Assembly: GCF_025698545.1 (NCBI RefSeq)
Contig: NC_068573.1
Location: 10,811,874 to 10,875,873 of the forward strand
Reading direction: 5' to 3'
Origin: Gossypium raimondii
Taxonomy: Eukaryota > Streptophyta > Magnoliopsida > Malvales > Malvaceae
Length of the DNA stretch: 64,000 nucleotides
Shown here piece after piece: positions 1 through 64,000 of the stretch. The notes below the pieces were generated by a model that did no database searches, was not told the origin of the DNA, and was given only the letters and a program-made list of their open reading frames with translations. The translations under genes were made by a program, and so were the position numbers. Within the stretch, counting starts at the first letter, position 1, and every line of letters starts with the position of its first letter.

Positions 1-1425
1 TATATATGAGAATGAATGTTATATTCTATATTTATTATATAATTGTTATTTTTTGCCAAGGTTGTGGTTCTTAGGAAATAGAATGTGGGCTATCATCTCC
101 ACATAGAACTATTTTTTTAAAATTCATAGAATTCTTGCGAGCCGAAAACGGACATAAGACTTAAATGTAAATTTTCCAAAAGGAGTCCATGACGAGGAGA
201 AGATAAAGCGATGATGATTGAAAACCCAATGAATGCCTCGTGGTGAAAAATTGTGTAATTTTTTTATTTATTTTCTAGAAATAGAACCATAGAAACATTG
301 GTTGATAATGTTATTTTAATTACACATCTCCATATATATATATATGTTTTTATAATTTTTATAATATTTATATTATGTTATATTATAATTTTGATATATA
401 TGTATGGGATGATCCACAATTGATTGATTAAAAAATAAGAAGTGTGGTAATGAGAAAATACACATGTTATATTGTTTTATTCACTTCTTTAGGTTATTTG
501 ATTGCTGTGAAAAGTGTGGTAATGAGAATATGCATGTCTAGAATTGACTTTGGCAAGGAAAAACTTGGTTTTTAAGTGGTCAAATATTACTCACCTTCAT
601 TTCCTGATACCTTACCTAGTGCACAGTTCACATTCACTTCTTCAGTCTGTAAAGAATCAAAATTGTTTGCTTTTATGATTGATTGATTCTTGTGAATAAA
701 TAAATGTGAATATTATAAAATTGTCATACAATGTCATTCATATATTGGAAGCATGTCATATAAATTAGGTAAGAATGCCACTAGGACTATTGTATGATCA
801 TTCTTGAAATCTAGGATAAAAACCTTGCATGTTTTTAAAATATTGAGTGGGAGAAGGTCCTTGAACAAGACCTACAACCTACATTGATGGTTCTTAAGTT
901 GATAGCATGATGAATTTTCGAGCTAGTTCCTACCCTGACTGCACCCTAAGGTAAACTTTATCATGTGGGCTCACTAGATGAGATTTTCTTTTAAAGACAA
1001 CTAGTCATGCATGACTTTCAGTAAGATTGTCCCAAGATAACTCACAAATGAAAGCATGTTCATGATGGGTGTTGAGTCAATGGTTCTACACTCAAGATCA
1101 TCTCTTATTAAATAGTTTCTTAAGAAATGATATTTAAGCTAGAGATGATGGCTAAACATTAAACGGTCATTGGTTCGTGTGGAGTCTTTAGAATTAAGAT
1201 CACGAACTAATTGGATGTAATCCATGTTTTTGTTAGTTAATCACGGGACCCTCAGGAGACATGATTGATGGGTGTGAGAAAAATCGTAGCAACGGAAAAA
1301 TGTTTTTCAAGGTTTTAATACATGACGCATACATCATACTACATTCTTGATATGCTGCTAAAATGAAAATGTTTGCTTAATACAAATAAAATAATTAGTG
1401 AATCTTTATTGTTTTTCAGTTCAAA
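1..1425. other. AT-rich stretch, probably copia leader/LTR debris
   Basis: No protein-coding gene is visible. The stretch is AT-rich with a short TA run near 340-350. It lies directly upstream of a copia gag region on the + strand, so part of it is presumably untranslated leader or LTR of that element. I could not find a TG...CA pair or a clear tRNA-Met primer site to set LTR borders. Confidence 0.4.
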
Positions 1426-3400
1426 TATGTCTTCTACTCCTCTTATTAGCATTCTTACTGATAATAAATTGAATGGGGATAACTTTCGAGAATAGAAACG
1501 GAACTTGCTAATAATTCTTAGTTATGAGAAACACAAATTCATTTTTGACGGACCTTGCCCACTTGAAATTCAGCCCAAAACGAGAAATCACTGGAGAGAT
1601 TTTGACTCGATTGCTCGATGTTATATGTTAGCAAGCATGAGTAGTGTGTTGCAAAAGTAACACGAGAATTTTCATACTGCTGAAGAGATCATGACAAATT
1701 TGGAGGATTTGCTCAAAGGCCAAGATGCATTGACTCGACAATCCGCTATTATAAATTTGATGAACTCTCAACAGAAACTTAACACTTCGATCAAAGAACA
1801 TATGCTTAACCTAATGAGATTCTTTGTAGAACTGGAGGACAATGAGGCTGAACTAGATGTGAATACTCAGATTGAAATGGTGTTCAAATCCTTGACCAAG
1901 GAGTTCATTGGCTTTAGTGTCGTTTACAACTTGGGGAACAATGCACTTACCTTGAGTCAACTCATAAACGAATTACAATCTTATGAGTTGATGTTGAATG
2001 GTGGTAAGCCGATTCAGGAGAAACCTAAGGCAAACTTAGCTGTATGCCCTTCGTCCTCTAAGGGGAAACAAAAAGCTAAGGGAAAGAAAAAATCGAATAA
2101 GTCTTCGATTCCACCTCGTGTGGATAGGAAAAACACTAAGGGGTTGAAGGATCCTAAAAAGATCAAATGCTTCTTCTACAACAAGAAATGTCACTTCAGA
2201 TGAAACTGTAAGGAGTATTTAGATTACCTATCCGAAAAAGGAAAAGGTATGAAATTTTTTTGTGGTTGAAAATTGCTTAGTGGAAGAATCAATTGACAAT
2301 TGTGTTATTGATTCTAGAGCCACTAACCATGTGTGTGTTTCTTTATAAGGGTTTAGCGAAACGAGAAGTTTACGTGGCAGGTGCCTCTCATTGCAAACCA
2401 GAGATGTGAGCTATGTTTCAACCAAAGGAACAGGAAAAGTTATTTTACATTTTGATAATTTTAGGAATTTTTTTTTAAAGTATGTGTTTTATGTACCTCA
2501 TTTTAAGAGAAACTTAATTTTTGTAGCATGTTTGTTTAATGACGGTTATTCTGTAACATTCAATAAAGGGATTGTTATTCACAAAAATTATTTTTTGATC
2601 TGTAATGGATGGATGGAAAACAATCTCTACTTTATCAAACCAAATAACTACTTGATACTTCAAACTGAAATGGTGAATAATAAGCTTAAAAATTCTCACT
2701 CTAATAAGGGGTACCTATGAAACTTAAGACTTGGTCATATTAACCAAGAAAGAATCACTAGACTCGTGAAAGATGATCCCTTAAGTATACTTAAGGAACT
2801 TAATCTTCCACAATGTGAATCTTGCTTAGAAGGTCAAATGACTAAGAGGTCTTTTAATGCGAAAGGTATAAGGGACAACCAACTTTTAGAACTTGTGCAC
2901 ACTAATGTATGTGGTCTCATGAGTATCGGTGCCCTAAAAGGTCACGATTATTACATGACTTTCATCGATGACTTTCACCATTGGCTATGTTGTCAAAGGA
3001 AAGGAATAAAAAGTTTGCAAACTACTAAGATTCATTTTTGGACTTAAACAGGCGCTCATGGACTAAAAGATTTGATCAGACGATCAAGACTTTTGGACTT
3101 GAGAAAAATGCCAATGAACTTTGTGTTTATAAGCGTATAAAGGACAAAAATGTAGTCTTCCTCGTTTTGTATATCGATGATATTCCACTTGTCGGAAACG
3201 ATGTAGGAGAATTATTATCAATTAAACTGTGGCTAGCTCGATAGTTTAGCGTGAAAGACTTGGGTGAAGTTGGTTATATTCTTGGAATTCAAATACCTAG
3301 GGATCGAAAGAATAAAATGATAGCTCTATCACAAGCTTCATACATCGATAAGCTTCATACATCGTTTTGGCCCCCGGGCTCGTTTCCAATTGATTTGCAC
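1426..3400 (+). mobile_element. Ty1/copia retrotransposon remnant
   Basis: A broken copia element read left to right. From about 1426 a gag begins with the copia-like LNGDNF motif. The region 1691-2203 holds the UBN2-type gag body and a basic, Lys-rich tail before a decayed zinc knuckle. Protease and GAG-pre-integrase material follows at 2280-2850, with the PQCESCLEGQMTKRSF knuckle region at 2810-2860. The start of the integrase core (LVHTNVCG, FIDDF) lies at 2890-2980, and reverse transcriptase with the YIDDIPLVGND active-site region at 3038-3330. Much of the integrase and RT and all of RNase H are absent, so this is a heavily broken fossil with several lesions. Confidence 0.85.
1691..2203 (+). 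pseudogene. copia gag (UBN2) fragment
   Basis: This is the longest open part of the 1426-3400 copia remnant (170 codons). The first ~110 residues match the UBN2/retrotran_gag type of plant copia elements (NSQQKLNTSIKEHMLNLMRF, LTLSQLINELQSYE). The last 50 residues are rich in Lys and Ser, as before a CCHC knuckle. In a working element it would form the virus-like particle coat. Here it is only a fossil. Confidence 0.8.
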
Positions 3401-5140
3401 ATAAGGTTACTTGTTTTTATCTATCACAAATCATTTATGCACACAATTCATCTCATATCATTATAACATCTCATTTATATGCTATTTACCAAGTTTACCA
3501 ATTATATATCCCTATTAATGTGACTTGGACGAATATATGGATCATCCAACCAATACACTAAACTAGCACTGAACTGCATTATCAGATAGACCGAAGTAGG
3601 ATAACCTGGCATGTAAAGTGCATACTGGTGCTTGAAACGTATCACTAGCGCACAAAGAGCATAGTGGCAACGAAGTGCATCCTAGCACACGAAAAACATC
3701 CTGGAACACAAGTTGCATCCTGACGCATAAGCGCATAATCTTGTACACAATCAAATCCTATGGCATGCCAACTATATCTAACTCGATCTGACTAGTTAAT
3801 AGGGTATCAATGTTCAAGTATATTATACAACATGATACATATATCATTTATCATTCATATACATAATCATAAGCCTATTTCATCATCAAGCACATATATT
3901 TCGTATCATATGACATACCTTATTTCAATTCTCATTTTACATATCACAATTCATGTATTTCATATCATTTTCCATTTTATTCATTTTAGTCCTCTATTTC
4001 GATAATCTATACCAAAACAAATCAAAACCAATCACAACATCACCATGTACTGACCTTGACATATATTCATCTAATTAACACATATAGGCAATCAATTAAT
4101 CTATCCCGAATCATAAAAGTACAAACCGTGGTCTCTCATCACTTGTCGATAACTCTCGTTTTTTCTTTCATTCTCTAAGGTTTTGTGCTAATGTTAACTA
4201 CAATTAGCCATAAACCATAACATACTATCAATTTCCAGCCAATTCATAATCAAATATCAGTTTACACATATTTTTCAATTTCTTTAATTTAATCCCTAAA
4301 ATTGAGACAAGTATAACTTTCAATCTAAAGCTCTAGATTAAAATCCAATTTCACATATATTCATTAGGAACCTTCTAGTTCCTATTCCTACCGAAATTTT
4401 ATGAAAATTTTTCATTTTATTCAATTTGATCCCTAATGTACTAAACTAACAATTAAGCTTTACAATTTAGTCTTTATCTCAATTTAAGCTTAATTTCTAA
4501 TAATTTTACACCTAAATCATTCTATTATCAGCAATGTAAACTGACTAAAATTTCACCAATTGATCAAATTGATCCATGGGCTAGCTTAATCAAACTCTCA
4601 TGATAAAAAGTACAAAAAATATAAAGAAAAATGGCTAAGGACTTACTTGGAATCAAAACTGAAAGCTCAAGGACTAAAAAATGGCATCCTCCCTTAGGTT
4701 TTCTTACTTTGGCTAGTTGGAGAAGATGAATTATCATCTATCATTTCACTAATTTCCTTTTTATATTATGATTAAGTTTTAGTTAATCTTATTTAACTTT
4801 TAATTAATCATTTTCTTATGTTTCTTTAACTATAATTAATTAGTTAAATTACGAACCATCATTACATTCCACTATCATATATTCTAAAATAGTTTATTTT
4901 CTATTCTAATCCTTTGGATAATTGCTATCTAAGTCTCTAAGTCTTTTCTTAATTAAAATCTATAACGATTAAAATTTTACAATATAGTCCCTAGGCCTGA
5001 ATTAACACATTTTCAACTAAATTGCTTAACCAAATTTTAATTCATCAATATAATAACTCTGTAAATATCTCTATTTAATATTTACGGACTTGATTTACGA
5101 AAGCAATGTCCCAAAACCGCATTTTCCAACACCACTGGCT
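3400..5140. mobile_element. Decayed Gypsy-type LTR
   Basis: No coding content. Between 3600 and 3745 there is a run of short imperfect repeats built on GTGCAT/GCGCA (tgcatactgg, agcgcacaaa, gtgcatccta, acgcataagc), as seen in LTRs of Gypsy-like elements of cotton. The block around 3760-3790 (gcatgccaactata, then gttaatagg) and the tail near 5115 (aaaccgcattt) are shared in order with the LTR at 49445-50906. From about 4200 the text becomes a series of 'tttaatccct/agtccttatc' phrases typical of this LTR type. Borders are approximate, and the left one abuts the copia RT. Confidence 0.5.
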
Positions 5141-8034
5141 GAATATATGAAAAATTAGAAACATACTAGGTATGAATTTGATTAATACATTACTCATACG
5201 ATGAAAAAGTATATATGAAAAATTCATGTGGCTGATTGGTTGAAGCCCATACTTATCTAAATTTTGTTCAGTCAAGAGCCAAAATCAATGTTGACATCAA
5301 ATCTCTCACCATCCTCGAAAAGATAGAATAAAATAAGTCAATCAAATAAATCATAATTAATCATAAATTAACTAATTAAAAAAATTAATTCAATATAAAG
5401 CATTAAATAAAAGAAACTTCCTGAAAGATTTTGCATCTTGTTGTCTATGATCTCAAAGAATAAATTTGATATTCAGTACTTGATTGAACAAATCTAATCA
5501 AATATGGATAAAAGGTTTTTATAAATTTCGTGGCATGTATAGCCTCAAGGCTGGAGTAGCTGAGTGGTTGAAAGCAATGATGATATTCAGAGGGCGCAGG
5601 TTCGATAAAGATGGAATGTTTACAATATTTCTTCAAATTCTATATTTATTAACATAAGAAGTATACATAATATAAAACTCTACTTCTAATAAATATTCGA
5701 GTCCTAAAATACATCAAACTTATCTTAATCTTGATAAACATCGCTTAATAATATAATATTCACAAAACAATATGTTTTTATTTGTTGTTAATAGCTCTAG
5801 CTAAAATACAATTACAATTTTCAAATTAATATTTTTGTTTAAAGTTTTAAACTATCATTTTCTTTTACCTACTACTATAAAAATTTAAAGTTCAAATAAA
5901 TAGTTATTTTTCTAAATAATTTTTCAATTTTTTATAGATTTTATAAGAAAAAGTAATTCAAACTTAAGATATGTTAATTTTGATATAGAAATTTGCAAGT
6001 AATATATATTATATGTTATAAGGTTTAAGACTCAAAATTGATATGAACAATTTACTTAATTTACTTAACTAGCATGTGGATAATTATTATTTTTAAGAAT
6101 TTTAAATAAATAAAATTTGAAAGGATTAGGTAAATTTTGAAGATTTTACATAATAAAAGAATGAAAATTGTAATATTATCATAAATATAAATGTAAATAT
6201 TATTTAATTATCATTAATATAATTAATATGTATTTCAATATTTAAATTTTTATCATTCGATTTTAAAATTACCATATAATTTAATTTAATTTAATTTAAA
6301 GTAATTTTGACATTGTTTAAAATTTATTTAAATTACTGTATTAAATTTAAAAACTATCATAAAATATGTATTATTTAATTTAAATTTAAATTTAAATTTA
6401 AGATAATTAGATATATAAATTTTAATTTTAAAAATTCTAAAAAATCTATATAAATATTTTCAATTATTGTACAAAATCATTTTAAAAATTAGTATTTTAA
6501 TTTCTTTATTTTTAACATATCTTTTTATTTTTATGTTCTTACTTTCAATTTTCTTTTATGTGTCATCAATTCTTTTAAATTCTTTAGTATTAAATTTAAA
6601 ATAAATTGTATTTTAATTAATACAATCAATATGTGCATCACATGCGAAAGAAACTAGTATATATAATATAAAAAGGTACTAAAGCATAATATTATGACAA
6701 GTGACAAATTTCTATTTTTCTTTTAAAAGATAATTAAATAAATAATTTATTTTAAAAATCAAATTAAATAGATAAATTAAAATTTCCAAATATTTTTAAT
6801 TAACTATTTATCTTCAAAATAAAGTTTTAAAATATTTTAATTAACTAATATCTTAAAATAAAAATGTATTTATCCATTTAATCTATAACAATAAATAAAA
6901 GTGAGACGGGAGCACGGTAGATGTGCCTATCCATGTATCTTATCTTACACATGTTTTCAAGTGATTTTTTTTTGTCATCTCAAATTCTCAATTCATCTAA
7001 GCTAAAATTTCACCTACGTTATTAAAAGTTTAAATTTGTTAACATTTTTAAGAAATATTTATTACTTAATTGTTTTTATTTTATTTTTAATTACATTTTA
7101 TTTTTAACTAAAAATGGATTTAGAATTCACAAGTGATCAGTTAAGGAAAAAGTTCAAAAATATTCAAAAATTAATTATTTTAAATTTGGATAATGTATTC
7201 AAAGATTTTTGAATATTTACTTAGGATAGTATAGAATTTTCTGTAGTTTATTTGCTTGCAAATTATTATTTTATTAAATAACATATTTAAATGATTTAAT
7301 CTGTTTAGCCACATATTTGTTTAATGTTACGTGGAGTTTTTTTTTTAATTTCACGAGTATGATTGAAAAAGTGATATATGTTTTATTTGTTTCTATATTT
7401 AATATTTAAATTTTACTATACTTTTTAAGAGAGGAATTATTAAATAAACTCATCCTTCTAGACCAACCATGGTCACGACTAAATTTCTAATAAATAGTGA
7501 AAATTTTTGAAATTTATCAAAGAATTACAAGAATAGGTCGATTTTGTAAAAATACTTTTACGAAGATGCGTTTTCAGGTGAAATGCGAAAAAACACTTCC
7601 AGCTTTTCTACCACATCAACACTAAAAGTGACAACACCAATATTTTTTCTTATTTCCTAGTACCACTTATTAATGTGGAAATGAAATTTACAAAACAGGT
7701 CTTTATATAGACCCAAAGTCTCGTTTCTCTTATTTTCTTAAGTGATGTGGGATATGAGATGTGAGATATAGATATATATATAGACTCATAATCCATTTGT
7801 AACTTGTTACTAGACAATGTGAGATTACTTTCTCATATACCAACATCTTTTCCCATGTTTGGTGTTGTAAATAAAGGAGTGTGTGTGTGTGTGAGATATT
7901 ATTAAATAATAATTTAATTTAATTTAATTTAATTTTTAATATTATTAAAATTGTCATGTATCAACTCTTAATTAGTTGAAAGAATTTTTCTAACAAATAT
8001 AATAGTATAGGTCATAATAGAATTTTTAATATTA
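5141..8034. other. AT-rich intergenic DNA without a recognisable gene
   Basis: Nearly 2.9 kb of very AT-rich sequence. It includes short direct repeats such as (taattt)n near 6280 and 7915-7935 and a (GT)7 run at about 7880-7892. The ORFs here are short and low in complexity. A tRNA-like stretch (5551-5612) is listed separately. The right edge repeats the phrase tttttaatattattaaaa (near 7935 and 8022) where the next copia remnant begins. Confidence 0.6.
5551..5612 (+). other. tRNA-like sequence (tRNA pseudogene or SINE head)
   Basis: An A-box match, tagctgagtgg (5557-5567), is followed 32 bases later by a B-box-like ggttcgataaa (5599-5609). The order and rough spacing are those of a pol III internal promoter in a tRNA. 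The acceptor stem and the final CC of the B box are not well kept. It may be an old tRNA-Ser/Leu-type pseudogene or the head of a SINE. Chance cannot be excluded. Confidence 0.3.
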
Positions 8035-9905
8035 TTAAAAATTTGCTTCAGTAGTTGGCAAAGCCACTGTAGTTTGAAATGTCGCTTTCCAACTAATGAC
8101 ACAATTCCCAAAAGAAAATAGGTAACCTGTGAGAGACCTTCTTCGATCTAAGTCTCTTGCATAATCAAAATCAACAAATCTTACTAGACCCTTTTGAGTT
8201 CTTCCAAACTCTAAGCACATGTTAGAAGCACCCCGTAAATATCTGAAAATCCACTTAACTGTATGTCAATGTAACTTACCAGGATTTGCCATGTATCGAC
8301 TAACAACACTAACAACATTTGAAATATCTAGACGAGTGTATACCATTGCATACATCAAACTTCCAACTGCGCTTGAATATGGTACTTTTGACATATACCT
8401 TTCATCTTCTTTTTTCTGTGGGGAATCTGAAATTGAGAGTTTAAAGTGTGTAACTAAAGGAGTACTTACCAGTTTTGCATTTTGCATCTCAAATAGTTAA
8501 AGGATCTTCTTGATGTACCTTTGTTGCGATAAAAATAATTTCCTAAAATGTCTATCTCTCAAAACTTCGATCCCAAAATTTTCTTTGTTGTACCTAAATC
8601 TTTCATCTCAAACTTAGAGTTAAGCATGATTTTAATATGATCAATTTCAGATGGATTATTAGCCGCAATTAACATATAATTAACATAAAGCAGTAAATAT
8701 ATAAAAGAACCATCATCAAGACATTATAGATAAATACAACAGTTATACTTACTTTGAGAAAAACCAATACTCAACATGAAGGAGTCAAACTTTTTATACC
8801 ATTGCCAAGGATACTGCTTCAAACCGTACAATGACTTTTGTAAGAGACAAACATGATCTTTTTTACCTTTAAATTTAAAGTGTTCTGGTTGTTGCATGTG
8901 GATGTCCTCCTCAAATTCACCGTGAAGGAAAGCATTCATTACATCTAACTACTTTAACTCAGGATTATTTGATGCAATAAGGGCCAAAAGTGCCCGAATG
9001 GACGTATGTTTCACAATGGGAGAGGAAACATCTTGAAAATCAACTCCCTCCATTTGGCTACAGCCCTTTGCAACCAGTCTTGCCTTGTACCTAGTGTCGT
9101 TAGGACCCGAACCTTCTTTCTTTTTAAACATTCATTTGCAACCAACGATTCTTTTACCAATGGGTGGTTTAACTAGCCTCAAAGTCTCATTCTTTTGAAG
9201 TGATTCCATCTCTTCTTCCATTATAATGAGCCATTTGCTAGAACCGGAGGCTTGAACTACCTTACAATAACATGAAAGATCAGTTGAATCAATGCTCTCG
9301 GTAACACTTAGAATATAAGCCACTAGGTTTCCTTCACTGTATTTCTGTGGTGGTCAAATTTCTTGCATTTTCCTGTCACGAGCCAACTTATAATTAGTTA
9401 ACTGAGATGGTGAAGATACCTAAGGATTGGATGGAGCTCCAACTAGATTCGAAATGACTTCAAACAGGTAAGAATCAGAATTTTGTTGTGCTGTCGCGAA
9501 GTCGTGTGACTCTTCGTCGGGACAAGACCTTTTTTTGCCGCGTTGTTACGACGTTGAGATTTGCTCGTCAGGACATCACTCCCTATTTCAATTTTTGACT
9601 CTACCTTGCTTGAGACACTCTGATATATTGTGTCTTTAAAAGTAAAAGTCCTCTTTTCTAATCGAAACATGGTATATTCATCAAATGTAACATCTCTTCT
9701 AACAATTATTTTTCCAAATTCTGAACACCATAACTTAAAACATTTTGTACCGACAGAGTATCCCAGAAAGATGCATTTAATGACCATTGGTTCGATCTTT
9801 CCCTGTACAAATTTAGCATAAGTAGGACAACCGAAAATTCTAAGGTTAGCATAATTAGTAGGATTACCTGACCATATCTCCTTTGGAACTTTATCGTTCA
9901 ATGCT

Positions 9906-11379
9906 TGATGGGCGTCGAAACCACCAAATATAAATTCCTACGACAAGATAACACTAAATAGTAGTATAGAGCAGTAGGGTCGAACCCACAGGGACTAGTT
10001 ATCCAATTTCGCCTTTTCTCGTGACTAGAATTACTGTCACTGTCATAGTCGTGCCCACGACCTGTGCGTAGCAATACTAAAAAATGAAAAGGGGGTTTTA
10101 GTTTATAAAGATAATAAAATAAATATGTAATGTAATAAAATGAACACATATTCAAAATTGCAAAAATAAATCTTAAGAAAATAAAATAAATGGGAAAATA
10201 AAATATTTTAAAGCTTAGCCTTAGCCTCGATACACCCCGAACTTGAACCGATCCTTGAAAGAAGGTTTTTTACTTCCAACCGATAAGCTAGTTATAGCGA
10301 TCGAGGATGCCTCAAACCACTCGCTTTTCCTCTTGTAGTCTATTCTGGTACAACCTGCAAATCGACCCTTGTCGAATTTCTAACCACGTGGCACATGCCC
10401 GTAATTTAAGACTTCGACAACCTTGCGATCTGAAAAGCCCAACTCAAATCAACAGTCTCAACTGTGTGGGTTGTTTAAATTCGATCACTATCTCCCTTGA
10501 TGGAATCCAACTAGCTTTTCCTACCTGAACACGCCAACTTGTTCGCGAGATTTTGAATACAGCACGACCGACTTAACTTCCCAATTGTACGCCAAATGAT
10601 TCCAACCCAACGCGCGCTTTTTGAGTTGAAATTGAATCAACTTTAAGGGACGAATTTGTACTATTCCATATATCGGAGGGATAATGAATATCGAATTACA
10701 AAGTATTTAGTGTAGGTTCCTATCTCACGATTACTTTGTCGGAGCGATAACTGGATTAAGTCTAAAAAGGTGATTAGTTAAGCATGAAATTAATCATGAT
10801 AGATGGAGTATAGAAATAGCTTTTTAATGGAAATGGTGGAAAGTGAAAAAGGGAAAGGACTTGGAAGGCAATTTAGCCAAAATGCTAAAAATGGAAAAAG
10901 AATGGCAGAATGTCAAATTCACTTACACATGAATAAAGAAAATAAAGGAATTGTTTTTATTCAAAAAGCCAAGTCTGCCTAGTAGTTATAGCCACCAGGT
11001 ATTCATACATACTTCTAAGGCTAAAACTTACTTAGATTTTTCCTAAACATTATCACTAGATAAATCAAAATTTAAAAATCAAATTTAAACTAAAGATCAA
11101 ATTTAAACTAATTACGAATCTTAACAATATAAAAAAATAAGTTGATCTTTATCCAACCAATTTCAAATATTTAATCTTTATCCAGCCAATTTCAAATATT
11201 CAATCTTTCAATTTACCCCTTATCTTTGCTTTTTGTTCCAATTTAGCCCATTTTTATATGATTTTGAATTTCAGCACACCAATTTCATTTCTAATAAGAA
11301 AAACCAAATTTAGTAGCATCTTATTCAATAATTAGCCAAAAATAAATACATTAAAAAGAAAAAAATTATCTTGCTATCA
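9906..11379. mobile_element. Solo LTR nested in copia integrase, 5-bp target repeat
   Basis: A 1,474-base insert opens with TGATGGGCGTCG and closes with TTGCTATCA, so it has TG...CA ends with a 4-bp inverted TGAT/ATCA. It is flanked by the direct repeat ATGCT (9901-9905 and 11380-11384). Removing it and one repeat copy restores continuity with the related copia element at 31240, which has no insert at the matching spot. It contains the phrase gggtcgaacccacaggg (9977-9993), a motif I have seen often in plant repeats. There is no gene inside, so a solo LTR is the simplest reading. Confidence 0.8.
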
Positions 11380-11384
11380 ATGCT

Positions 11385-13370
11385 CGATGAGGAGATCGAT
11401 TTACCAAATAACTTTCCAGGTTTACGGCTTCAGCCCCAAATTCTTTCCCTAAGCCTGCATTAGAAAGTATGCATCGAGCCTTTTCCAACAATGTTCTGTT
11501 TATTTTTTCTGCAGCTTTATTCTACTACGAAGTTCCAACAACGGTTCGATGTCTTTCGATTCCTTCCTGTTTGCAAAAATCATTAAACCCTGAAGAACAA
11601 AACTCAAGACCATTATCCGTTCTCAACCGCTTCACGAATTTTTCGGTTTGTTTTTCTAATAGTGCCTTCCACTATTTGAAGATTCCAAAGACGTCGCTTT
11701 TTTGTTTCAAGAAACAAACCCAAATTTTTCTAGAATGATCACTAATAAAAGTTAGGAAATATTTATTACCTCCTTTTGAGATGTCAGAAGATGGACCCCA
11801 TAGATCAGAATGAATGTAATCTAGAATCCCTTTTATTTTGTACACTGCTGAATCGAAATGACTCAGGTTTATTTCCCGAAAATGTAATGCTCGCAAAAAC
11901 CTAACTTACCAAATCCAGCGTCTTTGAGAAGATCTCTATTGCACAAGATTGTCATACTTTCTCACTCATATGACCTAGTCGCATATGTCAAAGTTTGGTT
12001 GAATCAGAATGGATGGAGAAAGAGTCATGTTGTGTCATCGCGGCATCAGGTTGATTCTTGTCGCGACGTGATGGTGATTTTGGCTTTTCTTCGATAATCA
12101 TAGTTGCATCAATAATCGTTGACCTTTGCAGAACGTATAGGCTACCATTTTTCTATCCTCTCATCACAAGAATAGCCCCACAAGAAACTTTTAACTCTTT
12201 TGATTCAATGCCTATCCTGTAATCGTTAGAATCCAAAATTCCTAATGAGATAAGATTTTTCTTTAAATCAGGAACATACCTGACATCTCACAGTGTCAGA
12301 ATAATTTTGTTGTGCATCCTAATTTGTATTTTTCTAATTCTAGATATTTTACATGGAGAGTTATTCCCCATCAGCACAACTCTATCTTCAATTGAACGAT
12401 ACATGGAGAACCAGTCTCTGTTGGGACACATGTGATAGGAGCACTTTGAATCTAAGATCCATTCAAAAGTAAGATGAGAGCTTTCGCTCGTTGACACCAA
12501 CAAGAAATCATCATATCTGTTCTCGGCTACACTAGCATTAGTAACTTCGGCTTTCTGCTTATCTTTCTCGTTGTTTTCGACATCCCTTTTGATTTTATTT
12601 TGAAGTTTCCAACATTCTTTCTTAACGTGACCTACCTTTTTACAATAGCCACAATATTTGTCATGATTTCTGGATTTGGACCTTGCTTTAAACTTGTTTC
12701 GATCTGTCTTTCTGGTTTGTTGTTTGCCTCTTGCAACTAGAACTGAGGCTTGCCTGTCTGATTTTTCATTTGGGCCTAACTCATTGTTGATTTTATCCTT
12801 GCTCAAAAGATTCCCCTCCACATCCTCAAACGAGAGATTATCTCTCCCATAAATCAGAGTTCTCCTGAAAGTTTTATAAAAAGAGGGTAAAGAGTATAAC
12901 AACAATATAGCTTGATCCTCGTCACTAATCTTTACTTTAAGATTCTTTAAGTCATTAATAAGGGTAACAAACTCACTAATATGAGTTCTAATAGGCTCAC
13001 ATTCGGTCATTCTGAATATGTAAAGGCGTTGTTTTAATACAAACCTATTGACCAGATATTTCGTCATATATAAGGCTTCTAGTTTCTTCCATAACACAGA
13101 CAGTATTTTCTCCATCAGAACCTCTTGTAACACATTATTCGTGAGGCATAATTGAATAACGGATAGAGCCTTCTCATCAAGCTCTTCCTATTCTGGCTGA
13201 TCCATATCTAGGGGCTTCTTCCTTGTAACGACCTTTTTCAAACCGTTCTGAACTAGTATTGTCGTCACCTGAACTTGCCATAAACTACAATTTGTAATTC
13301 CATCGAACTTCTCAATATTGAACCTTGACGTTGCCATATCCGAACGGGTTGATTGCCAAAATTGAACTAG
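11385..13370 (-). pseudogene. copia gag-protease-integrase N-part (fossil)
   Basis: This is the minus-strand coding part of the 8035-13795 element to the right of the nested LTR. From right to left it shows the gag N-terminus (FDGITNCSLWQVQV near 13290), the UBN2 gag body (12560-13133), the zinc knuckle, the aspartic protease neighbourhood, the pre-integrase region and the integrase core start (LDYIHSDLWGPS near 11790-11830). It is not functional and carries several lesions. Confidence 0.8.
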
Positions 13371-13384
13371 CTCTGATACCAGCC

Positions 13385-13795
13385 TGTAGGGAATAAACCC
13401 GATTAAACAACGAATAAAGTGAAGAAAATAAGAATTGAAAAAATTGAACATGCAAATTTTACATGGAAAAACTCCTTAAAAAAAAGATAAAAAACCACGC
13501 GTAAAAGGAGATTTCACTACAATAAAGAAGAGTACAAAAAATGGAGAGAATTAAAGGAAAAATTCGAAGCCCCACAAAAAAAAACCCTTCAAAACAAAGA
13601 ACAAAATTCTCTTAATCTAAATATTTTTTGTGTAAAACCTAGAGTAAGTAAGGTCTATTTGTAGGCTGAAAATTCGAGCATCTATGACTACAACTCAAGG
13701 TTAATTAGAATTAGGTGGAAAACTAAAAACAGAGTTTAACTGGGAGAAAAAAGTCAAAATAAAAATTTGATCAAAATAAGAGGCATTCTCCCACA
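13385..13795 (-). repeat. copia 5' LTR (411 bp)
   Basis: In element (minus) orientation the LTR begins TGTGGGAGAATGCC at 13795 and ends CCCTACA at 13385, three bases from the tRNA-Met primer site. The same ends occur in the longer LTR of the related element (33236-33792). This copy lacks the GC-rich, TGACGTC-containing module of the longer LTR. Confidence 0.75.
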
Positions 13796-16259
13796 TAATA
13801 TATAGCAAAAAATAAAAAAATTAAAAAACTTTTTTAAATGATTGTAGTTGTAAAAACTTTTTACGTCAACTTTTACTTCAATTATAATTATTTTAACTAA
13901 ATGTTTTTAAGTAATATTTTAAATTAAAATATAAATATTTTTAAATATGTAATTATCACAATTTTTATTAAATTATAATTTTTTAAATATTTAATTACCA
14001 CATATTCTATTTTATGTTAATTTTTAATAAATAATAATTCTAAGTTAAACATTATAATTATTTTTAAATGTCAATTTAATAATATATTAAAAATAAAAGG
14101 TATTCTGGTCGGTTGAAATTTTTTTCAAACTCATACTTTTATATATATTATAGATATATAGATTTTAAAACATTACTTTTAAATACACTATTTTAATCAT
14201 ATTATTAATTTAACCAATAATTATTTAATATCTTCTTTTCATGTTCTATATATTTCCAAGAAAATGACCAGCAACTCATGGCACGGTAAATGTGATTTAT
14301 ATTTATGAAATAATTTTGTTAAATTATTTGTTTTGTTGTAGAAACTTTATGTTAAATAAACATATATAATGTCAGACGAAATATTACTACAAATTTTGTA
14401 CAAACAAACAATATTCTAAGAATTATTTTTATGTATAGTAATTCATGTTAAAATTGATATTTTAGATATTAAATTCCTTTTATATTAATTTATATTGATC
14501 AAATATAAATAAAAGTTTAATAAATAATTTTGTATTTAAATTTGACATTTTTTCTAATGTGGTACTTATGTTTTTTGTTATCTAATTTAATACCTATATT
14601 TACAAAATTTATATATTTTGATATCCATTATCTAATTGACTATTATTTGCACTTTCTTTTAACTCTTATTAATTGACCCAAATTAGTCCTTATATTATTA
14701 AAAAAATTTCAACAGAATTAGTATTTATTGTTCAAATAAATGTTTAACATAGTTAATATTTTGAAAATTTTAATAATTTTACAAATGATATATTTCGTTT
14801 GAAATTAAACTACAAATGAAAAAATAATTTTCATCAGAAATTTTAATTAATAAATATTAACTCTACAATATAGTTTTATTTAAAAAATTTAAGACATAAA
14901 TTTCACAGACTGATGAGGTTATTTGTTGACTACAAAGCCTTTGCATTTTGTTGAATTGTGACCAAGGAAGTGTCAATGGTTTCGCACCACCAATTCTAAT
15001 TTATGTTCAAAAAATAAGATAAAGAATTAGGTGCATCATTCATTACATCATCCCAATAATAATGGTTACACAACTACCACTTAATTGGTAGCTATTTTTT
15101 TTTGTTTAAAATTGCAAAGACATGAAGTAGGGAAGGCCCACTTTTTATTTTGTGTCATAAAATAACGTAACATTTTAATGAAATTATTGAAATTGATATA
15201 TTCAACCTCGTCTTAGCACCCACGATCTTAACTGGATTCATCAAATCAAGGCCGCTCATCACGTGGAAAAAATGTTCTGATCCGATCTTTGTTTTTTTGG
15301 ACAGCGACGGTTAGAAAGGGGCGTCTCCTTTTTATTATCCGCAATTTTGTTTTTTCTTTTCTGTTTGGGGGTTCAGTTGATTCGCAATTTTGTTAGCGCC
15401 AATAGTAAATTGGATTTCTTTATAACGTCGTCACCGTATACTTTTCGTATTTACAATATACTCCTTTGACTTTTGGATTTTTTTGTTTCAGCCCAAAATG
15501 AAAAAGATATTACTAAAGTATGCAAAAACTATGAGCCCATTTTAGCTATATTTTAAATTTTCTGTTATAAATATATTACTCCAGTTTGAATCTTATAAAA
15601 AATGAGTTTTATAGACTTAAATCTAATAAATTTATAAATTTGTATTTCATATATTATTGATGTATGAATTTATACAAAGATAGTGAAACACACCATAATA
15701 CCTCGTTAAAATTACCATATAGAATCGGTGTCACCAATTAATCAAATATTAATATAGTTGAGAAATTACAAACTTTTTTCACAAAATAAAAATATTACTA
15801 TGAGAGTATTTTTGTTTTATTTTATGTTAAATTTATAAAAAAAATCTAATTTAAACCCATAATGAATCTAGAAAATATTTATTATCTGAGTCATTATAAT
15901 TTATATAGCATCAACTTTACCATTTCAACAATAGCTATTTTTTATAAATATATTTTTATATAATTTTTTGTCACTTTCATCATGGGTGTGTAATATATAA
16001 TAAATTGTATCACATTTGTTTTGTATAAAGTAGAAACAGAAATTTCTTGGCAAAATAAAAATGTAAACAAAGTTAGAGGGGCATGAACATAAATACGGAG
16101 AATGAAGGTGGAAAATATGGAAAGGAAAAGACAAGTTATCGTATAACTACGGCGGCTGGTAAGAAAAGGATCCCACACTTTGAGACAAGGAGAGTTGGTG
16201 ACAGAACAACAAGGGCGATACAAAGACTGCAATATAACCTCGAGCTCTGACACCCACTT
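13796..16259. other. AT-rich intergenic DNA upstream of G6PDH
   Basis: There are no coding signals from 13800 to 16200. Around 14560-14690 there are phrases like 'tgtggtacttatg...taatacctatatt', reminiscent of the ends of the long-inverted-repeat element at 55720-62255 but strongly decayed. A G-box (CACGTGG, 15260-15266) and a GC-richer patch at 15190-15420 lie about 1 kb upstream of the G6PDH leader and may belong to its promoter. Confidence 0.5.
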
Positions 16260-16880
16260 TTCAAACCTTAACACCAAACTCATACCAAACACTCTTGCTC
16301 AATATATCTGCCTCTCTTTCTTTCTTTACAATTCTCAGGTTTCTGTTCTTTGAATACTGCTTTCAAGGTTTGTTTCACTTCTTTATCTCAGGTTCTTCAT
16401 TCTTTCTTCCCAAACATGTTTTTATTGATATGATTGGTTTTCTCATTTGATCTGGGTTTTGAGTTTTTAATGTAAAGTCTGTTTCTTTATGGGATCCATG
16501 CAATGGAAAGTTTGCATATTTTTTGTATGTTTCTTTTGCATGTTCTTCACAAACCTTTGATTTCGTTGTCTTTATTAAGCCAACTGTCATTTAGTTGAGC
16601 GAAAATGAACTCTTTATGTCAAGCTCTGTTTCAGTTTTGGCAGATTAATCCAAATCATTTAATAGATATATGGGCAAAACGTGATTTTATTGAGCTTAAT
16701 TTCATTGGTTTTCTCCTTTGATTTGGATTCTGAATCGAGTTTCGAGTTTTTCATTTAGAATTTGTTTCTTTTGAAAAGTTTGCAATTTTCTTTAACCTTT
16801 CTTTTGCATGTTGTTGATAAAAGTTGAGCAAAAATGAAGTCTTTTTGTTTTGCTTACAGCTTACATTTCTTTGAATACAG
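16225..16880 (+). promoter_or_regulatory. G6PDH core promoter, leader and leader intron
   Basis: A TATA-like aatataa (16231-16237) is followed by a pyrimidine-rich stretch (ctcttgctc, ctctctttctttcttt, 16290-16325) typical of plant 5' UTRs. A donor AAG|GTTTGT at 16367/16368 and an acceptor TACAG|G at 16880 suggest a 513-bp leader intron ending 36 bases before the start codon. Long T-rich leader introns are common in housekeeping plant genes and can raise expression; that role here is inference. Confidence 0.55.
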
Positions 16881-16916
16881 GTCATAATAGAAACAAAGAA
16901 AGGCAAAGCTTAGAAG

Positions 16917-19900
16917 ATGGGATCAGGTGAATGGTGCCTTCAAAAACGAGATAGTTTCAAGAGTGAAACGCTTGTAGGCAATGAGACTGTGCCAGAAATT
17001 GGGTGCCTTTCGATTATTGTTCTTGGTGCCTCTGGTGATCTTGCCAAGAAGAAGACTTTCCCTGCCCTCTTTCATCTTTATTGCCAGGTTTAAGTGTTTT
17101 AGATTCATTGATCAACTTTGGCTTCCCTGATAAGGCTAACCTTAGATGGTAATTGTGTGTATGCAGGGATTTCTGCCACCAAATGAGGTGCACATTTTCG
17201 GCTATGCAAGGACTAAGATTTCAGATGACGAATTGAGAAATCGCATAAGTGGGTGAGACGTCTCCACCTATTACTAATCGGTTTTAGTCCAATGCTTAAC
17301 ATGGTATCAGAGTCCAGAGTTTGTTATGTTATTCTTCCTATCTAACCCCATGTGTGGTTGACTGCCCCTACGTGAGGTTGAGTGTTAAGTAGTGGTATCC
17401 CACATCCGTTTAGTATTAAAGTCAACTCCTTCCGTTATTATTGCTTGGTTTTAGGTTGGATGCTTAATGAATAGTTGCTCACACTTTAGCCAAATTGCGT
17501 TAATTTATGAATAATTGAAATGGCAGATATCTTGTGAGTGAAAGGAGTGCTTCACCATCAAAAGATGTATCAAAGTTCTTACAGCTGGTCAGTACAAGCC
17601 TAGTTATATGTTCAACATGCTTCACTCCTATTGTTTTTGCTTCTTAGCTTTTTACTAGCGATTGTTATGATTTGCAGATTAAATATGTAAGCGGATCATA
17701 TGATGCCGCAGAGGGCTTTCAAACGTTAGACAAGGAGATTTCAAAGCATGAAACCTCGAAAAATAGCCTAGAAGGGTCATCTCGGAGGCTCTTTTATCTC
17801 GCACTTCCACCATCAGTATATCCATCTGTTTGCAGGATGATCAGGAGATATTGCATGAATAAATGTACGTACTTTTGATCCTCGAAGTTCTCCTTCATGA
17901 TTAGAAGACAATATCTTATGTATGTCTTGTTTTCCAGCTAATCTTGGCGGATGGACTCGGATTGTTGTTGAGAAACCATTTGGAAGAGATTTAGGCTCCG
18001 CCGAGGAACTAAGTTCCCAGATTGGCAAGTTGTTTGATGAACCACAAATTTACCGTATTGATCACTATTTGGGAAAGGAATTGGTCCAGAACCTGGTAAT
18101 GAATGTGTAAACAGTCGCTTTGTATTTCTTGATTTCTTTATCAGCTCGGCTCAAATCTGGCTTTGTGGCACTTGCAGCTGGTTCTCCGTTTTGCAAATCG
18201 CTTCTTCTTACCCCTTTGGAATCGTGACAACATTGATAATGTACAGGTGAGTATCCTTTGTTTAGGATATTGCAGATGTTCACACTATTGGTGGACTGCC
18301 GGAGCTTTGTTAATAAATTATGATTATTCTTTTGATATTAATCTCTATTTTCTTCGTTTCTTCGGATAGATTGTGTTCAGAGAGGACTTTGGAACTGAAG
18401 GTCGAGGTGGATATTTCGACGAATACGGGTGTGTTTGATGTCATTTATTTTCCCTAGCATCTTGTATGTGATTTCTATGTTAAGTATTTGCTTCTTAGTT
18501 CATTTTCCTTTTGTGCTCTTTGTGCAGCATTATCCGCGATATTATCCAAAATCACCTATTGCAGGTAATTGTTATAAACTGAAGTTCCTTAGATCTTTAC
18601 CGAAACAAAAACAAGCTGGAGGAAAAACATGCTATGTACCGTTAGCCTACTTATTTATCGAGTTCATACCAACTGCAGGTCCTTTGTCTTGTTGCTATGG
18701 AGAAGCCTGTATCTCTCAAACCTGAGCACATTCGTGATGAAAAAGTGAAGGTGTGCATCTTATAACTCCATACTTTAGGAAGTGACTGCTAGTTGTTTCA
18801 TAACTATGCCTGCAAAACAAGCCAATTATGTTCCTATCCATTTTGAAGTAGTATATGCTTGATGTAACGCTCCTAATTTCTATTTTTCCTTATATTTTAG
18901 GCGCTCTAAGTCCGTGCTTTCTTTACCATATGCTGATTATCATATGAAATCCAGGTTCTTCAATCGGTACTTCCAATTAAAGACGAAGAGGTTGTACTCG
19001 GACAATATGAAGGTTACAGAGATGATCCGACAGTTCCTGATCACTCAAACACCCCAACGTTTGCAACTGTTATTCTCCGTATACACAACGAAAGATGGGA
19101 AGGTAATAATTCTATACAAGTTTAAATTTAATTTAAATTTCTCTTCAGATTAGCTAATTTGACTTATTGGTTTGTTTCCAGGAGTTCCCTTTATACTAAA
19201 GGCAGGGAAAGCATTGAATTCGAGAAAGGCAGAGATTCGTGTTCAATTTAAGGATGTTCCTGGTGATATATTCAAATGTAAAACAATAAACCTTTAAGAT
19301 TCTTTGTAACTTTGCTTATATTATTGCTTATTCCCACCGAGCTGCTTATGTAGTCTCTTCGATAAAATCATAAAGAGATGTGATGAATCTTTATTTAGGT
19401 AAAAAGCAAGGGAGAAATGAGTTCGTCATCCGCCTGCAACCTTCTGAAGCCATGTACATGAAGCTAATGGTGAGTTTTATAATCTTATTGTGTCGATCTG
19501 AAAGCTATTATAAACTTCAAAAACACTGCATATATGTTCCTCTGCTAAACTTGCATATTGACTAGTACTTCATCACCGATGCAGGTGAAGCAGCCTGGAC
19601 TGGAGATGTCAACTGTTCAAAGTGAACTAGACTTGTCATACAGGCAACGCTATCAAGGTGTTACGATCCCAGAGGCTTATGAACGTCTCATTCTCGACAC
19701 GTATGATCCTTGCCCTTTTTTATCCTTGAAATATTATTGTTTGCAATGCTTACCCTTACAGCTGGTAGGTTTGGTAATGTGGATCAGAAACTATGATAAC
19801 TAGTTTCGTTTTCCGGTTTTATGTTTCCTGTGTAATGAACAGCAGAACTTTTTTTTTGGTTGTGTAGGATAAGAGGTGATCAGCAGCATTTTGTTCGTAG

Positions 19901-20161
19901 AGACGAGTTGAAGGTAAGAATTTGTATATACTCTGGAAGAAGATAATTTATAAGGGATTCAATCTGTAACATTCATATTGCTTTGTTCATAAGGCGGCAT
20001 GGGAGATTTTCACGCCTCTTCTACATAGAATCGACAATGGTGAAATGAATCCGATTCCATACCAAGCAGGCAGCCGTGGACCGGCAGAAGCGGATGAGCT
20101 TTTGGAAAAAGCCGGTTACGTTCAAACACATGGATATATTTGGATTCCTCCCACCTTGTAG
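16917..20161 (+). CDS. G6PDH: Glucose-6-phosphate dehydrogenase, cytosolic
   Basis: This enzyme oxidises glucose-6-phosphate to 6-phosphogluconolactone with NADP+, the first step of the oxidative pentose phosphate pathway. I read 15 coding exons with GT-AG borders: 16917-17087, 17167-17252, 17527-17587, 17678-17864, 17938-18095, 18178-18246, 18370-18428, 18528-18564, 18679-18750, 18955-19102, 19182-19277, 19399-19469, 19585-19700, 19868-19913, 19994-20161. They add up to 1,545 bases, giving 514 aa, the usual size of plant cytosolic isoforms (about 515). Visible motifs are the NADP-binding [10 protein letters not shown] (residues 38-47), EKPFGRD and the active-site RIDHYLGKE. There is no plastid transit peptide: the protein starts [10 protein letters not shown] and reaches the Rossmann fold by residue 33. 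The frame is whole. Intron 2 carries a TRIM fossil. The last acceptor reads ...CATAAG|GCGGC, slightly unusual but still AG. Confidence 0.95.
17261..17470 (+). mobile_element. TRIM (miniature LTR retrotransposon) fossil in G6PDH intron 2
   Basis: Inside intron 2 lies tggtatcagag (17302-17312), the tRNA-Met primer-site core. It is followed about 70 bases on by gtgaggttgagtg (17373-17385), a polypurine-tract-like end, and tgttaagtagtggtatcccacatcc, which reads as an LTR start. The bases before the primer site (cggttttagtccaatgcttaa) resemble those at the right end (ttggttttaggttggatgcttaa), as expected for two LTR ends. There is no coding capacity. The size and layout fit a decayed TRIM. Confidence 0.6.
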
Positions 20162-21860
20162 AAACTTGCTGTCTAGCTCGTGGTTTTCCATCACCATCAC
20201 CATCTACATATAAGTTGAGGTTTGGTTAAAGGCCTCTTTGTAACACATCGAATAACCAGGCCTGCCGGTTGTAGTGAGTTTCGAAAATACTGTAAGCCTA
20301 AGAGCTGGTTACCCTACAATTTGATGTACCGTGTGTAGAGTATGATCCAATATCGTATTCGGAATGGTTCCGATCGGGGTCTAGGTTAACTAGACCCCGG
20401 AATAAAAAGCTCTTCCAAACCTGTTTATTTTCGAGTTCAGTTGGGTTCAAACTTGATCGAGTATTATTATTAAACTTAATCAAGTACTATTATACTTCGA
20501 GTTAAGCTTGTTTACACAAGTTGGAGCTTTCGAGTAGGCAAATGCCCACCCTTCCCTGAGGATATTTTATCAAACTAATACTTAGTAACAATCATTTTTA
20601 TTTTTAATATTTTTTAAATTTATTGATGATTTCTCTTAATATGGAATATGAAACATAAAAAAATAATTAAAGCATGATAGAAAAATTATATAAAAAATAA
20701 CACTATGTAACTATTATTAGTATGTTAAACTTTACATAATATATAATTTTTAAATATAATTATGATGAGATATGACAAATTTAAGTGTTCATTTTGGCAC
20801 AAAATGGGGAAATTAATTAAGATACAGTATAAAAATAATATAAATATAACACAAATATACCAACATGTTAAAACGTAATTGAAAGGACTAATAAATTTTC
20901 AAATTTATAAAATATATAAGATATTATGCAATTATTATATAAAGCATAACATAAATATACATACATTTCTCTTTTCTCAATACCCTTCGCACCGAATTTA
21001 TGTCTAAGATTACTTGTCCAAAGCACCACCCACTAATTGAAATTGAGAAACTCATTAGGGTTAAATGCTTTTATAAAATAATTAAATTTTTAATAAAAAT
21101 GGCATTCAATTGAGGTCGTGATCATATAAATATTATCTAAAAGATCTAAAAGAATTTAAAATATATAAAATTAGTTTATTTTTGGCATGTGAAATCGATG
21201 GTTGCTATTCTTATCGTATCTAATTCTCTTCTAATTTTTCTTTTACACTTGGATTAGGAAATAAATAAATAGTGATTGTGGATTTGCATGAAAAACTAGA
21301 AAATGTTTGACATCTTTTTATAAATAGATAAGGTTGAAAATGTTAGATTTATAGATTGAACTCAATATTTTTATATCATGTAAAATAATAGAAATAAATA
21401 AATAATGATAGTGGATTTGTATGAAAAAACTAAAAAATGTTTGATTTATATATTTTTATAATTATAGATAAGGTTGAAAATGTTAAGACTTATTGATTCA
21501 ACTCCAATTTTATAGCACTCAAAATAATAACAAAATAAAAAAAATATTCGAGGGACATTTTAGTAAAACTAAATTCAGTAAGTTTATTAATTAGCGTAAA
21601 TGAAAACAAAAGACATGTCAAAGTAGATAGTTGAGAAAATTAAACTTAACGAGAAGATATCGTTAACTCTTTAATTGAATTATGAATTTTATTGTTGCTA
21701 CTAAAATTATGTCATACATAAGTCATTTACCCAACATATCGAATATGGGCTCGATCATCTTTAGATATCGTCACTAATCATACGTATGTAACTAACTCAA
21801 GATTTAAGTAAATCATATCATAAACATCATAAGTAAATTAATTCACAAATAGATACAAAA
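20162..21860. other. G6PDH 3' flank and AT-rich spacer
   Basis: The first ~200 bases are probably the G6PDH 3' UTR. At 20375-20399 there is a perfect 10-bp inverted repeat (cggggtctag / ctagaccccg) with a 5-base loop. From 20550 on the DNA is AT-rich with no coding signal. Two similar segments (21230-21360 and 21380-21500, both with 'gtggattt...aaaaatgtttga...gataaggttgaaaatgtta') form an imperfect direct duplication of about 150 bp. Confidence 0.5.
20375..20399. repeat. Hairpin-forming inverted repeat, 10-bp stem
   Basis: The arms cggggtctag (20375-20384) and ctagaccccg (20390-20399) are exact reverse complements around gttaa. It lies about 215 bases past the G6PDH stop, so it could sit at the end of the 3' UTR. 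No function can be assigned. Confidence 0.6.
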
Positions 21861-21989
21861 TTACATGATATTTGGTTCGCTGTAATCAGTATGCCATTAC
21901 GCCTCTATTCCGTGGCCTCACCTATTCCGTCGTTTGGTTGGTGTAATGCCCTATTACGGGCTTATTACATTACCCCCTATTCCGTGCAA

Positions 21990-24523
21990 TCTGCTGCTTT
22001 CTATTCCCGAAGGACAGCTCAGTTTTGCTTTCGTTTTGTTTCTCCCAATTTCTTCTGCCCTGTTTTACCCTCCCAACCCGAAAGCCACCTCCACCCTCTC
22101 TCCCTCCCAACATCAAACAGAACCGCCCCTTACATTTTCCTTCTTCTGTCCCGTCAAATTTTCTGCTTGTTTATTGTTTAAGCTCCAGGAAAATCGAAGA
22201 GGCCTTATCATTTTCGAGTTAGAACTAGGGCTCTGACAAGGTTTTTGATCTCAAAATTTTGACAAGGTTGCCTGTAAGTGGGGGTGTTTCTTTAACTTCA
22301 AACCTTGCAAATTGAGTCTCTTGTTTTGACTTTCTTGTTTGGTTCTTGATTAGGTCTCAAGATTTCCTTGATCTCCATCCTTTCTGGGTATGTTTTGAAT
22401 TCCTTTTTGTCTGAAACTTGTAAAAAACAGTGTTTGCTTTTACCAATTGCATTGGTTTATTGATTGATTTTAATGGAAATTGAATGGTGTTGTTTGGTTT
22501 TATTGAAATATGGATCCCTTTTTGCTCATCCTTTCTGTATGTCTTCGATTCTTATATGGCTCCAACTCTTCATTTTTCTTGAAATTTTCGTGTTCGACAT
22601 GTTTTTAGACATGGGTTTGGGGTATCAAACATTTATACCCGAATCTGAGCAACATAGCTTTGATGTGCCTGTGATAAAATTTTGTGTGTTTTATGTAGAT
22701 TTTCTGAATAGACTTTTTAACTTTGATGCAACATATTCTTGCTTAATTTTGGATATTCCGTGGACTTTTTTGTTCGGTTCTTGATTGGCGTCAACTTCGT
22801 TTGCAGTAATTCTTGATTTTTAGTTTATACACATATGCGATACAGAACAGTTGCTGCATTCATAGGCTTCCATAGGCTTATGCAAGGCTCTTGTTTGCAT
22901 TCATAGGCTTCCAAGACAAATTGATGAACAGCTTGGTAAACTGATCATAATATGGGAATTCTCTTCTTTTGCTACTGAAATGAAATTTAGTCGTGTATAT
23001 ATTGGTTGTGCCATAATTTGTTTTAAGGAAACTTCACAAGTTAGTTGATTCATTTATTTTGATCCCAATGAACCTTTCCTTCTTTTTCGTGCCCTTTTTT
23101 CCCAGATCTTCCATATTTTCCTTCTTATTTCTCCTTTTCCCAGTCATAGAAGGTTACTATTGAAGTGTTAGGAAAATATTTACCAGAACAACCAAGAAAA
23201 AAAAGACTGGTCTTGTTTCACATCAGTATAAGAAGTAGAGCAACTTGAGTTTGTACCTGTGTTACTTATGCTCAAATGTGTTCCAACACATGTATGTTCA
23301 ATTTTCTATAATTTCCATGTATATGTGTTGGAAATAGATGTCGGACACACATATTTAAAGAATAATGAAGAGTTGGAGTAATGTAGATTTTCACTTGGTT
23401 GAATTCAGAAGTGTTGTTTGGTTTTGGAGAGATTTTCAAATTTTAACATAAAATTACTGATCAATACTTCTGCGAAGAATTATGACTTTTAAAGGCTTTC
23501 TTTGTGATCCATAAACATCACCACTTCTTTCTAAAAATTTGCAACGAGTGGTTTGGAGGGTTATTAGAGGCTGATTTAACATAATAAATTCTTGATTTTC
23601 ATTTCATCATCATTTTTATCAGAATAGCTTGGTAGTTTAGTCTTCATTTAGCATTTAGGAAGGCAATTTCCTTGATGGGCTCAGGAAAGGAATGGCGATT
23701 TGGAGGTCTTTTAGCATTTGAGAATTCACTTTTATTGGTTATTTGAATTTCAGCCCATGGAGATGTTAAATAAAAAATGACTTTGCACCTTCTTAGCTAT
23801 GTCTTTCACCTTCAAATTATAAGTCTGATGGAGGAATATAATCCAAGAAAGTGGCATGCTTTATCTTTGAAGGTCGTAATTTGAGAAGTTCTTTCTCATT
23901 TCTTGAACCCTATTTAGCGTACCATTTTCTTGGGCATGGCCAAAGTATCTGTTTGAGGCTCCACTAATGAAGTGAAATGTGAAGGGGTATTGCTGAAGGC
24001 AGTGATGCATGATTTGCCTATTATGATCTCATATATGGCATTACTGAGTGAAGCATGCTAGTGAGTTTAATAGCCTTTAAGACATGCTACAAGTTCTCTT
24101 GAACATTTGTCTCTTTCTGTGGTAAGCTTGAGCCTTATTTCTAGTGGTTTGTCTGTCACTGGTTTTCTCTCCTCCTGCCAGTGGTTATTGCTTGCTCTTA
24201 CTATTTCCGAAAGTAAACCTCTCATAGAGTTTCCTTTCTTATGCTTCATGTGCTGCCAAATGTGTGAGTGCCTGGATAGTTTTACAAAACATTTTATGAT
24301 GCCTAAAGTTGTAATACTGGACTTGCGCATCACAATTAACAACAGATCTTCAGCTTCATGTTTTTTCAATTTTACCTTCTTTTTTTCAATTGTAATACTG
24401 GACTTTTGCATCACAATCCATGGAACTTTTCTATTCTGCAGATAAAGCCAATCCCAAGTGAAAATCTGCCTCCTGGTTTTGATCCCGTTGAAGGTTGCAA
24501 GCTTAATTCTTTGCCTCTAGAAG
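21990..24523 (+). pseudogene. Captured UBP1-like gene fragment (leader, intron, partial exon)
   Basis: The exon-like 24442-24523, flanked by CTGCAG and GTACCT, reads IKPIPSENLPPGFDP then VEGCKLNSLPLE. The first part closely matches IEPIPSGNLPPGFDP of plant UBP1 oligouridylate-binding RNA-binding proteins. VEGCKL matches a spot about 30 residues further on in the same first RRM (GPVEGCKLIRKEK), so the intervening part is missing, with CC microhomology at the join. Upstream, 21990-22260 looks like a plant 5' UTR (C/T-rich, then short introns) and 22270-24440 like T-rich intron. The usual Gln-rich first UBP1 exon was not seen. The family names come from memory. It lies between transposon end and transposase, so capture by the element is likely. 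Confidence 0.6.
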
Positions 24524-24529
24524 GTACCT

Positions 24530-25700
24530 TTTTTTGAAGCAATGTAGGAATGGGATAGCAATGTAGGGTGTTGGATTTATTTTTTCTTAATCAATTTATA
24601 TATATATGATTTTGAATTCGGTTTTATTTAAAATATTTATTTTGATTTTAATTTTAAATTGATTTCTTCGATTTTACCTTAGTTTAATATAGTTGGAGTT
24701 TTTTATTTATTATTGAAAAGAATTAAAACCACATTGATAAACTAACCAATTTTCCTAAAACAATTTACTTTTACCTCGACTTTAAGTGTGAAAAACGACA
24801 AAACACTATCGAAGTCCATTCATTTCTTTTCGTTAAAGTAAAACTTTTATTTATGCTTCATACCTATAAAATTATAGTAGATTGAAACCCATTAAATTGA
24901 GATTTTTTATCACCCTAATTGCGTCAATTTATCGTACATTTTATATATATTGAGAGAAATTTATGCTTAAAACCTAAAATATGGAACCATCTAAGTTTTA
25001 GTAAATTCCTATTTTCTTTTGATATATGAAAATAAAAAATTTAGTTCCTACAAATATATAATCTTTCATTTTATGTATGTTTAAAATATAAAATTTTAAT
25101 AATATAAGTTGGCTACTTAACTCAATTCTATTTTATAATTAAAAATGTCATGATTTTGATAGTATAAGAAAGATAATAAATAAAGGTTCCATTTAAAAGC
25201 ATGATATAAGAATATATATATATAAATAATATCATTTTATAATTATGATGTTTAAAATATGCTTTTATATATATAATAGTATGAGTTTGAATTTTTTATT
25301 TTAATTGACGAGAATATTTTGTACTTGTTATAATTATAAATTTAATGAGATATCCTTTCATCAAGTCGTAATGAAAAAATAATTAAATTTCAAGATTTTC
25401 CCTCTTCTTTTTTTCCCTTTATCAAGCTGTAATGAAACAAATATCCATATAAAGAAATGAATTTTAAGTTGCAAAGATAATTTTAATTTCTATTTTTTGC
25501 CTCGTAAAGATTCTAAATTTGTATTGCTATTTTTTCTTTGATAGTGTGTTATTGCTTCCTATTGAAGCGACTTGTTTGATTGTTTCCTCCACCCACAGTT
25601 GAGCGTCTTCTTTTCACACAATCACTGTAAATTTTTTGGCAATTAAATTATTTAATTTTATTTTACTGTTTTTTGGCAATTATGATTGGAACACATTAAT
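24530..25700. other. AT-rich interior of the Harbinger element
   Basis: Between the captured exon and the transposase the sequence is AT-rich with no recognisable coding or repeat content beyond short TA runs (24598-24606, 25213-25223). It is read as the transposase 5' flank within the element. Confidence 0.4.
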
Positions 25701-25711
25701 ATCTTGCAGTA

Positions 25712-27118
25712 ATGGCTCGTCTGCCTTTAATTGCACAAAGTGTGAGGCGTATAAGAATTGGTATTGCATTGACAATATGGTTGCAAATCTGTAGAATTGC
25801 GAGTTGGTTCTTATTTACATTGGGTGCCAGCCATAGCCTACATACTTTTAGACCAAGGATTAGGTCCTATATTTTAGATTTTTATGCATAACGGGATTAT
25901 GTGAAAAGGCTTATATATGCTAGTGACGAGACCTGTATTGAACAAGTTAGGATGAATAGATTTGTCTTTTTTAAACTATGTGAGATGTTACAAACGTTAG
26001 GGGATTGAAGTCGTCAAGGAACATGCTTGTTGATGAGCAAGTGGCAATGTTTTTACATATCATTTCTCATCACCTTAAAAATCGAGTTATCAAGCATCAC
26101 TTCAATAGGTTTGGGAAAACTGTTAGCAAATCATTTCATAGTGTTTTAAATGCTGTCATACGCTTACAATGTGTTATTTAAAAAGGCAGAGCTAATTACA
26201 GCTAATTCTTCAGACACAAGGTGGAAATGGTTTAAGGTATTGGACTGAGTTTTATATATAGCTTGTACATAATTTAGATAATTTAGATTTAAATTTAGTA
26301 TCCTAACTCAAGGTTTTATAACATGTGATATAGAATAGTATAGGTGCTCTTGATGGAACCCACATCAAGATTAGGATTCTAACAGTTGATAAACCTAGAT
26401 ATCGAACGCGAAAAGGTGGCATAGCAACAAATATGCTAGGTGTTTGTACACCTGATATGCAATTTGTTTATGTTCTTCCTGGTTGGAAAGGTTCTGTTGC
26501 TGATGGACGGGTTCTTCGAGATGCCATTAGTAGGAGACATGGACTAAAAGTTCCTCATGGTAAAGTGGATAGTTAGAGGACTTTGAATTATTCATTAAGA
26601 TCAAAATTTTTGTGGTGAATTAATCATTTTAAAAAAAAAGTTTTTTTTAATAGATTGTTATTATCTAGTTGATTCTGGATACACTGGATACACAAATTGT
26701 GAGGGATTTCTTATACCTTTTAGAGGACAACGATATCATTTGAACGAGTGGCATCAGGGTTATCAGCCAAGTTCTCCACAGAAGTTTTTTTAATATGAAA
26801 CATGCCTCAGCACGTAATGTTATTGAAGGATGCTTTGGGTTATTAAAACTTAGATGGGGAATATTTTGGAGTCCATCATTCTATCCTGTAAGGGTGCACA
26901 ATAGAATCATTATTGCATGTTGTTTGCTCAATAATTTTATTCGAACCCATATGAGTATTGATCCTATTGAAGCGGATGTGGGAGAAGGATTACCTAGTAA
27001 TGTGGTAGATGACGATGAACCGAATATCGTAAATATTCATCCATCAGATGCTTGGGCTATTTGGAGGATGGAACTAGCCAACCAAATGTTCAATGAATGG
27101 CAAGCATCTAGAAATTAG
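25712..27118 (+). pseudogene. PIF/Harbinger DDE transposase (damaged)
   Basis: This would encode a HARBI1/DDE_Tnp_4-type transposase that excises and inserts the element at TTA/TAA sites. The N-terminal part shows RMNRFVFFKLCEMLQTLG (25951-26004) and MFLHIISHHLKNRVIKHHF (26049-26105). After an intron (26237-26333, GT-AG) comes GALDGTHIKIR with the first catalytic Asp. After a second intron (26560-26653) comes YYLVDSGYTN with the second Asp. The last block, ARNVIEGCFGLLKLRWG (26808-26858), holds the Glu. So D-D-E residues and both introns persist. Lesions: an in-frame TAA at 25889-25891, and frame changes near 26000, 26165 and 26787-26793 (a run of T). The 107-residue C-terminal part (26795-27118) is open. 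The element thus needs transposase in trans. Confidence 0.9.
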
Positions 27119-27407
27119 TTAGGTTTAGAGACAAAATGAGTTTGAGTTAATTTATTTATGTTATTTTATGTATCTAGTTTGTGAAACTTTGGTGGTGTTT
27201 GAATTATTTTTTGTATTGTACTAAACTTGTTGAATTATAATTTAATTTCTTTTCATTCATCATGTGTTATAATTTTATACGGTGTTGAGCTTTTGATTCA
27301 TGATATTGAACTTAATTTTAATTTTATAAAGTGTTCACCTTTTGATTCATGATATTAATAGTAATTAATATAATTTGTTTTTTTTCTTAAGATAATTATA
27401 TCAGGTG

Positions 27408-28452
27408 TTTCAGAATCAAATATTTCTTCTCAAGCTTCTCGAGGAACCAAAAGGAAATGGGTTCCAGAAGAAGATGCAGCATTGGTTTCCTGCATGGTGG
27501 ACTTGCACAATGTTGGAACATTTAATGCTGATACCGGGTTCAAAGCTGGTTATTTAAACGAGTTGGAAAAAATGCTAGAAAAGGCTTCACCCAATGCAAT
27601 GTTGAAGGCTAGACCTAATATTGAATCGAGGATTAGGTTACTAAAAAGGGATTAGTCAATCGTGTATGACATGCTTAATGGCCAAAACAATAGCGGTTTT
27701 GGTTGGGACGAGCATAGGCAGCTCGTTGTTGCTGAAGATGCGGTTTGAGACTCTTATTTAAATGTAAAAATTATTCAAGTCTTTATTATCTTATTTTTAC
27801 CAAACTTATAACTAATATGATTTCCTCATTTTTATAGAGTCATAAAGAAGCCGGTCAATTCAGACATCGTAGTTTCCCTTACTACGACCAACTTACTGCT
27901 ATATATGCAAGAGATCGAGCGACTGGGAAAGATGCTCAAACAGCCGCTGATGTTATTGAAGAAATAAATGTTCAGGATGTACATACTGCGGATATTAATG
28001 AAGAAAGAAACGAATTCTATGACTGCGAAGCTGATGTCTCTTTGGATGAGATGGATGTTTCTGCTACGGAGCCGCAAACAGATAGAAACCAAGGGGGTTC
28101 CTCATCTTCAAAGAAGAAAAAAAAGAATTCTGATGCAATTGATCATTTTTCTTCTTCATTTCATGATGCTGCCACTTTATTAGTGGAAAAGATGGGGGCC
28201 ATTGGCGAACAAATCAATAGGAGTATTGCCTCCGATGTGGTAGTTCAACAAAAGTCAGAAGAATTCCAGATCATCCAAGAAAAAGCTACAAATTTATATT
28301 CAACCTTATGTGAAATAGAAGGTTTAACAGTGGATGAGCGGTATCGAGCATTGAGTAAAATTCCAGATCATCCAACTCAAATGCTCGTTTTCTTTAGTTT
28401 ACCTTCTGATGTGTGGTTGGAATGGGTCAGAAGATTTCTTGCTGACCATTAA
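27408..28452 (+). pseudogene. Harbinger ORF1, Myb/SANT-like DNA-binding protein
   Basis: PIF/Harbinger elements carry a second protein with a Myb/SANT-like domain that binds the element ends and helps bring in the transposase. Exon A (27408-27742) encodes RGTKRKWVPEEDAALVSCM and IESRIRLLKRD, matching the Myb_DNA-bind_3 type. An intron 27743-27837 (GT-AG) joins EDA to SHKEAGQFRH. Exon B (27838-28452) encodes SFPYYDQLTAIYARDRATG, an acidic stretch, a KKKKK basic patch and a helical tail ending WVRRFLADH. Only one lesion is visible, a TAG at 27653-27655 where related proteins have Trp (KRDWxIVYDML), so it is a near-intact copy next to a more damaged transposase. Confidence 0.85.
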
Positions 28453-28769
28453 ACTTCTTATTTCTGTTGATGATATTTTCGTAACTTTTTTTGTTTGTAA
28501 TATTTGGGACGGTATGTCATTACAATCTTCTAACTTTTTTATGTTGTAAAATTGTATAACATATGGATTATGACATAAAATTTCATGAATTTCATTTAAC
28601 CTTTTGTTAATATATGAAAATTATGTTTATGCAAAATATAATTCTCAAGTTATTTATTATCGCTAATATTTTTTATTGTAGAATAATTAAATTATTTGTT
28701 CCACTAATGATATTTTAGCACATTAAAATATGTATTACAATTTAAAAATAATAAAGTAGACTATAAATT

Positions 28770-29340
28770 ATATTTAATAATAATTATTTTAAATTATATT
28801 TTATAGTTTTATATATTATGATTTTAATAAATTCATATAAGAATATTTAATACTAAAGAATTTTATCAAATTATATATTTTATTATATTATATTTAATAA
28901 TAATTATTTTAAATTATATTTTATAGTATTATATATTATGATTTTAGTAAATTCATATAATAATATTTAATACTAAGAATTTTTTAAATTATATATTTTT
29001 ATTAAATTATATTTAATAATAATTATTTTAAATTATATTTTATAGTATTATATATTATGATTTTAGTAAATTCATATAAGAATATTTAATACTAAGGATT
29101 TTATTAAATTATATATTTTTGTTAAATTATATTTAATAATAATTATTTTAAATTATATTTTATAGTATTATATATTATGATTTTAGTAAATTTATATATT
29201 TTATTAAATTATATTTAATAATTATTATTTTAAATTATATTTTATATTATTATATATTATGATTTTAGTAAATTCATATATTTTATTAAATTATATATTT
29301 TATTAAATTATATTTAATAATAATTATGTTAAAATATGAT
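28770..29340. repeat. AT-rich ~120-bp tandem array inside the Harbinger element
   Basis: A unit of 119-120 bases containing tatttaataataattatttt ... tattatgattttagtaaatt recurs from about 28771, 28891, 29010 and 29130, followed by shortened units near 29211 and 29311, roughly five to six copies. The unit is almost pure A/T. The same array in opposite orientation, with about ten units, occurs at 62620-63830. Confidence 0.85.
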
Positions 29341-29594
29341 TAAATTATTTATTATTTATATTAATAATCTTATTAAAATTTAATAACAATAATCATCTAC
29401 CTAAAAAAAATTCTGCTAAGGGTATTCTAGTCATTTTAGTTTTTTCCTTATGCTATTATAACATCATTCTATTCAACCAAACACAAGAATACCATTATGC
29501 CTCTATTCCATTCCATTCAACCAAACAAAAGGATTACCTACGCATCTATTCCATTACACCTCTATTCCATTACAGCGAACCAAACGTGCTCTTA

Positions 29595-30000
29595 ATTCAA
29601 CTTGGGTCCAATCCAATGTATCATTCTTCTAATGAGTACATCTATGTCTCTACCCGTGGAGTCAACTGCTCCAATAACCAAAACTAACCATCTCCCCAAT
29701 TGAAATTGTAGATGATATAATAATCTTTCTTAAGTATTTGAATCAAATGCTCACTTTGATTCTTTTGCGAGATTACAGACTCGTTTAAATTATTTGCTGA
29801 AGTAAGTTGTCTTTCTCGCAATGTAAACATTCTTACAATGCCACTTATAATTAGTTTGAACTTAGACAATCAATGAGCTAATATTTGCTTGTCACAATTT
29901 CGTTATGCATGCAAAACATGAAAGACAAAAATATAAAAAAGATAATAGTGACATGTGAAATTAACTTTATTTATTCATTGTTCAAATACATAGAAAACAG
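29595..30000 (-). mobile_element. Short copia-derived non-coding fragment
   Basis: Between the Harbinger right end and the next copia RT there are about 400 bases without a gene. Read on the minus strand, phrases such as 'gttggagcagttgactccacgg' and 'gttttgcatgcataacg' resemble untranslated parts of copia elements. The evidence is weak and no LTR borders were found. Confidence 0.3.
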
Positions 30001-33000
30001 TTACATGTTTACTACAATATGAGCATATTTCCCAACATCATCAATATAAAGCAGCAAATATATGAATGAACCATCATCAAGACATTGTAAAAATACACAA
30101 TTGTCATGCTTACTCTGTGAAAAACCAATACTTAACATGAAAGAATCAAACTTTTTGTACCATTGCTGAGGAGACTGCTTCAAACCGTACATGATTTTTA
30201 AGAAGGCAAACATGATATTCATTTCCTTCAGTTCTAAAGCCTTTCGATTGCTGTATGTATGTGTCTTCCTCAAGGTCATCATGAAGGAAAGCAATCTTCA
30301 CATTTAACTGCTTTAATTCAATATTGTTTTATGCAACAAGAGTCAAAAGTGCCCGAATGGACGTATGTTCTACAACGGAAGAGAAAACATCATGAAAACC
30401 AACTCCCTCCTCCACTTGAATTTAGCCCTTTGCAACCAATCTTGCTTTGTATCTATTTTTGTTTGGCTCGAACCTTCCTTCTTCTTAAACACTTATTTGC
30501 AGCCAACTATTTTCTTACCGATGGGTGGTTTTACTAGCCGCCAAGTCTCATTCTTTTGAAGTGATTTCATCTCTTTTTTCATAGCAACAAGCCATTTTCT
30601 AGAATCAAAGGCTTCAACTGCCTCGGAATAGCATGAAGGATCGGTCGAATTAATGTTCTCTGCAACACTTAAAGTATATGCCACTAAGTTTCCTTCACAG
30701 TACTTCTATGGTGGTCAAATTTCTCGCATTTTCTTGTCATGAGCCAACTTATAATTAGTTAACTGAGATGGTAAGGGTACCTAAGGGTCATATGAAGTTC
30801 CAAACGGATCCAAAATAGTTTCAATTTCGCAAGAATTTGGATTTCTTCGTGTTGTCGTGACGTCGCTTGCTTCCTCGTCGAGACGTTGCAACAAGGCTTT
30901 TCGTGTTGTTATGACGTCACCCCCTATTTTGGCATTTAACTCCTCCTTGCTTGAGACACTCTAATTTGTTGCATCTTTAAAAATAAGTGACTTTTTTTCT
31001 GATCAAAACATGACAGATTCATTGAACGTGACATATCTGCTAACAATAGTTTTGTTTGTTTCTGGACACCACAGTTTGAAACCTTTTGTACCGGCAAAGT
31101 AACCCAGATAAATGCACTTTACGACCCTTGAATCGAGCTTTCCCTAGATAACTTTAGCATAAGTAGGACAACCGAAAATTTTAAGATTAGAATAATTGGG
31201 AGGATTACCTAACCAAATCTACTCTGGAACTTTACCATTCAATTCTTGATGTGGAGGTCGATTTAACAAATAGCTTGCCAAATTTACGGCTTCAGCCCAA
31301 AACTACTTTCCTAGTCTTGCATTTGAAAGCATGCATCAGGCCTTTTCCAACAAGGTTCTGTTCATTATTTCTGCAACTCTATTCTGTTACAGAGTACCTA
31401 GAACGGTGCGATGTCTCTCTATCCCTTCTCGTTTGCAGTGGTCATTAAACTCAGATGAACAAAACTCAAGTCCATTGTCTGTTCTCAACCACTTCATAGA
31501 CTTCTCGGTCTATTTTTCTAACAGTGTTTTCTACTACTTGAAGATTCCGAAGATTTTTTTCAGAAAATAAACCCAAACTTTTTTGGAATGGTCATTAATA
31601 AAAGTTAAAAAAAATATTTATTACCTCCTTTTGAGATGTCAAGAGTCGGACCCCATAAATCGAAATAGACGTAGTCAAGAGTCCTTTTTGTTTTGTGCAC
31701 TGCTGAATCGAAACTTACTCCCGTTTACTTCCCACAAGTGCAGTGTTCACAAAAACCTAACTTACCAATTCCAGTGTCTTCTAGAAGACCTTGTTTGCAC
31801 AATGTTGTCATACAATGTTGTCATACATTTCTCACTTATATGACCGAGTTGCATGTGCTAGAGTTTAGTTGAACTAGAATCTGTAGAGAAAGAATCACGT
31901 CGCATCATTGCGACGTCAGGTTGGTTCTCATCCTGGCATGGCAACGATTTTGGCTCATCTTCAGTAATTGCAACCGTACCAGTAACCGTTGACCCTTGCA
32001 AAATGTATAGGCTGCCCTTTTTATGTCCTCTCATTACAACGGGAGCTCCATAAGACACATTTAAGCCATTTGACTCAATGACTATTCTGCAAGCATTAGA
32101 ATCCAAAATTCCCAACGATATGATATTTTTCTTTAAGTCGGGTACATACCTGACATCTGACAGTGTTCAAATAATTTCGTCGTGCATCTTGATTTGTACG
32201 ATTCCTATTTCGATTATCTTACATGGATAATTATTCCCCATTAACACAACTCCACCTTTAACTGAACTATACGTGAAAAAAAAGTCTCTGTTGGGACACA
32301 TGTAATAGGAGCATCCTAAATATAGGATCTATTCAGAAGTAAGCTTAGAGCTTTCACTCGTCGACACTAACAAGAAATCATCACCTTTATCTTCAACTAC
32401 ACTAGCATTAGCAACTTTGGCTTTTTGCTTATCTTTATCGTCGTTTTCGACATCCTTTTTAATTTTTTTGAAGTTTGTAGCATTCCGACTTGATGTGACA
32501 CTTCTTATTGTAGTAGTTGCATTCTTTGTCTCAGTTTCTGGATTTAGATCTCATGCTAGACCTATTTTGATCTGGCTTTCTGGATTGTTGTCTACCTCTT
32601 ACGGCTAGAACTGAGGTTTGCCCGTTTGACCTTTTGTTTGGGCCTAACTCGTTCTCAAGTTTATCCTTACTTAGTAGTTCCCTTTTTACGCCCTCCCCAT
32701 AACTAAAAGTTTCTCTGAAAGTTTTACAAAAAGAGGGCAAAGAACATAACAATAACATAGTTTGATCCTTGTCTCTAATTTCTGCTTCGAGATTCTTTAG
32801 GTCATTTAGAAGGTAACAAACTCACTAATATGAGCTCTAATAGAGTCATCTTCAGCCATTCTGAACATGTAGATACGTTGTTTTAGCATTAACTTTTTGG
32901 CCAAGGATTTCGTCATGTACAAAGCTTCTAGTTTCTTCCATAATGTAAAAGTTGTTTTTTCCTTCAAAACCTCCTGTAATACATTATTTGTTAAACATAA

Positions 33001-33792
33001 TTGAATTGTGGATAGAACTTTTTTTTATCTAACCTATCCCATTTTGACTATTCCATGTTAGCGTGCTTCTTCTCTGTAAGGATCCTCTCAAGATCACTCT
33101 AAATCAATATGGCTGACGTACGAACTTGCCACAGATTGAAATTTGCGATGTCGTTGAACTTATCAATATCAAATCTTGATGCTGCAATCTCTGAATGGGT
33201 TGAATGCGAAAATCGAACAAGCTTTGATACCAATTTGTAAGGAAATAACCCGTGTATGCAACGAACAAGTAAATAAACTAAAATTGACAAGATCAAACAC
33301 TCAAATCTTACATAGAAAAACTCCTCAAAAGAGGATAAAAAAAATGAGAAAAAAGAGATTTTACTATAATAAAAATAGAGTACAAAAGATAAAGAGAATC
33401 AAAGAAAAACTTGAAACCTTGAAAAAAACTCGTTTAAAATAAAGAACAAAATTCTCTAATCTCAATATTTCTGTCATATGAAACTTAGAGTAACTAAGGC
33501 CCATTTATAGGTTAAAATTCGTAACATATGACTAAAATATCCCTAGGTTAATCAGAGTTTAAGTGGCAAACGAAAATAGAGTTTAACTGAGAGAATAAAA
33601 TCGAGAAAACTTGAGAAACACGTCGCCATGCCGTGACGTGGCATTCGCGTCATCGGGAGGAAAGGGATGTCACATCGTCAGGATGAAAACTCTTTTCTCG
33701 TCGTGACGTCGGCTATTCGTCGGAACAAAGAACAGTTCCTTATTGTGACGTCACAAACTATTTAGCCTGAAAATGCGAGGCATAACTCCACA
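30001..33792 (-). mobile_element. Ty1/copia retrotransposon remnant, second copy of the family
   Basis: Minus-strand element, right to left: LTR 33236-33792; tRNA-Met primer site 33221-33232; gag about 32500-33220 (FNDIANFNLWQVRTSAIL, and PSFCKTFRETFSYGE near 32700); protease and pre-integrase 31850-32500; integrase 31240-31850; linker 30690-31240; RT 30001-30690 (ETWRLVKPPIGKKIVGCK near 30500, YGLKQSPQQWYKKFD near 30150, LLYIDDV near 30030). The order and wording follow the 8035-13795 element closely, and only this copy lacks the nested LTR. RNase H and the left LTR are missing. The frames are broken in many places, more than in the other copy. Confidence 0.88.
33236..33792 (-). repeat. copia 5' LTR (557 bp) with TGACGTC-rich module
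   Basis: The ends match the 411-bp LTR at 13385-13795 (tgta...aaataaccc at the primer-site side; ggcataactccaca at the other). The extra length is a GC-rich block, 33630-33760, with repeated cgtgacgt, tcgtgacgtc and tgtgacgtcaca motifs. TGACGTCA is a bZIP/TGA-factor type site, so the block may be an LTR enhancer; that is inference. Confidence 0.7.
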
Positions 33793-36338
33793 CCTATGAT
33801 TCAAAACTCTAGCTACTTCACACATAGTGCAAGTCTCAACCATAGAAACCTCAAACAATTAATCATAATCAAATTGGTCGCCAATCCTATACAACTTGAA
33901 GATTGCAGCTTCAAAGGAGAACAATAGCTTAGAAGCTCAAAGGTGGAGACGTTGATAAACTCAAGGGATCAACTTTAAGGTCTCTAGTGCATTTTGTTGA
34001 ACGCAATGTAGGCAAGAAACTGTAGCAAGTTTTGGATAACCAAGTTAGATGATATCCAAATGAGGAGAAAAAAGATGGTCCAAACCAAGAAAAAGAAACT
34101 AAAAAAACAAGACTCTGGACAAGGGCTCGGGGGAAGACGAGACAAGAGCTCGTGGACAAAACTTCTTCTTGTTTTGTAAATAATATTTGAAAACCTAATT
34201 TTATTGCATGACATATCAATTTTTTTGGATTTTGTGGGTAAAAAAATATAGCATTTAAATTTTAATACTAGACTAGATAAAATGCCAATATCATGCTATT
34301 CTATGTTTTTTACATAATTTAAAAAATATGTATACCATGGAAAATTAATTTCCAGATTTTATTGCTCCTCCTTTTATCATTTCCCTCTAATTATCTAATA
34401 TATTAAGTTATTAATTAAGATGGTGTTATAAGTCAATCGAACACCAATTCGGTTGGGTAATGATTAAAATATCATTGTTTTACAAAATAAATTATATTAT
34501 TTTAAAGATACTTTTATTTTTTTATATCTTATATGTAAAAATTAGAAAAATAGAGACACATAATGAAATTTAAACATTAGACACCATAGCTTTTAACATC
34601 TTTGCTTAACTATTTCAACTGAACTCTTATTTGTTTTTTATATCAACATGTTTAATTGGGGGAAGGCTATTCAATTCCCCCACTTATTACATATGTAACA
34701 ATAATTCGTTTGTTTGGATTTGAATTCTATTCCATTGAATGAGTTGTTCAACAATTTCGTTGAATAGTCAAACTCAAGGATAACATCCTAAATAGGATCA
34801 AAATCTTTAACATCATTTTAACCCCTACGACCCTCCACTATCAATCTTGTTATTGTTAATTTTCATATAAGCCAACATCTACCGTCTTTTCAAAAGAATG
34901 AAAATGAAATAGATAAAAGTAATAGGAAAAGCTTTTGTTATTGTTAATCATTTTTAACATGGTTAACCACATAAAGATAAGACAAAAGGGATAAACTAAA
35001 GAGACATATCAAATCAAATAAGGAAATTTTGAACCCAAAGTTTTGGAAAAAATAAAATTTTAGATCTTCTTTTGGATTTATAAAAAGAAACTATGCATTA
35101 AAAATCATATTGAAAAAAAATGATAAAAAAAAACAAATAAGAACCAAAAACCAATCATGGTGGTGGGATGAACTACAATGCTAAAATTTGGGGAGGGGAG
35201 AGAAATGAGATAAGAGAACATTTTAGCAACTTTATATTTTTAAGCGTAAAATATGAATTATATATAATATATTTAATTGTTTCGACTATAATATATTATT
35301 TGGTTGCAATCAGAACATCCATCATTGATAGCAATGACTAATTCCTTTGTCGTGGGTGTTCTTTGAAGAGGTAATCGGTTGACTATGAAATGTACTCTAT
35401 TTCCATTGGCAAAAATCAAATTGCCCATGGGTCTGGTTGAGGCTTAGTTTCAAAAAAAATCCATGTCCAAGCCCACTTTTGGATTGAGGCAGCTCGCCCA
35501 AAAAACTTATTTTATTGTTCCAATAATAATAAAATATTAAAAAAAATATTTTTAATTGATATTTTATATATTTTACAATTAAATTTAAATTTTAAAATAT
35601 TTTTATTATTTAAATTGAACTCCAACTCAGCTTGAAACACAGATTTTTTTTGTCCAAATTCAGTCCAAGTCGAGCCGAATGAGCTACTCGACGCTTGGAC
35701 AGATTTAGGCGATGATACTATATAATATTTATAGATCTTAATTTTTCATACAATATTTTTATTAATATACATTTTTTTTTATTTTTTATCGAATACAATT
35801 CAAATTTATTTAATTATGATATAATAATATAAATGTATTATCGATTAGTTAATTAAATTTATAATTTACATATTCCTAAAATCATTTTATTTAACCAAAC
35901 AATTCGATTTTTTTGCCATTAATCTATTCCTTATTTATTTCATTCCTACGGAATAACCATCCCATTCGTATTTTCTTTCAGTTTAGGGAACCAAACATAC
36001 TATAATTTTATTTTTTTAGTGATGGGCATCTTTCAAATTTATGATATATAGAGTGGGCCTCTTTTATTTTCTTTTCGGTTCTTAAATTTGTTAATTCGAT
36101 TGGGCCTTTATTCATTCTTTCGCAAACTCTGATAACCTAAAATTTTAATGTTCAATTAAGCAAATTTCAAATCAAATAAGTCAAAGTTTGGAGAATTATA
36201 AGAATTCGCTTTGAAATTAATTTGGGCATTTTTAAGAACAGTATTTTCCTCATTTTTTGTTGCCGCCATTGTTAGCACTTGAAGCTCTCCCTTTTCTTCT
36301 CATAAATTTTATTTTGCTTTCATCAGAAATATCTGCCC
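33793..36338. other. Intergenic DNA between copia remnant and NBP35
   Basis: No gene is recognised. The minus-strand ORFs at 33929-34219 are short and unlike known proteins. 34430-34470 (gtcaatcgaacaccaattcggttgg) and 35410-35700 (gcccatgggtctgg, agctcgcccaa, gtcgagccgaatgagc) resemble scattered plant MITE/repeat phrases. 34700-34760 and 35880-36005 both hold 'tttgtttggatt...attctattcc' / 'attcctacggaataac...ggaaccaaacat' ends and could be the two sides of a decayed TIR element. The last 150 bases form the NBP35 promoter and leader. Confidence 0.4.
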
Positions 36339-38496
36339 ATGGAGAACGGAGAAATCCCAGAAAACGCCAATGAACGTATGTTTTCTCAGTCAATTTTGTG
36401 GATTACTTTTTTTTATATAGTTTATTCATTTTCTTCATTCCTCTTCAGATTGTCCGGGTCCTCAATCGGAGTCAGCTGGTAAATCCGATGCATGCCAAGG
36501 TTGCCCTAATCAAGAAGTTTGTGCCACCGCCCCTAAGGGCCCTGACCCGGGTTTACTCTTTCTTTCCAATATTTTCATTATATTTTCTAAGTTTGGGTTT
36601 TATTTTGTTTTTTCATTAAGTATTATTACTTTCATGGTGATCTGGTGACTTGTTTTTGGTAGCTAAAATAGAATTTATGGTTTCTTTAGCATGTGAAGCC
36701 TTATTATTTCTTTCTTTTTGTTCGAAGCATATGAAGCTTTACCAGAGAAAATAGCAGCTGTTGTAGATGTCACCAGTATGGTTCTCTCATAATCGATTGG
36801 AGCTAGAATTTGTTAATAACCTTTAGTGGTGATGGAGCTCTTATGTTTTCAATGATAAGTTATTGCTTCAAAAGTTCTAGTATTGTATGTTAGGGTAGCT
36901 TACTCATGAAGTGGGGTTGAATAGCTTAGCACTTTAATTGGAATTTCGGATCTTGTAGGAGATTGGAATTAGTATTAGATGATTTCGGATATTGACTCTT
37001 CGACATTCATATGCTATGGTGGTAGTTCAATAGTTTTTTAGTATTAAGTTGTATTGCATATACTAGTGCATCGGGTCTTATCTATACGAGGGCTTTGACT
37101 TTTGACACGGTTTATCACCCTTTAACTGTTCCATGTTTTGGTTGTCCTTGTAATTTCATTTCATTATTTTCACACTTCTTGATTTAAATTTTGATAATGG
37201 TCTGTAAAAATATGCTCTCTTATAATTGCTTTAACTGTCTAAAGCTCAATAGATTTTACCTCATATATTAATGAGGAGAACTGTTTGCAGTGAACATATA
37301 TGCCATAAATGAGAAGTGATGAATTCTTTTGGGCTATGTAACTTGCTCTGTCCATTTTAGTTGCTATGTTGTTTTTTTCCTTTTTCATCTGTTCTATTTT
37401 ATATTTGGCATGTTGTGGGTTTTATATGGAAGGATTATCATCTATCTTTGTATGGCTATATAGTTTATGAAACATAAAGTTCTTTGCTTCTTTCCTAGCT
37501 TGACCATGTTATCCAGAGTATGAATCTGTTATTGGACATACTAATATTTATAATGCTTTGCATTTTGCAGACTTGGTTGCAATTGCAGAGAGAATGGCTA
37601 CTGTTAAGCATAAGATACTGGTTTTATCGGGGAAGGGAGGGGTTGGCAAAAGCACTTTCTCTGCCCAACTCTCATTTGCACTAGCAGCTAAGGATTTCCA
37701 GGTGGGTCTACTGGACATTGATATTTGTGGTCCAAGCATTCCGAAAATGCTTGGCCTAGAAGGTCAAGACATTCACCAGAGTAACCTTGGCTGGTCCCCT
37801 GTTTATGTTGAGTCCAACCTTGGCGTAATGTCAATTGGGTTCATGCTCCCCAACCCTGATGAAGCTGTCATTTGGAGAGGACCGCGTAAAAATGGGCTCA
37901 TCAAACAATTCCTTAAAGATGTATACTGGGGAGAGCTTGATTTTTTGGTTGTTGATGCCCCTCCTGGGACCTCTGATGAGCACATCTCAATCGTTCAGTT
38001 CCTACAGGCTACTGGGATAGATGGAGCTATCATCGTCACTACGCCGCAGCAAGTCTCTTTGATTGATGTGCGTAAAGAAGTTAGTTTCTGCAAAAAAGTT
38101 GGAGTACCAGTTCTTGGAGTTGTTGAGAACATGAGTGGCTTGTGTCAGCCGTTGAAAGATTTCAGGTTTTTGAGGATGACAGAGAATGGTGAACATACTG
38201 ATCTCACAGAGAAGGTTATTGAGTATATGAAGGAGAAAGCACCTGAAATGCTAGATCTCATTGCTGCCAGTGAAATCTTTGATAGCAGTGGTGGTGGTGC
38301 AGCAAAAATGTGTACAGAAATGGGAGTACCATTTCTCGGAAAGGTTCCATTGGATCCACAGCTTTGCAAGGCAGCTGAAGAAGGCAAATCTTGTTTTTCT
38401 GAACAGAAGTGCAGTATTAGCGCTCCTGCATTGAAGAGTATTGTTGAGAAGCTGATGGCAAAGTATTGGTGTAAAGAAATGTCTGTGGAACAGTAG
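36339..38496 (+). CDS. NBP35: NBP35, cytosolic Fe-S cluster scaffold P-loop NTPase
   Basis: NBP35 is a Mrp/NBP35-family ATPase that builds and hands over [4Fe-4S] clusters to cytosolic and nuclear apoproteins. Exons are 36339-36375, 36449-36550 and 37571-38496 (GT-AG; the second intron is 1,020 bp), giving 354 aa, near the ~350 of plant homologues. The N-terminus has the ferredoxin-like cysteine set C-x13-C-x2-C-x5-C (residues about 14-37: [18 protein letters not shown]). Then come the deviant Walker [39 protein letters not shown] (Walker B) and VENMSGL. The C-terminal CPxC of yeast and animal homologues is absent; here the site reads SGLCQPL, as is usual for plant NBP35. The start is chosen at the ATG in exon 1, which precedes the cysteine motif. 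The frame is whole. Confidence 0.95.
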
Positions 38497-38907
38497 CCCA
38501 GGGTGAACTAATGTTCAGCTGTACTTGGAGATCTTTGTGTAATAGAAGTTTGTTTGCATGTCATGTAATATTCATATAATTATTCCTTATTTTCTGGAAT
38601 TTTCTGTGAGGTACAATACTTGAGTTATAGAAGTTCAGTACCCTACAGTCTGGACACCGAAACTTTACAAATTAGGACTGTAATTTTTTTTGGTAATTCT
38701 GAACTTTGTTTTTGTAATGTTTGCTTAATGGGATCACTCAGCCGTTAGAACAGATCTCCTGGTGCTCACCAGGATGCATTCATACACAACTGTCCTTTTA
38801 AGTTTATAGAGAGTTGGGTCGGTGTCAGGTGCTTTGTGGATTCTTGTGTAAAATGATTTTATGCTCTTACTTTGATGTGAAAAGCTTCGCCATTTGGTAT
38901 GCAGCAG

Positions 38908-39452
38908 GTTACCGGTCAACAGCTAAACCAGATCAGGCATTAGATCATGGAGGTGACATTCCGGTCATTACTGTCACTAAGGTTTCTTCTTCCTCTCATT
39001 TTTGCTTTTATTCTTGGAACTTGATCAAGGGTACTGGGGGTACAACTAACGAAGCAGTTGTCTTTGCCTAGGTGATGAACTAAACAAGTGTTTGGTTAGA
39101 GGATGAGGACATCCTTTTAGGAAATCATGCTCTCCGTCTCGATAAGGGTATTTAACGTCCTTAACTTGCATTTCATATAATGAAATTGCAAAATTGTTCA
39201 TCAGAAGCTGTCGTACAATCCTTGTGTTTGTTGGCAGGGAATGAATTGTGCCTTCAAACTGAATTTGAGTGCAAAACTATTGGCACTGTGGTTGTACACA
39301 AAAGATGGTCTCCATGCCTTGACTTGACAGGGTTAAGAGAGAGACAAACACAGATGCATCACATGTTGAAGCAAATGAAAGTAACGCATACCTCAAGCAT
39401 GGTTAATCAATTGATTTCAAAGACGAAAGATGAAAGTTTTAACCAGAAGTAA
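38908..39452 (+). pseudogene. Unrecognised two-exon gene remnant
   Basis: Two open blocks join in frame through good splice sites. The first is about 38908-38981 (...YRSTAKPDQALDHGGDIP then VITVTK) with donor AAG|GTTTCT. The second starts at 39238 after TTGGCAG and ends at a TAA at 39450-39452, reading GNELCLQTEFECKTIGTVVV, then HKRWSPCLDLTGLRERQTQM and a Lys/Ser-rich tail. I do not recognise the family. No start exon is seen in the 400 bases after NBP35, so it is either the tail of a gene whose first part is lost, or extra 3' exons of a neighbour. It sits 75 bases before a solo LTR. Confidence 0.35.
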
Positions 39453-39526
39453 AAAAAAAAAGAGAATTAGGATAGTCACAAAGTAGAGGCGAGGCGAATG
39501 TTCTTGAAGAAATTCAAGATATAACC

Positions 39527-41771
39527 TGTCGAAACTGTTTTTTTGAAAACAAAAATTTGGTTGTCGACTTTAAAAACGAAAATGGGAGTCGCCACCGATC
39601 CTTGATTAAGGTGTGATCGGCTCACCTTAAAAATGATTTTGGTCTACGAAATTTGAGAAAATGAGTTCGGGAGTCAGTTACGCACGAGGAAGGATTAGCA
39701 CCCTCGTAACGCCCAAAATTGGTACCAAATTGATTCTTTAATGCCTTGGTGTGGAAAATTTGAAAAGATTTTAAGAGGAAACTTTTTATCCCATGAATGA
39801 ATCAAAATAATAAGACATTCTTATTTCAAAGAAATAAAACACCACACTCAGTAAGTTAGGGCACAATATTTTAAATCTTCAAAATACGAATATTGCCTTT
39901 TGCTTTTGAAAATTCTTACTTGAGTAGTCAAAGTATCGGACCGAGAAGTTAGGACCCAACATTTTGAATTCCCGAGAATAAGCTTTTATTTAAAATTTGT
40001 GAATTTAATGCAAAATGAATACTTAGCGTTCTAAATTCATCGAAGAATAATCGCAATCCAGTAAGTTAGGACACGGTCTTTCTCGAGAATCATGTACACC
40101 AAGTACTTTGAAAATTTATAAAATATGATGATTTTAATGTTTTGTGAAACCAAAATACATATTTTCTAAAAGGTATGCTAAAAATTAATGTATAACATGA
40201 AACAAATGCTTTAATTTAAATATATATGTACATGTATTTACAAAATATATATATACAGCACAATATACAAGTAAAATTGAGAATCTGTGTATGCATATAT
40301 TTAATACACATATACAAGTATACATATAAAAAGAAGGAATGGAATATATCAAACAAAAAACTAATAAAAAATGCATGTATATATGTGTTTGAAAATCGTG
40401 AAAATAAGATAAAAATATAAAAATATGTATTTGTGTATATGTTTAAAAATAATAAAATGTGTAAGTATATATATACATATAAAATATAAGGTATACAAAA
40501 GTTAAAAAGATAAAAGATAAAACAAAAAGAAATAAAAAGATTTATGAAGGACAATACAAAAGGTATACGTATACATATTTACAAAAAGAAAATTTGAAAC
40601 TAAAATATAAGAGTACATATATATATATATATATATATAAATTAGGAATAAAATTGAAAATAAAACATATGAATAAAAATATATATAAACGTATACTAAA
40701 AACATATGTGCATTATATAAAAAATCTATGCGCATGTATATAGAGTAGTAATGATAATAATACTAATGGTATAATATAATAGAAATAATAACATTAAAAA
40801 AAAATAGTAACACAGTAAAAAAATGGACTAGATTGAATTAAAGATGAAAAAATAGGGTAGATTTGAAAATAGACAAAAAGAGACCGATTTGAATGCGCTA
40901 GCAATAACGGAGGACCAAAAGGGGAATTATTCCCGCCTTCCTAAACACTGCGCAGCACGGGACCGAATTGAAACAAAATTAAAATATGCGGCCCAAATTT
41001 AAAACAAGTAAAAAGGTTTAATTGAAACGCGCCACAAACAAGATGGCCTCAATGTGCAATTTACCCCTTAAAGCCCAACGCGCGGATCCTCCCCCTCCGG
41101 GTCGGGTCATCGCGTGGGTTATACTGGGGCTAAACGGCGCCGTTTCCTCTACTTATAAAAGGCCAAAATTTTTCACCAAAATTCACTTTTTCCCTTTTTT
41201 AAAAGCAATAGGTGGGTTTCTTTTCCATGCCGCCGCTGCTGCTCAAGCCATTCCACGGCCTCCGACGACGCCCCAGCCTTCGATTGCGACAGAGAGGGGT
41301 CACCGCGACGGCACGTCGGCCCCGGCGATTAGGTGAGTTTTCCTTCTCCTTTTTTGATTTTTGTTTACAAAATAAAAACAATAATAATAATAGAAAATAT
41401 ACAAAAAAGAGAAACCCGATTCACCTTTGTATTTTAGAAATTTCTCTGTGTTTTTTGCTTCTATTTTTGTATCTTTTTTACACTGAAAATCCCCCCCCCT
41501 TTTACATATTAAAAGTGGCCTTTTATAGGCCGAAAAGAAAAAAAGAAAATAAATCGATGATCTTGTTTCTTTGCTTGTTTTTCTCCTCCGGATTCTTTGA
41601 GTCCGCGATTGCAGGAGTTCGTGGAGCAAACGACGCGCGTGGGAGTGGAGGCCGGTTTAGGGTTTCAGCAATTTGATTTTTTTTAGGCTAGGGTCTGTAT
41701 TGGGGCTAGGGTAATTGGGTTAATTTTGGGCCCATTTATTTGTTTGGGCCCGGGCATATTTGGGCTCTACA
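39527..41771 (+). mobile_element. Solo LTR, family A copy 1 (2.25 kb)
   Basis: It begins TGTCGAAACTG and ends GGGCTCTACA, with near-identical 5-base flanks TAACC (39522-39526) and TAACT (41772-41776). The first 200 bases carry ggagtcgccaccgatcctt-type text and acgcacgaggaagg, shared with copies 2 and 3. The middle (40150-40800) is AT-rich with a (TA) run near 40617-40638. Near the 3' third are a 14-bp palindrome AAACGGCGCCGTTT (41132-41145), a TATA-like cttataaaagg (41152-41162), a short CCGCCG-rich leader and an apparent leader intron (donor about 41335, acceptor about 41614). No internal region or second LTR is present. Confidence 0.85.
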
Positions 41772-45612
<3,841 letters not shown>

Positions 45613-45792
45613 GTGAGTGATTTTGGTGAACCAAACTCATTTCATAATGGACTTTTTAATAATAGCCTCGTTCTTCTGCTTTAGCAAAATATAGAAGAGA
45701 TGCTATGGGAATAATAATAGAAATTGCTCGGGATTCTGGGAGTTTCTAATTTTACACTGTAATTGTGTTCTGTCTGAAACACTTGTAATATA

Positions 45793-48410
45793 TGTCAAAA
45801 CCGTTTTTTGAAAACAAAAATTTTTAGTTTCGACTTAAAATAAAAACTGGAGTCGCCACCGATCCTTGATTAAGGTGTGATCGGCTCACTTTAAAAATGA
45901 CTTTGGTCTGCGAAATTTGAGAAAATAGGTTCGGGAGTCAGTTACGCACGAGGAAGGATTAGCACCCTCGTAACGCCCAAAATTGATACCAAATTGATTT
46001 TTTAATGCCTCGGTGTCGAAAATTTGAAAAGATTTTAAAAGGAAACTTTTATTTCATGAATGGATTAAAATAAAAAGACACTCGTATTTCAAAGAAATAA
46101 AGCACCACACCCAGTGAGTTAGGGCACAATGTTTTTAAATCTTCAAAATACCCGAATATTGCCTTTTGTTTTTGAAAATTCTTACTTCGAGAAGAAAATG
46201 TCATGACCAGTAAGTTAGGACCTAACATTTTGAATTCCCGAGAATAAGCTTTTATTTAAAATTCGTGAATTTGTTGCAAAACAAATACTTGGCTTTCTAA
46301 ATTCATCGAAAAATAATCGCGATCGAGAGTCATGAATGCCAAATATTTTGGAATTTATAAAATAGGATGATTTAAATACTTTGAGAAAATCAAAATTGAT
46401 ATTTTAAAGAGATGCCAAAAAAGGGTTAAGGCATAACATGAAATAAATACTCTAGTTTAAAACAAATATGAACAAATATTTACAAGTATATGTACAAGTA
46501 GGTAAAATATACAAATAAATTTACAATTATGCGTTAGCATATATTTAACACACATGTATAAGTGCATGTATAAAAGAAAGAATAAAGTGCATTAAACAAA
46601 AACACCAAAAGAATGCATGTGTATAAGTATATGAAGATCGTGAAAATAAAATAGAAGCATAAGACATGCCTATATGTAAAAAATGTATGAGTATATATAC
46701 GTATAATGTAAAATACATAAACGTTAAAAAATGTATGTATATATCTTTATTTACAAAAGTGAAAAGAATTTGAAACTAAAATATAAAATACACATTTTAA
46801 AAAAATGTTTAGTATGTACAAAATTTATGCGGGATTTATAAAAAAATTAGAGAATGCATGTATGATTTAAATTGTAAAATATAGGAATAAATATGTTACA
46901 ACAGTGTATACCTATATAAAATATGAATGCACGTAAAAGTATATGAAAGTTATGCGCATAGAATGATAATAAAATATATATGTAAGATGCATGTGTTTAT
47001 AAAAATCGTTAAAAATGTTTATTGCAGAGAATATGCGAATGTGTATATACATATATAGAAAATATAAGGTATATAAAATATATAGGATAAAAAGATAAAA
47101 TAAAGGAAATAAAATATATGTAAAACGTACAAAAACATATGCATGCATTTTAAAGCTTAAGAATATATATATATGCTAGTAATGAAAATATGAAAAGAAA
47201 ATAATAAAAGTTATGCGTTTGCAAAAAAAAAAATCGAAATATAAAACAATATGTATATACACGTACACGAAAATCATAAATAGTATTAGTATAATAATAA
47301 GTGATAATAGTAATAACAAATGAGTAACAGTATATTAAAAAAAAAAAAAAAACTGAATAAAGTAAGAAAAAACCAAATTGAACAAAAGACCAAAAATTGG
47401 GGGCAAATTCATAAATAATAAAAAATGGATCGATTCGAACACGCGTGTGATAATGGGGGACTAAAAAGGAAATAATTCCTTCCCTTCCAAAACGCTGCGC
47501 AATGGGGTATCAAATTGAAATAAAAATGGAATACGCGGCCCAATTTCTAAAATAAGTAAAAAGGATTTAATTGAAAATCGTTGCAAAAAGAGAGGGGCCA
47601 AATGCGAAATTTCCCCTTTAGGCCAGATTTGCGCAGGTCATACCACCTAAACGGCGCCGTTTTACTTATAGAATTAAAACCCCAAATTTCCTTTCAAAAG
47701 AACATCTCTGCTTCATTTTTTTTGTTTTAAAACAATAAACAGAGGGGTGGGGAAATTTTGCTAGGGTTTTTCAACCCCCCAGCCCTCCATGCCGCCGCCG
47801 CCGCTCAAGCCATCCACGGCCTCCGTCGACGCCCCAGCCTCCGATTGCGACGGAGAGGGGTCACCGCAACGGCACGTCGGCTCCGGCGATTAGGTGAGTT
47901 TTCCTTCTCCTTTTTTGATTTTTGTTTACAAAAAAAAAACAATAATAATAATAGAAAATATACAAAAAAAAAGAAACCCGATTCACCTTTGTATTTTAGA
48001 AATTTCTCTGTGTTTTTTTTTGCTTCTATTTTCGTATTTTTTTTACACTAAAAAATCCCCTTTTTACAAACAATATTGGCCGTTTTATAGCCCGAGAACA
48101 ACTTATTTCCCTCTTTCGCGTTGTTTTACATTGTTTGGACTCTTTGAATCCGTTTTGCAGGTGATCGTGGGAGCACGTGCGAGGAAGGCGTGCAAGGGCC
48201 GGCGACAAGGGTGGCTGCTGTTGAGGGTGGCTGCTGCTAGTTTTTCTGCTTAGGTTTTTCTTGATTTAATTTTGTGTTGGGCTAGGGTTAGTTTTTTAGG
48301 TTATTGGGCTTGGTAATTTGGGCCTGTTTTTATTTATTTTGGTATTTGTTTTAAATTTGTTTTTTTGGTTTTATTATTTGTATATGGGCTGGGCTAAATT
48401 GGGTATTACA
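45793..48410 (+). mobile_element. Solo LTR, family A copy 2 (2.6 kb), in GapC 3' flank
   Basis: It begins TGTCAAAACCG and ends GGGTATTACA, flanked by a perfect 5-bp target repeat ATATA (45788-45792 and 48411-48415). It has the same block order as copy 1: shared opening with acgcacgaggaagg, AT-rich middle, the palindrome AAACGGCGCCGTTT (47649-47662), a TATA-like acttataga just after it, a CCGCCGCCGCCG leader, and the leader intron (donor GATTAG|GTGAGT about 47890, acceptor TTTTGCAG about 48160). The insertion point is 181 bases past the GapC stop codon, probably within or just past its 3' UTR. Confidence 0.9.
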
Positions 48411-48415
48411 ATATA

Positions 48416-49444
48416 TATAATTACGAGGAAACAAACAAACAAGGCAAGGCTAAGGTAAACTTGGGAACAAGAGCTAAACATTCTATTTAGCATCAAAACC
48501 TAAAGAATTTAATTTACTTATTTAAATCTAAAATCGGCGTACTGAAAATGGTTGAACGAGAATGTTAGACCTGTTTTTTATTATACACATTATTCCCAAC
48601 GTAAGATGCTTCTAAGTTGAAACGTCACTAATTCAAAAAGAAAAAAAAAGGTTGAAACGTTAAAAGGCCTAAATTAAGGCATAAATGTCGATTTTAAAAC
48701 TTAATTGAGTGATTAGGTCCATTTTTGTACGGGTTTTTCTCTCTTTGGTCGGATTTTGATTTTAGGGTTTGTTTGGTTTGTGTTAGGGTTTTGGTTAAGG
48801 TAGTAGTTGGATTTTAGGGTCTTGTTAGAGTTTTTAAGGGTTTAGGGAGGTTGATTTATTCGTGTTTGTGTTTGTGCTTTAGGTAGATATCAAAGGTATA
48901 TTTCAATTGTCGGTGTCGGGATGAAACCATTGCCTTAGAAGTCGATATTGATAATAATTGTAGGAAAAATTTAGGGGCTTTCCTGTATAACCATATATTG
49001 TTTTTCTCTATCTCCACCAAAATGAGTATCGATAACCTACTTATTGTTTGAAACGGTGAAAGTGAGGTCAAGAAGTAAGTGTGTATTGATTGATTTGTTA
49101 GGTAGGTAGGAGAGGTCAAGAGGTAATATTGTTTAGTTAGTAATTAATCATCCTTAAAATCTGATTTCTCCTGTTAATTACAATCATTAAAGCAATTTAG
49201 TCTTCTACTTGTTAATCAGATATAGGCTAAAGCTCTCATTAGTGATGCCAGGAATAGGAAATTCTATTAGGTTAATTTAGGGTAATTAATTTAATTAATT
49301 AATTTAGTCTTTCAATTTGGATTCGCACTACTAACTTGTAAATCGATTAAATTAGTAATTATTTTTTGTAATTTATTTAATAATAATTTTTTTCAATCTG
49401 CAATCTCTTGGGTACGATATTTGGAATATTTACCGATGTTTCAT
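48416..49444. other. Spacer without recognised gene
   Basis: About 1 kb with no gene. 48750-48850 is rich in 'tagggtttt' phrases (including tttagggtttg and ttagggttttgg) resembling plant telomere-type TTTAGGG variants, but not in a regular array. The rest is AT-rich. Confidence 0.4.
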
Positions 49445-50906
49445 TGTAACACTTCTATATATTACAATTTGACCTATTCTTTTGCAAATACCACACTTAA
49501 TATATATATTATTTGCACGAATTTTACTCTGAATGGTTGCACGTTTAGAGGTGGTCAGTACACTGATCTAATCTTAATGCATGCCAACTATACTCAACTT
49601 TGCCCGAGACAGTTAATAGGATAACCAATGAATCAATACATTTATGTTCATTATCACATCTCATAGTTTCATACCATGCTCATTTATACTATGCTTGTCT
49701 TAATTTAAATTCTCGACATTCTATATCATCATATACAAACTAAATCATAAGACAATAGAATGCTTACCTCCATAAGCTAGTTTTTAACAAATCATGTATA
49801 CATGCATATTGAACTCAAATCATAAAAATACAAATCGTATTTCCTTTACTCGTCTATGATCTCGTTTTTCCTTTCTCTCAAGATGACCCAACATCGTCTT
49901 AGTTACGTTAGATAATTTAATTAAGACAATGGCATTAGTTCGTATCCAAATCACATTCAAACTCAAAATCAACATATTTTACATTTTATTCATTTTAGTC
50001 CTTATATAATATATATGAAATACTCATTTTTCTTATATTTAACATCGGTTCAAAATTTGATTTCACATCCTTATATTAAGGACCCTATACTATTTATCTA
50101 TAACATAATTTCATGATAGCTTTCACTTTATTTAATTTTGTCCCTAATGTCACAAAATCTTCTAACAAGCTTCACTTAATTTCTAACTTCATCTTTAACA
50201 TAATCTAAATTCACTATTTAACAATCTCTTCAATTTCAAGCTTAATTTCATTAATTATGCTTTAATGACAACTTGCTAAACATCAAACGATTGAAGAAAT
50301 TAACACATGAACTAACTAGATCAAATTCCCATGATTCAAATTCCATAAAAATATTAAAGATTTAGCTTAATTCCGTTAGTGAATTGGTGGCCGAATGTTT
50401 GCTTAAGAAAATTAAGGTTTTTCTTTCTTCTTAATAGTTTAGGCGATTGAAGGAAGGACAAGATGGGCGATGTTAATTTCTCTCTCCACTAACTTGCTTA
50501 TATATTACTATCAACACTTAATTTATTTAATTTAATCATGTTTAGTTAAAGAAATTTTAAGCTTTTATTATATGTTATAATGATAATTGTAAAGTTAATT
50601 AATCACCGTCGTTATCATCCACTATAGTACAAGAAACCATGGTTTCGTAATTATTTAGGCTCTTTGGATAATTGCTAATTAAGTCCTCAAACATTTTCTA
50701 ATTTAAAATTTAATAGTGATTGAACTTTTATAATTTAATCTTTGAGTTTTAATTAACGATTTTCTCTGTTAAATTACTTAACCGATCTTTAATATATTTT
50801 CATACTAATACCGTACATCTTCTAATTTTATCCTTACAAACTCAATTTATAGAAATAAAATTTCGAAACCGCATTTGTCGTCACCGAAAAAAATCGAATT
50901 GTTACA
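49445..50906 (+). mobile_element. Decayed Gypsy-type solo LTR
   Basis: It starts TGTAACACTTC and ends AATTGTTACA, the TGTAACACC.../...GTTACA type of end found on many Gypsy-like LTRs, with C-to-T decay. Internally it shares order and phrases with 3400-5140 (gcatgccaactata, aaaatacaaatcgta). The neighbouring pentamers (TTCAT and TAGAG) do not match, so no target repeat is visible. It lies immediately before a LINE-type RNase H remnant. Confidence 0.6.
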
Positions 50907-51207
50907 TAGAGGCTATTGGGTGAATGATTTCATCAAAATTATAGGGAAATGCTCAGCCTTTGATGCAGAGCTATGGGACATATACGAGGGATTTTGAATG
51001 GCTTGGGAGCTGCGTATTAAGCAGCTAACCATTGAATCTGATAATATGAGTATTGTGCGGATGATCTCCAAGTGTGATGGCCATAGCAACCTACTACTGC
51101 GAAGAATTCGTTCGCTGTTACAATTGAACTGGACTGTGAGGCTATCGGGCACTGGGACTGAAAATCCCTCAATCACCACCGGATGTAGTCTTACAAGCTT
51201 TGCATGA
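50907..51207 (+). mobile_element. LINE-type RNase H remnant
   Basis: The translation shows KCSAFDAELWDIYEG then MAWELRIKQLTIESDN and MSIVRMI. This is the Asp/Glu-containing core of the RVT_3 RNase H domain found at the 3' end of plant LINEs and related proteins (DAELWA...G...A...G...ESD). A stop (TGA at 50995-50997) interrupts it, and the frame is lost after about 51150. The body of the LINE is absent. Confidence 0.7.
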
Positions 51208-52066
51208 TGATATTAGTCAGATAGGAAATGCATAGGGTCTGTTTGGGTTACGTAGAAAATCAAAAAAAAGAAAGAAGCAAACGTTCGGATATGACGTGGA
51301 AGAGGACATTGGCGGTACAAGAAATGAAAAATGATCTCATTCAAGCTTTGAACCCACCTTCCAACTTACGCCCCCACTGGATGTAGAAGTACTAAAGAAC
51401 TCAACAGGTACTTTTTATATTTTTATGGTTATTAGTCTTGCAAATTGCTTCAGTGAGATTTATACCAACAGACCATCAAGTATCCACTAGTGAACAACAA
51501 TGATTAACTGATACCGTCGAAGAATTTTATTATCAATAAGCAACCTTACATGGTAAGATTAAGGAATACTTTGGGAACAATAAGAAGCGGACATATATTT
51601 AGCATCAAAACCATCTTTAAAGTTCTAAAATCACTGATTTCTACTAGTAATCTAATTCTAAAAAGCACATGTTCTCCAACTGGACATCAAAAACACCTTA
51701 AAGCTAAGCATGGTCCTTCAAACTTTATTTTCTTTTTCCTAGACATAAGATTGTTTCAAACATCACAAAGTTCCCATCAATGATAATGCAATAAAAATAC
51801 GTAAATTCACAACCAGTCGAGCCTCGTTCCAAGTCATAAGCTCCTGCAACAACCAGAAGGGAAAACAAAAGCAGAACCATTAAAACAGCAGTAAAATATC
51901 ATAGTCGATCTTCACCATAAGGCCTGAATTACAAATTGTAGAATTACACATACAGCCTTCTATGAAGGTATCATAATTGCATGAGCCATGTAATCAAAAC
52001 AGAAAAAAAATACTAAATGATGTTAAAACCCGATTACATATTATAAATTTATGAGGAGAGCAGATG
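51208..52066. other. Spacer without recognised gene
   Basis: Mixed sequence with a few short ORFs (for example 51550-51783) that I cannot relate to any family. There are no clear repeats. Confidence 0.4.
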
Positions 52067-52300
52067 ACTGTAGGCATTCGTACTTCTAAGCTACATCAAG
52101 TTCCCATTGAAATAGGATCCATACAAGGAAAATCACTTCCCATTCGTTGGTTATTAGCAGCACCCCGAAAAACATTTGAGTCAAAGTATCACTTTCAAAT
52201 TAAGTTCTGAATTAGTAGATGCTGCCAAAGGGAGTGGCAATGCCATACGCGATAAGGAAGAGACTCATAGATTGGCAGAGGCAAATTTTGCCTTAGCAGC
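52067..52300 (+). pseudogene. Chloroplast rps7 fragment in the nucleus (NUPT)
   Basis: The DNA follows the 3' half of chloroplast rps7, the plastid small-subunit ribosomal protein S7. HQVPIEIGS is read at about 52094-52120, then a QGK...IRWLL-like stretch (52121-52157). From 52193 it reads [20 protein letters not shown], then [11 protein letters not shown], against [20 protein letters not shown] and KEETHRMAEAN in the plastid protein as I recall it. The reading frame is disturbed between the blocks. The start codon region and the last residues are lost. This is a transfer of plastid DNA to the nucleus. Similarity is high but clearly below identity, so the transfer is not recent. Confidence 0.8.
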
Positions 52301-52816
52301 AAGGTATCAAATTTGGTTTATTTTACGTTGCTTCCTTTCTAAATCTATTACTTCCTTCATTCGTTAATTGTAACAGTTCTTTACTTGGAAGGTTCGAAAT
52401 CTCCATTCTGTATGTATTCCATTCTGTATGTATTCATCCCTGAAACTGACATTTGGCATCTAATATCAAAATAGGAACAATGCATTAATAAGAGGATGTT
52501 GAAAGGAACCATACTTCATAATTAGTTGAAAAAATTCAGATGCAGACAAATATGACCTAATGAAAGCTAGAGGAAGTTGCTAAACAGCCTCACCGCAGAT
52601 AAGCAAATATAATCTTCAAAAAATTCATTCTCTCGGTAACAGTTAAATCAAGTACTATGTAAAAACAACAGAAAATAAACACCAGTATCCATTTTCAGTC
52701 AGCAAATTCATGCAATGTTTGACACAGAGATTATTGAGAGAGCATGATAAGTAGTGATGTAACAATAACTGTAAATGCCATGACACATATATAGGTAATG
52801 AAAAAGGAAATTACCA
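52301..52816. other. 3' flank of the prohibitin gene
   Basis: About 500 bases with no gene. There is a short direct duplication attctgtatgtattc (about 52405-52435). Part is probably the 3' UTR of the minus-strand prohibitin gene. Confidence 0.4.
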
Positions 52817-53962
52817 TCATGGCCTAGATGGATTCATAGCGAGAAGCATGTTTTGTCCACCAGGAATATATTGCACGTTGGGTGACTTAGCAAGGGTTCC
52901 AGCAATTTCCCTTGATGCCTCAATCCTCCTTAGCTCAATCAGTCCCATACCAGCAGTCAGAGTTGCTTCCGAAATTAACTTCGCAGCCTCACTTTCACCT
53001 TCTGCTCGGATAACAGCAGCCCTCCTTTCCTGATCAGCTTTCGCCACAACGTACCTCGACCGCTCTGCCTCCTGTTGTGCAACCTGTTTTTGCTCCACTG
53101 CTCTTGAGAATTCAGCACCATACGACAAGTGTGTAATCGCTACATCGGCTAGCTCAATGTTAAAGTCCCTCGCACGCTGTGTCAGTGAATTCCGGACCAA
53201 TGCAGACACTTGGGGACGCTCGGTGAGAAGCTGATCAGCATTGAACTGTGCAACCACAGCTTTCAACACCTCATTTCCAATGGAGGGAAGCACTTTCTCA
53301 TCGTACTCAAGACCAAGGCGTTGATAAATTTCAGGAAGCTTATCCACCTTTTTCGCAAAATACAACCAATCAAACAATAATCTTTAAATAACAAACTAAA
53401 CCGTAGCATTCATCAAGCATACATACATGATCAAAACTACAATGTTAGTAGAATCAGAACTCCGGTCATAGCATCAAAAAAGCCTTTTCTTTTCTTAAAA
53501 TGCAAAAAGCAAAAACCAGAACCTTCATTAACCCATTTCATAATTACATACAAAAAAGTCATGCCTAATCAAGATTTAGTTCTTCATACGTATACGTAAA
53601 AGAAAACCCATTTAATTTGAATAATAATAAAAAAAGGCTTTCTTGATTACCTTAGGTTTAGAAAGGACTCGAAGAGTGAGATTAACCATCTGGAGATCCT
53701 TGGTTCCGGAAATAGATGAGAAGGTGTGAGGCTTCATACGGATATCATAGATGAAAGGCTTCTGCAGCCATGGGACCAAAAAGTGGGTACCTTCTTCGGC
53801 CGTTTTGTCCAACACTCCTCTTAAACGATCAAAGATTACAGCTCTTTCGCCACCGTCCACGGTGTACATGGAGGCATTGAGGAGAGTTGCAGCGGCACCG
53901 AGGCCAAAAGCTGCGCGTGCGATGTTGGTTAAGAAAGACACTGCAGCTTGATTGCTTCCCAT
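52817..53962 (-). CDS. PHB3: Prohibitin (PHB3/PHB4 type), mitochondrial
   Basis: Prohibitins form ring complexes in the inner mitochondrial membrane that steady membrane proteins and respiratory complexes. In the minus direction exon 1 is 53962-53651 (104 codons) and exon 2 is 53347-52817 (176 codons and stop), with intron 53348-53650 (GT-AG), giving 280 aa versus about 277-280 in the family. The order fits the SPFH family: an N-terminal membrane segment ([15 protein letters not shown]-like, residues 10-30), [75 protein letters not shown] and the coiled-coil [15 protein letters not shown]. The start [10 protein letters not shown] is used because homologues begin there; an in-frame ATG 69 bases upstream would add an unusual basic stretch. 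The frame is whole. Confidence 0.95.
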
Positions 53963-54659
53963 TTTTCTGGAATTCCTTGTTTGATTTGCTTTCTGCCGGT
54001 TGACAGGGATTTTTGATTTTTTTTTGGGCAAGTGGGGGTTATTATTAGGGTTTATCTACATATATTTATATAGAGAGGGGCTTAATGCATATTTTAGTCC
54101 CTAAAAATACTGTTTTTCTCACTTTGGTCTTTAAAGGTTTTTGTAGTTCAGTCCCTAACGTTATTATAAGTTCATAGGTTCAGTCATTTGGATGTAAAAA
54201 AAAAAAAGATGATATATCTAACCAATCATAAAATTATAAAAAAGTAGTAATTTATGATTTACTAAATATCTCAACGGAGGGTTTCTAAGGATTGAACTAA
54301 TTGTTAACGTTAAGAATTGAAGTGGGCCAAAAAACATTTAAAGATCAAAATAGAAAAGGAAAATTACTTTAGGGACTAAAATAAGCATAAGCTATATTAA
54401 TTTTTCAATTTCACACCTAAACTTCTTTTTGTACAGCTTTAGTTCTTAAATCACCAAATACATGCTACTTGACACATTCTTATTGGGTGCTAATAAATTT
54501 TCAGATAAATAATAATTCTCTTATTAAAGTGAGAAAATAGTATAATTCAAAGGCCTAATCATAAATAAAGCCGGATTTTAAAGTGGGTTGGCTTCCTATT
54601 TAAGCGCTAAACAATGAGCCCGAATTAGCCCAAAAGGATTCCAGTTTTCTTCATCTTCC
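53963..54659. promoter_or_regulatory. Shared promoter region of prohibitin and ribosomal-protein-like genes
   Basis: The prohibitin start (53962, minus) and the leader exon of the next gene (about 54660, plus) face away from each other across about 700 bases, a bidirectional layout. Half of it is taken by a MITE-like inverted-repeat element (54080-54392). Both products are mitochondrial if the neighbour is correctly read, so co-regulation is plausible but unproven. Confidence 0.5.
54080..54392. mobile_element. Foldback/MITE-like element, 313 bp
   Basis: The left end gcttaatgcatattttagtc and the right end read on the other strand (gcttatgcttattttagtcc) are near-identical inverted repeats. The similarity runs inward for about 90 bases per arm (tagtccctaaa, ttggtctttaaa / ttgatctttaaa, cctaacgtta / ttaacgtt). 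There is no coding capacity and no target repeat that I can call. Confidence 0.65.
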
Positions 54660-55498
54660 GCTTACAGCTCTTTTCGTTTCAGTTTCAATCCAGAATAACC
54701 GTAAATCCCCAAATTTGAATCCAACAAAGGGAGGCGTAAGGATTCAATTTTACGAGCTCTCAAGAAAGGTAACTTCTTTTACTTGTATTTCTTTTTTATA
54801 TTGTGCCATTAAACTCCTAGAAATCAAACAAAGGAAACTCATTTCCTTTTTTCATACACTACCCAGTTGATCTCTCTTCATTTTACTTCAAACCCCATAA
54901 GAAGAAGAAACACTTTTTCCTCTTTTCTTCTTTGTTGGGGTTGATTGATTTTTCTGCTGAATGGATGTTTCTTTGTTGGGGTTGATTAAATTCCTAGTAC
55001 AGCGGCTCCATGACACTTTTACTATTTTTTGCTTTCAGACATTAATCAAAGTTGGCTAGTCTCAACACATTTCAATTTAATCAAAATTCTTTGCTCATAG
55101 GACTCAAGAATGGCTGGGAAAGCAGCACAATCTGTGGTGAAGGCAGTGGGAGAATACCAATACCCATGGCGTGAAAAGTTGGCTAAGTATAAAGTAGAGT
55201 TATCAAAGGGAGTATGGGCTATTGGGAACTTGGAGCTTGGAAGCCTCTAGGCATCAGCGCTAGGCGTCGACCCAGACTCTGAAAAGAAATGCTTCTAGCG
55301 GGCCAAGATTGGTCGTACGATCCAGAGGAGAAAGAGATGAGAAGCAAGATGAAAGGTCACAAGTGCGACAGAATAGCTGCTGAGAGAAGGGAGAATACTG
55401 CTAATTTGATGCAGAAAATGCCTGAGATGTTGCTTGCTTATAAGAAACGCAGGTGGGAGAAGAAAATAAAGGCAGAAGAGAAAGCTAAAGATAAATAA
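54660..55498 (+). pseudogene. Mitochondrial ribosomal-protein-like gene with two lesions
   Basis: A leader exon ends at 54768 (AAAG|GTAACT), followed by an intron to 55100. Exon 2 starts at ATG 55110-55112 and reads MAGKAAQSVVKAVGEYQYPW, then REKLAKYKVELSKGVW. Expected next is YWELGAWKPLGISARRRPRL, which is present but in the next frame because one base is missing near 55216-55219 (tatgggcta for tatggggcta). In that second frame a TGA at 55280-55282 stands where Arg (CGA) is expected. Then KEMLLAGQDWSYDPEEKEM and KGHKCDRIAAERRENTANLM run open to TAA at 55498. It resembles a small conserved plant protein of about 130 aa that I believe is a mitoribosomal large-subunit protein (mL59/mL64-like); the name is uncertain. 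Either a recent pseudogene or sequence errors. Confidence 0.65.
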
Positions 55499-55719
55499 AT
55501 CTGCATTTTTTCCTTATTTGGGTGGTTGAGAACAAAAAAAAAAAATGTTGAACCTTGTACTAATGAATTCAATGTTGGGTTTTTTTGTTTAAATTATTAT
55601 GTATTGGCTGAATAATATTGATACATATGTTACTAATGAGATAGAGCTATGGGTTCTCAGATAACGAATTAAATGAATTCAGGTAGTTCAAAGAATAGTA
55701 TGGGATATTATCATTTTGG
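55499..55719. other. 3' flank of the ribosomal-protein-like gene
   Basis: About 220 bases, probably the 3' UTR and flank, with an A11 run near 55532 and no gene. Confidence 0.4.
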
Positions 55720-56103
55720 AATATAAAATTGTTATTTGAACTTGTCCTAAATTTATACTCGAAATTTTTTTGTGACATTGGCCAATCGAGCGTTGTCACG
55801 TGGCATCCTCTTGTACTTATTTTTTTTTTTATTTTTCATCCTCCTCCCTTTTTCTTTTCTTTTCTTATGTTTATTTTCTTTTTCTGCCTTACTTCTACAC
55901 ATTTTCATCTTTCTTCTGCCAAAAACTTCTAAAATTTTCTCTCACTTTAATACCATCCAATCACCAACAAAATTGCATCTCTTCAACCCTTTTCATTTTC
56001 TTCTTCATTTTCCAACCACCAGCAACTAATCCCCACCACTTCCCCTCTCCTTTTCAAACTAACCCACAAAGACAAAATCTAATAGAAATATCACGATAGA
56101 AAT

Positions 56104-58490
56104 TGTCGAAACCGTTTTTTGTGAAAATAAAAATTTTAGTTGTCGACTTAAAAAACAAAAATTGGAGTCACCACCGATCCTTTATTAATGTGTGATCGGC
56201 TCACCTTAAAATGATTTTGGTCTACGAATTTTGAGAAAACGAGTTCGGGAGTCAGTTACGCATGAGGAAGGGTTAGCACCCTCGTAACGCCCAAAATCGG
56301 TACCAAATTAATTATTTGATGTCTTAGTGTCGAAGGTTTTAAAAAAAATTTAAAATCAACTCAAATGATGAAATTTGAAAAAGGATAATCAATTGCTCAA
56401 GTCATGTAAAGAAATCGAGTCCCAATACGTTAGGGTACAATTCCTCAAAATCCCCGAACTTTGAATATCACTTTATTTTATGCGAAAATCTTCATTTTGA
56501 GAAAGTAACATGCCACACCCAATACGTTAGGACACGACAAGTTAAGTTCCCAAAAATGATTTTTATACTCATGCATTTTGAATAAAGAATATTCTCGGCT
56601 TTTTAAGATTGACAAAGAAAATCAGAACCCAATGCGTTAGGGCTCAATTTCCCTCGAAAATCCCAAACTTCGAATAATGCTTTTATTCAAAAAAAAAACT
56701 TTTGAATCAAGAAAATCACTTTGATATAAGGTTAAAATCAAAATATATTTTCAAAAGGGTATGTTGAAAAGTTAATGTACAATATGATGCAAATACTTTA
56801 ATTTAAAACATATATGAATAAATATTTACTAATATACAAATACAAGTACAATATACAAGTAAATTTGAAAATATGTATGCATATATTTAACACACATACG
56901 ATAGTACATATAAAAAGATGGAAAGCAATACATATAAAAAATGCATGTATGGGTGAATACGGAAATCGCAGAAAATGAAAAATGTACATACGTTAATGCA
57001 CATATATAAGTGTACAAATAAAAACAAAATTTATAATGATTTCTAAAAAGCATGTATATGTAAAAAAATGCATATGAATTATAAAATGTAGGCATATATA
57101 TATATATATATATACATATTTATTTATAAAAACTATGAAAGCATAATATATATAAAATGTATAAAATATGTGTATGTAAGAATTAAAGTATGTATGTATA
57201 TATATGTATCTATTTTAAAATGTATAAGTATATATATGAAATATAAAGTATGAGAAGGTTAAAAAACTGAAAAACTGTAAAAAACAAGTTTAAAAAATGT
57301 ATGAATGCATGTGTTAATGAAAACTAAAAATGTATATGTATTAAATAGGCATGTAGATTAAAATAGGCGTGTGTATGAATGAAATAATAATAGTAATAAT
57401 AATATTAATAATAACAATAAATAAGATAAAATAAAAGATATAGCATAGTCATGATAAAAACAAAAAAAATGGATCAAATTGAGTTAAAAACGAAAAAATG
57501 GGGCAAATTTAGAATAAAATTTAAAAAAAGGGGCCCCCTTGAATGCGCGCGTAACAGGGGAGGACCAAAAGGGAAATTATCCCGTCCTTCCAAAACGCTG
57601 CGCATTAACACTGGCTAAAATGAACAGAAACATAAACATTTGGGCTAAATTTAAAAAAAACAAAAATTGGCTTAATAAAACATGACGCAAAAGAGGGAGG
57701 ACTGATCGCGCAAATTCCCCCTCTGACGTTAGAACGCGCGGATCCTCCCCTCCGGGTCGAGTCACCGCGCGGATCGCACCTGGCTAAAACGGCGCCGTTT
57801 CACTTTTGTTATTTAAAACAATTTTTGTTTAAAAAAACAGCAGAAAGAGAGGAAAAAAAAATAAAAATTAAGAACCCTCTTCTAGGGTTTTCTTTTGACT
57901 CCTTTTTGCACCGCCGCCGCAACCAGCCTCCACCGCGCTTTCACCGATCGGAGATGCGACGCGATGGGCTCCAAAGGTAAGTTTCTTTCTTTTATTTCTT
58001 TTTATTATTTTTAAAAAGCGATGGAAATAAAAATAAAGAATAAAACGCGAAAAAAAAACCCGATTTCACCTTGAACAAAAATCTGTATTCTCAATGCTCT
58101 TTTCCAATTTTCTTGTGTATTCTCCCTATTTCTTTTTCTCCCTCTCTTTACAAAATCAAACGGCTTTATATAGCCCGAAAAAAGAAAAACTAAATCGAAT
58201 AAATCTATTATTTTGCTGTTTTCTCTCTATTGGACTCCTTGAGTTCGTTTTGCAGGTATTCGTGGAGAGAAACGTGTGCGTGGAGGAGCTAGTCCCGAAA
58301 CGTGCACCGATCGGGGTCTATTGGAGACGGGGAGGCTGCTGCGGCTAGGTTGAGTGGCGCTAGGGTTTCTGCTTTCAGTGTTTTTGGGCTGGGGTTTGTA
58401 TTGGGCTAGGGTAATTATTGGGCCACTTATTTGTTGGGTTAGAACTGTTTTCTTTTTGTGTTTGGACCCAGCCGATTGGGCCTTATTACA
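56104..58490 (+). mobile_element. Solo LTR, family A copy 3 (2.4 kb)
   Basis: It begins TGTCGAAACCG and ends GCCTTATTACA, with a perfect 5-bp target repeat GAAAT (56099-56103 and 58491-58495). It has the same opening block as copies 1 and 2, an AT-rich middle with a (TA) run near 57094-57113, the palindrome AAACGGCGCCGTTT (57787-57800), a CCGCCGCC leader, and a leader intron (donor CAAAG|GTAAGT about 57976, acceptor TTTTGCAG about 58256). It sits within the left arm of the long-inverted-repeat element. Confidence 0.9.
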
Positions 58491-58865
58491 GAAATATTTC
58501 AGTTCTTTCTTCTATTTCTTTTTGCAGTTACACGAAAATTATATATGATATTATCATTCACATTTATGTTCAAGTTTGAAACTTTAATTTTTTTTGTAAA
58601 TAAAGTCGACTTCAAATTTTAGATTTTAATTTTTTATTAAATTATTTATTAACCAAAATAATAAAAACAAAAGAAAATAAAAAATTCTTTAAACCTAAAA
58701 TCCTTAAAAAAATTAAACCCATTAGTTGGAAGAAAATTAACATCACAAAAAAACCATAAATATCCCCAAGAACACAAAACCTAGAAAATTTTCAAACCCT
58801 AACAAACATGTTGGTGGGGACTTCAAAGTGATGGCATAGGTGAGCGAAGAGCGTGGTGGTTTTGG

Positions 58866-61560
58866 TTGTAACACCCCAGATCTGACAAGTCTAAAGTTTT
58901 AGGCGTATAGCAGTAAATAGTCTGTTTGGCGAAGTGTTATCCGTCCAAATGATTATTTTGGCGTATAGTAATCGCCATATGAGTTTGTAACAAGTTGACT
59001 TCATGATATTCTGCTATATTAAAGAGAAGTTCTTGTTAATTGATAAAAGGGTAAGTATGGAATAAGTATTTGCCAAAGGTATAGTATGCCTGGTTTGTAT
59101 GGAATACTGTGTTAGTTAGATTCCAAGTAATTTGGTTAGAAATCAACTAGTTAGCCTAACTTGATAATTGTGATTGGAAGGTGTTTATTTATATTTCGCT
59201 TAGAATCTCTATGCCATTAAGAAGACAAGTTTTGAAATGTATGACACTTGTTAAATTCCACTAAGTGGAGTCATATTTATATATGAGAGATGAGTTCTGA
59301 AAGGGTTTTTCTTTCTTCTTCCTCTTCCTTAAGTGGTATTTACTGATACCTACCTTAAGTTTGAATTATCTTACATCGATGATCTAGAAGCTATGGTTCT
59401 TTTATGACCAAAGGTTATTTCGTATCAGGGTAAGCATTTTAGCTCTGCATGTTAAGTTTTGGATGAGTAAATCTGTATGTGGTGATCGAACTGTAAGACT
59501 GTAAGTATAAGGTTTCCGTATGAGATTGTCAACGATTAATATGATAAGTCTTTCGTATGTACAAAAGTGGTAATAGTGAAATTTTGTTTCTAAGAAGTGG
59601 TTGTTACTGGTTTGAGATGATATCTGGATTTGGAGTTTTAAACTGCAGTAAGTGTGAATCAGGTGGGTCTTTACTTTAAATCTTACATGTGAACAATGCC
59701 AGTAAATAATTTAAATAGTGATGAATTTTGAGTATTTAGTGAATGAGTAAAACATAAGAAAGATGTTGCATGTGCAAATATAATATGTACAAAGTATTTT
59801 AGGAATAGGAAGTTGAATGATAAGTATGCAGGAAAGTTCAATATGGAAAGGTAAGAATCAGTCAGGTGAGTTTCTACTCTGGCTCTTGTACGTATGAAGA
59901 GTGTTATGAAATTATGAAATCTTGGGTCTGGGATATGTCTGGTTTGTAGAGTTTGTAAGGTGAGTCGACCATGGTGGTAAATAAGAAAATTCGTCGGGAC
60001 AGTAAACACGAACTCTGATATGAAACTCTGAAGAAAAAATTCCATGGCTATGACATACTCTGAAAAAGAAATGTTGAATGTCAATTTATCTAATAGGGTT
60101 CTTTGTATGTCCCAGGGCGGTGATGGGCAAATCTCACTCTTTGTGAGTTTAAGAAAATCCATATCGTAAACATGACTATTTTGGGATGCCTATGTGGCAT
60201 CTTGTCAGCCTTTGTGGCATACTCTGAATGAATCGCCTTTGGGGCATACTTTGTACGGATCACCTTTGTGGCGTACTCTGATTAAATTGCTTTAAAGCGT
60301 ATTCTTTAATAAGGACTTATGGTGCATTCGATATATGTTTGTTTGCCTCTGATGTGTTCTGACCGGGACAGTAACAAGAGGTTCTATATGATTGCCTGTA
60401 TGGCGTGCTTTGTTAGGTCTACATGGCGTGAACTGTTAGGAATGTCTGGAATGATTTGAGTGTAAATATCTGTCTCTATGGTAAAATAGAAGCAAATTCT
60501 TGTAATTCTATAATAAATATAGTTAAGAGGAGGTATTGATGTGTTCTGAGTTAAGAATGAATAAGTCTTAAGGGTTTCCATGAAAAAGAGATGTGTATTT
60601 GTATGTTAAGAAGGGTATCTGTTATGATGATTTATAAATGTGGAAAGTGAAGGGGTATTTAATCTTCTTCTAGAATTATTTTGAATCTGAATTAGTGGTA
60701 TCTTGAGTTATGGGATTTTGATATAATACGATATGGAATCGAATGAATGGTCTAGCAGTACTCTTCTACACGAGTATGAGCAGTGTTGAACCAGGATATG
60801 TCTGAAGATGAAATTGATGGTATCTAGTTCTACATAGGAATTTGCCAAACATTTATGTATCCGTCCGTGATAAATGTTATTGAAAAACTATTTGAAATAA
60901 GAGTATGTGTTAAGATATGTTTTTTGGAAGTGGACTCGGAGGGTATGTCTGCAAAGAATTTATTTTGTGACTAGATTTATGGAAGTTTTGGACGGATTCC
61001 TCAGTTAATTGGATAGGAAGATTGAATATGACAAGAGCATGATAATTGGAGTATAAGAATATGATAAAATTGTAGTGGTATCTGCCGAAATAAATGATGC
61101 AGAATAATGGTTGACACAATAGTTCATATAAGATTTCAATTATCCATCAAGGTATTGTTATGTTAAGCTCACTAAGTACTCGTGTACTTACAAGATTTGT
61201 TACTGCTTTTCAGGTACTTGAGATGAGACATCGCTTGAAGGGACAATGATAGGAGTACGCTAAAATGGTTGCGGAGTGGGCTATTATGCATACAATGGAG
61301 ATGTGGCGTAGTCTAGGAATACGCCTTTTGAGTCAGTATTAAATAAACTTCCATTTTGTAAGGATTTGTATTGAGTCTATTGTAATAAGATTATTTCAAG
61401 TTACTTCCCTTGTTTTCATACAGTAAGTTTCTAATTAAAATGTCAAATAGCATGCTTAAAGAAATGTGAAATTGTAAATTGTTTTCATTAATGGTTTAAC
61501 TTTGTGAAGTAGCACATGAAATTCAGACCTAGTGAATCGGGTTAGGTTTGGGGCATTGCA
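58866..61560 (+). mobile_element. Gypsy-type LTR, probably solo (2.7 kb)
   Basis: It starts TGTAACACCCCAG and ends GGGGCATTGCA. Near 60190-60330 there are imperfect tandem phrases of about 35 bases on 'cctttgtggcatactctga', like those in Gypsy LTRs of cotton. No coding region or partner LTR is present. The neighbouring pentamers (TTTGG and CTGGC) do not match, so the borders or the solo-LTR reading are less certain than for family A. Confidence 0.6.
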
Positions 61561-62255
61561 CTGGCGGTGTTCAAAAAGTTGTTTTGACCAAACCTTGGTT
61601 GGAAAGAAAATGTTGGAGAAAACCCAATTGTTGACCCTAAAGATCTCATGTATTGAAATGCTTTCTATTTTTTAATTGGAAGAATAACAAAAAGAAACAA
61701 AGGCTGTAGAATGTGAAAAATCTTCTTGAAGATCAATTTTGTGAGTAGATTTTGTCTATGCTTTTGGTTTGGTTTAAATTAATTAATGGTGAATCTTGAA
61801 AGTGGGATGACAAACAAAAGCAGCCATGGAAGTTGGTGAGGGTTGGTTGATGGTGGTTGGAAAATGGGGAGAAAAATGAAAGGGGTTTAAGAGGTGTGAT
61901 TTTGGTGGTGATTGGATGGTGAGAAAGTGAACGAAAATTTGGGGGCGGGGAGGTTGACAGAAGAAAGAAAGAAGAAAGATGAAGAATTGTAGAAACAAGG
62001 CTAGAAAAAGAAAAAAGGGAAGAAAATGAGGGAAAACAAAAAGAAAAAGAGGTACAAGAGGACGCCACGTGGTGGCGTGTGATTGGTCAGCGCTGCCACG
62101 TCAGCAAAAAATTAACAACGTTAGATTTGAGTACCAATTTAGTTGACTGAAAAAAGTTCGAGTATTAATCTGGGACAAAAAAAACCATAAGTATCAATCT
62201 GAGAGAAATGGACAAGTTCAGGTACCAATTTTATATTTAACCCTTTTGAAAATGG

Positions 62256-62367
62256 TTAGCTGATTTTAGCTGTTTTTTTGTAGAGTTAATATATACAAAG
62301 GTGCCTGGACTTGACAATTTATTCTTATTTGATACTTAAGGTTTTTTTAACCAATTTAACACCTAGG
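62256..62367. other. Short spacer
   Basis: About 110 bases between the long-inverted-repeat element and the Harbinger end; no features seen. Confidence 0.4.
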
Positions 62368-64000
62368 GCACGTTTGGTTCGTTGTAATGGAATAGAACTG
62401 TAATGGAATAGAGGCGTAATAGTAATTCAATTGTTTGGTTGAATGTAATGGACTAGAGGCGTAATAGTATTCTTGTGTTTGGTTGAATGGAATGATGTTG
62501 TAATAGCATAAGGAAAAAAACTAAAATGACTAGAATACCCTTAGTAGAAATTTTTTTAGGTAGATGATTATTGTTATTAAATTTTAATAAGATTATTAAT
62601 ATAAATAATAAATAATAAATAATTTAATCATATATTAACATAGTTATTATTAAATATAATTTAATAAAATATATAATTTAATAAAATTCTTAATATTAAA
62701 TATTCTTATATGAATTTTCTAAAATCATAATATATAATACTATAAAATATAATTTAACATAATTATTATTAAATATAATTTATAAAAATATATAATTTAA
62801 TAAAATTCTTAATATTAAATATTCTCATATGAATTTTCTAAAATCATAATATGTAATACTATAAAATATAATTTAACATAATTATTATTAAATATAATTT
62901 AATAAAAATATATAATTTAATAAAATTCTTAATATTAAATAGTCTTAAATGAATTTACTAAAATCATAATATATAATAATATAAAATATAATTTAACATA
63001 ATTATTATTAAATATAATTTAATAAAATATATAATTTAATAAAATTCTTAATATTAAATAGTCTTAAATGAATTTACTAAAATCATAATATATAATACTA
63101 TAAAATATAATTTAAAATAATAATTATTAAAAATATAATTTAGTAAAAATATATAATTTAATAAAATTCTTAATATTAAATATTATTAGAATTTACTAAA
63201 ATCATAATATATAATACTATAAAATATAATTTAAATTAATTATTTTTAAATATAATTTAATAAAAATATATAATTTAATAAAACTCTTAATATTAAATAT
63301 TCTTAAATGAATTTACTAAAATCATAATATATAACACTATAAAATATAATTTAAAATAATAATTATTAAAATATAATTTAGTAAAAATATATAATTTAAT
63401 AAAATTATTAATATTAAATATTTTAGAATTTACTAAAATCATAATCTATAATACTATAAAATATAATTTAAATTAATTATTTTTAAATATAATTTAATAA
63501 AATATATAATTTAATAAAATTCTTAATATTAAATATTCTTATATGAATTTACTAAAATCATAATATATAATACTATAAAATATAATTTAAAATAATTATT
63601 ATTAAGTATAATTTATTAAAATATATAATTTAATAAAATTCTTAATATTAAATATTCTTATATGAATTTACTATAATCATAATATATAATACTATAAAAT
63701 ATAATCTAAAATAATTATTATTAAATATAATTTAATAAAATATATAATTTAATAAAATTCTTAATATTAAATATTCTTATATGAATTTACTAAAATCATA
63801 ATATACAATACTATAAAATATAATTTATAATCTACTTTATTATTTTTAAACGCAATACATATTTAATGTGCTAAAATATCATTAGTGAAACAAATAATTT
63901 AATTATTCTACAATAAAAAAATTAGAAGTAATAAATAACTTGAGAATTATATTTTGCATAAACATAATATTCATATATTAACAAAAGGTTACATGAAATT
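62368..64000 (-). mobile_element. Second PIF/Harbinger copy, inverted, cut by window end
   Basis: It begins GGGCACGTTTGGTTCG, the same end as the right end of the 21864-29591 element (GAGCACGTTTGGTTCG). It continues with the same subterminal phrases (ggaatagaggcgtaatag, ttgtgtttggttgaatgga, aaaatgactagaataccctt), the same AT-rich tandem array, and then 63840-64000, which is the reverse complement of 28590-28740 (for example aaacaaataatttaattatt, gcataaacataatattcat). Its coding part must lie beyond the window. The first three flanking bases are CTA. Confidence 0.85.
62620..63830. repeat. Expanded ~119-bp AT-rich tandem array
   Basis: About ten units, marked by (t)actaaaatcataatatata near 62719, 62838, 62957, 63076, 63195, 63315, 63430, 63549, 63668 and 63788, with spacing of 113-120 bases. 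It is the same unit as the 28770-29340 array in reverse orientation, but with roughly twice the copies. Confidence 0.9.

Follow-up and report, generated by a model that had tools for sequence, protein, structure and literature searches.

The window, by which we mean the whole 64-kb stretch of Gossypium raimondii DNA analysed, carries a damaged transposase gene, a Myb/SANT gene and the two ends of what is probably one PIF/Harbinger transposon, together with two short pieces related to UBP1 (Table 1). The region from 21000 to 30500 was read, and ends, repeats and reading frames were searched. The damaged DDE transposase and the Myb gene that an earlier note on this DNA had placed here were both recovered, and each of the two genes is damaged. 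The two DDE_Tnp_4 pieces scored over the Pfam cut-off (E 2e-8 and 1.6e-6), and stops and frame changes interrupt the reading frame between the motifs GALDGTHI (at 26343), VADGRV (26496) and VIEGCFG (26819), which we take to hold the catalytic D, D and E. The N-terminal stretch (25712-26240) was assigned by reading only and gave no Pfam match above the cut-off. The Myb/SANT gene matched PF12776 (Myb_DNA-bind_3) with E 9.7e-8 when its first stop was read as X, while the piece upstream of that stop, taken alone, fell below the cut-off (E 0.18); the second stop may lie inside an intron. Of the features that define PIF/Harbinger elements, the locus has an IS5/Harbinger-type DDE transposase and, with one stop read as X, a Myb/SANT-like ORF1.

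Table 1. Features of the putative element and its surroundings (positions in the window)
Feature	Position	Strand	Remarks
Candidate left target site duplication, TTA	21861-21863		Offset predicted from the right end
Left end	21864-21886	+	CATGATATTTGGTTCGCTGTAAT, composed of outer heptamer CATGATA and inner 16 bases TTTGGTTCGCTGTAAT
Left subterminal stretch	21888-21999	+	Direct-orientation (not inverted) match to the right arm, 20/22 bases
Leader- or 5' UTR-like beginning of the probable captured segment	22000-22387	+	Left boundary not fixed
Intron-like segment	22388-24441	+	Donor-like GG/GTATGT at 22388; ends TTTTCTATTCTGCAG
UBP1 piece 1	24442-24486	+	IKPIPSENLPPGFDP
UBP1 piece 2	24484-24504	+	(P)VEGCKL; in-frame junction with piece 1
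Splice-donor-like GTACCT behind AAG	24524-24529	+	6/8 consensus positions
Acceptor-like TTGCAG, then TA and ATG of the transposase-like N-terminal frame	25704-25714	+	Acceptor ends at 25709
Damaged PIF/Harbinger transposase gene	25712-27118	+	PF13359 DDE_Tnp_4 in two pieces
Myb/SANT (ORF1-type) gene	27374-28452	+	Stops at 27653 and 27746
AT-rich arm containing ~120-bp repeats	28764-29400		Tandem array 28764-29198
Right TIR	29569-29591	-	GAGCACGTTTGGTTCGCTGTAAT (as read on the - strand)
Candidate right target site duplication, TTA	29592-29594		Directly outside 29591
Gene order inside the element	21864-29591		Transposase, then Myb/SANT
Second family copy, right arm only	62366-64000	-	Runs past the window end

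The second copy of the family agrees with the right arm at 84% over 857 columns (blastn, omitting matches that start, in query or target, within the AT-rich 28600-29420), and its terminal ~215 bases match separately. Global alignment gave 948 identities, 52 mismatches and 639 gap columns, the last because the repeat array is longer in the second copy. This copy exits the window ahead of the part that would correspond to the insert described below.

The ends were compared base by base. The 16 inner bases of the left end, at 21871-21886, recur inverted at 29569-29584 without a mismatch (16/16), and five of the seven outer bases disagree; were five mismatches placed randomly among the 23 bases, the chance that all would fall in the outer seven is 0.0006. 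These outer differences deprive the left end of G(N)5GTT, a motif present at the right end and in the copy at 62366. Measured against the 14-25 bp TIR of PIF/Harbinger elements, agreement is thus complete over the inner 16 bases and fails at 5/7 of the outer ones. A 17-base end motif, GTTTGGTTCGCTGTAAT, occurs four times in the 64 kb with up to three mismatches (at 21870, at 29569 on the opposite strand and twice near 62.4 kb), whereas 100 shuffles averaged 0.08 occurrences. The 3-bp TTA/TAA target site duplication of the superfamily was found as TTA on both outer sides, where the frequency of TTA in the flanks, 0.038, gives the chance per site. Of the left end beside TTA that the earlier note had described, the TTA and the inner 16 bases hold, and the outer seven do not. 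When the joined flanks were searched as an empty site, the only strong matches were the flanks themselves. One exact TIR pattern had 0 matches in viral contigs and 0 in bacterial/archaeal contigs, and one degenerate UBP1 exon pattern had 0 in viral contigs; these counts carry no weight, as the collections are not of plants.

The exon at 24442-24523 was said in the earlier note to encode two stretches from the RRM1 region of UBP1 proteins with the middle missing, and both parts of that statement are borne out. In a tblastn search of the 64 kb, 24439-24486 matched a UBP1-type protein at 87.5% identity (35 bits, E 2e-4), whereas top scores in 20 base-shuffled windows ranged from 19.2 to 25.8 bits. 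The query was a sequence that we take to be a UBP1-type protein. Among PDB chains it matches PUB1 of yeast (E 6e-38) and TIA-1 of the human type, with the best matching stretches beginning after its linker, and to the extent of this match it may serve as a UBP1 yardstick. Piece 1 reached an alignment score of 74 (0/100 shuffles as high, largest 41) and piece 2 a score of 40 (0/200, largest 28); residues agree with the query protein, across linker and RRM1, at 13 of 15 and 6 of 6 positions, respectively. The Pro codon at 24484-24486 is common to both pieces, and therefore 29 codons, as counted against the query protein, are absent in frame at a possible microhomology of 2-3 bases. No further UBP1 exon was found in the 64-kb window with this query, the next matches having E values of at least 3.0. 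A third, frame-shifted piece (the ILSLNGRHLF region, 24505-24533, + strand) was considered and is not claimed. Tested on two intervals, its score was reached by 2/100 and 1/100 shuffles and, each time, by 2/124 background windows, and the score of the frameshift alignment was reached by 94/200 and 52/60 shuffles, so that the piece is suggestive only.

Upstream of the exon, the sequence is leader-like and then intron-like. The interval 21946-22390 is an ATG-free gap of 444 nt, the third longest on the + strand (1316 ATGs) after gaps of 595 and 451; the - strand has one of 874. Pyrimidines make up 71% of 22010-22160; 17 of 2552 overlapping windows, some of them from the same stretch, are as rich. 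An ATG-poor, pyrimidine-rich stretch of this kind can look like a plant 5' leader. The splice signals that the earlier note saw on both sides of the exon are present as splice-like sequences, TTTTCTATTCTGCAG ahead of 24442 and AAG/GTACCT past 24523. By a rough score, the acceptor before 24442 ranks 8th of 162, and the donor was scored against the splice-donor consensus. A search of 21990-24441 for coding exon 1 of the UBP1-type query protein was negative (score 21, compared with 20-28 in 5 shuffles). The description of this segment as UTR- and intron-like is therefore supported by its ATG poverty, pyrimidine richness and splice-like signals, but not by a first UBP1 coding exon. Six open reading frames of at least 80 amino acids overlapping 21864-24530 had no Pfam match above the cut-off, the best sub-threshold match being Wap1 (18.3 bits where 29.1 are needed; E 0.0014).

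GC content drops from 0.355 (24200-24599) to 0.228 (24600-24999) where the segment ends on the right. We asked whether this right edge might be what is left of a left arm belonging to the transposon itself, and rejected the idea, with scores against the TIR arms at chance on all three intervals: they were reached by 70/500 shuffles and 44/651 background windows for 24525-24580, by 247/500 and 129/651 for 24530-24575, and by 90/500 and 201/650 for 24505-24545. No inner end resembling the 40-base right TIR was found in 24400-25750 (best score 19; mean 16 and maximum 25 in 200 shuffles of this interval), nor was an inner TIR-like end found in 22000-24400 (best score 18).

With a probability of about 0.62, we read 21864-29591 as a defective PIF/Harbinger element with host UBP1-type 5' DNA lying between the left end and the transposase gene. 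Directly seen are the two pieces of UBP1, the genes of the transposon, the inner TIR bases at both ends and the TTA at both flanks. The earlier proposal of a Harbinger transposon with a captured part of a UBP1 gene is thus upheld in the UBP1-type identity, the two transposon genes and the limits of the element, and weakened at the outer heptamer of the left end. The drop in GC at the right edge of the segment, the four end-motif matches and the grapevine precedent described below also speak for this reading; the missing G(N)5GTT, the TTA chance of 0.038 per site and the loosely scored subterminal match speak against it. According to the proposed mechanism, the element would have acquired a segment between left end and transposase from the host genome, namely from the 5' part of a gene for a UBP1-type RNA-binding protein. 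The source of this segment was probably DNA rather than mRNA, because an intron-like end and its acceptor are retained. The intron-like segment, and indeed the whole of 22000-24530, would then derive from the donor gene. The captured segment appears to have been trimmed, with the 29 codons lost at the common Pro codon, and this would fit template switching or gap repair at 2-3 bases of microhomology. Both ends would have moved jointly.

That 21864-29591 is a single mobile unit is likely rather than proven. The matches and mismatches of the ends, together with the lack of an inner TIR-like end in 22000-25750, make one unit likely and leave a composite as the main rival. Such a composite, in which a related MITE or Pack-type element on the left and a Harbinger on the right flank a UBP1 duplicate, with later joint movement optional, has perhaps a one-in-four standing. 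The left subterminal stretch best matches the right arm in direct orientation; its strict score of 34 was reached in three of 2029 overlapping windows, which share one locus, and, once gaps were scored more loosely, in 18 of 1031. The left outer heptamer also deviates, and fusion of adjacent Pack-PIFs is described in the available text of PMC8903248. Against this composite stand the failure to find an inner TIR-like end in 22000-25750, the chance-level likeness of 24525-24580 to the TIR arms and the TTA at the exact offset on both outer sides. The same observations bear on a possibility raised in the earlier note, that the 21864 end belongs to an unrelated small MITE: the 16/16 inner bases and the two TTAs make this less likely, while the wrong outer heptamer and the direct-orientation match lend it some probability. 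It is improbable that the parts are chance neighbours without any joint movement, in which case a Harbinger truncated on its left would lie beside a piece of a UBP1 pseudogene and a truncated left end; the altered left heptamer would suit this, but it needs three independent fragments within 7.7 kb and is at odds with the failure to detect inner ends and with TTA on both sides. Weakest is the insertion of a Harbinger into a host UBP1 gene broken in place, which the splice-like signals at both exon edges would favour, but which is made very unlikely by the failure of the tblastn search to find any other UBP1 exon in the window.

Within the preferred reading of one element with captured UBP1-type DNA, the insert could also have served the transposon. 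After takeover of the UBP1 5' end, a host-derived, AUG-free leader and intron might have been spliced onto the transposase, although we regard this as a long shot. If the exon end at 24523 is joined to the acceptor-like 25709 (TTGCAG/TAATGG), the frame into the transposase ATG is kept, so that the host gene could have supplied the element with its expression or with an N-terminal stretch of UBP1. However, the acceptor at 25709 is unremarkable by rough score (rank 34 among 162 sites in 22300-25900, rank 9 among the 42 AG sites between 24524 and 25712), and 15 of those 42 give an equal frame, both of which lower the probability. A literature search found no report of host promoters in PIF/Harbinger elements.

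A literature search that for most papers covered only their listings found no mention of a UBP1 fragment within a Harbinger element. UBP1 itself is named as a microRNA target in the available text of a review (PMC10004981), where the multiplication of the MIR482/2118D locus is attributed to GosTE, a PIF/Harbinger MITE of Gossypium. Likened by description, GosTE is also a Harbinger-type cotton element with other genomic sequence aboard; it differs in being a MITE and in carrying a microRNA locus. Pack-PIF elements, which lack a transposase and are described from maize and rice (PMC8903248), likewise enclose a host gene fragment between PIF-type TIRs. By the definition given in that source, Pack-TYPE elements are non-autonomous, and the cotton element, which has a broken transposase gene, falls outside it. 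In Medicago, the MtPH-A6 elements share the order of TPase followed by orf1, as reported in the available text of PMC2213677. The survey requires a G(N)5GTT motif, the TIRs of MtPH A6-1 and A6-3 start with G(N)5GTTTGGTTC, and MtPH A6-4 has tandem repeats close to its ends (PMC2213677). The 5' TIR of one large A6-3 element misses its first 8 bases, which may be compared with the altered left end here. Words starting with "captur" are absent from the main text of that paper.

The closest parallel is Pifvine-3 of grapevine, whose 5' regions, as long as 3.5 kb, contain host exons and introns, in some cases with one insert present in several copies (Benjak et al. 2008, PMC2528002). To judge from the available text, both elements have transposase and ORF1 genes and a long additional 5' region, which in Pifvine-3 mostly matches host exons and introns. 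The comparison is one of layout, and the cotton element differs in that its host gene is UBP1-type and cut to two joined pieces, and in that the copy is defective with an altered left end. Because this layout equals that of Pifvine-3, the kind of element is already known, which weakens the earlier view that gene capture is less familiar from PIF/Harbinger elements with a transposase of their own. If a captured leader did drive the transposase, this would provide a testable reason for the 5' location of captured DNA, and the position shared with Pifvine-3 would reflect selection for host promoters and not accident. Overall, the locus is probably a further example of a PIF/Harbinger element that bears a transposase gene and has captured host gene DNA, once more on the 5' side of its own genes.

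Two repeats were found upstream of the UBP1 exon, the candidate captured host fragment of the damaged Harbinger transposon. Shortly upstream of this exon lies a direct repeat of 28 bases (24309-24336 and 24390-24417, 93% identity), which was perhaps generated as a local duplication during capture. Within the intron-like segment that precedes the exon, an inverted repeat of 54 bases (22553-22606 and 23332-23385, 80% complementary, spaced by 725 bases) could represent a small nested element.

A second copy of the transposon family's right arm was also identified, in which the AT-rich repeat array is longer than in the 21864-29591 element and the trimer outside is CTA, not TTA. Pfam domains across four Copia-type pieces comprised RVT_2, Retrotran_gag_2 and SH3-like.

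Features identified in the window
Feature	Position	Basis	Orientation
Copia-type retrotransposon piece	1661-2203	Pfam	
Copia-type retrotransposon piece	9443-9937	Pfam	
Copia-type retrotransposon piece	12288-13187	Pfam	
Copia-type retrotransposon piece	30001-30297	Pfam	
NUBP-type P-loop NTPase, host gene	37504-38496	Pfam	
Glyceraldehyde-3-phosphate dehydrogenase, beginning of host gene	42554-43093	Pfam	
Band_7/prohibitin-like host gene	52817-54055	Pfam	
Right arm of the main element's Harbinger family, second copy	62366-64000		opposite to main element

The interval 35870-36030 is AT-rich and carries the motifs AACCAAACA and GGGAACCAAACATAC. This interval looks like one end of another Tourist-type MITE.
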